DNA of 64,000 nt from Anadara kagoshimensis. Its lineage: Eukaryota > Mollusca > Bivalvia > Arcoida > Arcidae. The notes beneath the pieces are model-generated. The model was not told the DNA's origin. It did not search any database and worked only from the letters and a program-made list of their open reading frames with translations. How positions within the stretch are numbered: the stretch's first letter is position 1; every line of letters begins with the position of its first letter. Positions 1 through 64,000 of the stretch are shown here, in pieces. A program made the position numbers and the translations under genes. Location: positions 43,927,816 to 43,991,815 of the forward strand of contig CM037864.1 of the NCBI GenBank assembly GCA_021292105.1. Direction: 5' to 3'.

Positions 1-3000
1 TAAGTCTTAGGATAGGTCCTCTATTTATTAGACATCTTTAGTAAGCCTTAGGATTGGTCCTCTATTTATTAGACATCTTTAGTAAGTCTTAGGATTGGTC
101 CTCTATTTATTAGACATCTTTAGTAAGTCTTAGGATGGTCCTCTATTTATTAGACATCTTTAGTAAGTCTTAGGATAGGTCCTCTATTTATTAGACATTT
201 AGTAAGTCTTAGGATTGGTCCTCTATTTATTAGATACCTTTAGTAAGCTTAGGATTGGTCCTCTATTTATTAGACATCTTTAGTAAGCCTTAGGATTGGT
301 CCTCTATTTATTAGACATCTTTAGTAAGTCTTAGGATTGGTCTTCTATTTATTAGACATCTTTAGTAAGTCTTAGGATGGTCCTCTATTTATTAGACATT
401 TAGTAAGTCTTAGGATTGGTCCTCTATTTATTAGATATTTTAGTAAGTCTTAGGATTGGTCCTATTTATTAGACATCTTTAGTAAGTCTTAGGATTGGTC
501 CTCTATTTATTAGACATCTTTAGTAAGTCTTAGGATTGGTCTCTATTTATTAGACATCTTTAGTAAGTCTTAGGATAGGTCCTCTATTTATTAGACATAT
601 TTAGTAAGTCTTAGGATTGGTCCTCTATTTATTAGATACCTTTAGTAAGTCTTAGGATTGGTCCTCTATTTATTAGACATCTTTAGTAAGCCTTAGGATT
701 GGTCCTCTATTTATTAGACTTTTAGTAAGTCTTAGGATTGGTCCTCTATTTATTAGACATCTTTAGTAAGTCTTAGGATTGGTCCTCTATTTATTAGACA
801 TTTAGTAAGCCTTAGGATTGGTCCTCTATTTATTAGACATCTTTAGTAAGTCTTAGGATTGGTCCTCTATTTATTAGACATTAGTAAGCCTTAGGATTGG
901 TCCTCTATTTATTAGACACTTTAGTAAGTCTTAGGATTGGTCCTCTATTTATTAGACCTTTAGTAAGCCTTAGGATTGGTCCTCTATTTATTAGACATCT
1001 TTAGTAAGCCTTAGGATTGGTCCTATTTATTAGACATCTTTAGTAAGTCTTAGGATTGGTCCTCTATTTATTAGATACCTTTAGTAAGCCTTAGGATTGG
1101 TCCTCTATTTATAGACATCTTTAGTAAGCCTTAGGATAGGTCTCTATTTATTAGACATCTTTAGTAAGCCTTAGGATTGGTCCTCTATTTATTAGACATC
1201 TTTAGTAAGCCTTAGGATTGGTCCTCTATTTATTAGACATCTTTAGTAAGTCTTAGGATTGGTCCTCTATTTATTAGACATATTTAGTAAGCCTTAGGAT
1301 AGGTCCTCTATTTATTAGATACCTTTAGTAAGCCTTAGGATAGGTCCTCTATTTATTAGACATATTTAGTAAGCCTTAGGATAGGTCCTCTATTTATTAG
1401 ATACCTTTAGTAAGCCTTAGGATTGGTCCTCTATTTATTAGACATCTTTAGTAAGCCTTAGGATAGGTCCTCTATTTATTAGACATCTTTAGTAAGCCTT
1501 AGGATTGATCCTCTATCTATTAGATACCTTTAGTAAGCCTTAGGATTGGTCCTCTATTTATTAGATACCTTTAGTAAGCCTTAGGATTGGTCCTCTATTT
1601 ATTAGACATCTTTAGTAAGCCTTAGGATTGGTCCTCTATTTATTAGACATCTTTAGTAAGTCTTAGGATTGGTCCTCTATTTATTAGACATCTTTAGTAA
1701 GTCTTAGGATTGATCCTCTATTTATTAGACATCTTTAGTAAGCCTTAGGATAGGTCCTCTATCTATTAGACATCTTTAGTAAGTCTTAGGATAGGTCCTC
1801 TATTTATTAGACATCTTTAGTAAGCTTAGGATAGGTCCTCTATTTATTAGATCTTTAGTAAGTCTTAGGATTGGTCCTCTATTTATTAGACCTTTAGTAA
1901 GTCTTAGGATGGTCCTCTATCTATTAGACATCTTTAGTAAGTCTTAGGATAGGTCCTCTATTTATTAGACATCTTTAGTAAGCCTTAGGATAGGTCCTCT
2001 ATTTATTAGATACCTTTAGTAAGTCTTAGGATTGGTCCTCTATTTATTAGATACCTTTAGTAAGCCTTAGGATAGGTCCTCTATTTATTAGACATCTTTA
2101 GTAAGTCTTAGGATAGGTCCTCTATTTATTAGACATCTTTAGTAAGCCTTAGGATAGGTCCTCTATTTATTAGATACCTTTAGTAAGTCTTAGGATTGGT
2201 CCTCTATTTATTAGACCTTTAGTAAGCTTAGGATTGGTCCTCTATTTATTAGATCTTTAGTAAGTCTTAGGATAGGTCCTTTTTATTAGACATCTTTAGT
2301 AAGTCTTAGGATTGGTCCTATTTATTAGACATCTTTAGTAAGCCTTAGGATAGGTCCTCTATTTATTAGACATCTTTAGTAAGTCTTAGGATGGTCCTCT
2401 ATTTATTAGACATCTTTAGTAAGCCTTAGGATAGGTCCTCTATTTATTAGACATCTTTAGTAAGTCTTAGGATTGGTCCTCTATTTATTATACCTTTAGT
2501 AAGTCTTAGGATAGGTCCTCTATTTATTAGACATCTTTAGTAAGTCTTAGGATAGGTCCTCTATTTATTAGACATCTTTAGTAAGTCTTAGGATGGTCCT
2601 CTATTTATTAGACCTTTAGTAAGTCTTAGGATAGGTCCTCTATTTATTAGACATCTTTAGTAAGTCTTAGGATTGGTCCTCTATTTATTAGACATCTTTA
2701 GTAAGCCTTAGGATAGGTCCTCTATTTATTAGACATCTTTAGTAAGCCTTAGGATAGGTCCTCTATTTATTAGACATCTTTAGTAAGTCTTAGGATTGGT
2801 CCTGTATCTATTAGACATCTTTAGTAAGCCTTAGGATAGGTCCTCTATTTATTAGACATCTTTAGTAAGTCTTAGAATTGGTCCTCTATTTATTAGACTT
2901 TAGTAAGCCTTAGGATTGGTCCTCTATTTATTAGACATCTTTAGTAAGCCTTAGATTGGTCCTCTATTTATTAGACATCTTTAGTAAGTCTTAGGAATTG

Positions 3001-6000
3001 GTCCTCTATTTATTAGATACCTTTAGTAAGCCTTAGGATTGGTCCTCTATTTATTAGACATCTTTAGTAAGTCTTAGATTGTCTCTATTTATTAGACATC
3101 TTTAGTAAGTCTTAGGATTGGTCCTCTATTTATTAGACCTTTAGTAAGCCTTAGGATTGGTCCTCTATTTATTAGACATCTTTAGTAAGTCTTAGGATTG
3201 GTCCTCTATTTATTAGACATCTTTAGTAAGCCTTAGGATATTGGTCCTCTTTATTAGACATCTTTAGTAAGTCTTAGGATTGGTCCTCTATTTATTAGAC
3301 ATCTTTAGTAAGTCTTAGGATTGGTCCTCTATTTATTAGACATCTTTAGTAAGCTTAGGATTGGTCCTCTATTTATTAGATACCTTTAGTAAGCCTTAGG
3401 ATTGGTCCTCTATTTATTAGACATCTTTAGTAAGTCTTAGGATTGGTCCTCTATTTATTAGACATCTTTAGTAAGTCTTAGGATTGGTCCTCTATTTATT
3501 AGACCTTTAGTAAGTCTTAGGATTGGTCCTCTATTTATTAGACATCTTTAGTAAGTCTTAGGATTGGTCCTCTATTTATTAGACCTTTAGTAAGTCTTAG
3601 GATTGGTCCTCTATTTATTAGACATCTTTAGTAAGTCTTAGGATTGGTCCTCTATTTATTAAGACCTTTAGTAAGTCTTAGGATTGGTCCTCTATTTATT
3701 AGACATCTTTAGTAAGTCTTAGGATTGGTCCTCTATTTATTAGACATCTTTAGTAAGCCTTAGGATTGGTCCTCTATTTATTAGACATCTTTAGTAAGTC
3801 TTAGGATTGGTCCTCTATTTATTAGACATCTTTAGTAAGTCTTAGGATTGGTCCTCTATTTATTAGACATCTTTAGTAAGCCTTAGGATGGTCCTCTATT
3901 TATTAGACATCTTTAGTAAGTCTTAGGATTGGTCCTCTATTTATTAGACATCTTTAGTAAGTCTTAGGATTGGTCCTCTATTTATTAGACATCTTTAGTA
4001 AGCCTTAGGATGGTCCTCTATTTATTAGACATCTTTAGTAAGTCTTAGGATTGGTCTCTATTTATTAGACATCTTTAGTAAGCCTTAGGATTGGTCCTCT
4101 ATTTATTAGATACCTTTAGTAAGCCTTAGGATTGGTCCTCTATTTATTAGACATCTTTAGTAAGTCTTAGGATTGGTCCTCTATTTATTAGACATCTTTA
4201 GTAAGCCTTAGGATTGGTCCTCTATTTATTAGACATCTTTAGTAAGCCTTAGGATTGGTCCTCTATTTATTAGACATCTTTAGTAAGTCTTAGGATTGGT
4301 CCTCTATTTATTAGACATCTTTAGTAAGTCTTAGGATTGGTCCTATTTATTAGACATCTTTAGTAAGCTTAGGATTGGTCCTCTATTTATTAGATACCTT
4401 TAGTAAGCCTTAGGATTGGTCCTCTATTTATTAGACATCTTTAGTAAGTCTTAGGATTGGTCCTCTATTTATTAGACATCTTTAGTAAGTCTTAGGATTG
4501 GTCCTCTATTTATTAGACCTTTAGTAAGTCTTAGGATTGGTCCTCTATTTATTAGACATCTTTAGTAAGTCTTAGGATTGGTCCTCTATTTATTAGACAT
4601 CTTTAGTAAGTCTTAGGATTGGTCCTCTATTTATTAGACATCTTTAGTAAGTCTTAGGATTGGTCCTCTATTTATTAGACATCTTTAGTAAGTCTTAGGA
4701 TTGGTCCTCTATTTATTAGACATCTTTAGTAAGTCTTAGGATTGGTCCTCTATTTATTAGACATCTTTAGTAAGTCTTAGGATTGGTCCTCTATTTATTA
4801 GACATCTTTAGTAAGCCTTAGGATTGGTCCTCTATTTATTAGACATCTTTAGTAAGTCTTAGGATTGGTCCTCTATTTATTAGACATCTTTAGTAAGTCT
4901 TAGGATTGGTCCTCTATTTATTAGACATCTTTAGTAAGTCTTAGGATTGGTCCTCTATTTATTAGACATCTTTAGTAAGCCTTAGGATTGGTCCTCTATT
5001 TATTAGATACCTTTAGTAAGTCTTAGGATTGGTCCTCTATTTATTAGACATCTTTAGTAAGTCTTAGGATTGGTCCTCTATTTATTAGATACCTTTAGTA
5101 AGCCTTAGGATTGGTCCTCTATTTATTAGACATCTTTAGTAAGTCTTAGGATTGGTCCTCTATTTATTAGACATCTTTAGTAAGTCTTAGGATTGGTCCT
5201 CTATTTATTAGACCTTTAGTAAGCCTTAGGATTGGTCCTCTATTTATTAGACATCTTTAGTAAGTCTTAGGATTGGTCCTCTATTTATTAGACATCTTTA
5301 GTAAGTCTTAGGATTGGTCCTCTATTTATTAGACATCTTTAGTAAGTCTTAGGATTGGTCCTCTATTTATTAGACATCTTTAGTAAGTCTTAGGATTGGT
5401 CCTCTATTTATTAGACCTTTAGTAAGTCTTAGGATTGGTCCTCTATTTATTAGACATCTTTAGTAAGTCTTAGGATTGGTCCTCTATTTATTAGACATCT
5501 TTAGTAAGTCTTAGGATTGGTCCTCTATTTATTAGACATCTTTAGTAAGTCTTAGGATTGGTCCTCTATTTATTAGACATCTTTAGTAAGTCTTAGGATT
5601 GGTCCTCTATTTATTAGACATCTTTAGTAAGTCTTAGGATTGGTCCTCTATTTATTAGACATCTTTAGTAAGTCTTAGGATTGGTCCTCTATTTATTAGA
5701 CATCTTTAGTAAGTCTTAGGATTGGTCCTCTATTTATTAGACCTTTAGTAAGTCTTAGGATTGGTCCTCTATTTATTAGACATCTTTAGTAAGTCTTAGG
5801 ATTGGTCCTCTATTTATTAGACCTTTAGTAAGTCTTAGGATTGGTCCTCTATTTATTAGACATCTTTAGTAAGTCTTAGGATTGGTCCTCTATTTATTAG
5901 ACATCTTTAGTAAGTCTTAGGATTGGTCCTCTATTTATTAGACATCTTTAGTAAGTCTTAGGATTGGTCCTCTATTTATTAGACATCTTTAGTAAGCCTT

Positions 6001-9000
6001 AGGATTGGTCCTCTATTTATTAGATCTTTAGTAAGCTTAGGATTGGTCCTCTATTTATTAGACATCTTTAGTAAGTCTTAGGATTGGTCCTCTATTTATT
6101 AGATACCTTTAGTAAGCCTTAGGATTGGTCCTCTATTTATTAGACATCTTTAGTAAGTCTTAGGATTGGTCCTCTATTTATTAGACATCTTTAGTAAGTC
6201 TTAGGATTGGTCTATTTATTAGATACCTTTAGTAAGCCTTAGGATTGGTCCTCTATTTATTAGACATCTTTAGTAAGTCTTAGGATTGGTCCTCTATTTA
6301 TTAGACATCTTTAGTAAGTCTTAGGATTGGTCCTCTATTTATTAGACCTTTAGTAAGCCTTAGGATTGGTCCTCTATTTATTAGACATCTTTAGTAAGTC
6401 TTAGGATTGGTCCTCTATTTATTAGACATCTTTAGTAAGCCTTAGGATTGGTCCTCTATTTATTAGACATTTAGTAAGCCTTAGGATTGGTCCTCTATTT
6501 ATTAGACATCTTTAGTAAGTCTTAGGATTGGTCCTCTATTTATTAGACCTTTAGTAAGCCTTAGGATTGGTCCTCTATTTATTAGACATCTTTAGTAAGT
6601 CTTAGGATTGGTCCTCTATTTATTAGATACCTTTAGTAAGTCTTAGGATTGGTCCTCTATTTATTAGACATCTTTAGTAAGTCTTAGGATAGGTCCTCTA
6701 TTATTAGACATCTTTAGTAAGTCTTAGGATTGGTCCTCTATTTATTAGATACCTTTAGTAAGTCTTAGGATTGGTCCTCTATTTATTAGACATCTTTAGT
6801 AAGCCTTAGGATTGGTCCTCTATTTATTAGACATCTTTAGTAAGTCTTAGGATTGGTCCTCTATTTATTAGACCTTTAGTAAGTCTTAGGATTGGTCCTC
6901 TATTTATTAGATACCTTTAGTAAGCCTTAGGATAGGTCCTCTATTTATTAGACATTTAGTAAGTCTTAGGATTGGTCCTCTATTTATTAGACATCTTTAG
7001 TAAGTCTTAGGATTGATCCTCTATTTATTAGATACCTTTAGTAAGTCTTAGGATAGGTCCTCTATTTATTAGACATCTTTAGTAAGCCTTAGGATTGATC
7101 CTCTATTTATTAGACATCTTTAGTAAGCCTTAAGATTGATCCTCTATTTATTAGATACCTTTAGTAAGTCTTAGGATAGGTTCTCTATTTATTAGACATC
7201 TTTAGTAAGCCTTAAGATTGATCCTCTATTTATTAGACATCTTTAGTAAGTTCTTAGGATTGATCCTCTATTTATTAGATACCTTTAGTAAGTCTTAGGA
7301 TAGGTTCTCTATTTATTAGACATCTTTAGTAAGCCTTAAGATTGATCCTCTATTTATTAGACATCTTTAGTAAGTCTTAGGATTGATCCTCTATTTATTA
7401 GACATATTTAGTAAGTCTTAGGATTGGTCCTCTATTTATTAGATACCTTTAGTAAGTCTTAGGATAGGTCCTCTATTTATTAGACATCTTTAGTAAGCCT
7501 TAGGATTGATCCTCTATTTATTAGACATCTTTAGTAAGCCTTAGGATTGGTCCTCTATTTAGTAGACATCTTTAGTAAGCCTTAGGATTGGTCCTCTATT
7601 TATTAGATACCTTTAGTAAGTCTTAGGATTGGTCCTCTATTTATTAGACCTTTAGTAAGCCTTAGGATTGGTCCTCTATTTAGAGACCTTTAGTAAGTTT
7701 AGGATAGGTCCTCTATTTATTAGACATCTTTAGTAAGTCTTAGGATTGGTCCTCTATTTATTAGACATCTTTAGTAAGCCTTAGGATTGGTCCTCTATTT
7801 ATTAGACATCTTTAGTAAGTCTTAGGATTGGTCCTCTATTTATTAGACATCTTTAGTAAGTCTTAGGATTGGTCCTCTATTTATTAGACATCTTTAGTAA
7901 GTCTTAGGATTGGTCCTCTATTTATTAGATACCTTTAGTAAGTCTTAGAATTGGTCCTCTATTTATTAGACATCTTTAGTAAGTCTTAGGATTGGTCCTC
8001 TATTTATTAGACATCTTAGTAAGTCTTAGGATTGGTCCTCTATTTATTAGATACCTTTAGTAAGTCTTAGGATTGGTCCTCTATTTATTAGAATCTTTAG
8101 TAAGTCTTAGGATTGGTCCTCTATTTATTAGATACCTTTAGTAGTCTTAGATTGGATCCTCTATTTATTAGATACATTTTAGTAATCCTTAGGATTGGTC
8201 CTCTATTTATTAGACATCTTTAGTAAGTCTTAGATTGGTCCTCTATTTATTAGACATCTTTAGTAAGCCTTAGGATTGGTCCTCTATTTATTAGACATCT
8301 TTAGTAAGTCTTAGGATAGGTCCTCTATTTATTAGACATCTTTAGTAAGTCTTAGATTGTCCTCTATTTATTAGACATCTTTAGTAAGCTTAGGATTGGT
8401 CCTCTATTTATTAGACATCTTTAGTAAGTCTTAGGATTATCCTCTATTTATTAGATACCTTTAGTAAGCTTAGGATAGGTCCTCTATTTATTAGATACCT
8501 TTAGTAAGTCTTAGGATTGGTCCTCTATTTATTAGACCTTTAGTAAGTCTTAGGATGGTCCTCTATTTATTAGACATCTTTAGTAACCTTAGGATTGGTC
8601 CTCTATTTATTAGACATCTTTAGTAAGTCTTAGGATTGGTCCTCTATTTATTAGACATCTTTAGTAAGTCTTAGGATTGGTCCTCTATTTATTACACATC
8701 TTTAGTAAGTCTTAGGATAGGTCCTCTATTTATTAGACATCTTTAGTAAGTCTTAGGATTGGTCCTCTTTTATTAGATACCTTTAGTAAGTCTTAGGATA
8801 TGTCCTCTATTTATTAGACATCTTTAGTAAGCCTTAGGATTGGTCCTCTATTTATTAGACATCTTTAGTAAGTCTTAGATAGGTCCTCTATTTATTAGAC
8901 ATATTTAGTAAGTCTTAGGATGGTCCTCTATTTATTAGACATCTTTAGTAAGTCTTAGATTGGTCCTCTATTTATTAGACATCTTTAGTAAGCCTTAGGA

Positions 9001-9602
9001 TAGGTCCTCTATTATTAGACATCTTTAGTAAGTCTTAGGATTGGTCCTCTATTTATTAGACATCTTTAGTAAGCCTTAGGATAGGTCCTCTATTTATTAG
9101 ACATCTTTAGTAAGTCTTAGGATAGGTCCTCTATTTATTAGACATCTTTAGTAAGTCTTAGATTGGTCCTCTATTTATTAGACATCTTTAGTAAGTCTTA
9201 GGATTGGTCCTCTATTTATTAGACATCTTTAGTAAGTCTTAGGATTGGTCCTCTATTTATTAGATACTTTAGTAAGTCTTAGGATTGGTCCTCTATTTAT
9301 TAAAATCTTTAGTAAGTCTTAGGATTGGTCCTCTATTTATTAGACATCTTTAGTAAGTCTTAGGATTGGTCCTCTATTTATTAACATCTTTAGTAAGTCT
9401 TAGGATTGGTCCTCTATTTATTAATACCTTTAGTAAGTCTTAGGATTGGTCCTCTATTTATTAGACATCTTTAGTAAGTCTTAGGATTGGTCCTCTATTT
9501 ATTAGATACCTTTAGTAAGCTTAGGATTGGTCCTCTATTTATTAGACATCTTTAGTAATCCTTAGGATTGGTCCTATTTATAACCTTTAGTAACCTAGGA
9601 TT
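1..9602. repeat. Satellite array, 41-bp period, about 230 units, open at left edge
   Basis: A head-to-tail array fills the first 9.6 kb and starts inside a unit, so it continues beyond the window. The period is 41 bp, measured between successive GGTCCTCTATTTATTAG motifs (for example 4621 and 4662). Each unit also carries TTTAGTAAG followed by TCTTAGGATT or CCTTAGGATT. Common variants are GACATC versus GATACC, GATTGG versus GATAGG, and shortened units with GACC. Units between about 3.2 and 6.6 kb are the most uniform; both flanks carry more single-base indels and variants. Some of the indels could be long-read consensus errors. The array ends in decayed units at 9570-9602. No coding potential is evident. 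Confidence 0.97.
7130..7380. repeat. Local three-unit higher-order repeat inside the 41-bp satellite
   Basis: Three variant units (one with AAGATTGATCC, one with GGATTGATCC, one with GGATAGGTTCTC) recur as a block of about 124 bp. The GGTTCTC variant lies at about 7179 and again at about 7303. This is a small, recent tandem duplication of a trimer within the larger array. Confidence 0.7.
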
Positions 9603-10230
9603 AGCGTATTTCAGTCATTGCTCTGTGGTTCAGCAAAATAACACTACCCCGACTTGAATATGACTGGTGATGTGTTATATATACTCGTACTCACGCCTGC
9701 TTTGAACTACAGTACACTTTACAGTGTCACCACTCACTAAGACTGTTATCCCATCCGTCCGTTATACTAACATCGTGTACGCAGCAATGTAAAATAAAGC
9801 AGATTGTTCAAGGTCAGAATATGCTTTCGATGGAATTGAAACCAATGATGTTCTTTTGAATCAGGAATTCGACGTTCTACCAGCTGACCTCATCTTTCGT
9901 TTGTAGTTACCATCTGTATTTTTATTGCATTGTGAAACATAAGATAATAGTTAGTACCGACCATGCATCTCCTCCTCGTGGTGACTGGTTTACATCAGCG
10001 TCCGGGGACAAACAGGGGAGGTATCACCAATCATTTTTTACGTTATCCAATTATACTTCTTTCCAATTCGTTGGATTTGTTGGATATCATATGTGTTGTT
10101 TCAGGCTTATACTCTGAACAACATTAATACTATAGTTCAATCAAAAACAAACTTACTAATCCATGTCAACTAATTCATTTTTGTAATTTACTTCATTTCT
10201 TTTCAATCTTATTTATAATTGAAGTAAATT
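9603..10230. other. Intergenic, unique-looking sequence
   Basis: Flank of the 41-bp satellite. The composition is less repetitive, with moderate GC patches. Only a 61-codon open frame is present, with no recognisable product. Nothing else supported. Confidence 0.5.
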
Positions 10231-10231
10231 G

Positions 10232-10520
10232 TTGACCCAGGGATATTACAAACTTAAAAATACCAAGTAAAGGTCCTCAAATGTTTTATGGCCGTCATCA
10301 CATCATCAAGCTTCTGTACTTGAACTTATTCTAGAAATATTTGATATCCATGTTCCTTTCATTCTCTTGGTTTTACACGTGGTTAGTGTAGCTAAGGTAA
10401 CCCAGCCTTACTTCCCTAGTAGAACTTCACGTGTTGGGCTTAATTTACCAGTTTTTAAAAGTTTTTACTTTGATTTTGGGTTGTGATTTAGGCATAAAAG
10501 TTTGTTGTTGATTAGATACT
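10232..10520 (+). repeat. Dispersed repeat family A, copy 1
   Basis: Near-full-length but diverged copy. The head shows AGGGATATTACAA, GGTCCTCAAATG and TTTTATGGCCGTCATCA. The middle shows CCATGTTCCTTTCATTCTC, then CACGTGGTTAGTGTAGCTA, then AACTTCACGTGTT. The tail shows TTTTACTTTGATTTTGGG followed by TTGTGATTTAGGCAT. The order of these blocks matches the other copies listed here. No protein is encoded. Confidence 0.8.
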
Positions 10521-11770
10521 ATGGTGGTGATGGAGTTTAAAAGAGCTAGTTTCCCAGCACACAATATGCAATGTCACAGATTTACCTGATCGGTAAACTC
10601 ATATCAAGTGAATCGATAACGACATCGATAAGGAGATAACCGTTGGTTACATTTGGTCAATTCACGATTTTAATCAACAAATTATACCAGTTTCAATTTT
10701 ACAGCAACCGTTTCGGAATACAATTCTTCATCAGTAGTGTTTGGACCAAAACTATAAAGCCAAATTTTTTTCAAGATGATGAAAAGATACCCTAAGGATC
10801 AAAATATATATTTACCCAAATTTAGCTAGGGAAATTCTTTGCATGAGATAGTATACGTTAGTTTTGAAGTAATTTAAGATTTTAACAAGCAGCAAATTTA
10901 GACAACAGCATATTTCTGACAATGATATACAACTATTGCTCACTGAGGTTTTTATATCCCCGGGGAAATATCCACACAGGCGTTTTTTTTGTACAAATAG
11001 GTCAGAGTAGTCGCACTAAATATACCACCCACATAACGATAGAAATTTAGAATTTAAATTAATATTCATTAAAGAACGCGGAAGAGAACTCGAGCAATGA
11101 CATTTTGGGTACACAAAAAATCAGCATCACGTAAAATAAAAAGACATAAATTATAAATAAATAAATACGAGTCTTGTTTTGAAACTTCTCAATTGTTGAG
11201 GTTAGACGACTTATCAAAAACAATTGTGTAGGCAGAATCACGATAACCTCGTAGAAGATAAACTCATTTCACCCCTCGTAACACTTTCCTTGTTTCGTGC
11301 TTTGTAACGGTGATTGGACAACACACTGACAAATGATAGTTTACAGGTGGATGTCAATTAGAGCTTACCTTTAGCTGGTTAATCAAACCATTCACTAATT
11401 ATTGTCATTGTAATTGTCATAGAGAGTCTTAATATTTTGAAAAATAAAATTTTAAAAAAATGAGAAAATAAAAACCACAATATTTGTAACTTTTAAGGGT
11501 TTTAAACTTTTTTCAGACTAAGAGAATAATTCCTTCAAAAAATATGAAACTAGATGCTACATACCATTAGGCGATTCTATCCGCTGTTCATTCAAAGGTT
11601 GTTTTTCCATCAATAGTTTAAACACGAGTATATTATACAATTATTGTCTTTTGATGAGGTGAATACCTGATCAAAGTAATATATATATTCACCGTTAGTA
11701 TCAATTTTCTGGTATACTGTTTGGTAGCATGAAGTTCTGGGAGAGTAGTGGAATTAGTAGTGTGTATTAC
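10521..11770. other. AT-rich sequence without a supported gene
   Basis: No recognisable coding frame, RNA gene or repeat. Short open frames (at most 60 codons) have low-complexity composition. Confidence 0.5.
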
Positions 11771-11772
11771 AC

Positions 11773-12024
11773 CCAAGTAAAGTATGTTTGTGGATCTGTT
11801 GTTGTTGCATAACTGGGATTGCCAGAGCAGTTATTAACTAGACCAAAGGATAGTGTTGTGGTCAAGTTTCCGACCAAAGAGGGTTCGTCTATATTATGCT
11901 CTAGTGTCTTGGCTAATTTCAAACTGCTTCCAATAAAACCATTTCGACAGAATTGAAAAACAATTTCCAGTGTTGCACCTGAGCTGAGGACACTATGTTC
12001 AAATAACTTGTTAATTCCCAATAT
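11773..12024 (-). CDS. Possible single coding exon, unidentified
   Basis: On the minus strand an 84-codon open stretch lies between a plausible acceptor (TTAGTAG at 12025-12031) and a plausible donor (GG followed by GTGTAA at 11767-11772). The interval is 252 bp, a multiple of three. The frame closes with stop codons just outside both ends, as expected for an internal exon. The predicted peptide is mixed in composition, with FCRNGF, NNCSGNPSYATTT and a final DPQTYFTW, and is not low complexity like most frames here. No domain was recognised. It could equally be a chance frame or a transposon fragment. No in-frame ATG begins it. Confidence 0.22.
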
Positions 12025-12062
12025 CTACTAACGTACATTTCAGCTTAACCACCAGACTACTA

Positions 12063-12300
12063 CTATGGTATGCTCGGTCCATTTGCTGGAAGCCATGGGG
12101 TCCTCTGGGAGAGACCTTAAAATCGATGCCCCGTGTCACAACAAGCGTGTCACGTTAAAGAACCCTCAGTGCACTATAAAAGTAAAAACAATTGCCACTT
12201 CACCTATAGCTAGTACACTCTCGATATAAGTGAAATTTTCTTGTCTGGGAAGTAAAACCCCAATCACTCATTCATTCATTCATTTATTCAATTAATCAAT
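12063..12300 (+). mobile_element. SINE, 5'-truncated copy
   Basis: The 3' body of the tRNA-derived SINE seen at 41264-41610. Shared blocks are CCCCGTGTCAC, GTTAAAGAACCCTC, CTCGATATAAGTGAAAT and TCTTGTCTGGGAAGTAAA. The tail is a CATT repeat (12287-12305). The tRNA-like head is missing. Non-coding; it would rely on LINE machinery for movement. Confidence 0.75.
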
Positions 12301-12305
12301 CACCA

Positions 12306-13800
12306 GAATGCCATTCTTTGTCAATTTTGTCATTTCAATAATATAGAAAATTGAACGATAAAGTGCACACGTCATGACGGACTGAACAGAAGGGATTCAT
12401 CGATTAACAAGATAAACACACCGCTACAGGTAATTATAAAACTCACAAATTAGAAGCTGAAATGGACATAATAACAAAATGTGTCCAGTAAAAGGTGTAA
12501 AATATTAATCTGACTCTTCTACCATTAGGAGTCTCGAGCTCGTTGTCCTTTTGGTTTAACGCAAAACCTCTCAATAAGTGTCAATCCTTCTTGGGCAGAT
12601 TCAATAGCGAAAAAGTTGTCCGGGTACTCGAATGTATCATTTTAGAACTGACTGTCTCGATATAAGCGAAAAAGTCTTTACTCCATTTCAGTCTTCGGCA
12701 ATACATTTATACAAAATAGTCTATTCTCGCAGTCGCCAATTATATGTTTTAAGTAGTAAATGTTCTTTCTGTCATTATACAAAACAAAAAGCAACTGCAA
12801 TTTGCCAAATAAAAACAAATAATTTAAAAAAAAAATGAAAACAATATTTCAAAAGTTTGTTACACCACTTAAAACAGTTAATATACTATAATGTTCCCAA
12901 GGGACACAGATCATCAGAGCGTTACGTCTCCATTTCATTTTTTACGTATTCATCAGATAGAAAAATTCTCGAACCATCCAGATCATGGCGTTTATGCATG
13001 ACTATTTAACTACTTTTATACGTTCTTTAGTCCGCAATATATTTCAATGACCATATTAATTATTTATTAATATTAGGATACAAAATATAAATGGTAAAAT
13101 GTGGCGTTATATATTAGCATTTAATATTAAAACGAAACCTCCGCAAACCTTTCTATTTAGCTTATCATGATTATCCTCCTAGAATTTATTATTTTATTAT
13201 TTTCAATTTGTATATTAAATGTTGAAATTTACATATTTAAAGGTGGTAATTAAAAAACAATTATTGATGATGCTTTTTAACATGAATAATTTATGTAGTA
13301 TTAACAGTGAGCTGTCTAAGGCTAAACTGGTCAATTTATCTGAAATAACACATTTTAATATTAAAAATTGTCATGGAAACAAAAGCAACGTATATAACAA
13401 AACACAAACCCGATGTAATAATGAATTCCAGACCTTCGTCAAACGAACTGACAGACTTTCTTAAACTAGGATTTGGGTTCGAACCTTGTTGGCGAGGCGT
13501 GCTGTGATCCATATTCGCACACTTTACAACACCTTCTTGAGTATAAAAAAGGAAAGGAGAAAGTCAAATGAAAATCGAGAAATGGAAAATGATATGTGAT
13601 AGTCTTTTAGTCAGTTAAAATAATAAAGTAGTAGGATACCGATAAAACAAAGGCGTTTAACAAGTAAGGATTTAATCAAACCTTTCTAATTTAAAAAAGT
13701 CGCACATATATTAAATTTATTCTATGTAGACGTTTTTATAACAAATATCATATAAATTTCAATACGATATGATATATTCCGTGTTGATTTCATCACTGTT
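12306..13800. other. AT-rich intergenic sequence
   Basis: No gene supported. Open frames at 12632-12838 and 13219-13464 (plus) have low-complexity, AT-driven composition and no recognisable domain. Confidence 0.5.
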
Positions 13801-16800
13801 TTATGAACCAGTAAAGCTGATTACCAGGTCACTATTAATTTTATGAACCAGTAAAGCTGACTACCAGGTCACTATTATTTTTATGAACCAGTAAAGCTGA
13901 CTACCAGGTCACTATTATATTTATGAACCAGTAAAGCTGATTACCAGGTCACTATTATTTTTATGAACCAGTAAAGCTGATTACCAGGTCACTATTATTT
14001 TTATGAACCAGTAAAGCTGATTACCAGGTCACTATTATTTATGAACCAGTAAAGCTGATTACCAGGTCACTATTATTTTTATGAACCAGTAAAGCTGATT
14101 ACCAGGTCACTATTATTTTTATGAACCAGTAAAGCTGATTACCAGGTCATTATTTATTTTATGAACCAGTAAAGCTGATTACCAGGTCACTATTATTTTT
14201 ATGAACCAGTAAAGCTGATTACCAGGTCACTATTATTTTTATGAACCAGTAAAGCTGATTACCAGGTCATTATTTATTTTATGAACCAGTAAAGCTGATT
14301 ACCAGGTCACTATTATTTTTATGAACCAGTAAAGCTGACTACCAGGTCATTATTATTTTTATGAACCAGTAAAGCTGACTACCAGGTCACTTTTATTGTT
14401 ATGAACCAGTAAAGCTGACTACCAGGTCATTATTATTTTTATGAACCAGTAAAGCTGATTACCAGGTCACTATTATTTTATGAACCAGTAAAGCTGATTA
14501 CCAGGTCACTATTATTTATGAACCAGTAAAGCTGATTACCAGGTCACTATTATTTTATGAACCAGTAAAGCTGATTACCAGGTCACTATTATTTTTATGA
14601 ACCAGTAAAGCTGACTACCAGGTCATTATTATTTTTATGAACCAGTAAAGCTGACTACCAGGTCACTTTTATTTTTATGAACCAGTAAAGCTGATTACCA
14701 GGTCATTATTATTTTTATGAACCAGTAAAGCTGACTACCAGGTCACTTTTATTTTTATGAACCAGTAAAGCTGATTACCAGGTCACTATTATTTTATGAA
14801 CCAGTAAAGCTGATTACCAGGTCACTTTTTTTTATGAACCAGTAAAGCTGATTACCAGGTCATTATTATATTTATGAACCAGTAAAGCTGATTACCAGGT
14901 CACTATTATTTTTATGAACCAGTAAAGCTGATTACCAGGTCACTATTATTTTTATGAACCAGTAAAGCTGATTACCAGGTCACTATTATTTTTATGAACC
15001 AGTAAAGCTGACTACCAGGTCACTATTATTTTTATGAACCAGTAAAGCTGACTACCAGGTCACTATTATTTTTATGAACCAGTAAAGCTGACTACCAGGT
15101 CACTATTATTTTATGAACCAGTAAAGCTGACTACCAGGTCACTATTATTTTTATGAACCAGTAAAGCTGATTACCAGGTCACTATTATTTTTATGAACCA
15201 GTAAAGCTGATTACCAGGTCACTATTATTTGTATGAACCAGTAAAGCTGACTACCAGGTCACTATTATTTTTATGAACCAGTAAAGCTGACTACCAGGTC
15301 ACTATTATTTGTATGAACCAGTAAAGCTGACTACCAGGTCACTATTATTTTTATGAACCAGTAAAGCTGACTACCAGGTCACTATTATTTTTATGAACCA
15401 GTAAAGCTGATTACCAGGTCACTATTATTTTTATGAACCAGTAAAGCTGACTACCAGGTCACTATTATTTTATGACCAGTAAAGCTGACTACCAGGTCAC
15501 TATTATTTTATGAACCAGTAAAGCTGACTACCAGGTCACTATTATTTTTATGAACCAGTAAAGCTGACTACCAGGTCACATTATTTTTATGAACCAGTAA
15601 AGCTGACTACCAGGTCATTATTATTTTATGAACCAGTAAAGCTGATTACCGGGTCACTATTATTTTTATGAACCAGTAAAGCTGACTACCAGGTCACTAT
15701 TATTATTATGAACCAGTAAAGCTGACTACCAGGTCACTTTTATTTTTATGAACCAGTAAAGCTGACTACCAGGTCACTATTATTTTTATGAACCAGTAAA
15801 GCTGACTACCAGGTCACTATTATTTTTATGAACCAGTAAAGCTGACTACCAGGTCATTATTAATTTTATGAACCAGTAAAGCTGATTACCAGGTCACTAT
15901 TATTGTTATGAACCAGTAAAGCTGACTACCAGGTCATTATTATTTTTATGAACCAGTAAAGCTGATTACCAGGTCATTATTAATTTTATGAACCAGTAAA
16001 GCTGACTACCAGGTCATTATTAATTTTATGGAGCAGTAAAGCTGACTACCTGGTCATTATTAATTTTATGAACAAGTAAAGCTGACTACCAGGTCATTAT
16101 TAATTTTATGGAGCAGTAAAGCTGACTACCTGGTCATTATTATTTTATGAACCAGTAAAGCTGATACCAGGTCATTATTATTTTATGAGCAGTAAAGCTG
16201 ACTACCAGGTCATTATTATTTTATGAACCAGTAAAGCTGACTACCTGGTCATTATTAATTTTATGAACAAGTAAAGCTGACTACCAGGTCATTATTAATT
16301 TTATGGAGCAGTAAAGCTGACTACCAGGTCATTATTAATTTTATGGAGCAGTAAAGCTGACTACCAGGTCATTATTATTTTTATGAACCAGTAAAGCTGA
16401 CTACCTGGTCATTATTAATTTTATGAACAAGTAAAGCTGACTACCAGGTCATTATTAATTTTATGGAGCAGTAAAGCTGACTACCTGGTCATTATTAATT
16501 TTATGAACCAGTAAAGCTGACTACCAGGTCATTATTAATTTTATGGAGCAGTAAAGCTGACTACCTGGTCATTATTAATTTTATGAACCAGTAAAGCTGA
16601 CTACCTGATCATTATTTATTTTATGAACCAGTAAAGCTGATTACCAGGTCATTATTATTTTTATGAACCAGCAAAGCTGACTACCTGGTCATTATTAATT
16701 TTATGAACCAGTAAAGCTAACTACCTGGTCATTATTTATTTTATGAACCAGTAAAGCTGATTACCAGGTCATATTATTTTATGAACCAGTAAAGCTGACT

Positions 16801-18804
16801 ACCAGGTCATTATTATTTTATGAACCAGTAAAGCTGACTACCAGGTCACTATTATTTTTGAACCAGTAAAGCTGATTACCAGGTCATTATTTATTTTATG
16901 AACCAGTAAAGCTGATTACCGGTCACTATTATTTTTATGAACCAGTAAAGCTGACTACCAGGTCACTATTATTTTTATGAACCAGTAAAGCTGACTACCA
17001 GGTCACTATTATTTTTATGAACAAGTAAAGCTGACTACCAGGTCATATTATTTTATGAACAGTAAAGCTGACTACCAGGTCATATTATTTTTATGAACCA
17101 GTAAAGCTGATACCAGGTCATTATTATTTTATGAACCAGTAAAGCTGATTACCAGGTCACTATTATTGTTATGAACCAGTAAAGCTGACTACCAGGTCAT
17201 TATTATTTTTATGAACCAGTAAAGCTGATTACCAGGTCATTATTATTTTATGAACCAGTAAAGCTGACTACCAGGTCATTATTAATTTTATGGAGCAGTA
17301 AAGCTGACTACCTGGTCATTATTTATTTTATGAACAAGTAAAGCTGACTACCAGGTCATTATTAATTTTATGAGCAGTAAAGCTGATACCTGGTCATTAT
17401 TATTTTATGAACCAGTAAAGCTGATACCTGATCATTATTTATTTTATGAACCAGTAAAGCTGATTACCAGGTCATTATTATTTTTATGAACCAGTAAAGC
17501 TGACTACCTGGTCATTATTAATTTTATGAACCAGTAAAGCTAACTACCTGGTCATTATTTATTTTATGAACCAGTAAAGCTGATTACCAGGTCATTATTT
17601 TTATGAACCAGTAAAGCTGACTACCAGGTCATTATTTATTTTATGAACCAGTAAAGCTGATTACCAGGTCATTATTATTTTTATGAACCAGTAAAGCTGA
17701 CTACCAGGTCACTATTATTTTTATGAACCAGTAAAGCTGACTACCAGGTCACTATTATTTTTATGAACAAGTAAAGCTGACTACCAGGTCACTATTATTT
17801 TTATGAACAAGTAAAGCTGACTACCAGGTCACTATTATTTTTATGAACCAGTAAAGCTGATTACCAGGTCATTATTATTTTTATGAACCAGTAAAGCTGA
17901 CTACCTGATCATTATTTATTTTATGAACCAGTAAAGCTGACTACCAGGTCACTATTATTGTTATGAACCAGTAAAGCTGACTACCAGGTCACTATTATTT
18001 TTATGATCCAGTAAAGCTGACTACCTGATCATTATTTATTTTATGAACCAGTAAAGCTGACTACCTGATCATTATTTATTTTATGAACCAGTAACGCTGA
18101 CTACCTGATCATTATTTATTTTATGAACCAGTAAAGCTGACTACCTGATCATTATTTATTGTATGAACCAGTAAAGCTGACTACCAGGTCATTATTATAT
18201 TTATGAACCAGTAAAGCTGACTACCTGATCATTATTTATTTTATGAACCAGTAAAGCTGACTACCTGATCATTATTTATTTTATGAACCAGTAAAGCTGA
18301 TTACCAGGTCACTATTATTTTTATGAACCAGTAAAGCTGACTACCAGGTCATTATTATTTTTATGAACCAGTAAAGCTGACTACTGATCATTATTTATTT
18401 TATGAACCAGTAAAGCTAACTACCTGGTCATTATTATATTTATGAACCAGTAAAGCTGACTACCAGGTCATTATTATATTTATGAACCAGTAAAGCTAAC
18501 TACCTGGTCATTATTATATTTATGAACCAGTAAAGCTAACTACCTGGTCATTATTATATTTATGAACCAGTAAAGCTAACTACCTGGTCATTATTATATT
18601 TATGAACCAGTAAAGCTAACTACCTGGTCATTATTATATTTATGAACCAGTAAAGCTGACTACCTGGTCATTATTATATTTATGAACCAGTAAAGCTGAC
18701 TACCTGATCATTATTTATTTTATGAACCAGTAAAGCTGACTACCAGGTCATTATTATATTTATGAACCAGTAAAGCTGACTACCAGGTCATTATTTATTT
18801 TATG
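13801..18804. repeat. Minisatellite array, 40-bp period, about 125 units
   Basis: Sharp start at 13801 and end at about 18804. Every unit carries TTATGAACCAGTAAAGCTGA, then TTACCAGGTCA or CTACCAGGTCA and an AT-rich spacer. Variants cluster along the array. ACCAGGTCACTATTATTT dominates from 13.8 to 15.9 kb. GGAGCAG and AACAAG units appear between 16.0 and 17.4 kb. ACCTGATCATTATTTATT and TAACTACCTGG dominate after 17.9 kb. Stops occur in the frames examined, so it is non-coding. Confidence 0.97.
16021..16560. repeat. 80-bp two-unit higher-order repeat zone within the 40-bp array
   Basis: Units with TTATGGAGCAG and units with TTATGAACAAG or TTATGAACCAG alternate, and the flanking ACCTGG and ACCAGG variants alternate with them. 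The homogenisation unit here is therefore the 80-bp dimer rather than the 40-bp monomer. Confidence 0.65.
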
Positions 18805-20529
18805 TACTCTACTTGTAATTTAATTGATATTTTAAGGTAATTAAAATAGTATTTTCAATTTTATAATTTTTTGCATGAAATAATATTCAATATATTTAAA
18901 TACCTTTTTAGGAAAAGTGCATCCCGGCTTTTTAAAACGATAGTTTCGGTACAGAGGGAAGATATCAATATTGTGAAAATGTACGAGTAATGTATTGCTC
19001 AACCTTATCTAAGATACTAAGTCAAACAGCAAACAATTTGAATATACCCCAAATGACGTCACATAAATAGCCTATGCGCACTACCTGTCATGTGGCAATA
19101 ATATTCATACGCGTCACTTGTGGTAACCTTCATGAAACAAAATTATCAAATGTATTTGTTTTCGCCATTGATCAGAAAAAATATTTTGCAAATAATTATC
19201 TGAAACCCTCAAGTAAGTTTACATTATCAAACAAACTAATTCTACTCCATAAGTAACATCCCAAAATAAACGAACATATTATTGGGTTCGCTAATTTTAT
19301 CACCTCGCGACTTAGTCACGTTATTAGAAATATAGGTAGAAATTTTTCAGCTAAAATGAACTTAGCAATTTGCAAATACACAAAATAACAAACAAGAAAA
19401 TACGCATTTTTACGACTGGTTATAAAACTCCCGAATTTGGAAGAAAAAGACTAGTCAAAGACATGTGTAGTTATAGTAGTAATAGAGGTTCTCCTAACCA
19501 CTCTGTCACCACCGAACAGGTAACAAACCCATCCAGCGTGCATCATATAGTACATACTAGTATTGATTTGGCTTTAGGCACGGATAAGAACCTCAATTTG
19601 CTTACTTTAAAAAGCACTCTACATGGTCGGAAATGCTACGTCATGTGCTACTTTTGATTTTTTTATGAAATAAAAATTCAAAAGTAGCACATGACAGCTC
19701 TATCGGTGTTAATCCCCTGTCCATTAAAAATATTATCTGATGCTTTTTTTCTAACGTGCATTGAAAATACGATATTGATTGGGTATTAATTGAATACGAT
19801 GACGATGTCGCGGGTTCTATAAAAGTTAAGTGACGCGATTCTGGTCCACCACCAATAAGCAGTTATAAGAATTTTCCTTTTAAACCATTTTACATTTTGC
19901 ATATGTTTAGGAGCTTTCAAAGGTTTGCTAATGTAGCCGGGTAAACGACTCTTATAGTGTACTGATTCGCCGACATGTCAACAGGTGTACCCGTATTCTG
20001 AGTACAAATATAACACAAAGAGAGATTAACGGTGTCTCCTCAACAACAGCAATAAACGTCACGTTCAATATCATCGCGTGTTACATAATCCTTTATATGT
20101 AGTAAATGAATAGTACCCCCCATTCGATCATATGAATGCCTGGATTAGATTTATCTTGTATCCGGTTTTAAATCAATGTGCTCCTACTAGGTTATATAGA
20201 CTATATGTAAGTCTGAAATCAGTTTGCGGAAGTCAGTGACGTTATACGGTTCTCACTATTTTATCCAACCAATAGCCGATTTAATAAGTAAAAAGTTCAA
20301 TAACCAAATCCTTTTCTTTTATCAATTTACTCCATTAAACTCACCTTAAATAGGTCGATATTTGATTAGGATTGAAAATTCAAGGTTTTTCCTCAATACG
20401 TACATAAATCAATGCTGATAACCACGATGATTTAATTCAACTGCTTTACAGCTATATCGATATGCTGTACTAGAGCTTATTGCCATCACGGGAACTTTAA
20501 ACAACCGTAAATAATTTTTGACTCTGTGA
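18805..20529. other. AT-rich intergenic sequence
   Basis: No gene recognised. A 95-codon frame at 19370-19657 has a fairly normal residue mix but matches nothing I recognise. It runs into the hairpin element at 19640, which argues against a genuine exon. Confidence 0.45.
19640..19695. mobile_element. Short hairpin element (about 60 bp), copy 1
   Basis: Inverted arms GTCATGTGCTACTTTTGA and TTCAAAAGTAGCACATGAC, separated by an AT-rich loop. Two further copies lie at 50881-50940 and 57053-57112. It is either a very small MITE or another element's terminal hairpin. Confidence 0.65.
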
Positions 20530-20830
20530 AATTGCAATGGCCGTCATTAAAATATTGTTGATAAGTATCCATGGTGCTTCTGTATCCGAAACCATCTTGG
20601 AAATATTTGACGTCTTATAGCTTCAAATTACTTTAAATCTTTTAGTTTTATTGCGCACATGACGGATGTAGCTAGCTAGGCAGGAGATGATTTCCCTTTC
20701 AGAAAAACTGAGCTCACTTCTCTGGTAGAAGTTAACGTTTTTGCTTAATTTGCAAGTTTCAGAATTTTACTTTCGTTTTTTGGGGATTGTGATTTAAACA
20801 TGGATCGGTATGTTTGTGGTTGGTAAGTGT
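20530..20830 (+). repeat. Dispersed repeat family A, copy 2
   Basis: Shows ATGGCCGTCATTAAAATATT, GACGGATGTAGCTAGCTAGG, CACTTCTCTGGTAGAAGTTA and a tail with GGGGATTGTGATTTAAACAT then GGATCGGTATGTTTGTGG. It faces copy 3 tail to tail across a spacer of about 45 bp. Confidence 0.85.
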
Positions 20831-20873
20831 ATCGGGGAATGTGTAATTTTTAAGTTTTCAATATAAATATAGT

Positions 20874-21080
20874 CAAAAACAAACATACCAATCCATGTCC
20901 AAATCCCAGTCCCAAAATTAATTAAGTTGAACATGTGAATTTCCATCACACCAGGAAAGTGAGGTCTGGTACTCCGGGAGGGTAAGCACCTCCCGTCAGT
21001 GTATAGTAAGAATTGAGGATGAAAGGAACAGGGGTGTCAAATATATCTTAGGTAATTTTGTATACAGAGGCATCATACTT
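20874..21080 (-). repeat. Dispersed repeat family A, copy 3
   Basis: Reverse-orientation copy beginning with the tail complement AAAACAAACATACCAATCCA, then CAGGAAAGTGAGG, CTCCGGGAGGGTAAGCACC and GATACAGAGGCATCAT-like sequence. With copy 2 it forms an imperfect inverted repeat of about 550 bp. Confidence 0.85.
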
Positions 21081-21389
21081 ATCATTTGCTCTGGAATGTT
21101 TACTGTTTAAAGCAAAGGGAAAAACAAAACCAAATTTCAATTGTGTTCATTTTATTGTGAAAAACGCACTGATTATTTATTTGTGAATTGGGCAAACCAA
21201 TGAACTGGAGAATACGGGTTTAAGGAAAATTTTACTCCTAAAATCAATTTATAAGTTTTTTCCGTATAAAATATTTGTTGTAACCTTCGCCTGAATTGAA
21301 TCATTTTTGAAATGCAAATCAATTCAAATTCCAATTCATTCCTTACCTTTGTGATTTTGACATGAACTTTTATGTATTTTTTGTTACGA

Positions 21390-21700
21390 TGCCTCTATCC
21401 AAATTACTCTGGATACAGTCGACGTCCCATAGTGCCATGTTTCTTTCATTCCAAATTTTACGCGTGTAGCTAGCTAAACTGGATGTACAACCCTTCCGGC
21501 CTGATGGAAGTCCACGTGTTTAGCCAAAGTTGTTTTACTTTACTTTGGTATTGCTGTTTAGACATTGGATTGGTATGTTTGATTTTACTTTGCTTTGGGA
21601 TTGTGGTTTAGACATTGGATTGGTATGACTTTGGGATTGTGGTTTGGACATTGGATTGGTATGACTTTAGGATTGTGGTTTGGACATTTTTTTGATTAGA
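21390..21700 (+). repeat. Dispersed repeat family A, copy 4, with a short tail expansion
   Basis: Shows GACGTCCCATAGTGCCATG, TTCTTTCATTCC, CGTGTAGCTAGCTAAAC, CCTTCCGG and CACGTGTTTAG. The tail block (GGGATTGTGGTTTAGACATT then GGATTGGTATG) is present three to four times in tandem between about 21545 and 21690. This looks like an early stage of the arrays at 30 and 44 kb. Confidence 0.85.
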
Positions 21701-22251
21701 TTATTTAAAGCTTATATATTAGTTTGGATATTAATACTATTACTCTATTAAAATCCACGCTTTCAACTCCACTCGAAGTTTGAGGAAGTCAGTGACGTTA
21801 TATCGCGTCCTTGGATGTATCCAGCCAATGGCGTATATGTTACGAGTTAAAAGGTTCAACAACTTGATTACGAAATTATCTATTGCTAATAATTTTTATT
21901 TACAATATTTAACCCGATTTATATTGTCAATATTTTAATTGAATTTAAAATCCAAGGTTTCCTCCATGTGCATATAAATCAATTTTAACAGCAGCCTTTA
22001 CTTGTGTGCATAAGTAGAAGCTTAGTTTTGATTTTTAGGAAGGACATGAAATGCAATTTAGCAAAATAAAAACCCGATCGATAACAAATACAAAAAGGAT
22101 GTTGCGTTGTCAATGGTCTATGTTTGTTTGTGCAATATATTTTGGATCTATTGCATAATGTCATATCTGTCTTTGAACAACCTCAACAGTATCCTTCATA
22201 AAATAAAATCAAATTGCAATAATTGTATTCTGATCAATTGCAGCACGCTGC
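21701..22251. other. AT-rich intergenic sequence
   Basis: Nothing recognised apart from flanking family A copies. Confidence 0.45.
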
Positions 22252-22530
22252 TTGATCCAGGGATATTGCAAGCCTGGGCTTATCAGGGTCCTAAAAAGTT
22301 TTATGACCGTCATCACGGTTTGATGTCTCTGTGTCAAGGATTGCCCTGATCCTTTCAATCAATTTTAATTACTCACTTGACGGGTGTAACTTGTTAAACA
22401 GGAGGTACTTACCCTTCCGGAGCACCCGACCTCACTTCCCTGGTTGAAGTTCACGTGTTTAACGTAAATTGTCAGTTTAGATTGAATGGTGATTCGGACA
22501 TGGATTAGTATGTTTGTTTCTTATTTCAAA
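22252..22530 (+). repeat. Dispersed repeat family A, copy 5
   Basis: Among the fullest copies. Head: CCAGGGATATTGCAAGCCTG, GCTTATCAGGGTCC, TTTTATGACCGTCATCA. Core: ACTTGACGGGTGTAACTTG, CCTTCCGGAGCACCCGACCT, CACTTCCCTGG, GTTCACGTGTTTAACG. Tail: GGTGATTCGGACATGGATTA then GTATGTTTG. Confidence 0.88.
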
Positions 22531-22609
22531 ATTTGGCGAAAACATGTTTTACCAAGGAAATTTCATAAATAAACCAATCTATGCGCATGAAAGCTTTTTC
22601 GTTGCCAAA

Positions 22610-22610
<1 letters not shown>

Positions 22611-22655
<45 letters not shown>
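22611..22655. repeat. (CA)n microsatellite
   Basis: About 22 CA units, lying between the converging tails of family A copies 5 and 6. Confidence 0.97.
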
Positions 22656-22658
<3 letters not shown>

Positions 22659-22663
22659 ACGAT

Positions 22664-22945
22664 CCATGTTCAAATCAAAATCCCAAACTTTGAAAACTGC
22701 CAAATTAAGTTAAACACATGCAAATCCACCAAGGAGTGAGGCTGCTGCTCAGTAACGGTTACGGCCTATAAAATCAAAACTATAGGGAACTATGGGACGT
22801 AAGATATATCCTGGATAATTCTAAATACGGGGAACTATGGGACGTAAGATATATCCTGGATAATTCTAAATACGAAGACATCATTTTTATTAATGATGGC
22901 GTTCATAAAACATTTTGAGGGTCTTGACAAGCTTAGGGTTGTTAT
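22664..22945 (-). repeat. Dispersed repeat family A, copy 6, with an internal duplication
   Basis: Reverse copy: GATCCATGTTCAAATC, AATTAAGTTAAACACATG, CCACCAAGGAGTGAGG, then TTCATAAAACATTTTGAGGG and CTTGACAAGCTTAGG at its head. A block of roughly 45 bp (GGGGAACTATGGGACG through TCCTGGATAATTC) is present twice in tandem between 22787 and 22875. Confidence 0.83.
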
Positions 22946-23394
22946 CTGAATTTAAATAATATATGGTTCTTTAAAGTCTGACATCATTACTGTATCCCAT
23001 GTTGCAATGATGCTAGTGACTGACAATCCCACATAATGTGCCACCAGTGATTCACAAAAACATTTAAAATAAAGGCAAACGAACCCTGTATGATCTCGTA
23101 CGCGTTATACATGAGCATATTAACGAACATTTAACAGAGAAAACTGATTGATATATTGTGAGCCTAGTATAGAAGCAGGCAAGCGACAATGGGTTTTTCC
23201 GCCTACTATTCCCTGAAGTTGTGGACTCGAAGACTGGTGTTGTTTGGTCAATTTATAGTGACGAGGTAGCAATCTGAAGTAAACAAGGTGAAATTTAAAC
23301 CTTAACACCTGCGGATATCGATACTAATATGGTAGCAAATCTATATCTATGGAATGATGTCACATCTAACAGTAAAACATTGAATTGAGGAATT
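22946..23394. other. Intergenic sequence
   Basis: No supported feature. A 62-codon minus frame at 23120-23308 has no recognisable domain. Confidence 0.45.
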
Positions 23395-23570
23395 TAAATG
23401 TGTGTAGCTAGCTAAACAGGAGTTGCTTACCCTTTCGGAGCACCCGGCCTCAATTCCTTCCCTGGTGGAAGTTAACGTGTCTAACCTGACTTATCAGTTC
23501 TAAAGTTTTACTTTGCTTCTGGATTGTGATTTGGACATGGATTAGTTTGTTTGTTTTTGATAGATATATA
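23395..23570 (+). repeat. Dispersed repeat family A, copy 7, head missing
   Basis: Starts at GTGTGTAGCTAGCTAAACAG, then CGGAGCACCCGGCCTCAATT, CCTGGTGGAAGTTAACGTG, and the tail TTTGGACATGGATTAG and GTTTGTTTTTGATAG. It ends about 30 bp before the TA-flanked transposon. Confidence 0.85.
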
Positions 23571-23598
23571 GACAGTTGGTATTTCACAGAAAAGAGTA

Positions 23599-24581
23599 CA
23601 GCTCATTCCACAAAGAAACGTCACCCCCACCCCTGATTTCCGTAAAGAAACGTCACCTTTAAAACCATAATATTAAGAACGAAAAAACAAATACAACAAA
23701 ATGCATTACTTAGAATTGTTGGTATTGCTTCGTATCAACACATTCTTTTTACAGCTTATATTTACATAAGCACCTTTGTCTTAAATAGCAGCCCAAACAC
23801 GATGAGGTAGTGTAAGATACTAATTTTGACATTCTGATTTATTGATCCATTACCAGTGTATTTAAGAGATTGTCTAAGCTCTGTTTACGATTTTATTTGT
23901 TTCATTTTCAGACGAATCCGTTTTCAAACATGTCACTAACAGAAAAATATAAAGGGTAGACGTCAAAAACACGAACGCTTTCTCAGATATTTTACGAAAT
24001 TCAAAGTGAAAAATCCTGCTCAAGTTCATATTTGGGAAATAATGTCAAACAATGACCTAGGTGTACTAAAAAAGGTTACTGACACCTTAAATAGTCAACG
24101 CTACCAAACAAATAGAATAAATGATTCACGGATTCAGTGTGAATGATTGGGTTTCCCCAAAAACATCTTTCCGCAAGATCTTGGTCCTTCCTATGCATCT
24201 AAATCGACTGACTGCGCAGTTTTGTGAAACAATAAATATTTGTATCCTTGGCTGGCTCGGAAATTCCCCTGATAGGAGTCTAATTCAATAATTGGATGAC
24301 TCCCTTTAAAAATTAGCCAAAGATAATCCAAAATCGTCAACTGCTTTTGCAGTTTGTTAAAAATCACTGGTATCAAATTAAGAAACCAGAATATCAAAAT
24401 GATCGTGTAATAAATGTTATGTTGATGTTTCTACAAAATACTAGCTGTAAATTAGCTTGTTTTGACACTGAATAATACAATACATCTAGCTGTATTTGTA
24501 TTTTGTTCAACCTGTTATTGTTTTAGGGTGACGTCTCTCTTTATGGGAAAAAGGGGTGTCGTTTCTTTGTGGAATGAGCTG
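23599..24581. mobile_element. 983-bp TA-flanked terminal-inverted-repeat transposon (Tc1/mariner-type, apparently non-autonomous)
   Basis: Both ends read CAGCTCATTCCACAAAGAAA inward and are flanked by TA (23597-23598 and 24582-24583). The inverted repeats extend for about 58 bp with mismatches and contain a second AAAGAAACGTCACC-like motif. TA duplication plus ends starting with CAG fit the Tc1/mariner superfamily. The interior shows no recognisable transposase; a 68-codon minus frame at 24191-24397 matches nothing I know. It is probably a deletion derivative mobilised in trans. It lies directly beside the mariner relic at 24592, and whether it inserted into that relic cannot be settled from this window. 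Confidence 0.8.
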
Positions 24582-24591
24582 TACATCCCAT

Positions 24592-25090
24592 TCTGTCAGA
24601 AGCTCTTGCAATGAGTAATCTTCGGCCCGTTGGGTATCAAGACTCCTGACTACACCGATGTACACTTTATCATGTGCTAATTAAAACATACTGCTTACTT
24701 TCTTCGAGAATTTTTCCTGATGACACATTGGTCCATTATTTTAGCCCAGAGGCTAAACAAAAGTCTAAACAAAAGATGCACCCTGGTTAAACCCCAACGC
24801 GACAAAGACTGTTCCATCAGATCAGTTATGCTGATGGTATTCTGATGGTAGATTATCTCCAAATGGGACAAACAATCAATGAAGCATACTATGTATCACT
24901 TCTAAGGCAGTTACGGCAAATATCCCCCAGGTTTACAAGATTGCTATATGTCCGCCATTAATAATAGTGGCTTTAAATTGACTGAGCATCCGTCTTATTC
25001 ACCTCATCTCGCTTCATTAGACTCTCACTTATTTCAAAAACTTAAAATGGCATTGAACAACATTAAACTCCCTGTTGTTTCTGTAAACAC
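24592..25090 (+). pseudogene. Degenerate mariner transposase (DD34D-type), partial
   Basis: Fragments of a mariner transposase in order, in more than one frame. ILSEALAMSNL (from 24591) is followed, after a frameshift, by SARWVSRLLT (about 24627), matching the family's KVSARWVPRLLT region. Next come DDTLVHYF (24718) with the first catalytic Asp, and MHPG followed by a stop. GILMVDYLQMGQTINEAYY (about 24833) matches the GVLLVDFLPRGQTINS block. HPSYSPHLASLDSHLF (about 24987) matches the YSPDLAPSDYHLF block with the third Asp. The HDNARPH block with the second Asp is missing, so a deletion has removed it. A real mariner is about 345 residues; roughly 150 remain. The N-terminal DNA-binding part and the C-terminus were not found. 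It is inactive. Confidence 0.87.
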
Positions 25091-26499
25091 TTCTACAATG
25101 TTTCAACCAAGTTATATATTCGTGCTGATCCCTCCTGCTTGTACAATCGACGTTAAAGGTAAAGAAACGACAAAATTAGAACAGTTTACATGCTGCGACT
25201 TTGCAGCATACGCTAACTGTTCATTACAAAACAAATCCCTATGTACATATCAGAAGACATAATTTGCCTTAGTTACCATAAAAAACATTTATAAAGTGTG
25301 TAGTTGTTCACATTTGTCCGAAATTATGACAAAATGTTGAATGCGTTATGGAAATTTAGCTAGAATAAACAGAAATTTTTAATGAAAAACTGCACATGAT
25401 CAGATGCACGCCTTTTTTTCAACGGAACAAGTTGTTGTAGATTATTTGTCCAAATTCTGACTTGGTATCTGCCACATCAGATGACAATATAGACATGCCA
25501 ATTGACCTTAAGAACGATTACATTATATAACTCAGGAGATAAACGTAAATAAAATCAGGATATCTCTTAAAATGAATATTATAATATGTATATTATGAAA
25601 AAATACCACTAAACCCATGCCACAACATACAAGGTAGTACGAAACAGTACCGATTTATGATATCAAACATGTTAATTAACAATGGTACATAAGATAATTC
25701 ATTTAATTTAATTTAAATTATTTATTTCGATAAAGGTACAAAATTAAATATTATACGACTGCATACAATAAAAGATTCCGGAACAAGTGTAAAACTATTA
25801 TACATTCTTACAATGACATAATATTAATATAATTTAATTTTGGTCCAAGTACTACTGATAAGGAATTGCATTTCGAAACGGCCGTCTAGTTCTGTAAAAT
25901 TAAAACTCGTATAATATGTCATTCTGAACAAGTTTTCAGTTTTTAAACAAACTGTGGCTTGGAAGGGCGGAATGGGAAAAAACCACATTAATTCATTCTA
26001 ATGATTTAAGCATACGAACAAATTACTTAATCGATACGATGATTGATTTTGCAACGCCCTCAACCATATGCATATTCACGAGGAATAAATTACATCTACA
26101 AACAAAACACGCTGCGCCAAACTAGAAGGTTTAAAAAACCTAAAAAGTTACAATGTCCTCGGTCTTTTGAAATCCCTATTTTCACTTCTCAAACCTTAAT
26201 GAATTTAGCGAAAGTGATGTTTTAATATTTATTTTTGTTTAAATCTTACTTTTTACAAGACGTTAATATATTCACACCAGCATTTAAATATATTTATCTT
26301 GTTCCCTTAGTTCGTTTGTTTATATTCTTGGTTATTTTCCTTATTCCTTATACATTTTTATAACTGCACATTCCATAGGCCTAAAACATTAAGTTCCAAA
26401 TGTACAACATTATGACGCCAAGCTTTTAAGTTCACCAAGTTTATGCGTATTTCAATACTAACTTCAAGTTACTGCATTTTATTTTATAATTTTATCTCT

Positions 26500-26500
<1 letters not shown>

Positions 26501-26531
<31 letters not shown>
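26501..26531. repeat. (TAA)n microsatellite
   Basis: About ten trinucleotide units. Confidence 0.95.
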
Positions 26532-26533
<2 letters not shown>

Positions 26534-27031
26534 GTTAGAATTAGCCCAAACCCATGTATAAACTTAACACTATTGGAATTACCCGCTTAATGTAAATGGT
26601 TGAAAAATTCCGATACCTTAAAAATGTCAACAACAAAAAATTACTCACCGTTGGCCTGCATTTTCAAATAATAGAATGCTACTTTACTGGAAACTTGATA
26701 TTTATTCAATAAAACAAATTGATTAATTCATTTGTTTTTATTCTAGTCCTAGAATTTTTATAACCAATCAGAGCCGTTTCTCACAGGTCAAGTATTATTC
26801 ACAGCCCACTTAAACTTTGATTTTGGTGTTATACTCCTATAGGATTCATCATATCGGGGGTTGTTTAACATCAGATACAAGTAGGTACTTTGTAACAAGT
26901 TTGTAACTGTTGACAACGAATGTTATTAAAACAATGTATTCCGTCGTCAATGACACTTAGTTCTAATTGACAGTGTCCTACGAGATTCTGATTCTTCATA
27001 TACATGTAAAGTCTCTAGAAATGTAAAAACC

Positions 27032-27032
<1 letters not shown>

Positions 27033-27062
<30 letters not shown>
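27033..27062. repeat. (TTTA)n microsatellite
   Basis: About seven tetranucleotide units. Confidence 0.93.
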
Positions 27063-28148
27063 GTCAGTTTTAGTTTTTTCGGCTTTAACGCAGGAAAAAA
27101 AAATTTTTTTTAATCTTTAACGTAGGCCAAATTAGAAATTTTAAGCTGAAAAGTTAAGAAAGATAGTACATGATATATTGAAAATAAAAAACAAAAAAAA
27201 TCTGAAAATATAAATGAAAAAACACGTTTTTGACTCGATTTTCAATTCTTATACTTACAAACCCCCAAAAACTTAAGAGTTTTTTAAGCTGGCCTAAATT
27301 TCTTCGCAGTTCAACTGACTTGCAGAAAATCGGCGTTACAAGATTTCTTCTCATTATTAAACGATAAATTATCCTGTAAAAATGCTAAAATAGTTTTTAA
27401 TTTCCATCGCTTGTTAATTTCAGTCAACGTATAAATGATGTTACATTTAATACTTTAATGATTTCGGGACTAAGTAAGGTGTTTGACTTCGTTAGGAGTT
27501 GGTACACGGTATTACATAAATACATATCCGTACATACAAATAGGCTTGACAATTCTAAGTAATTTCACACGCTTATCCCAAATCATGTAACATTTAGAAA
27601 TGTATTTGGAATAAAGTTGTTTTTGTAACAAACAAAACAGTCTTCATCGAATGATAAGCAGAACAGATAAACATAACGTCACCGTTCATTTATGCCACTT
27701 GATCTTGACTCGTTGAACTTGTTGAGTACATGTACATGTAGGTGAACACTTACGAAGAATCATTCTTAAATACGCCCGTAAACTGACGAAAGTGTTTGTT
27801 TTTATGGTCATAAAGCAATGGTTCACCACGCTACAAAGTCCATCAACCAAATCGTAGCACTGGATTACTAGAGATACTCTGGAATAAAACTATTTTTTCA
27901 GTCCCTCATATAAGACATAATGAACATTCATAATAATGTGATGGGAACGCTGTTTGTGGTTAACATGTAATACAAACCCGAAAAATCTGCCAACAATACA
28001 AACTTTTTCATTATCATCATCAATAATATTATTTCAATGTGGATATCTACTAGATTTTGCCAGAATGAAATATGAATGAAATATGTAGCATTTATTCAAA
28101 ATGCCAGTAAAAATAAACATAATTTGTAAGATTTCAACGTGATGCATA

Positions 28149-28262
28149 TGTCATATACCATTTTTTTTAATTTAATCATGAAATACATTCAAAAAATGGT
28201 TATTGTCATATACCATTTTTTGAATGTATTTTATGATTAAATTCAAAAAATGGTATATGACA
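28149..28262. mobile_element. Palindromic MITE, double-hairpin form, copy 1
   Basis: Reads TGTCATATACCATTTTTT inward from the left and TGTGTCATATACCATTTTTT from the right, so the whole is a palindrome of about 114 bp. Each arm also contains an inverted copy of the CCATTTTTTGAATG motif, giving four alternating motif copies. A second copy lies at 36334-36446 and a single-hairpin relative at 42081-42133. Confidence 0.82.
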
Positions 28263-28310
28263 CATACAATAAATGACTGGAAACTATTCAGTACCAATAA
28301 CTGACAAACA

Positions 28311-28768
28311 ATATTATAGGGTTATGGAACTGAGATTGTGAAATATTGTCCCGAGTTGACTCCACATTTGCACGAGTTTGCGAGTGCAAATTTTGAGTCA
28401 ACTCGGGACAATATTTCACAATCTCAGTTCAATAACCCTTTTATTATATAGCAAATACATTTCGTTTACATCCCACTAGTATTTCATCTAAAATTACCAT
28501 TTTGTCTTACAATACATCAATATCACACTGATATAAGAACTAGTGCAATACGACAACAACACAGCGATGACGTTTTCAGCCATGTAGCAACAATCGTATG
28601 ACGTTATAAACAAAGCGTCATGTGACAAAGCGTGCGATATGAAAATTTGATTCGGAACACCTCGGACTGGAACAAAGTTTGCGTGCAAATATCGAAATTT
28701 ATTGCACGCTAACATCTTGGGATTTATCGTTTAATTTCTATGGGATGCAAATATTGCTATATAATAAT
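28311..28768. mobile_element. Composite palindromic element: terminal hairpin, body and distal inverted repeat
   Basis: 28311-28440 is a near-perfect palindrome: arms of about 58 bp containing GAACTGAGATTGTGAAATAT and GTCCCGAGTTGACTC, with a short loop near GAGTTTGCGAG. The region from 28441 to 28768 is bounded by TTATTATATAGCAA (28440) and its complement TTGCTATATAATAA (28753). Its interior has CGTCATGTGAC-like motifs and no recognisable protein. The architecture resembles that at 57693-58085. Likely a non-autonomous foldback or TIR element. Confidence 0.6.
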
Positions 28769-30006
28769 TATATATATGTAACCTAAAATCTACAATCTGT
28801 AACAAATAATTATTACATGGCATGGTAGTCCAGTTGATTTAGCAAAACAGGGGTTATTGTACTAGTTATACCAGCGAAAGCTCATGACGCGAAGTTGTAT
28901 TTTTTAAACATTTTTTAGTCTATTGTCAAAATAAACATGTAGTTACTTGGTAAGTACTTATAATTAACTTATATGCATATGCATGTGATAATCTTTACAT
29001 CAAACTTATACTGAGAGACAAAGGGGATTCAGAAAAATCTATCGTTGCACCGGCATCGGTTTTTGAGATCGCTTCAACAGGACCTAAATATGAAAATAAA
29101 AAGGTTGGTTGAGGGGGTCAGTAAGCGACCTCCTTCGATGTATAATAAGCCACTGAAACTGAAATGGTACATGCGTAATGTTTTCAGAATTTAGTCGAAT
29201 AAAATTAAGATGAGGCTATTTGAAGCATGTGCCAAAATAATGAATGTTATATTTTCAGAATAGGCAGTAATGGAAAGGGACCATATGGCGATGGCCTTCT
29301 GTGTTTATGTTTAGAAAACATAAATTTTCCAGAGAAAACATATATAATTTGACATGGGAAAATCGCACAGAATGTCTAAGACGCAATAGTATAAAAAACA
29401 ACAATCCCATTATTTAAAACATCATCGTAAAATTAATCAAAATTGTATCCACATTTATGACCTCGATGGTAATTTGTATCGTATGTGTTTTGTGAAATGA
29501 AACAATTCTTTGCAGGAATGATGACAGTTTAATTTTCTTTTGAAACGCATTACAAATTTTGTGGAGATGCGCACAAACACTAACATTAGCCAAGTGATAA
29601 TTTAAGCCTTCTAAACTAGCACAGGTGTGTGGGAACATAATGAAATGTGTCAAACTTGTAACGGTTTTTACTGTAAGATTTATGCTTGACATGAAATTAA
29701 CAGGTTTGAAATTAATATTAATTTATATATCTTGATGCTACAAAGTTTTTTTTCAGTAATTAAAACAATATATTTTTCATTTCTCTCTGGTGTGTTTATT
29801 TTTTAAATTTCATAAATAGGTTATAAAAATAATTCATGATTTGTTACACGATTTTCCTTTTGTAAATAAAATAATAAAAATGATTCAATTTGGATACAAT
29901 AAAACTTAACACACATTAAACGTCATTTAAGACATTTATTGTCTCACAGTTTTGATGCACTTTGCAGATTGTATTATTACATTAGTTTAAATTTTTAATT
30001 GTATAT
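28769..30006. other. AT-rich intergenic sequence
   Basis: No gene, RNA or repeat recognised. A 92-codon minus frame at 29414-29692 has no identifiable domain. Confidence 0.45.
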
Positions 30007-30079
30007 TTACCTTTCCAGAGCACCCGACCTTGCTCGCCTGGTGCTTTATTTGGCAGCTTGAAAGTTTTTCCATTGCTCT

Positions 30080-32890
30080 TGGATATTGTGGATTGGACAT
30101 GAATTGGTATGTTTTTGTGGTTTGGACATGGATGAGTATGTATGTTTTTACTTTGCTTTGGAATATTGTGGTTTGGACATGAATTGGTATATTTGTTTTT
30201 ACTTTGCTATGAGATATTGAGATTTTAACATAGATGGGTATGTTTGTTTTAACTTTGCTCCTAGATGTTATGTTTTGGAATGGATGGGTATGTTTGTTTT
30301 TACTTTGCTTTGGGATATTGTGGTTTGGACATGGATGGGCATGTTTGTTTTTACTTTACTCTTAGATATTGTGGTTTGGACATGAATTGCTATACTTGTT
30401 TTTACTCAGCTCTTAGATATTGCAGTTTGGACGTGGATGGGTATGTTTGTTTTTACTCAGATCCTAGATATTGCAGTTTCGACATGGATGGATGGGTATT
30501 TTTGTTTTTACTCAGCTCTTAGATATTATGGTTTGGACATGGATGGGTATGTTTGTTTTTACTCAGCTCTTAGATATTGCAGTTTGGACATGAATTGCTA
30601 TACTTGTTTTACTCAGCTCTTAGATATTGCAGTTTGGACATGTGTTGCTATACTTGTTTTTACTCAGCTCTTAGATATTGCAGTTTGGACATGGATGGGT
30701 ATGTTTGTTTTTACTCAGCTCTTAGATATTATGGTTTGGACATGGATGGGTATGTTTGTTTTTACTCAGCTCTTAGATATTGCAGTTTGGACATGAATTG
30801 CTATACTTGTTTTTACTCAGCTCTTAGATATTGCAGTTTGGACATGGATGGGTATTTTTGTTTTTACTCAGCTCTTAGATATTATGGTTTGGACATGGAT
30901 GGGTATGTTTGTTTTTACTCAGCTCTTAGATATTGCAGTTTGGACATGAATTGCTATACTTGTTTTTACTCAGCTCTTAGATATTGCAGTTTGGACATGG
31001 ATGGGTATGTTTGTTTTTACTCAGCTCTTAGATATTATGGTTTGGACATGGATGGGTATGTTTGTTTTTACTCAGCTCTTAGATATTGCAGTTTGGACAT
31101 GAATTGCTATACTTGTTTTACTCAGCTCTTAGATATTGCAGTTTGGACATGGATGGGTATGTTTGTTTTTATTCAGCTCTTAGATATTATGGTTTGGACA
31201 TGGATGGGTATGTTTGTTTTTACTCAGCTCTTAGATATTGCAGTTTGGACGTGGATGGGTATGTTTGTTTTTACTCAGATCCTAGATATTGCAGTTTCGA
31301 CATGGATGGATGGGTATTTTTGTTTTTACTCAGCTCTTAGATATTATGGTTTGGACATGGATGGGTATGTTTGTTTTTACTCAGCTCTTAGATATTGCAG
31401 TTTGGACATGAATTGCTATACTTGTTTTACTCAGCTCTTAGATATTGCAGTTTGGACATGTGTTGCTATACTTGTTTTTACTCAGCTCTTAGATATTGCA
31501 GTTTGGACATGGATGGGTATGTTTGTTTTTACTCAGCTCTTAGATATTATGGTTTGGACATGGATGGGTATGTTTGTTTTTACTCAGCTCTTAGATATTG
31601 CAGTTTGGACATGAATTGCTATACTTGTTTTTACTCAGCTCTTAGATATTGCAGTTTGGACATGGATGGGTATTTTTGTTTTTACTCAGCTCTTAGATAT
31701 TATGGTTTGGACATGGATGGGTATGTTTGTTTTTACTCAGCTCTTAGATATTGCAGTTTGGACATGAATTGCTATACTTGTTTTTACTCAGCTCTTAGAT
31801 ATTGCAGTTTGGACATGGATGGGTATGTTTGTTTTTACTCAGCTCTTAGATATTATGGTTTGGACATGGATGGGTATGTTTGTTTTTACTCAGCTCTTAG
31901 ATATTGCAGTTTGGACATGAATTGCTATACTTGTTTTACTCAGCTCTTAGATATTGCAGTTTGGACATGAATTGCTATACTTGTTTTTACTCAGCTCTTA
32001 GATATTGCAGTTTGGACATGGATGGGTATGTTTGTTTTTACTCAGCTCTTAGATATTATGGTTTGGACATGGATGGGTATGTTTGTTTTTACTCAGCTCT
32101 TAGATATTGCAGTTTGGACATGAATTGCTATACTTGTTTTACTCAGCTCTTAGATATTGCAGTTTGGACATGGATGGGTATGTTTGTTTTTATTCAGCTC
32201 TTAGATATTATGGTTTGGACATGGATGGGTATGTTTGTTTTTACTCAGCTCTTAGATATTGCAGTTTGGACATGGATGGGTATTTTTGTTTTTACTCAGC
32301 TCTTAGATATTATGGTTTGGACATGGATGGGTATGTTTGTTTTTACTCAGCTCTTAGATATTGCAGTTTGGACATGAATTGCTATACTTGTTTTTACTCA
32401 GCTCTTAGATATTGCAGTTTGGACATGGATGGGTATGTTTGTTTTTACTCAGCTCTTAGATATTATGGTTTGGACATGGATGGGTATGTTTGTTTTTACT
32501 CAGCTCTTAGATATTGCAGTTTGGACATGAATTGCTATACTTGTTTTACTCAGCTCTTAGATATTGCAGTTTGGACATGGATGGGTATGTTTGTTTTTAT
32601 TCAGCTCTTAGATATTATGGTTTGGACATGGATGGGTATGTTTGTTTTTACTCAGCTCTTAGATATTGCAGTTTGGACATGAATTGCTATACTTGTTTTA
32701 CTCAGCTCTTAGATATTGCAGTTTGGACATGGATGGGTATGTTTGTTTTTTCTCAGCTCTTAGATATTGCAGTTTGGTAATGGATGGGTATATTTGTTTT
32801 TACTTTGCTATGAGATATTGAGATTTTAACATAGATGGGTATGTTTGTTTTACTCAGCTCTTAGATATTGCAGTTTGGACTGGTATGTTT
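30080..32890 (+). repeat. Minisatellite array, 51-bp period, about 55 units
   Basis: Units contain ACTCAGCTCTTAGATATT, GCAGTTTGGACATG or TATGGTTTGGACATG, and GGATGGGTATGTTTG or AATTGCTATACTTG. The spacing is 51 bp, or 50 bp where one T is lost. Because 51 is a multiple of three and units lack stops in two frames, open frames up to 345 codons appear, repeating a 17-residue unit (YSALRYCSLDMDGYVCF, or shifted TQLLDIAVWTWMGMFVF). No promoter, signal or conserved start supports translation, and one-base indels switch the frames freely. I regard the frames as by-products. The unit is a modified family A tail. Confidence 0.93.
30431..31958 (+). repeat. 818-bp higher-order duplication within the 51-bp array
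   Basis: The block starting with the distinctive GACGTGG variant at 30431 recurs at 31249, followed in both places by ACTCAGATCCTAG, GTTTCGACATGGATGGATGG and the rare ATGTGTTGC variant in the same order. The two blocks agree for at least about 700 bp. Confidence 0.85.
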
Positions 32891-32895
32891 GTTTT

Positions 32896-34540
32896 GGATG
32901 TTTTATTGCTACTATATATTTTTCATATTTTCTAAACGCGAATAGAAGCAATAAATCAATTACCCAGTTTTGCAATCGTTAGCATTTTCTTTAAACTTTT
33001 TCTTAAATTTATAATAGATACGTTTTACTATTGGTTGGCCTTTACATCACAATAAGTTCATATATAACAGGTAATTTTAAAATACATTAATGTGACCATT
33101 ATTTTGAGGGTTCAATCAGGGACATTTAAGTTCGGAACTTATACCAATTAAAGAGACCGTTAGTGCGAAGTCATGACAGATGTCACTACCCACGTACTAG
33201 AAATGCCATAAATCTGAGTACTAACAGTTAGAAACCATTCTGTATGTCTTTGAATTAATGTCATGTTTCAAGTGTGACTACTCGACTAAGGAAACTATGT
33301 GCGCGCTCGACTAAAATATCATGAAAGTTGGTGCCCATTACACATCGCAGTTGTTCCAATAAACAGTAATGCTAGAGTTAAAGATGGAGCATGATCTTTG
33401 ATGTGAGCGTTTTACTAGAGGTCAGTGATTGTTCGATTTTAGTGCAAATTTAAGTGATAGTTGGACTTAGAGGGTTCGACCTAGAGTTATAATAAACGCG
33501 ATCACTAAGTGTAGTTATGACAAGCCCAGCAATTGATTTCTTGTGAATCCGTGGGTGATAATTTCTGATAGAACTATATGATGTTAAATATGGTTGAATT
33601 TATGTGATTTGCAAAATTCGTTGTCACAAACTCGGTGACACAAACAGTAGTTCATTTATTTTGTCAGCCTGGTGGGTTTGGGGTTTGGTAAGTGACCAGA
33701 AAACCTGTCAATGTTATAGACAGGTGACAATAGGTAGGAGTTGTTTACCAGTTATTGGTGCTGGTTAGTGACTGACCCTCTGGATATCGACACCCAATTT
33801 CTTGCCACAAATCTTTGGAACAGTTTCAATTCTTTTTTTAAATAAATATCTGTTGATTTAACACTAAGCTAACGAATTAGTGCCGTAGTGGCAGCTTATC
33901 TTGCCCCATAACCTATATATCGTCTACACATGCCTCTTGACAACATTTCGACCATAATGTATCGTCCTTGTCATTAGCTATGTGTTAAACTTACAAAAGA
34001 CCCATACTGTAGATTAAAGGATTTCCATGATTTGGAAATTTTTTCTATTGATCGAAACTCTCAATAATATTATAACTACATTACCTGGTTATTGTCATAA
34101 ATAATGACAGGAATCTTAAAATAAGTGGGATAATATTTTTTGTAATTTCTTTTATTGTTTTGTGTTCTTGACTGTATTTTGTTATTTGCTGAGTAATTCT
34201 TTCTTATGCGCTGAATTATTCACTGGTGTAATCAAATCTAGGTCAACACCTTAAATGTACAAAAACAAAATTCTATATTTCCCTACACATTGGAGAGGAC
34301 GTTTGATAATCTTTTTTTCTGTTAGCTTCTTGGTTTATTGGTTTCGAAAGTTAATCGAAGCACCATTATGCAAATAATTTTTATTTTCCATGTTCTTAAC
34401 ATAAATAAACAGATTAGCTTTTTTATTTGATGGTTGCAAGTAATTCCATAAGACATATGTTTGTTGAAAAGCACCTGTCATTGGCCATTTGATGTTACTA
34501 TAATTAGATACTTAATGAGACATAAAAATAACGTACCATT
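32896..34540. other. Intergenic sequence
   Basis: No gene recognised. At 33860 and 51570 the same ACTAAGCTAACGAATT occurs, possibly part of an old repeat, but the surrounding sequence does not align convincingly. Confidence 0.45.
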
Positions 34541-34787
34541 TTTACAAAATAGAAAAAACAAAGAAAATAAAAAGCAACAAACAACCAAAATAAAAAACAA
34601 TCGAAATGAAAAAAATAAAAATAAACGAAATGAAAAAAATAAAAATAAAACGAAATGAGAAAGCAAAAACGAATTTAGAAAACAAATAAACAACATAAGA
34701 AAACAACAATCGAAAAAAGAAAACAAAATACAAACAAAAAAGAAAGCAGAAATAGAAAGCAAGAGACAAACGAAATTTGACAACAAC
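34541..34787 (+). repeat. A-rich low-complexity tract
   Basis: Strongly A-rich on the plus strand with imperfect AAAAATAAAA and CGAAATGAAAAA repeats. It leads directly into the 55-bp array, so the two may share an origin. Confidence 0.85.
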
Positions 34788-35282
34788 AAAAATCAAAGCT
34801 AGAAAATAACAATGAAAGTTAGAAAACAACATATAAAATTACAAAAATCAAAGCTAGAAAATAACAATGAAAGTTAGAAAACAACATATAAAATTACAAA
34901 ATCAAAGCTAGAAAATAACAATGAAAGTTAGAAAACAACATATAAAATTACAAAAATCAAAGCTAGAAAATAACAATGAAAGTTAGAAACAACATATAAA
35001 ATTACAAAAATCAAAGCTAGAAAATAACAATGAAAGTTAGAAAACAACATATAAAATTACAAAAATCAAAGCTAGAAAATAACAATGAAAGTTAGAAAAC
35101 AACATATAAAATTACAAAATCAAAGCTAGAAAATAACAATGAAAGTTAGAAAACAACATATAAAATTACAAAAATCAAAGCTAGAAAATAACAATGAAAG
35201 TTAGAAAACAACATATAAAATTACAAAAATCAAAGCTAGAAAATAACAATGAAAGTTAGAAAACAACATATAAAATTACAAA
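34788..35282 (+). repeat. Minisatellite array, 55-bp period, 9 units
   Basis: Each unit reads AAAAATCAAAGCTAGAAAAT, AACAATGAAAGTTAG and AACATATAAAATTAC in order. Units are almost identical; a few lack one A. The plus strand is about 60 percent A. Confidence 0.95.
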
Positions 35283-35769
35283 GCAACAAACAAACAGAAT
35301 TTGAATGCAATAAACGTATAAGAAAAATTACAAACACGAAACTACAAAGTAAAAATACATTAATACCATCATACATCAGTTCAAAGGAAGTGTATAATGT
35401 TATTAAAAGTACCCAAAGTATCATAAAACTAAGTCTCTTGCGTCACTATCTGTATGTTTGAACCCAATTGTCATACATAGCCTGGCTCGTATATGTGCAG
35501 CAATGATAATCTACTAATGTGTAACGTATGAACGATTTATATTTTAAAAAACCTGTCAAAATGCTAGGCAGTAATGAGCGTTTAACTCATGCATCAAAAG
35601 AGAAGTTTTAAAAATTTTGTACTCGCGGTGCGATATGACATACCGCATATCCAGTAAGCTAAATCTGCGACAAATGCTTTTTTATTAATCTTTAAAAATA
35701 ACTCTTAATACAAGAACATGTTTTAGTTTTTTGAAAAATATTCCTAATCTGTTTTATCAAAGTACATTA
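35283..35769. other. AT-rich intergenic sequence
   Basis: Nothing recognised. Confidence 0.45.
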
Positions 35770-35940
35770 ATGGCGACTTGTCGATTTTACACATGCTGCT
35801 ATACTCGAGACCACTCGGTCCATTTTACTGAGATAACCAGTTATCCTTGCCGGTCGCCGGGATCGAACCCACAATATTGAAATGCCTTGAGTTTTGAAGG
35901 CTAATGCCTTAACCAATCGGCGTATGCGCCCCAAAATAGC
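35770..35940 (-). mobile_element. tRNA-derived SINE or tRNA pseudogene
   Basis: On the minus strand from 35940: GGGGCGCATACGCCGATTGG, then TTAAGGCATTAGCC (A-box region) and TGTGGGTTCGATCCC (a good B-box), then a non-tRNA body with CCGGCAAGGATAACTGG. The B-box has the tRNA form, but no paired 3' acceptor or CCA-like end follows, so it is not a functional tRNA. The head differs from that of the SINEs at 41264 and 41635. Confidence 0.72.
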
Positions 35941-36333
35941 GGAATAATGAGGCAATTTAAGGGGGACATACCGACACGCGAAACCAATAATTTTAACAAT
36001 TGGTCATTATATTAATGTGATAATAGTATTTCATGTTTATTTTGAATATTCACTTAAATGCACTCAGTGGAATTTTTTTTATATTATCCAAAACTGTTTT
36101 AAGAAATAATGGTGAACTATAGAAACCATAACGTAAGGGGTATTACCGTTTATGGTTATGATAATTATAATAGATTTTATTTAATATTCATCGAATTTGT
36201 GTCATTTTGTGTTTTTTTCTAAAAAGGGTTTAAGATAAAACGTGCAACTCTGTAGTTGAAAATTTGACAATAGCTTTTTTTTCATATATCGCGTTGTTAT
36301 GTTATCGTCATTTCAGAATTCATTTATTCCAGC
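35941..36333. other. AT-rich intergenic sequence
   Basis: Nothing recognised. Confidence 0.45.
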
Positions 36334-36446
36334 TGTCATATACCATTTTTTGAATTTAATCATAAAATACATTCAAAAAATGGTATTGTCATATACCATT
36401 TTTTTAATGTATTTTATGATTAAATTCAAAAAATGGTATATGACAC
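36334..36446. mobile_element. Palindromic MITE, double-hairpin form, copy 2
   Basis: Same element as 28149-28262: TGTCATATACCATTTTTTGA inward from the left and TGTGTCATATACCATTTTTT from the right, with internal inverted copies. The two copies are close to identical in order and length. Confidence 0.85.
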
Positions 36447-36683
36447 AGCCACACACAGTTCTAAATACTCTCTGTTAGTAAATCGGTACCAAAAATATAT
36501 CTACTTTCAAACACGGTATTTAATGTTCTTTTGAAACATCCAATTTACTATCGCGGAGGGAAGTGTTATGCAAGTGTTATGAAGACCAATAAGAGTTCCT
36601 GATTGAACATTTTGTTTCAGTATAGTAATATATAAAATTGATACATTTAAAAAGTATATTTGTTTACTGTTAATGGGAACAAA

Positions 36684-36870
36684 TTCGCGTCAGTTAATGT
36701 TTGCGACAATCCTCATTCAAAATTTTTCGCATACAGATTTTTCGTTCGCGTCGCAAGATTATGATCAATAAAAACGCAAAAGAAATTGTCAAAATAAAAT
36801 ATCCGCGAGAAACTTTATTTTCCCATTTTGTTATTCTCACGAATTTACGCGAAAATACAGTGAATGCGAA
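36684..36870. repeat. Possible dispersed repeat with TCGCG/GCGAA motifs (family C), copy 1
   Basis: Dense CpG-containing motifs (AATTCGCGTCAG, TTTACGCGAAAATACAG) in an otherwise AT-rich region. The region at 54625-54830 has AATTTACGCGAAAATA and TTTCGCGTCAAG in a similar setting. Open frames on both strands here reflect this composition. Homology was judged by eye only. Confidence 0.4.
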
Positions 36871-37690
36871 AATATTCCGACTTATAGTATCACCTCTATT
36901 GTTTCTTATTACATTAGTCGCATGAGCGTGTGTGTGTGTCCGTATGTGTCTGCTCTCCGGACACACTTTTATATTCAGAGTGGTGCAATATATATTCGGA
37001 CATTTTGTAAAATCCTTCTTTGTTTCATATAAAACATTTTTAGTAGCTACATTGAGTTAAATTTTTAATATATCACCAAGTAACATATATTGGTGTTACA
37101 ATCAACTTAAATGTCAAATTTGTTGGATCTTACAAAAGAGAAGTTATTTACTTTATTAAAATTCATTTGAATTAATATTTAAAGGCATCAAACATTTTTA
37201 TAAACGTCATTTTTTATTTTTATTAAAGTTCATTGAAAATGAACGAACAAATGACATTCATTTTATTTATTTGTTACATGGTTCATGCGTCTTTTATACT
37301 CGTGCTCTAAACAATTTGAGAGTAAGTGACATGTGACTTTGAGGAAATTAAGACATTTAAGTATTCTTTTGATGTTTTGTATAATTCACACACTAGTAAC
37401 TAGTCAATACAATAATCGTAAATTCATTATATAATCTATCGTTACTTAAACAAAACATTTAACTATAGATTCAGGATGACACCAATAATAATTTGCAACA
37501 TATGTCGGGCGTCCAATTTGAGAGTTAGGACCTCTTGTTCTTACTAATGATCAACCACCCTTGTAAATTTCGCGCGGGTATCATGTGTTATGTGTCGTTG
37601 ATGGATGTCGAATAAAAAAAGTATTTAAAATTTACTTTCACACGCCACGCTGGTAAACAGGGAAATACAAACAACAGTTTGTTGAACCCC
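36871..37690. other. AT-rich intergenic sequence
   Basis: No gene recognised. It includes a short TG-rich patch near 36925. Confidence 0.45.
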
Positions 37691-37694
37691 CAAG

Positions 37695-37963
37695 AAAAGG
37701 TTTGGGTATTTTTTTTGACAGCAGTGTGAACAAGTTTCAAGCAAAGTAATTTGACATCGGTGTTTTAAGGTTCAAGGTTACTGTTAGGATATTTTAAAGC
37801 AATGTATGTAGGTTTCAGTAAAGGTTTAGGACATTTAACAGCAGTGTGTTTAAATTTCAAGTTAAGTATTGGGGTATTGGCGAGCAGTGTGCTTAAGTTT
37901 TAAGTTAAGTTTTGGGGGTATTGGCAAGCATTATGTTTAAGGCTCAAGTTGAGTGTTAAGACA
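37695..37963 (+). repeat. Degenerate tandem array, about 42-bp period, about 6 units
   Basis: Diverged units with GCAGTGTG, AAGTTTCAAG and TTAGGATATT- or TTGGGGTATT-like motifs recur at roughly 37721, 37757, 37799, 37841, 37884 and 37925. It is old compared with the other arrays and directly abuts a family A tail. Confidence 0.65.
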
Positions 37964-38030
37964 TTTGTCGGTTTTAAAAGTGTTTATTTTGCTTGGAATT
38001 GTGAGTTGAACATGGAACGGTATACTTTTT
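37964..38030 (+). repeat. Dispersed repeat family A, copy 9, tail only
   Basis: GTCGGTTTTAAAAGTG, TTTGCTTGGAATTGTGAG and TTGAACATGGAACGGTAT match the family A tail. It ends where the C-rich hairpin repeat begins. Confidence 0.65.
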
Positions 38031-38300
38031 TATACCCCCCCCCCCCGCTTAAAAAGTGTGGGGGTGGGGGTATATAGTGATAGGGGTGTCCGTTCGTCCT
38101 TCCGTTACACTTTAGGGTACCTATCTCTAATCCGCAACTCCTCCTAAACCCTTCGATGTATTTTCATGAAACTTTCACACAATCTTTGTGATATAATTTA
38201 GATATGCACCTCCTATTTAAAAATTTGATCCGATGAATTTTTGGGAGCGGGGGGTATTTTTGTGAGGTTGTGGCTCACAGTTTTTCTAGTTTTAATTGAA
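38031..38300 (+). repeat. Dispersed repeat starting with a C/G-rich hairpin
   Basis: TATACCCCCC, a run of C, a GCTTAAAAAGTG loop and GGGGGTATA form a hairpin at 38031-38074. This is followed by GTGTCCGTTCGTCC, TTAGGGTACCTATCTC, CAACTCCTCCTAAACCC and TTTCATGAAACTTTCACAC. The CCGTCCGTCCG and TGAAACTTTCACACA blocks are familiar from dispersed repeats in bivalve and other invertebrate genomes (recollection, not checked). Non-coding. Confidence 0.6.
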
Positions 38301-39164
38301 ATTGAAACCTGAAACTTTAAAGCAGCACAAGTCACAGAACAAGAGTGAGGGGGGGGTACGTCACTATACCCTACCTTTTCAAAAAATTATAATATGACCG
38401 ATAAAAACTTTGAGTTCGATTTTTCAAAAGAATCTAAAATTTTCCTATTGTCATCCGAGGAGTGGTATTGTTTGTCTTGAACTTTGTGTAAACCCCACTT
38501 TATGTCATCACCAGTTTAGAGACAAACAAATGTAAACGAACTCTGTGTTGTGACTGAAAAACAACACTGTTACTATTACATGACATCCCCAGAAATGATC
38601 ACATGGATTTCTCAGAGAAATGCCCACATAGCCTTCTTAGAAATGACCACATGACCTTCTCCGATATAACGACATGGCTTTCTCAGAAATATCAATATGC
38701 CTCCACAGACATGAACTAATGTCCTTAAATTTCCGTTATATTGTTATTTACTTTATTTTCTGTTAACGAACGTTTTACTGTATCCAGATCAAAGTTAGCT
38801 CGTGTAGTTTTTACCCCGATATTGATAATTGGATTAATTACATTGATCGCAAGGTGTTAGAGCCATAAGGTCACAAATTCGGATTCCCTCAAACGATTCC
38901 GTCTGCAAGATGTGTTTTCAAAACAAAACTCTGCCAGTCGCTTGGGTTTCTTTATGATCTGTTTCCGGGTAGATACTTAATACAGATGTCACAAGCTGAT
39001 ATGTGTTGTATTTCATAACGATACTTTAGAACCAACCGTAACGGAATTAATTGCTTCCCTTTCACGCCACGATTTTTCCCGCGGAAAATAAATGGAATTT
39101 GAAATAATAAGATTATCGTCCACTAAAACATTATAGTCAATTATTGTTTCAAGAACAAATTTTA
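38301..39164. other. Intergenic sequence
   Basis: No gene recognised. Near 38585-38710 a loose repetition of ACATGGATTTCTCAGA-like and ATGACCTTCTC-like phrases suggests a decayed tandem repeat of about 30 bp. Confidence 0.4.
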
Positions 39165-39560
39165 AATACTCTCGTTTTTAAAGTCAAAAATTGCAATTGT
39201 TGACTACGGGCATATATATAAAGTTTTATATATGTATAGATTATGAAAATTTACGATATTCAAGTTGACAGACGGCACAAGGATGATATTTCGTCGGCCG
39301 CCAAACAATCGGTACGCAGAGCGGAATATCGTGTATATCAAGAAAGTGTTGGTCAATATTCACTCTTTTTCTTTTGGTAATATTTTAAAACACGTAATAT
39401 CAACAAATTAACACAAGATAGTACAAGATGTAAATTGTATCTATGAATATTTGAAATGCAAGCAGCTTTAATGGCAATGTACAAGTGTGTCGTTTAGTTG
39501 AATGCGAGTTGCCGGACGGAATTCACTTAAGCATTGCTCTCGAGTGATCCTTGATAATAC
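39165..39560 (+). repeat. Dispersed repeat family B, copy 1
   Basis: About 390 bp repeated in reverse at 42310-42705. Shared landmarks are TTGACTACG, AATTTACGAT, GACAGACGGCACAA, GATATTTCGTCG, AACAATCGG, TCAACAAATTAACACAA, ATTTGAAATGC and CGTTTAGTTGAATGCGAGTT, ending at GCATTGCTCTCGAGTGA. Part of it reads TDGTRMIFRRP on this strand and TDGTTLIFRRP in the other copy, a possible trace of a coding origin. Confidence 0.8.
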
Positions 39561-39800
39561 CAAACTTATGAAGACAGCATAATTAACATTTTATCATTAT
39601 TAAAATATCTAACGGCTACGTGTGTGCATTTTAATGAACGTTCGCTCGAGACAATCAAGGGAAATTTTGGCTTTTTCAAACATTATGCCTAATAAAATTG
39701 TAGGCATCCTAAGAAAATTCTATTCAAACATGGTTAAAATAGAAAAATACAATTCACATTTATGTAAGAAAAAAAACTAAAAACAAATTGAATATATTTA

Positions 39801-40000
39801 CGGAGCCCCTGAAGGGACACACTTGAAAAAATATTAAATCGTTATAACAGTATATCGTTACTAGTATAACGATTTAGTATATCGTGGTAACGATTTAGTA
39901 TATCGTTACTAGTATAACGATTTATTATATCGTGGTAACGATTTAGTATATCGTTATAACGATTTAATATTTTTTCAAGTGTGTCCCTTCAGAGGCTCCG
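39801..40000. mobile_element. 200-bp MITE with 48-bp terminal inverted repeats and 8-bp target duplication
   Basis: Exactly 200 bp, flanked by the direct repeat TATATTTA at 39793-39800 and 40001-40008. The ends read CGGAGCCCCTGAAGGGACAC and, inverted, CGGAGCCTCTGAAGGGACAC, and match for about 48 bp with one difference. The interior is built from palindromic ATCGTTATAACGAT and ACGATTTAGTATATCGT motifs. An 8-bp duplication is typical of hAT-like and a few other superfamilies (P, Merlin, Zisupton). Non-coding, so mobilised in trans. Its near-perfect ends indicate a young copy. Confidence 0.93.
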
Positions 40001-40008
40001 TATATTTA

Positions 40009-40555
40009 AAAGTATCGTCTTATTTTATTACTTTTTTCTTTTATATTAGTATACGATTCAGGGTTACCGGCTCATATTACGTAGGTGATAAATGATGTGG
40101 GAGGCATCTGGACCGGAAACCATTTGTCGAAACTTATCCCTAGCGGCATAAGCGATACTAAATCATCAGTGGTTTTTTTTTCTGTGTAGACGTAAGCGAT
40201 ACCATTACAGATATGTTCCGCATATTGATGTTATAATAACTGATGTAATTTTAAAGATTCAGATAAACTTTCAAATTTACCTTTCAAATGTTGAATAATA
40301 TCCTTCAATAGATGCGTTACCTTTGAGATGTTTAAAGAACATCGTGATGCGTATCGATGCTCTGGTTGTGACCTCGTCTATCAACTTCTGTATACTTTAT
40401 TTCATAAGAAATCATAAATTACCTGGTGACAATAGTATCTACAGGGAACACGTAACATTTTATTGATGTTTTATTACAGTAAAATAAAGTGGGTTTTTAT
40501 ATTTATTTAAGAAAGCGTCTAAAGTTCTGAAAAATCTTTAAAGTAGCAAAATCAT
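40009..40555. other. AT-rich intergenic sequence
   Basis: Nothing recognised. Confidence 0.45.
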
Positions 40556-40556
40556 A

Positions 40557-40795
40557 ACTAATAAAAAACAAACATACTAATCCATGTCCAAATAGCTAAC
40601 CAGAAGCAAAGTTAAAACTTTGAAACAGACAAATTATGTTAAACATGTGAACTTCCATCGGGGAAGTTAGGCCGGTTGTACCGGAAGTACTTTCTGTTTA
40701 GCTAGCTACGCCTGCCATGTGTGTAATCAAAATTGTGTGAAAGGAACATGGAACCAAGGAACGTCAAATATATCCATGGCAATAACAATGTAAAC
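40557..40795 (-). repeat. Dispersed repeat family A, copy 10
   Basis: Reverse copy: AAAACAAACATACTAATCCA, AATTATGTTAAACATGTGAA, CTTCCATCGGGGAAG, TTTAGCTAGCTACGCC, GAAAGGAACATGGAACC and ATATATCCATGG. The head is missing. Confidence 0.87.
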
Positions 40796-41263
40796 CAAAT
40801 AAATCCTTTTAATCTCAGGTTTTACTTAAGATATTCATTCATCTAGTCGCGATCACTTTGAAGTATGCAATGTATCGTAATGCATTTCACACCAAGTGAC
40901 TATAGACGCCTTGCAAGTTGGGCATTAATGTGAAAGAACAATTGTGAAGTATATGGCTGCAGTGAATAATCTTTATAAACGGTGTGAAATTTTGGTGTTT
41001 ACACCCTGTCAGCTCAGTTTAAGCGTATAGGGTTGTTTCTTGTTTCTTTTTTCGTAAGCAGAATTTATGCAGAACCTTGGAAAAATAACAAAGAAGACTG
41101 TCGCTAAATCATTCAACTTCGCATACAGATATATAGATGGCGTTCTATCTATTAATAGTCCTACATTTGGAGACTATGTGAATGACATCTATCCTACCGA
41201 GCTTGAAATAAAAAAATCGAGGTTTGCTCCATATTTAGACTTATGCCTCAATTATGTCACCAC
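40796..41263. other. Intergenic sequence
   Basis: No gene supported. A frame from 41067 runs into the SINE, so it is not a reliable exon. Confidence 0.45.
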
Positions 41264-41610
41264 CACTGCGGTAGCTCAGTCGGTAGAGTGTTCGTTCCGT
41301 AAGTGGGAAACCGTGGGTTTGATTACAGGCCGGGTCTGACCCAAGACTTGAAAGTGGGCAGTGACTGTTCTTTCGCCAAGCACTCGGTATTACGAAATGC
41401 AGGTCAGGGTTCTTTCGGATGGGAACTTAAAATAAACGAGGTCCCGTGTCACGGTGGGCTTGACACGCTAAGGAATCCTGCTGTATACTGCCATCAGGGC
41501 AACGGGCAGGCAAAATTTCTGCATCTTCGCCAATAGCTGGCGACGTCTCGATATAAGTAAAATATTCTTGACTGGGACGTTAAACACCGTTACACAACTC
41601 AACTCAACCA
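41264..41610 (+). mobile_element. tRNA-derived SINE, apparently full length
   Basis: tRNA-like head GCGGTAGCTCAGTCGGTAGA (A-box, about 41270) and GTGGGTTTGATTACAGG (B-box, slightly decayed). The body has TCTGACCCAAGACTTG, CATTACGAAATG-like sequence, GGAACTTAAAATAAACGAGG and CCCGTGTCAC. The 3' domain is AGCTGGCGACGTCTCGATAT, then TTCTTGACTGGGACGTTAAA and a CAACTCAACTCAACC tail. The conserved 3' domain is shared with the copies at 12063, 45639, 47715 and 48220. Such domains are typical of molluscan SINE superfamilies. It is RNA polymerase III-type and depends on a LINE. Confidence 0.88.
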
Positions 41611-41634
41611 TGACATCAACGAAAGGTTACATTT

Positions 41635-42003
41635 GATTGGTTGGTTGGTTGAATGTTGCTTAACGTCGCATCAGCAATTTTTCAGCTATTCGCGCTAATC
41701 TCTATGGATTAATATATGAACAATTTTATGTATGCATGTGAAGTGCGAGTGTGTTGTATGGTCTGCCTTGTACTAGCGCGCACTCGGGGCGACTTTACCG
41801 TGCTAGCTCACAGAGTCAGTACGCCGCAGACAAGCGTACCACTCCCCCAGTCCATTATACTGATACCAGGTGAATCAGTAAAGGCCAACGGCAAGGAAAA
41901 TTCACTTTCCCACATGTGGTCCGAGCGGGACTCGAACTCACAGCGGTGAGAGACCCTGGATTTGAAGACTGACGTCTTATCCATTAGGCCACCGCGCCCT
42001 CCT
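41635..42003 (-). mobile_element. tRNA-derived SINE, second family, apparently full length
   Basis: Read from 42003 on the minus strand: GGAGGGCGCGGTGGCCTAAT, GGATAAGACGTCAGTC, then TGTGAGTTCGAGTCCCGCTC, an excellent B-box. The body ends with ATAGCTGAAAAATTGC and GATGCGACGTTAAGCAACAT, then a CCAA repeat tail. The GACGTTAA 3' motif is shared with the neighbouring SINE, suggesting the same partner LINE. The two SINEs sit tail to tail about 25 bp apart. Confidence 0.88.
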
Positions 42004-42080
42004 AGGTTACATTTGAAGTTGTATGACAAATGTGAGTACATGTATTTTAATTTTTTACTGTCAAATTTCCTTTTCTATGA

Positions 42081-42133
42081 TTGTCATAAACTATTTTTTG
42101 TATAATGAAATTAAAAAATTGTATATGACACAG
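42081..42133. mobile_element. Single-hairpin relative of the double-hairpin MITE
   Basis: TTGTCATAAACTATTTTTTG and AAAAAATTGTATATGACACA form imperfect arms. The ends correspond to those at 28149 and 36334, but the internal inverted duplication is absent. Confidence 0.6.
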
Positions 42134-42172
42134 CAATATACCTTATGCTTATGATGTATTTGACAAATAAAA

Positions 42173-42281
42173 TTCTTGACGCAAGGGTATTATAAGCCTA
42201 GGCTTATCGAGTAACTAAAAAAGGTTTTATGACCGTCATCATAATATTGTTGATAATTATAATGCCTCTGTATCCAAAAGT
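42173..42281 (+). repeat. Dispersed repeat family A, copy 11, head only
   Basis: AGGGTATTATAAGCCTAGGC, TTATCGAG, TTTTATGACCGTCATCATAA, TATTGTTGATAAT and ATGCCTCTGTATCC. It stops abruptly where the tRNA-like head at 42282 starts. Confidence 0.85.
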
Positions 42282-42340
42282 CTCTTACGACCTCCCACAT
42301 ACGATGCGAGCACTCTACCAACTGAGCCGTAGGGTCACTC
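42282..42340 (-). mobile_element. Truncated SINE: tRNA-like head only
   Basis: Read on the minus strand: GGCTCAGTTGGTAGAGTGCT (A-box region), CGCATCGTATGTGGGAGGTC, then a broken B-box region. It joins family B copy 2 on one side and family A copy 11 on the other. Confidence 0.65.
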
Positions 42341-42705
42341 AAGAGCAATGCTTTAGTGAATTTTGCTCGACAACTCGCATTCAACTAAACGACGCATTTG
42401 CACATTGCCATTGAAGCTGGACGCATTTCAAATCAATATAATATTTTGTGTTAATTTGTTGATAGTATTGATATATAAGCAAAGGAAAAAGAGAGTGAAT
42501 ATTGAATACCACTTTCTTATTATATGCACAATATCCTGCTCTATAATGGAAACCATTGCGTGCCGATTGTTTGACGGGTCGACGAAATATCAGCGTTGTA
42601 CCGTCTGTCATCTTGAGGATCGTAAATTGTCATAATTTATATAAAAATATGTATATATGTTCGTAGTCGACAATCGCCTTCTTTACTTTCAAAAACGACT
42701 TATGC
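42310..42705 (-). repeat. Dispersed repeat family B, copy 2
   Basis: Inverted relative to 39165-39560, with the landmarks listed there in reverse order (for example CATTCAACTAAACGACGCAT near 42377 and ATATCAGCGTTGTACCGTC near 42589). The copies differ at many positions, so the duplication is old. The tRNA-like head at 42282-42340 lies at one end. Confidence 0.8.
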
Positions 42706-42860
42706 AGACATTATTTAAGATTTATTCTTAACTGTAATGGTTATAAACATAAGACAACATGACGAGGTTCTGCAACTATTCTATACATTTAAGTTTCCAG
42801 TGTGGTATAGAAAAGATGTGGAGGAGTAAGGTAAAATGGTTTAGCGTTAAGCCGTTAACA

Positions 42861-43917
42861 TTTAACGTGTCATAGTCTATGTTCCTCTTATTCTTACGTG
42901 TCACAGTCTATGTTCCTCTTATTCTAACGTGTCATAGTCTATGTTCCTCTTATTCTTACGTGTCATAGTCTATGTTCCTCTTATTCTTACGTGTCACAGT
43001 CTATGTTCCTCTTATTCTAACGTGTCATAGTCTATGTTCCTCTTATTCTTACGTGTCACAGTCTATGTTCCTCTTATTCTAACGTGTCATAGTCTATGTT
43101 CCTCTTATTCTTACGTGTCATAGTCTATGTTCCTCTTATTCTTACGTGTCATAGTCTATGTTCCTCTTATTCTAACGTGTCATAGTCTATGTTCCTCTTA
43201 TTCTAACGTGTTATAGTCTATGTTCCTCTTATTCTTACGTGTCATAGTCTATGTTCCTTTTATTCTTACGTGTCATAGTCTATGTTCCTCTTATTCTAAC
43301 ATGTCATAGTCTATGTTCCTCTTATTCTTACGTGTCACAGTCTATGTTCCTCTTATTCTTACGTGTCATAGTCTATGTTCCTCTTATTCTTACGTGTCAT
43401 AGTCTATGTTCCTTTTATTCTTACGTGTCACAGTCTATGTTCCTCTTATTCTAACGTGTCATAGTCTATGTTCCTCTTATTCTTACGTGTCATAGTCTAT
43501 GTTCCTCTTATTCTAACGTGTCATAGTCTATGTTCCTCTTATTCTAAAGTGTCATAGTCTATGTTCCTCTTATTCTAACGTGTCATAGTCTATGTTCCTC
43601 TTATTCTGACGTGTCATAGTCTATGTTCCTCTTATTCTAACGTGTCATAGTCTATGTTCCTCTTATTCTAACGTGTCATAGTCTATGTTCCTCTTATTCT
43701 TACGTGTCATAGTCTATGTCCCTCTTATTCTGACGTGTCATAGTCTATGTTCCTCTTATTCTAACGTGTCATAGTCTATGTTCCTCTTATTCTAACGTGT
43801 CATAGTCTATGTTCCTCTTATTCTGACGTGTCATAGTCTATGTTCCTCTTATTCTAACGTGTCATAGTCTATGTTCCTCTTATTCTAACGTGTCACAGTC
43901 TATGTTCCTCTTATTCT
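42861..43917 (+). repeat. Minisatellite array, 31-bp period, about 34 units
   Basis: Units read CGTGTCATAGTCTATGTTCC then TCTTATTCTAA (or TTA, TGA). The period was measured as 31 bp between successive TCAYAG motifs. The unit corresponds to the family A segment CGTCCCATAGTGCCATGTTT followed by CTTTCATTC. The array stops exactly where the next family A segment (TTTTTTACACGTGGTGGGTG) begins, so it is an in-place expansion within family A copy 12. Frames across it repeat every 31 codons and are not genes. Confidence 0.95.
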
Positions 43918-45330
43918 CAAATTTGATTTTTTACACGTGGTGGGTGTAGCTAGCTAAACAGAGGGTGCTTATCCTTCCGGAGCATCAAGTCCCACTTTCC
44001 TTCCCGAAGTTTTTAACTTAGTTTGATAGATTCAAACTTTATGCTTAGCTTTGAGATTGTGATTTTGACATGGATTGGTATGTTTGTTTTAACTTTGCTT
44101 TGGTGTTGTGATTTTGACATGTATTGGTATGTTTGTTTTTACTATGCTTTGGTGTTGTGATTTTGACATGTATTGGTATGTTTGTTTTTACTATGCTTTG
44201 GTGTTGTGATTTTGACATGTATTGGTATGTTTGTTTTCACTATGCTTTGGTGTTGTGATGTTGACATTGATTGGTATCTTTGTTTTCACTATGCTTTGGT
44301 GTTGTGATTTTGACATTGATTGGTATGTTTGTTTTCACTATGCTTTGGTGTTGTGATGTTGACATGGATTGGTATGTTTGTTTTTACTATGCTTTGGTGT
44401 TGTGATGTTGACATTGATTGGTATGTTTGTTTTCACTATGCTTTGGTGTTGTGATGTTGACATGGATTGGTATGTTTGTTTTTACTATGCTTTGGTGTTG
44501 TGATTTTGACATGTATTGGTATGTTTGTTTTTACTATGCTTTGGTGTTGTGATTTTGACATGTATTGGTATGTTTGTTTTCACTATGCTTTGGTGTTGTG
44601 ATGTTGACATTGATTGGTATGTTTGTTTTCACTATGCTTTGGTGTTGTGATGTTGACATGGATTGGTATGTTTGTTTTTACTATGCTTTGGTGTTGTGAT
44701 GTTGACATGGATTGGTATGTTTGTTTTAACTTTGCTTTGGTGTTGTGATTTTGACATGTATTGGTATGTTTGTTTTCACTATGCTTTGGTGTTGTGATGT
44801 TGACATGGATTGGTATGTTTGTTTTCACTATGCTTTGGTGTTGTGATGTTGACATGGATTGGTATGTTTGTTTTTACTATGCTTTGGTGTTGTGATGTTG
44901 ACATGAATTGGTATGTTTGTTTTCACTATGCTTTGGTGTTGTGATGTTGACATGGATTGGTATGTTTGTTTTCACTATGCTTTGGTGTTGTGATGTTGAC
45001 ATGGATTGGTATGTTTGTTTTCACTATGCTTTGGTGTTGTGATGTTGACATGGATTGGTATGTTTGTTTTTACTATGCTTTGGTGTTGTGATGTTGACAT
45101 GGATTGGTATGTTTGTTTTCACTATGCTTTGGTGTTGTGATGTTGACATGGATTGGTATGTTTGTTTTTACTATGCTTTGGTGTTGTGATGTTGACATGG
45201 ATTGGTATGTTTGTTTTTACTATGCTTTGGTGTTGTGATGTTGACATGGATTGGTATGTTTGATTTTACCTTTTTTGTGGGTGGGGGGGGGGGTGATTTT
45301 GACATAAATTGGTATGTTTCTTTTTGGTTA
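43918..45330 (+). repeat. Dispersed repeat family A, copy 12, core and expanded tail
   Basis: Continues from the 31-bp array: CACGTGGTGGGTGTAGCTAG, CTAAACAGAGGGTGCTTATC, CTTCCGGAGCATCAAG and CACTTTCCTTCC, then about 24 tandem tail units and a final diverged unit (TTTTGACATAAATTGG). Confidence 0.9.
44063..45262 (+). repeat. Minisatellite array, 49-bp period, about 24 units
   Basis: Units read CACTATGCTTTGGTGTTGTG, then ATGTTGACATGGATTGG and TATGTTTGTTTT. The GCTTTGG motif recurs every 49 bp (44832, 44881, 44930). Variants are ATTTTGACATG versus ATGTTGACATG, and GGATTGG, TGATTGG or GTATTGG. The unit is the family A tail, present once in ordinary copies. Open frames here (for example a minus-strand 90-codon frame) are periodic by-products. 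Confidence 0.95.
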
Positions 45331-45473
45331 TGCTGTATAATGCGACGTAAAATTGTTTTGTTGTATGATAAGTTTCTGTGCCACAATCGTAAGAAATGTT
45401 TGTTTGTATGGAAGAAAATAAGTAAATACATCATCTTAATGTGCATAAAATTACATTGAAATTACAATAATGA

Positions 45474-45600
45474 ATAAAAACAAACATACCATTCCATGTA
45501 CCAAGTCTCACTTGCCTAGTGAGGGTTCAGTCGATTAACTTTATTTGTCGCTTTTCAGAGTAACTTTGCTTGAGGGATTGTGATTTGGACATGGACCATT
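45474..45600. repeat. Family A fragments in opposite orientations, copy 13
   Basis: AAACAAACATACCATTCCAT (45479) is a minus-strand tail. It is joined at about 45503 to a plus-strand fragment with CTCACTTGCCTAGTGAGG, AGAGTAACTTTGCTTGAGG and TTGTGATTTGGACATGGAC. The junction is probably a deletion or a nested insertion. Confidence 0.7.
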
Positions 45601-45638
45601 GTTTTTTATGATAAATATATTATGATTTGTTAAATCGG

Positions 45639-45915
45639 CTTTTACGTCCAAGTCAGAAATATTTTTCTTATATCGAGACGTTACCAACTGTAGGCGATTT
45701 TTTTTTTTTTTTTTTGCACTGCACTTAGTGCAATTTGCAGGGAGGGTTCTGTAACGTGCAACACATGTCGTGAGATGGGCATCGGTTTCTAAGGTCACTA
45801 CCGAAGGAAGTCGTAACTGCGCGAAAGAACTGTCATTACCTATTTGAAGGTTTTGATCGGTCGGGGTTCGACACATACGAAGCGAGTACTCTACTATTTT
45901 GGCTATCGTAGCGGG
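45639..45915 (-). mobile_element. tRNA-derived SINE copy
   Basis: Minus strand from 45915: a decayed tRNA-like head with GTAGAGTACTCGCTTCG and GTGTCGAACCCCGACC, then TGACAGTTCTTTCGC, CCGATGCCCATCTCACG and CGTTACAGAACCCTCC. A poly-A tract follows (poly-T on plus, 45700-45716), then AACGTCTCGATATAAG and TCTGACTTGGACGTAAAA. Confidence 0.78.
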
Positions 45916-46632
45916 GAGAGAGAAAAAAGACAAAAAACGGATAATATACCGTATTTAAGGGCAAAAAGTGAAGAAAAGAGGTCAATTATCGCACATACAT
46001 TTACAAACATACACGTGCAGTATTCATTAATTTACACGTGGTAAAATATTTTTTATAAGAAAGCACACGGAAATGTATTTATGGTCAAATAAAACAGAAA
46101 ACCATTTTATAGTATGTAATTAACAAAAGCATTTATCATATTTATGAATATTGCGACAAGGCATTTTTAAATGAAAAGCTGTCTCCATTGCAAAATTATA
46201 AGACGTATCTAATTCTGTTCATTCAGTAGCTAGGTTTAGTTTTCAGTAGGCTTCAGTTGATCATGCTTATTCTGGTATATCATAATTTGTCACCCTTCAA
46301 AGAAATTTTTCGCATAGCGATTGGTTAACTTGCCGGGGTACTTTGTACGGAAATTTGCCGGGGTAGATGAAAGTACATAAATCTTTGACGGGGTACATGG
46401 TGGTGTTTTTGCATTTGGATGCATGTTTTCTTAAAGAATCTGTTGTTCTTTCAGAATTTTAGGGCTTTGATGCTTCATGGCGTTTTTCTTGCTAGGCTAA
46501 TCTGGCTTTTTGTCATGACAAAGAAGCCCAACTTTTTATATTTATTCTGGCATGTGTTTTTATCATTTCACATCGTAGTTACAATTGCGCACCTGTAGAT
46601 CTAAAATGCGAATATATACGTATATATATACG

Positions 46633-46677
<45 letters not shown>

Positions 46678-47040
46678 ATATATATATATTATACTTATCA
46701 TGAAAATTAATTTCTATTTAATAATTAACTTTACGTATTTCATCAAACGGAAGTTATACACCTGCTGTTTACTGAAATATTTGCAAGTCATGAATATTAC
46801 ACACAGCTATGAGAAAGGAGGTTGGCCTCGTGACTTCGTGTGGGTAAAATTGTTTTATTTTACCTACCCTATATTTTAAAAGCCATTTGACATTGACACG
46901 TTGTGGGCTGATACAATTCCATGGCCAGTGCGTTCAACCTCTTAAGAGGAATTTCATCTCCAATTCCAAGACATATTTGTCTATAGTTTCAAAGAATGGT
47001 TAATGTCCTATTACTTAAGTTCAATCATTTATACGTGGGT
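45916..47040. other. AT-rich intergenic sequence
   Basis: No gene recognised. A short tandem GCCGGGGTA motif occurs three times between 46331 and 46402 (with one GACGGGGTA form). A TA-rich microsatellite is listed separately. Confidence 0.45.
46617..46690. repeat. (TA)n-rich palindromic microsatellite
   Basis: Alternating ACGTATATATATACGTATAT and long TA runs, self-complementary throughout. Confidence 0.93.
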
Positions 47041-47714
47041 TTTCAGATGTTATTCAATCAAAAACAAACATACCAAACCATTTTCAACTCTCAACCTCAA
47101 CGTAAAGTAAAATTTTTGGAACTAGCAAATTAAGTTAAACATGTAAACTTCCACCAGAGAAGTGAGACCGGGTGCCCCGGAAGGGTAAGCTCCTTCTGTT
47201 GAGCAAGCTACATTCTCCACGTGTATACTAAACGTTGAGAATATCAGGAACATGGAACTATGGGAGGTTATATATATCCCTGGTAATTTTTGATATAGGG
47301 ACACCATATTTCGCAACAATATATTACGGCGGCGTGGAAGGGCCAAATGAAAAAAAATCTAATTCGTCCGAACGATTTAACTAATTCGTACGAACGATTT
47401 AACTAATTCGTACGAACGAATTAGTAATTTGTACGAACGATTAAACTAATTCGTACGAACGAATTACTAATTCGTCCGAACGAATTACTAATTCGTCCGA
47501 ATGATTTAACTAATTCGTTCGGACGAATTACCCAATTTGATCAGTTTTTCAGTTTATTATAACGTTTCAAATACTTTGCTGTTATCTGTCTCCCTGTCAA
47601 GAATAGTTCACCTACATTAATACGCCACCAGCTACAAGTGAAAGTACAGTATTGTCTCGATATGGGACCTGGGCTTTTAAAGGCCTCGTCCTTAAGACCT
47701 GTGTCTTTCATTTT

Positions 47715-47997
47715 TAAATGACGGGTTCTTGGTAGAGTTCTTGCTCCGTAAGTGGAAGGTCGTGGGTTAGAACCCCAACCCACCACCGAGTCTGACCCAA
47801 GACTTTTAAGTTGGTAGTAATTGTTCTGTCAGCAAGCATTCGGCATTACGAAATGATAGTTACGATTCTTCAAGTCGAATGGGAACTTAAAATAAGCGGT
47901 CCCGTGTCACTTTGGCGTGGCAGTATAAAGAACCCTGCTGAATAATGTCATCAGCATAACACACAGGCAAACTTTTCTGCACCTTTGCCTATATCTA
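47715..47997 (+). mobile_element. SINE inside the left foldback arm
   Basis: Decayed head GGTTCTTGGTAGAGTTCTTG (A-box region) and CGTGGGTTAGAACCCC (B-box region). The body has GAGTCTGACCCAAGACTTTT, GGCATTACGAAATGATAG, GAACTTAAAATAAGCGG, CCCGTGTCACTTTGG and AAAGAACCCTGCTGAATAAT. The 3' domain is cut off after CCTTTGCCTATATCT at the arm boundary. Confidence 0.85.
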
Positions 47998-48219
47998 CCC
48001 AGTTACATTTTTCATCCGGCCGAATTTTTAAGTTTGCAAATCACTAAGTTTACAGATACCGATTGTCCTCAGCGACTTATTGTTTAATTACACCGTTCTT
48101 TGAACATGCACAGTATAATGAATAACATGTTGCGTTAAATAATTCTTGGTTTTTTATTCATTTATTTTCCGATCCCGGGACGGGCCCCACTATTGAGAAA
48201 TGACTGTGGTTTTGCAAAG

Positions 48220-48560
48220 AGTTGAGTTGAGTACATGTTTTACCAGTCAAGAATATTTAACTTATATCGAATCATCGCCAGATGTAGGCAAAGGTGCAGA
48301 AAATTTTGCCGGAGTGTTGTGCTGATGACATTATTCAGCAGGGTTCTTTATCGTGCCACGCCAAAGTGACACGGGACCGCTTATTTTAAGTTCCCGTTCG
48401 AAAGAATCGTAACTATCATTTCGTAATGCCGAGTGCTTGCTGACAGAACAATTACTACCAACTTAAAAGTCTTGGGTCAGACTCGGTGGTGGGTTGGGGT
48501 TCTAACCCACGACCTTCCACTTACGGAGCAAGAACTCTACCAAGAACCCGTCATTTAAAA
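48220..48560 (-). mobile_element. SINE inside the right foldback arm
   Basis: Inverted counterpart of the left-arm SINE, retaining more of the 3' end (GATATAAGTTAAATATTC, GACTGGTAAAAC and a CAACTCAACTC tail at 48220-48235 on the minus strand). Because both arms carry the SINE at the same place, it was present before the inverted duplication formed. Confidence 0.85.
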
Positions 48561-49000
48561 ATGAAAGACACAGGTCTTAAGGACGATGCCTTTAAAAGCC
48601 CAGGTCCCATATCGAGACAATACTGTACTTTCACTTGTAGCTGGTGGCGTACTAATGTAAGTGAACTATTCTTGACAGGGAGAAAGATAACAGTAAAGTA
48701 TTTGAAACGTTATAATAAACTGAAAAACTGATCAAATTGGGTAATTCGTCCGAACGAATTAGTTAAATCGTTCGGACGAATTAGTGTTTCGTTCGTACGA
48801 ATTAGTTAAATCGTTCGTACGAATTACCAATTCGTTCGTACGATTCGTACGAATTAGTTAAATCGTTCGTACGAATTAGATTTTTTTTATTTGGCCCTTC
48901 CACGCCGCCGTAATATATATTGTGATGAGGGCCATAAAACTTTTTGAGGTCCTTGATAAACCTAGGCCTGCAATATTCTTGCTTAAAAATTTTATTTGAA

Positions 49001-49784
49001 AACAATCTTATAAATTGTGTTAAAGTCATCACTACTTTAGTTCATCCCAAAAATATTGAACATATGAAGTCCCCATTCACATACTAATCACCTCATTTTA
49101 CTTTGTCCGTTACAACAGTTATTTTTTATGTTCAAACTTTGTATGGGGTTTTCTATTCGGTTATTTAATTATATCTGATTGTACAGATACTGCATTGAGG
49201 ATTTAAAATATGATATTATATTGTAAAATATAAAAAAAATCACTGTTTATTAACATGTAATTAGTAATATCCATGACGACAACAAAAAGTCACAAAAATA
49301 CTCAGAGAATCAAGTATAATGTTGGAAACTTTCTATCTCCAAACTTACCAGGACATCAATTACGTCAGAAGAAAGTTTTAGTGATATGTTTCATGTACAT
49401 ATCTAATCATCCTTATTTATCCAAACAATGAATGCTCCCACAATAAGCGCATTCTAAAATTCATAATTCATATTTATTGTACAATTACAAGAAAATCTTT
49501 TGGTTCACGGTGATATTTTGAACACTTTGTTTTTTATTCTACGCATAGAAATGTTTGTGATTGTTAAATGATAATTTAAAAAAAGAATGAAAAAGAATTA
49601 TTCAAACATATTGCTTTGACCATTAACAAACAAAACATGTTCTAGTATTTGATATTTTTTTAATTTTAGGTAACTATTAAACTGACCGGAAATGGCGGTT
49701 TAAAGTGCTATAACTTCCATTCCCGTGCAAAGCAAACTCAACTGGTTTCCTTTCCATGGCAATGTAAGTTTTAGCACTATAAAT
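49001..49784. other. AT-rich intergenic sequence
   Basis: Nothing recognised. Confidence 0.45.
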
Positions 49785-49860
49785 CAAAAACAAACATACT
49801 GATCCATGTCTGAATAATAATCCAGCAGCAAAGAAAAACTCTGGAACTCATGCTATTTCT
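49785..49860 (-). repeat. Dispersed repeat family A, copy 15, tail only
   Basis: AAAAACAAACATACTGATCC, ATGTCTGAATAATAATCC and CAGCAGCAAAG match the complement of the family A tail; the rest is missing. Confidence 0.75.
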
Positions 49861-52767
49861 AAACAGTTTAATGATTATATTTACATTTCGCTTATTTAAA
49901 AAACTTATTTTTAATCCGGTGAAATAAATTTAAAACACTGTACATCACTATAGCCATTACTCCTATAAATACTTAAGTATCAATACAATAAAACATCACA
50001 AATGTAAATATTTAATTTTAATAGTCATTCTGGAAAATACTTGACAAATTAAACCACAGCTAATAATGTAAAACAAAATAGCTTACCATCCCTAGTTTGA
50101 TTGGAAATGTTTATTGAATCAGTCGCTATGTAATTTTCAATAGGTCTAAGTGTATTTTAACAATAAATGACTTGGCTCCCTAGCATTCAAGTAATAATGT
50201 ATGCGTTAAAAAAATATACATTTGAAAATTTTCTGAACACCTCCATGTCAAACAGAATTGATTGGAGAAAAAAAATACCCGTACTCTAACACAAAAGTAA
50301 ACTAACACTATTAATGAATAAAAATTGTATGGGGAATTAATAGTTATATAGGAAAAATCAAATAAAATTAAAATAATATTATCATGATTTCCTTGATCAG
50401 ATTGTATTGTTTTAAAACAAGAGGACATACAATTCAAAATAATTTTCCGTTTATGGAGGAAACTTTGTCAATATAAAATAGTTCTCCGCTATAGAACACT
50501 GCAGTCCACATTTACCAGAATGAGTTAATGTTACAGTGTTTCTTTGGATATATATTTTAATGATTTCAAATGGATATGTGTCTCCTTTCTATGTTGTGAT
50601 GAGCTGTGTAGGTACATGTGTATTGTGTTTTAATATCAGTATTTAATGTATGTGTAAATCAGTGCTTTATATATATACATATTGTTCGAATTTCAAGACA
50701 TTTTGGTTGTAAAATCTATCAAATGAATGAAACTATGGGACGCAATTTAACAATATATGTTGAAGTGACATGTGGAGCGATTTGTCCGACTACCATTGGT
50801 ATCACGTCTGATGCCGGTCAAAAGTTAGGATGGAACTCTAACTTAATTTTACATTTATTAGTTTTATTTTATTGTAGATATGTCATTTGCTGATTTTGAA
50901 TGCATTATTTTAATAAAAATTCAAAATCAGCACATGACAGATACATAAAAGTTTGTATTTGAAACATGGAGGTTGTAAAATAATTTAGATGGATAGTACC
51001 GCGACTAAAGCACTCAATATTTTTCTTTTCCATATATTTTTTTTCAATACATTATACATTCTATAATAATCAGATAAACATGATTAATTGTTAACATTGT
51101 TAATCAAAATTATCTGCTGTGTAAATTAAAAAATCTCTCAAAAAATTAATTCAAAGTATTGCTAAAGATGAAATTTTGTAAAACAATTTTTTTAGTCTTT
51201 CTACTTTCTCATGTCAAAATATTTCGATTTTCACAATTTTAGAGCGAGCAACACTAAATATGAATTTAATTCCAAAACGTTCGTCAAGGCTGCAAAATTA
51301 AAACATGTTTAGTTCAGTCATAATTCGAAAATGGAATTTTATTGCACGTTTTGTTTTCTTCCTAATTTTAATAAGTTATCTTGGGTCCCTAATAAAAAGC
51401 TTACGAAATAAAAATTCCGTTGAAATTAGTTTGAGGCAAAATCGTAGGTTGATTGAACTTTATGTGATGCCCGTCTCAAGTCGCGAGTTTTATTGGTATA
51501 AAATGAACTGTTCTCTAAAGTTTGATACGTTTTGCCTTTGACATATGCAGCACAGGCCTGGCGATAGTTTAAACTAAGCTAACGAATTGGAATCGACAGC
51601 TATTTTCAGGTCCCTCCTTAGCAATGACTTGACAGCTTTTCGGCAGTTTCTATTTATCTCTTGGCAGCTTTTCAGTCACAAGCTGTCCTTATCCCAGCCT
51701 CTCGACAGTCGAGTTTTGGTTTCTTTGAGGCGTTAAACTTTTGACAGGTCTGTACCGTAGATGCTCACGTACAACATGTTCTGCTTGACTCTTGCTATTA
51801 CCAAATATAATTTATATGTTATTTGTGTCCTGTAATTCATTATCTAAAAATTAAATACACACATATAAAGTGAAGAAATTAATTTGAATTAAATTTATTG
51901 AATTTATTCATTCTAAAAAACTAAAGTAGAATTATATTTCTCATCGCAATGACATTTTTTCAAAAAGTTTTAAGATACATATCTGTACTTTAATTATAGT
52001 TTTTTTTATTTTCAAACCAATCAAAGTGAAACACATTGGAAACAAAACACCAAAAGAAATTTTCAATTGAATACACAAGTAAATATATAACTTTTTTTCA
52101 AACTTTTTCAGTAACTTCAATGTAATTCTTCCGGTTAAACATATTTCATTACATGTCTCCCCGATTTAAAGTTTACTGAAAAAAATCTAAATTAATTTAC
52201 TTTCCTTGAATATGAATTTTAACAAACCATAAATTGTGAACAGAAACTAATTAAAGTCAAATAAATGACACATAATTTATAAAAATCAAACTATGTAACA
52301 AACACCCACAATTCATTTTCAGAAAGAAAAACTTCATTTTTCTTGAGAGCTGTCGTGCCTATTTGACTTGATGTGAGAATAGTTCGACACTTTGTGTTGT
52401 TGTAATGTTAAGTTGCTTTTGTTTAGCGCTAAATGTTTAGAGGTTCGCTTGAAAGTTGTAAAAGTACACTTGGTATGAGAGTCAGGTCAAGTGTTTCTGA
52501 TCTTATCTGTGACCCGGCGCAAATATGGCCTGTACGCTTTCCCGAAATATCGCAGTAAATTAAACATCGCAAAGCATTAATTACCAGCCAACCATTAGGA
52601 CCCAAAATAAAGTAAAACCACTTTGCGGTTCTTTCTGCGGTTTTCCGGGATCGAGCCGTTTTATAATCGATAGTATTTGCGCTTTTGTTCACAATAAACT
52701 TTCAAGTTTGATAACAGACGCGTGCATATCTCCAATTGTAGGGACCTCGGTGGCCAATTTGCCAAAA
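49861..52767. other. AT-rich intergenic sequence without supported genes
   Basis: No gene recognised. A minus frame at 52429-52692 (87 codons) has a mixed composition (CDISGKRTGHICAGSQIRSE) but matches no family I know. It lies in a patch of higher GC and may be an old repeat. One hairpin element is listed separately. Confidence 0.45.
50881..50940. mobile_element. Short hairpin element (about 60 bp), copy 2
   Basis: Arms TGTCATTTGCTGATTTTGAA and TTCAAAATCAGCACATGACA. Compared with copies 1 and 3, the arms carry GCTGATTTTG in place of GCTACTTTTG, with the matching complementary change on the other side. Confidence 0.7.
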
Positions 52768-53520
52768 ACACTGGTTTGTGGATCCAACCATAAAGAAAAG
52801 CATTAACTTTTTATAGATTACCATAGGCAATAGATGGAGTATTGGGTCAAAACCGCTGGTTTGTGGATCCAACAATAATGAAAAGCATTAACTTTTTATA
52901 GTTTACCATAGGCAATAGATGGAGTATTGGGTAAAAACCGCTGGTTTGTGGATCCAACAATAATGAAAAGCATTAACTTTTTATAGTTTACCATAGGCAA
53001 TAGATGGAGTATTGGGTCAAAACCGCTGGTTTGTGGATCCAACCATAAAGAAAAGCATTAACTTTTTATAGTTTACCATAGGCAATAGATGGAGTATTGG
53101 GTCAAAACCGCTGGTTTGTGGATCCAACAATAATGAAAAGCATTAACTTTTTATAGTTTACCATAGGCAATAGATGGAGTATTGGGTAAAAACCGCTGGT
53201 TTGTGGATCCAACAATAATGAAAAGCATTAACTTTTTATAGTTTACCATAGGCAATAGATGGAGTATTGGGTCAAATCCGCTGGTTTGTGGATCTAACAA
53301 TAATGAAAAGCATTAACTTTTTATAGTTTACCATAGGCAATAGATGGAGTATTGGGTCAAATCCGCTGGTTTGTGGATCTAACAATAATGAAAAGCATTA
53401 CCTTTTTATAGTTTACCACAGGCAATAGATGGAGTATTGGGTCAAAACCGCTGGTTTGTAGATCCAACAATAATGAAAAGCATTAACTTTTTATAGTTTA
53501 CCATAGACAATAAATGGGAC
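52768..53520 (+). repeat. Minisatellite array, 85-bp period, about 9 units
   Basis: Each unit contains CGCTGGTTTGTGGATCCAAC, AAAAGCATTAACTTTTTATA, GTTTACCATAGGCAATAGAT and GGAGTATTGGG. The period was measured as 85 bp (52771 to 52856). Early units alternate AACCATAAAG with AACAATAATG, and GGGTCAAA with GGGTAAAA, in a three-unit pattern of 255 bp. Later units carry GGATCTAAC. Confidence 0.95.
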
Positions 53521-53860
53521 ATTTTGTTGTATGAACTTGTCATATTACCTCTGCTGTAATAGAGCAATGTTAATACAAGATACATCACCAATAATGTGGA
53601 AAATCTAAATTAGTTAGAACATCTGTAATAATATTTAATGCCCAATTGACTTTACCACTATGAGCATAAAACGCAAACAATAAATAAACTTTGTATAAGT
53701 ACAAAATACTATCAGGGTTTTCTAGTAATTTTACCCAATATTTAAGTCATCTTTCTTTGCGTTTGATACAAAGTGGATTACGACCTAATTCGCCATACAA
53801 AACACCATTTGTTGAAGATTTATTTACATTTTTATTATAATTTATTTTTTTTCTTCGCCC
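53521..53860. other. Sequence between the 85-bp array and the LINE relic
   Basis: Possibly the more decayed upstream part of the LINE, but no conserved reverse transcriptase motif could be read. Confidence 0.35.
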
Positions 53861-53864
53861 TAGA

Positions 53865-54420
53865 GAGTTAAAGCTGAAGTTTAGGATTACTTAACCAGCG
53901 CTTTTGATGAAATTAAATGTCAACAGTTTAATTCCATTGAAATTTCTTCAAAGCTTATATTATATAAACAGTTCAAACAATATTTTCAATATAAATGTTA
54001 CTGCTAAATATAAACCAAAAGTTTGTTAACATGCTAGCAAAATTTAGATGTGGTACTAGTAATTTAAAATTTAATGTAGAAACGAGTAGATATACAAGTG
54101 TACCTAGACATTGTAAGATATGTACCGTATGTAATATGAAAATGGCTGAGGATGAGTACCTCTTTTTACTATTGTGTCCAGCATATCGTCAAATATGTGT
54201 ACGATTTTTACCAAACTATTTTAATAGCTGGCCATCGTTATATAAGTTTGATACTTTGCTTAGTTCTTCTAAATGTTTGTTATCAAAATTATCAAAATAC
54301 AAAATATCTTCATTCAGCTTGGAACCATAGAACAGAGATGTTGACAAATAATAATGTTTATTCATAATTATGCTTTTGAATTGTTTTGTTTTGTTTGATG
54401 CTAAGACCAATTTCAATGTT
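53865..54420 (+). pseudogene. 3' end of a non-LTR retrotransposon (LINE) ORF2, degenerate
   Basis: The frame at 53995-54327 has MLAKFRCGTSNLKFNVETSR followed by YTSVPRHC and CKICTVCNMKMAEDEYLFLL, CPAY, FLPNYFNSWPSLYKFD and LSKYK. This order (short basic helix, ETSRY or ETGRY, a Cys-rich CxxC...CNM, EDE-HFL-CP, SWPS) is the usual carboxy end of many invertebrate LINE ORF2 proteins. Upstream, in another frame, IEISSKLILYKQFKQYF (about 53939) fits the preceding segment, showing a frameshift near 53990. Near 54300 the match continues in another frame (KYLHSAWNHRTEML), a second frameshift. The endonuclease and reverse transcriptase core are absent, so this is a 5'-truncated dead copy. I cannot assign the clade. 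Confidence 0.72.
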
Positions 54421-54595
54421 AAAATCCATATAATGCCTTAATTTTCAATATGTTGATTTCGAATAGAATATTACTAAGATAAAAACTCTTAAACTTTGAT
54501 AATTCTATTTCAAAAAAAAGGGTGTTGTATTTTTTTTCTATTCTTTGAAGTTACCGACGTATATTGAATGAAATTTTTATAATACTCATGTAAAA

Positions 54596-54621
54596 TTATT
54601 ATTATTATTATTATTATTATA
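54596..54621. repeat. (TTA)n microsatellite
   Basis: About eight units. It lies about 175 bp after the LINE relic and could be its former tail region. Confidence 0.93.
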
Positions 54622-54624
54622 AGA

Positions 54625-54830
54625 TAAATCATTTTTCGCGAGTAGAAAATTTCGCGTCAAGACCATGTTGGCCTTATTCGCAAATATTTGAATTCGCGTT
54701 TCGAATCTTATTGAATACAACATATATATGTCAATATAGAAATATATGTGTGCTGGAAATATTCGCGTGATAATTAAATTAGAGAATGGAATAAGTCGCC
54801 AATTTACGCGAAAATAAATCTCTATTGTAA
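54625..54830. repeat. Possible dispersed repeat with TCGCG/GCGAA motifs (family C), copy 2
   Basis: TTTTTCGCGAGTAG, ATTTCGCGTCAAGACC, GAATTCGCGTTTCG, ATTCGCGTGATAAT and AATTTACGCGAAAATAAATC, compared with the block at 36684-36870. The similarity is motif-level. Confidence 0.42.
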
Positions 54831-56303
54831 AAAGATTGCTGAGTATAATATTACTTCTTTTGGATATTTATTTGCATTGTGTTCGGTCCCAAATATTGCT
54901 CTTTGTACGAGTGATATGAAGTTTGCTCGTGATCTGTATATATAGGCCACCACCTCTGTCCTCAGCATTGATAAAATGGTGCTTAGTTTTGTTGTTCAGA
55001 ATTTTAAGTAGTTTTTTCAGCAACCATTTAATCTGACAGAAATGTAAAACCCCTAAAAATTTAAACATATATTTTTGGCATTGGAACTATTATATATTTT
55101 AATAATTTTATGAAAAAATTATTTTATAGAATTTTTTAACTGTGGAACTGGTCTACTTTGCATGTACAATGTGTCTTTTTCTCGTCAAATGATACAGTTT
55201 AACAGTTGAGAATCTGAAATGCTTTATTCGATTGAAATAATTTTCAAACATGTACATAAAAACTCCATATATATAAGTATTTATATGTAGTGTCTTTCTC
55301 AGGATAAGTCTCATAAATCAAGCTAATTTAATTAAATTTCTTATTGTCATGATATTACATATTTCTAGTTTTTCCGTTTGAAGCAGTTACTTTACAGGTG
55401 TGCGGTTTCCGTCATTTTATAAATGTGTTTTCTTCTCTAATTATTTTGTATTTGTATATATGTTTTAGTTTTTTATCATCGAATCACAAATAAACGATGT
55501 TCTGGAATTGCTCATTTTGTTTTGATTTCAAGACGTATTCAACAAACAAAGACAAAACTGCCAAAGAGCTTCACATTTCAAAATTATCTTTTTGATTTAT
55601 TCTGCAAAGAACAAGTAATTTTCATATATGCTTTGCAGCTATTCTTTTAAAAATATTTTTTATTTTTCCATTTGATACTAAAAAGTTTTTTAAAACAAAA
55701 AAATCATGATAAATGTATATGGAGTCATTTTTATTGCTCTTTTCTACATTTAATGGTAGTTTTTATCAATCATTACTGAAATTGTGACGTATTCAAATTT
55801 GAAGAGATTTTTTTTATAATTATGAATGGCTGGTATACGTTATAAAGCTTGAGTTTGGTAAAGACTAAGTTTTTCTATGGTTTGGCAATATGTACATGTA
55901 GCTTATTTTTAGAGTTTTTACAATCATCTTTTAACATACATTGACATAAAATTGTCATTTTATATAGCTGAAGGTTGTAGATTTAAATCTCAATCTCAGT
56001 GTTAGATATTATATGTGTTGGTTGTTATTAGAATTTTCTCGCTTTTTTTACGGTAGATGTTTTCTTGTTGTTTTCAAACTACATTGTATTTTAATATAAA
56101 TTACCACAAGAAATATGGTTAACGCAAAAGGCTTTCTATCTCGAGTCTTTTTGCAACATATCTAGTCTGTTACATATGGCAGTTTGCAAAATTATCTGGT
56201 GGTTGTAAGATTATTTTGCCGTTGCAAGTCTATTTGTCCATTTGGCAGTTGCAAGACTATCTAGTCGATTACATTTGGTTGTTAATAATGCCAAATAATC
56301 TAT

Positions 56304-56307
<4 letters not shown>
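54831..56307. other. AT-rich intergenic sequence
   Basis: No gene recognised. T-rich runs are common. Near 56170-56270, a loose repetition of GGCAGTTGCAAGACTATCTA and GTTGCAAGTCTATTTG suggests a small decayed tandem repeat of about 45 bp. Confidence 0.45.
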
Positions 56308-56334
<27 letters not shown>

Positions 56335-56381
56335 CGTGTGCAACATCAACAAGCGTATATATAGAGGTACACACACACATA

Positions 56382-56433
<52 letters not shown>

Positions 56434-56507
56434 ATATATATATATATAATATATATATATATACTTGTTGATGTCACACACACACACACACACACACACA
56501 CTGTGTA
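56308..56507. repeat. Compound microsatellite with inverted organisation: (GA)n, (CA)n, (CT)n, (TA)n, (CA)n
   Basis: GA run at 56308-56334, GTGTGCAACATCAACAAG, a short CA run, CT run at 56384-56430, TA run, then CTTGTTGATGT and a CA run to 56507. GA faces CT, and CAACATCAACAAG faces CTTGTTGATG, so the region can fold into a cruciform. Frames here give RERERE, THTHT and SLSLSL runs and are not genes. Confidence 0.92.
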
Positions 56508-57052
56508 CTACCTACATACTACACCTGTTAGAACAATAACTAACACACAGCTGTTTAATTAAAACAAATGAGTTAATTGTGATGATTTATGTCGTACTAT
56601 AGACGTTTATATGTATGTTACGGGCTTTTAATTAGTGTATCTAAAACCCATGACATTACCACAAAACTTCTGATAATAATCTAATTTGCCAGCTGTTAAT
56701 TATAATTTCGTGACAAACTGAGAGTCGGACACACAAACGCATAAATTAAGTCAAACTTTAATTAAAAAATATTTACATTTATTGTTGCATTATTGCACAT
56801 TTTTTGTTAATTTTTATGATACATTTTCGTCCTTCTATATTTTCATAATCTCAAAAATATTTGAGTATCCACAATTTTGGTCTGAGCACAACTGATAAGG
56901 ATTTTTTTATCCGTTTAGTGATGCAAAATTAAACAGATTAATTAATAATTATGATGACACATTCTGGTGAGCTTATTTTCAGAACGTTTTCTATCTTCTT
57001 CATTTTATTTTGGATTTGTAGAAGTAAAAGTAACATACTCTTAGGAATAGAT
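56508..57052. other. AT-rich intergenic sequence
   Basis: Nothing recognised. Confidence 0.45.
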
Positions 57053-57112
57053 CTGACATGTGCTACTTTTGAATTTTTATAAACTAATGCATTCAAAAGT
57101 AGCACATGACAG
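57053..57112. mobile_element. Short hairpin element (about 60 bp), copy 3
   Basis: Arms CTGACATGTGCTACTTTTGA and TTCAAAAGTAGCACATGACA, with an ATTTTTATAAACTAATGCA loop. The arm sequence equals copy 1. Confidence 0.72.
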
Positions 57113-57261
57113 ACCAGTCCCAATAAAACGCCAGTGAAAACGACTCTGGTTACTAAATTCTAATGCCATCTCATAACTTATTAAACTTTTACAGCAATCT
57201 GTCCTTTAATTAGTTCTCTTCAACATGGATTGTACTGTTTATCACTTACTGATCCCAAATA

Positions 57262-57375
57262 TCACGTGGCGGATGGAGCTAGCTAAACAGGGGGAACTTA
57301 CCCTTCCAGAGCATCCGGCTTCACTTCCCTGACGGAAGTCCACGTGTTTATCTTAGTTACTTGAAACAAATTATA
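57262..57375 (+). repeat. Dispersed repeat family A, copy 16, core only
   Basis: CACGTGGCGGATGGAGCTAG, CTAAACAGGGGGAACTTACC, CTTCCAGAGCATCCGGC, CACTTCCCTGACGGAAG and TCCACGTGTTTATCTTAG. Tail and head are missing. Confidence 0.85.
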
Positions 57376-57692
57376 ACTGGTCCGATTTAGAATGGTTTGG
57401 ATTGACCACTACCAAGAACATGGTTAATTGTTTTGTTTAATTTGTTATTGTCAAGTGTGTGTGTGTGTGTACTTGGCTGAATTTACAGTTGTGTTATGGT
57501 TGTATTGGTTATTTTCAAGGGTAAGCGTTCTTAGTCTCAATAGCTGTTACCAAGTGCATATTATTGTTGTTTCGTGTTCTTTGTCAATTTGATTATTATA
57601 TTAATATTAATTCATTTCATTTCTTGTAATTCAATTTTTAGAAAAAATTTCAACAACAAATCAACAATTTAAACAGCTGTACTTCATCCATT

Positions 57693-58085
57693 TAAGGAAT
57701 GGTTGTAATTTTTTTCTATCTATGGGGTCATAGACAAAATTATATGGTGCACGCGGCATAAAACCGCGAAGCGGTTTATGCATACGCGTGCACCAAATAA
57801 TTTTGTCTATGACCCCATAGATAGAAAAAAAAAATACAATCACTCCTTATAATTAAATTCAAAAATTAGTTCAATATTCAAAACATTCATGTAATCTTTA
57901 AATTATACACATGAAACAAAAAACCAGCGCATTAAAACAAAAAATGGCGCATTAATCTAAAAGCGGAACACAGCTGATTGTCAATGGCAACCGCCGGTAG
58001 CTCTGCACAATATGACGTCAGCTAATATGACGTCAAAAAATTCTGTCTATGGGATCATAGATACAAAAAATTTACAACACTGAAT
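57693..58085. mobile_element. Composite palindromic element: terminal hairpin, body and distal inverted repeat
   Basis: 57693-57849 is a palindrome with arms of about 75 bp (TTCTATCTATGGGGTCATAG, ACAAAATTAT, GGTGCACGCG, GCATAAACCGC-like sequence) around a GAAGCGG turn. A third copy of the end lies at 58043-58085 (CTGTCTATGGGATCATAGAT). The body between contains TGACGTCA palindromes. Same plan as 28311-28768 but unrelated in sequence. Non-coding; the minus-strand frame at 57661-57843 follows the palindrome and is a by-product. Confidence 0.65.
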
Positions 58086-58427
58086 AGTATTAAAATTTAA
58101 TTATAATGATATGACGTCACTGAGAGTCATTCCATTCATGCAAACGTAACAGAAAAATCTGACCAATCAAAACGCTTTTAACAAATGAGAATTGAATTAT
58201 TGTCAGGTTTGTTTTTGTTTTTGTTGTTTTGTGATTTTTGTCTTTATTGACTATGGTCAAGTGCAGATGCTTTAGCTACATATTAATATTTGGTGTTTAA
58301 ATGCCAACAAATAGGAATAGATACAAAAAAAAACTTTCCGTCATACATCTTCAAACTGTAAATCCAAAAGTCAAATACAAAAACACTCAGAATAGTGAAA
58401 CTTTGAAGAAATAATGTATACTTCATA

Positions 58428-58530
58428 TCAAAAACAAACATTCCAACCCATATCCAAATCACAATTATAAAAAAACTAAAAACTTAGAAACTAGCAAATT
58501 AACTAATCTTTAATTCGTTCTCGGTTACTG
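58428..58530 (-). repeat. Dispersed repeat family A, copy 17, tail only
   Basis: ATCAAAAACAAACATTCCAA, CCCATATCCAAATCACAAT, CTTAGAAACTAGCAAATTAA. It faces copy 16 in convergent orientation. Confidence 0.78.
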
Positions 58531-58799
58531 TTTTATGATCTTGTCATAACGAACTGATACAAATATGTATTTTTATTAAATATTTCACAGACTTTGTAAC
58601 AGTAGTTGATATTAGTGTTTCCATGGTAAATGTTTAATTTTCTGTAAGTTGTTTGGTTCTTACCTCCATCTATTTGTTGATACTGACTATTGACAAAATA
58701 AACATTTTAAATGAAAACCGAGGTGGTAAGTTAGTTTTATTATTTATATTGCTGATAAGTATTATGTTTCTATATCTTATTTTATCTTGGATATTAAGT

Positions 58800-58925
58800 T
58801 CCAAGTTCATTTAATTGAAAATTTGGATTTCACACGTGGCGAGTGTAGCTAGCTCAAAATCAGGCGCTAAACCCTTCCGAAACATCCGGCCTCACTTACT
58901 TTGGTGAAAGTTCATATCTCATATC
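58800..58925 (+). repeat. Dispersed repeat family A, copy 18, core
   Basis: TCCAAGTTCATTTAATTG, CACACGTGGCGAGTGTAGCT, CTAAACCCTTCCGAAACATC, CGGCCTCACTTACTTTGG and GAAAGTTCATATC. The tail is missing. Confidence 0.83.
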
Positions 58926-61900
58926 TTCATACAATTATCTGAAGTATAAACTACGAAATATAATGTCTATTGTTCATCTTTAATGTTTAGAGACCTTTTC
59001 ATAAATAACTTTTATACTTTTTAAATTTTTGAAACCTAATATTGATATTTTATTTTGAAAACAAAAGCGCATCTAAAAATAATTTTATTTTTATTTTTAC
59101 TTTTTCCGTCATTCTACTACATAGAGAAAATTTTACAATTTTTACTAAAAATCGACTGCAAGATGTTCCCTTGATGACCCCATATGCATATATTAAAAGG
59201 TTCAACTAAGGTCAACAATTACAATGCAAATCACTTATATATTACACTTGTTATTGGAATCAGTTTTCACAAAATATCCATTTTAGATGACGTGAAGTAT
59301 GTAATTTTGAAGTTTTGAAGTGTTTTGATTTGTAAAAAAGCATTAGGATCACATTATTTGAAAGTGGACCAACTTTTTAAGTCTATGACACAGGCGTGAT
59401 TCAGGCGTGAATATCAATGTTTTAGAACATGGGGCCCAAAACGGGTGTCTTAGTTCTTAGTCTAATCACGATATTAGAAAATTTGCTGATTTTTTTCTCT
59501 ATATACAGAAATAAATGTAATTATTTCAATATTTCATGTATTTTTCCTAGTTTTTTTTTTAGTATTTTTGTTTTTAAACACAAATATTGTGGTTATTTTA
59601 TGAGACACCAAATGATAATATAGCAATTTTAGTTAATTACTGTCTGTAAGTATAGAAGATGAACAATAGTTTCTTGTTATGTAATGATCATTCATGCGTT
59701 GAAGATTTCATACAAGATGGACAGTGATCTCCAAAATTTGGAAAATGGTAATCTTTTGATATCAAATTCCGATTACGTGTATACCATAACGGCATCCCAA
59801 AATGCATGCATGCGTCTGTATATATATTAACAGATGTTTTACGAAATGATTTCGGAAAAATAACTATATTTTCAACAAAAAGTTCTAATTCATTGTCACT
59901 AGAATCCGGGACATAAATCAAACTTATCATAAATGCCTGCATGATTACACATACATATACAAATACATTGTGTTATATTATGTAATACATATTTCATCTT
60001 TAAAATTATCTTAACATTTGCAAGAAAAAAAACCAAAAGATTTCTTCATGATTTAGCAATTTAACTTTATTTTCGGACATAATTAAAATATGTACTCTTA
60101 ATTTTTATTTTTTGTGTAACAGTAACACCTGTACACCAGATGGCACAAGTAAAAGTAAAGTTAGTAAAATACTGGATATTTCAGAGAATTTTCTCCGTCG
60201 TAAACATACCTAGCTTTTCTCCGACGGAATATCGCTGGTTTCGTATTTGTTGGATATGAAATAAAAGGCCTAGCTATAATAATTTATTATTATTATTATT
60301 ATTTGTTTATTTTTTATTATTGTTCTCAATATGTCCAAGTAAGTAAGAATGCACATGTAAGTAAGCATATATCAGTGAAGTGTGCTTTATGTGTTTTCAC
60401 GCTCCATTGGCAGTAGTTGTGTGTTTTCTTACAATTGACAAATGCTTTTTTTAGCAGCCGTTTGCTCTACTAATTTTTTTTCTGTTAGCGCAACGTTTCT
60501 TACCGGCTGCAGGTTTTTAGTTTAGAAAAGTTTTCCTGTGTTTGTGGCATCATTGAATTATGCAAAAAGTTTCATTTTTATTTGGTGAGGGTATCTTTCA
60601 TCTTGAACTTGAATATGAAAATCGACATTGTCTTTCCATCTAGATTGCTATAAAATATCTCCAGACAGATTAAATCATTGCATCTATATGGATTTTACAT
60701 TTTTGAAAACCATACGTCATCACACACACATCACTTCAGGTGTAAATATTATGTAAAATTTCTATAATTGCAAGATTTATTTTTCTTCAGAAAAAGCTTA
60801 GTGGTAATTGAGTGTTCGTACTGTACAGCAATTTTCAGGACTAGACTCAACGAAATGAACAATAGCAAATATTTTACGTCTATTGGATTCTTCTATAAAT
60901 ACTTTGCATAATTCACTCCTAAGTCATAGTAACTATGACATTTTTTTTAAGTTTAACCATTTTAATCTATGTGTTACTTCACACACATATACCTATAGTA
61001 AGCCCGAGTTATCAACCGGGAAGATTACAAGGTCGTTCTGATAAAAGTGTACATGCATACAAAAAGCGTAGATAATTTACTAAAACACTTCCTTAGCATC
61101 AAATCCAAATTAAAGGGGGAATATTTCAGTAAAATCTGTCATATATATGTCACCAAGCAGCGTACTTGTAAACATCCATATAATTCTGTTTTTATTTATG
61201 TAATTAAGGGCATTATTTTGACTTCTTTAACCTTCCGTGTATTTTCTCTTACAATTGACCTTGATGAGATACGATACTGAAGTATTACAGCAATTTGAGT
61301 AGAAGGTCACATTAAACAACATTCAAAATTTACCAGAAATAACAGATGATTTATGTTTTAAGTATATGCCTCTTCATTTCCCCCTATATGCTTCTAATTT
61401 AAACATCACTTTAATTTCAAAAATTCCCTTTTTATTTGAAAGTACGATTTGCTTTTATTTCATATGTACGAGGTTCCCTGATCATCAATAACTTAAATAG
61501 TTGGAATGATGGAGGGGGGGTGTCGACAAATATACCGCTATTTTTGGGGTTCTATTCAGTTTTATAGTCAGTGGACATTTTTCAGTGTATTTTCTTGTCC
61601 TATTATTTTTGGTTTTCTTTCTCACGAGTTGTTTCTAAATGGCGTGTTCTTTTGGCTATTTCCCAAGTACCTGGGTAGTATTATGTCGACAATAGAAATT
61701 CATGTACATTTTGTGTATATTTTTAATAGGTCAATCATTGTATGGTAAAATAAGTTTGATTGGTAAAAAAAGGACTGGTTCATTGTTTGGCAAAAAGATG
61801 TTTTTTTTAAAAATATAATAGGTTTATTTTATTGATTTGGAAAAGGAGTTTGGTAAAAGAAAAAATGATAAAAACCGGTGCTTCATTGTGTAGAACATTA

Positions 61901-61947
61901 GGGTTAATTGTTTAGTTGCTTGTACAGAGTTGATAATTGTTATCATC

Positions 61948-62017
<70 letters not shown>

Positions 62018-62793
62018 AATATGCTTGACTGGTTCATTGGTACAAGAAGGATAGTTATCATTTTAGATGCACTTGTTGAGATATGTCAGATGGTTAGAGC
62101 AAATGCCAAATGTCCAATTTATATTGTTATAAAGCTAGAACAATCCTAATCATTATAAGTTGTTTGAAATGTAAGATGGTAAAGATTTTGTAAGCGTTGA
62201 CCCACTTATTTTTAATTTTCAGGTGCCCCCAATCCCCTCAATGTGTGTTGTTTTTCTTATACCTATTTTCCTTCATTGCTGACGTTTGTTATTTTGTTAT
62301 TCAGTAAACCATTTGTTGCCATGGCTCTATTCTGAAGCTTTGGATTGTTATTGAAAGATTTTATTTCCCTGTGAAATACGTAGGAGTTTTGAAATCTGTT
62401 TGAATCGTCCACTCCTGAAAAATCACGTATTTCTTGCAGCCAATCACAAAAGACAATAATTAAATAAAATTGTTCTTATGGGGTATTTTTAAAGACAGTG
62501 CAAAGAAATCAAGGATGATAGATCAACACAAACATAACCCCTACAAAGAGTGACCAATAATATATAATGGTGCTTTCATTCATGCATGTTGTCACCTTGA
62601 CGAAGTCAAATCACTTAAAGAAAAACAAAAAAGCAAAACCAAAAGAAATAAAATACAAAACAAAAATACAATTTTGCAAAGGTTTATCAAGTTTTATTAT
62701 ACCTCATTAGAAAAATACGATGCTATCTGTAATTTGATTGGATCATTGGATTATGTGATCAGGGTGGAAAAACATTAAGTATTGCTCTGAAAC
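58926..62793. other. AT-rich region without supported genes
   Basis: No gene or RNA recognised. A minus frame at 59688-59942 (84 codons, ending in HCPSCMKSSTHE) has a protein-like residue mix but no recognisable family, so it is not called. (TTA)n near 60279-60302; the (ATTT)n tract is listed separately. Confidence 0.45.
61950..62013. repeat. (ATTT)n microsatellite
   Basis: About 16 tetranucleotide units. It gives a false LFIYLFIYLF frame. Confidence 0.95.
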
Positions 62794-63793
62794 NNNNNNN
62801 NNNNNNNNNNNNNNNNNNNNNNNNNNNNNNNNNNNNNNNNNNNNNNNNNNNNNNNNNNNNNNNNNNNNNNNNNNNNNNNNNNNNNNNNNNNNNNNNNNNN
62901 NNNNNNNNNNNNNNNNNNNNNNNNNNNNNNNNNNNNNNNNNNNNNNNNNNNNNNNNNNNNNNNNNNNNNNNNNNNNNNNNNNNNNNNNNNNNNNNNNNNN
63001 NNNNNNNNNNNNNNNNNNNNNNNNNNNNNNNNNNNNNNNNNNNNNNNNNNNNNNNNNNNNNNNNNNNNNNNNNNNNNNNNNNNNNNNNNNNNNNNNNNNN
63101 NNNNNNNNNNNNNNNNNNNNNNNNNNNNNNNNNNNNNNNNNNNNNNNNNNNNNNNNNNNNNNNNNNNNNNNNNNNNNNNNNNNNNNNNNNNNNNNNNNNN
63201 NNNNNNNNNNNNNNNNNNNNNNNNNNNNNNNNNNNNNNNNNNNNNNNNNNNNNNNNNNNNNNNNNNNNNNNNNNNNNNNNNNNNNNNNNNNNNNNNNNNN
63301 NNNNNNNNNNNNNNNNNNNNNNNNNNNNNNNNNNNNNNNNNNNNNNNNNNNNNNNNNNNNNNNNNNNNNNNNNNNNNNNNNNNNNNNNNNNNNNNNNNNN
63401 NNNNNNNNNNNNNNNNNNNNNNNNNNNNNNNNNNNNNNNNNNNNNNNNNNNNNNNNNNNNNNNNNNNNNNNNNNNNNNNNNNNNNNNNNNNNNNNNNNNN
63501 NNNNNNNNNNNNNNNNNNNNNNNNNNNNNNNNNNNNNNNNNNNNNNNNNNNNNNNNNNNNNNNNNNNNNNNNNNNNNNNNNNNNNNNNNNNNNNNNNNNN
63601 NNNNNNNNNNNNNNNNNNNNNNNNNNNNNNNNNNNNNNNNNNNNNNNNNNNNNNNNNNNNNNNNNNNNNNNNNNNNNNNNNNNNNNNNNNNNNNNNNNNN
63701 NNNNNNNNNNNNNNNNNNNNNNNNNNNNNNNNNNNNNNNNNNNNNNNNNNNNNNNNNNNNNNNNNNNNNNNNNNNNNNNNNNNNNNNNNNNNN
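62794..63793. other. Assembly gap
   Basis: Exactly 1000 N. A round number like this usually marks a gap of unknown size, so distances across it should not be trusted. Confidence 0.99.
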
Positions 63794-63812
63794 ATACACC
63801 TCTCAGAAAGAT

Positions 63813-64000
63813 TTAAGTAATGTTTTCGGCAGCTATGGTGATATTTAACCTCTTTAGAAACAAATATATATCACAAACTCTGGCAATCATATCTGTATCA
63901 CCCAGAACCATTGCAGCATTTTTTATTTTTTCTCCCGCTTCCAAACTTTCACAATTGCCTAACTGTTCCCTTTTCTTACCCTTCGTCGGGGCCACAAAAC
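63813..64000 (-). CDS. Coding-like fragment, unidentified, open at the right edge
   Basis: On the minus strand an open frame enters from beyond the window and ends with a stop at 63813. Residues include KKREQLGNCESLEAGEKIKN, then AAMVLGDTDMIARV. The residue mix is normal (charged, with few runs), unlike the AT-driven frames elsewhere. The segment LGNCESLEAGEKIKNAA vaguely recalls a Cys-containing stretch (C-x-S-L-x-A-x-E-K-I-K-x-A-A) that I associate with repeated, transposon-linked proteins of molluscs and cnidarians. This is from memory and weak. The last part (IYLFLKRLNITIAAENIT) reads less like protein, so an exon may end near 63865. It may be a host exon or a transposon remnant. Confidence 0.33.
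   Translation of the reverse strand, partial: FVAPTKGKKREQLGNCESLEAGEKIKNAAMVLGDTDMIARVCDIYLFLKRLNITIAAENIT

Follow-up and report, generated by a model that had tools for sequence, protein, structure and literature searches.

In the genome of the bivalve Anadara kagoshimensis, a single copy of a dispersed repeat has two neighbouring, non-overlapping segments that have been expanded in place into minisatellites, as supported both by alignment of the array units and by expansions at other loci. From its sequence, the repeat appears to be the 3′ end (last codons, stop codon and 3′UTR) of a Penelope-like retroelement of the permuted type, and the arrays probably arose by tandem duplication of pieces of this 3′ end after insertion, followed by slippage or unequal exchange.

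Organization of the repeat copy

The window analysed was a stretch of 64,000 nucleotides (C8:43927816-43991815) from an assembly of 1.115 Gb in 36 contigs. Positions 42863-45329 contain one copy of the dispersed repeat, in which a 31-bp array is followed by the core, present once, and then by a 49-bp array, in the order of the family. Analysis with TRF gave, on the forward strand, 34.0 units of 31 bp at 42863-43917 (95% matches) and 24.7 units of 49 bp at 44057-45267 (96% matches). The core between them at 43918-44056, also on the forward strand, is a single stretch of 3′UTR (CACGTGG..GTGTAGCTAGCT..) recognised by blastn and nhmmer. The coordinates, the order and the numbers given in the initial annotation (about 34 × 31 bp, one core, about 24 × 49 bp) were thereby confirmed. 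The 31-bp unit aligned to consensus positions 32-67 and comprises the last codons of the element, its TAG stop and the first bases of the 3′UTR, and the 49-bp unit is the 3′-terminal stretch of the element (consensus 193-246). Reading of the sequence beyond the second array revealed, on the same strand, a degenerate final tail unit with a G-run and the element 3′ terminus at 45268-45329 (GTTTCTTTTTGGTT), position 45329 being the 3′ terminus of the copy, which reads TTTCTTTTTGGTT; this terminus is also present in a second copy of the window region. The window copy is 5′-truncated at the 31-bp array, which forms its 5′ edge, the upstream neighbour being absent.

The array units were aligned to a 250-nt family consensus typed from the window copies. 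The 49-mer gave a score of 71, compared with a maximum of 41 for shuffled sequences (n = 2000). The 31-mer on its own appears to match the family only just above chance: its score of 30 compares with a shuffle maximum of 29 (n = 2000), under a second scoring it was matched by 1 of 2000 shuffles, and on a real copy (L057) it was equalled by 1 and 6 of 2000 shuffles. Its score was also equalled by 4 of 2000 random 250-nt stretches of the window, which may include other family copies, and the 31-mer fell below the threshold used when array units were compared with the element 3′ end over loci L011-L028. When extended into the adjoining start of the core, the last 31-bp unit is collinear with consensus positions 38-109 at a score of 80 (shuffle maximum 31). 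The unit joins the family core without interruption, and its CATAG aligns with the TAG stop codon of the reverse transcriptase frame. The expectation that each unit aligns to adjacent, non-overlapping consensus segments therefore holds for the 49-mer, but for the 31-mer only jointly with the core start. As in a transposon-derived minisatellite, each array repeats a segment of the element and keeps the place of that segment in the element's order.

Identity and dispersal of the repeat

In one long copy the consensus sits at the end of an intact ORF of 1067 aa, and the sequence upstream of the consensus is the end of a reverse transcriptase (RT) frame. Comparison of the ORF with Pfam identified GIY-YIG at aa 203-292 (E 1.7e-4, 22.2 bits) and RVT_1 at aa 814-917 (E 2e-4, 21.6 bits), both significant by E-value and both under the curated cut-offs of 22.6 and 29.6. 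The GIY-YIG endonuclease is N-terminal to the RT within the same ORF, which we take to be the order of the Naiad/Chlamys branch of Penelope-like elements. Penelope-like elements with such an N-terminal GIY-YIG were reportedly described by Craig et al. in 2021. All of the scored RT candidates matched (150 of 150, the best 150 of 47467 first-look candidates). A phmmer search of the RT fragment against the PDB gave telomerase RT (6d6v) as the best match, which is weak (E 0.0068), and the whole 1067-aa ORF gave no match at 0.1. Elements of the canonical Penelope/Poseidon type have GIY-YIG C-terminal to the RT, a hammerhead ribozyme and pseudo-LTRs or partial tandem copies (PMC11167929). The endonuclease was not C-terminal in this ORF, no hammerhead ribozyme or other Rfam RNA was matched at E 0.1 in L057-L059, and no second tandem copy of the ORF, the pseudo-LTR feature, was seen in three 4.6-kb loci. 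Known RNAs were absent from the window at curated thresholds, the folding of the 3′UTR was ordinary (z -1.19), and the exact 21-base core word gave 0 matches in viral contigs.

Besides the array copy, ten copies of the family in the window were aligned using nhmmer. The genome search with the 250-nt consensus listed at least 41 matches, and 40 candidates, the best of 3441 first-look candidates, were scored. Twenty young copies, which are places among the consensus matches taken with their flanks, share a sharply defined 3′ end that reads GTTTGTTTTTGATT or a near variant and beyond which the DNA is unrelated. The 3′ terminus is constant and the 5′ ends lie at reference positions 658-3694 of 3915, the 5′ end falling outside or at the edge of the extracted stretch in 3 of 22 copies; 5′ truncation with a constant 3′ end is characteristic of the Penelope-like type. 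Identity among L057, L058 and L059, each of which has the consensus at its 3′ end, is 98.2-99.3% across about 3.2 kb. No target-site duplication was detected, the mean longest word shared between flanks being 3.91 compared with 3.86 after shuffling (22 copies, three with little or no 5′ flank).

Some young copies adjoin older ones. At L053 (682-1063, C11) the head of an older, like-oriented copy comes directly after a young one, which may have inserted beside or into a relative. The young copies at L049 and L051 likewise adjoin older family copies, and the 5′ flank of the latter is an inverted older tail.

The initial annotation had raised a possible relation to Helitron-like pearl elements, so that the repeat would be a Helitron- or Helentron-like element with an internal tandem core. 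Oyster HINE/pearl elements with central tandem arrays, sometimes two, are described in the available part of PMC7492417, and the lack of target-site duplications in the family copies fits a Helitron as well, although it is not diagnostic. Here, however, the repeat ends an RT/GIY-YIG ORF and the copies are 5′-truncated at scattered points, which makes this origin extremely improbable, and membership among Helitron, Helentron or pearl elements was rejected in favour of the Penelope-like 3′ end. A Helitron CTRR end with palindrome and subterminal inverted repeats were looked for by eye and not found, the copies ending in ...GTTTTTGATT and starting at scattered points.

Recurrence of expansion at other loci

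A genome search for two tail motifs spaced with a period of 41-61 bases gave 2141 + 2450 = 4591 exact matches, and 0 + 0 for the reversed control. Eighteen ten-kb loci (L011-L028) were picked from matches reaching the second tail unit, and all 18 contain a 49-bp-type tail array, largely by choice of locus. By eye, the core end lies just upstream of the tail array in 16 of the 18 (not in L019, nor in L021, which has an array without core), and a recognisable terminus follows the array in 13, being absent from L023, L024 and L028 and unreadable in L012 and L021. Other tail registers measure 51 and 36 bp in the window and 44-45, 53, 54 and 55 bp among the 100 matches listed. Those 100 matches include 16 tail-array clusters in the first 31.6 Mb of C1, which by extrapolation would give several hundred tail-array places genome-wide if the C1 clusters are typical.

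Head arrays were found at four loci with four unit lengths (31, 43, 44 and 50 bp), the window and its second copy being counted once and being the only places with the 31-bp array. Two of these loci, C13:54.901M (43 bp) and C19:18.258M (44 bp), account for the 17 matches of a head pattern search, whose reversed control gave 0. L026 is an independent second double expansion in one copy, with the layout ORF end, 50 bp × 15.1, core, 49 bp × 15.2 and terminus, and L061 has the layout ORF end, 44 bp × 5, core and single tail. The end of the element frame lies to the left of the head array at both of these loci, so that element sequence stands on both sides and the array is internal and in place. 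A middle segment was expanded in L025 (32 bp × 91.9), and a search for a middle-segment pattern found 29 matches spread over 14 places, known from pattern matches alone (reversed control 0); at three of these places the matches form runs spaced by 41, 46 and 48 bp. The other-locus expansions foreseen by the initial annotation were thus found for the tail at L011-L028 and in the 4591 pattern matches, and for the head at L026 and L061.

When array units were compared with the element 3′ end, 16 of the 18 loci had tail arrays only and a second segment appeared in L025 and L026, in a comparison that would miss units as weak as the 31-mer of the window. In the extracted DNA 25 of 75 non-overlapping TRF arrays match the element 3′ end and 0 match the ORF, which is not a fair rate, because locus choice was based on the 3′ end and little ORF is left in truncated copies. 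The proposed independence of the two expansions agrees with the head array beside a single tail in L061 and with the loci carrying tail arrays only, a count in which weak head units could be missed. The joining of two arrays in one copy could be coincidence, since the window copy was the starting point, L026 was found via its tail array, and the head loci found irrespective of tails have no tail array (a single tail in L061, none readable in L060). None of the 22 other family copies beside the chosen ones had at least three tails, a count from which the L025 rows, L019:6426 and each locus's own array copy were excluded, and this indicates that expansion is a minority fate.

Other repeats and frames in the window

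A family copy on the forward strand at 30007-30114 (consensus-model positions 134-256, nhmmer) leads into a 51-bp array of 54.2 units at 30120-32880, on the same strand, which is a tail expansion of that copy (TRF; score 61, reached by 0 of 2000 shuffles). Small tail duplications of 50 bp × 1.9 and 36 bp × 2.7 lie at 21533-21688, forward strand, in the copy at 21452 (TRF and unit comparison). Two long minisatellites, at 1-9575 (41 bp × 236) and 13799-18804 (40 bp × 126), were below threshold when compared with the element 3′ end. The window also contains a 55-bp × 9.1 array at 34786-35282 (98%) and an 85-bp × 8.9 array at 52763-53517 (96%), the latter numbering 6.9 units in the other copy of the window region, as well as short arrays of 22-bp units with TTCGTACGAA at 47359-47537 and 48735-48879, in opposite orientations and about 1.2 kb apart. 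Fifteen frames of at least 120 aa were present in the window, five along the 51-bp array, one across its start, six over an N-run and three others.

Copy-number change between near-identical regions

The second copy of the window region is inverted and lies on the same chromosome at a distance of about 1 Mb (C8:42921825-42969095, minus strand); probes from window positions 12200-12900 and 60000-60700 each had one close extra copy, both in this second region. Outside the arrays, comparison of window positions 35796-53523 with the DNA of the second copy covered five stretches with 9899 aligned sites and gave a substitution divergence of 2.10%, ranging from 1.6 to 4.1% by stretch. The arrays of the second copy have 44.9 and 3.8 units, compared with 34.0 and 24.7 in the window. 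The outer tail units of the two copies are nearly base-for-base alike whereas the interiors differ, and 11 of the 16 distinct variants of the 31-bp unit are confined to one of the two copies. L023 and L024 form a second near-identical pair, with 28.9 and 19.9 units respectively. Differences in copy number, which the initial annotation had proposed to seek between individuals, were seen between two near-identical pairs of regions within one assembly.

The second region may be a large inverted duplication (a paralogue) or a retained haplotype, and the latter is suspected on account of other near-equal match pairs 0.3-1 Mb apart. Should it be a retained haplotype, the assembly was perhaps incompletely purged, which would fit a collapse or expansion of the arrays by the assembler. 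The many array loci with locus-private variants and element flanks make an artefact of this kind very improbable, although exact unit numbers may still be wrong.

Among the 10 groups with at least 20 sampled units, the nearest neighbour lay within the same locus for at least 0.80 of units in 8, the large groups below this value being L017 (0.76) and L022 (0.72). Smaller groups that clustered by locus were L014 (1.00), L020 (1.00), L025 (0.92) and L026 (0.81). Low values were obtained for L024 (0.00, with its near-twin L023 in the same set), L027 (0.23), L015 (0.43), L011 (0.60) and L023 (0.63), and for the second window copy (0.00, 3 units).

Proposed origin of the arrays

We infer that duplication followed insertion from the finding that 20 of 20 young copies are single-tailed and from the changes in unit number and unit variants between near-identical regions. 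Copying of the RNA by the RT would begin at a fixed 3′ site and would usually halt early, leaving scattered 5′-truncated copies that consist mainly of the stop codon and 3′UTR. After insertion, short stretches of the AT-rich 3′ end would duplicate in tandem, and the arrays would then grow or shrink by slippage or unequal exchange. The word GTTTTT opens the tail of L057, a single-tailed copy, and recurs at the terminus with a spacing of exactly 49 nt. This pair may act as a built-in seed, such that duplication between the two words would yield the observed 49-bp unit and tail duplications would mostly share one register. Duplications of the head (31, 43, 44 and 50 bp) and middle (32, 41, 46 and 48 bp) would have no fixed seed and so vary in unit length, as for chance duplications; the 31-bp unit has no clear seeding word. 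The window copy would represent two such duplication events.

The tail variants TTTGGG and TTTGGACATGGATTGG are shared among array loci and differ from the 20 young copies, which makes an older source element with multiple tails possible. Such an element, already carrying two or more tails, would have been spread by retrotransposition with later local turnover, an explanation that overlaps the preferred one and could hold at some loci, but which as a general account is rather unlikely. The tail consensus sequences of the array loci are alike and depart from the young single tails at the same sites, one tail register is dominant, and L021 resembles a copy truncated inside an array. Yet array and single copies are mixed on a tree of 66 cores, with 11 changes, although the tree is weakly resolved and its starred branches force only 2. 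The units of many loci also cluster by locus, and the differing unit lengths of head and middle arrays between loci are impossible from one source.

The dominant 49-bp register and the shared word at the 3′ terminus of the RNA would also follow if the tail array were a product of the RT during insertion, through successive rounds of copying of the terminal 49 nt with GTTTTT re-aligning the cDNA each time, as in telomerase. The RTs of Penelope-like elements have been called telomerase-like (PMC11167929), in line with the weak 6d6v match of the RT fragment. We nevertheless regard this route as unlikely, given that every one of the young copies is single-tailed, the whole ORF had no PDB match at 0.1, unit numbers differ between near-identical regions, and the head and middle arrays require another route. 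Slightly less likely again is the specific proposal that the Penelope RT, as a cousin of telomerase, itself writes the tail arrays, with the terminal 49 nt as a reiterated template and GTTTTT at both ends re-aligning. If true, insertion by a Penelope RT could write telomere-like repeats at the 3′ junction. Duplication after insertion, with GTTTTT as seed and slippage or unequal exchange as the driver of growth, is the explanation that we consider likely.

Comparison with known systems

Like Naiad/Chlamys-type elements, the family has one ORF with GIY-YIG before the RT, forms 5′-truncated copies and is abundant in this genome, and to our knowledge tandem expansion of three separate 3′-end segments has no precedent in elements of that type. 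Partial tandems are known from canonical Penelope elements, whose reverse transcription begins within the RNA (PMC11167929; available part of PMC3846280). The Cg_HINE/pearl elements of oysters and other bivalves, as far as they are covered in the accessible text of PMC7492417, are also dispersed mobile elements with satellite-like arrays, sometimes two in order; they are, however, DNA transposons with subterminal inverted repeats in which the arrays are central modules of the element, whereas in the present family retroelement 3′-end segments are multiplied, and in some copies only. The 154-bp repeats derived from Helitron-2 in Drosophila virilis share the tandem multiplication of a transposon segment at many loci, but stem from a DNA transposon and from one segment (PMC3833285 and PMC12910113, in the portions available).

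Close parallels are satellites from retroelement 3′UTRs, for which the accessible sections of PMC9659126 give PisTR-A from Ogre, the cetacean common satellite from L1 and the HeT-A 3′ region. In these the 3′ end of a retroelement likewise becomes a tandem repeat, although the sources named there are LTR or LINE-type elements; the word 'Penelope' has 0 occurrences in the text of that review. We found no account of minisatellites arising from a Penelope-like 3′ end in the open-licence papers searched, including the available parts of PMC10294476, PMC12628747, PMC12910113 and PMC3833285. Transposon-derived minisatellites and retroelement-3′UTR satellites are thus known, and what appears new, in that no report of it was seen, is the Penelope-like 3′ end as their source. 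This 3′ end, with near-identical intact copies, would explain in concrete terms where dispersed minisatellites of this genome come from, and its many sites (3441 first-look candidates, of which the best 40 were scored), with their varied segments and registers, would amount to a natural replicate experiment on the birth of tandem arrays from single-copy DNA.
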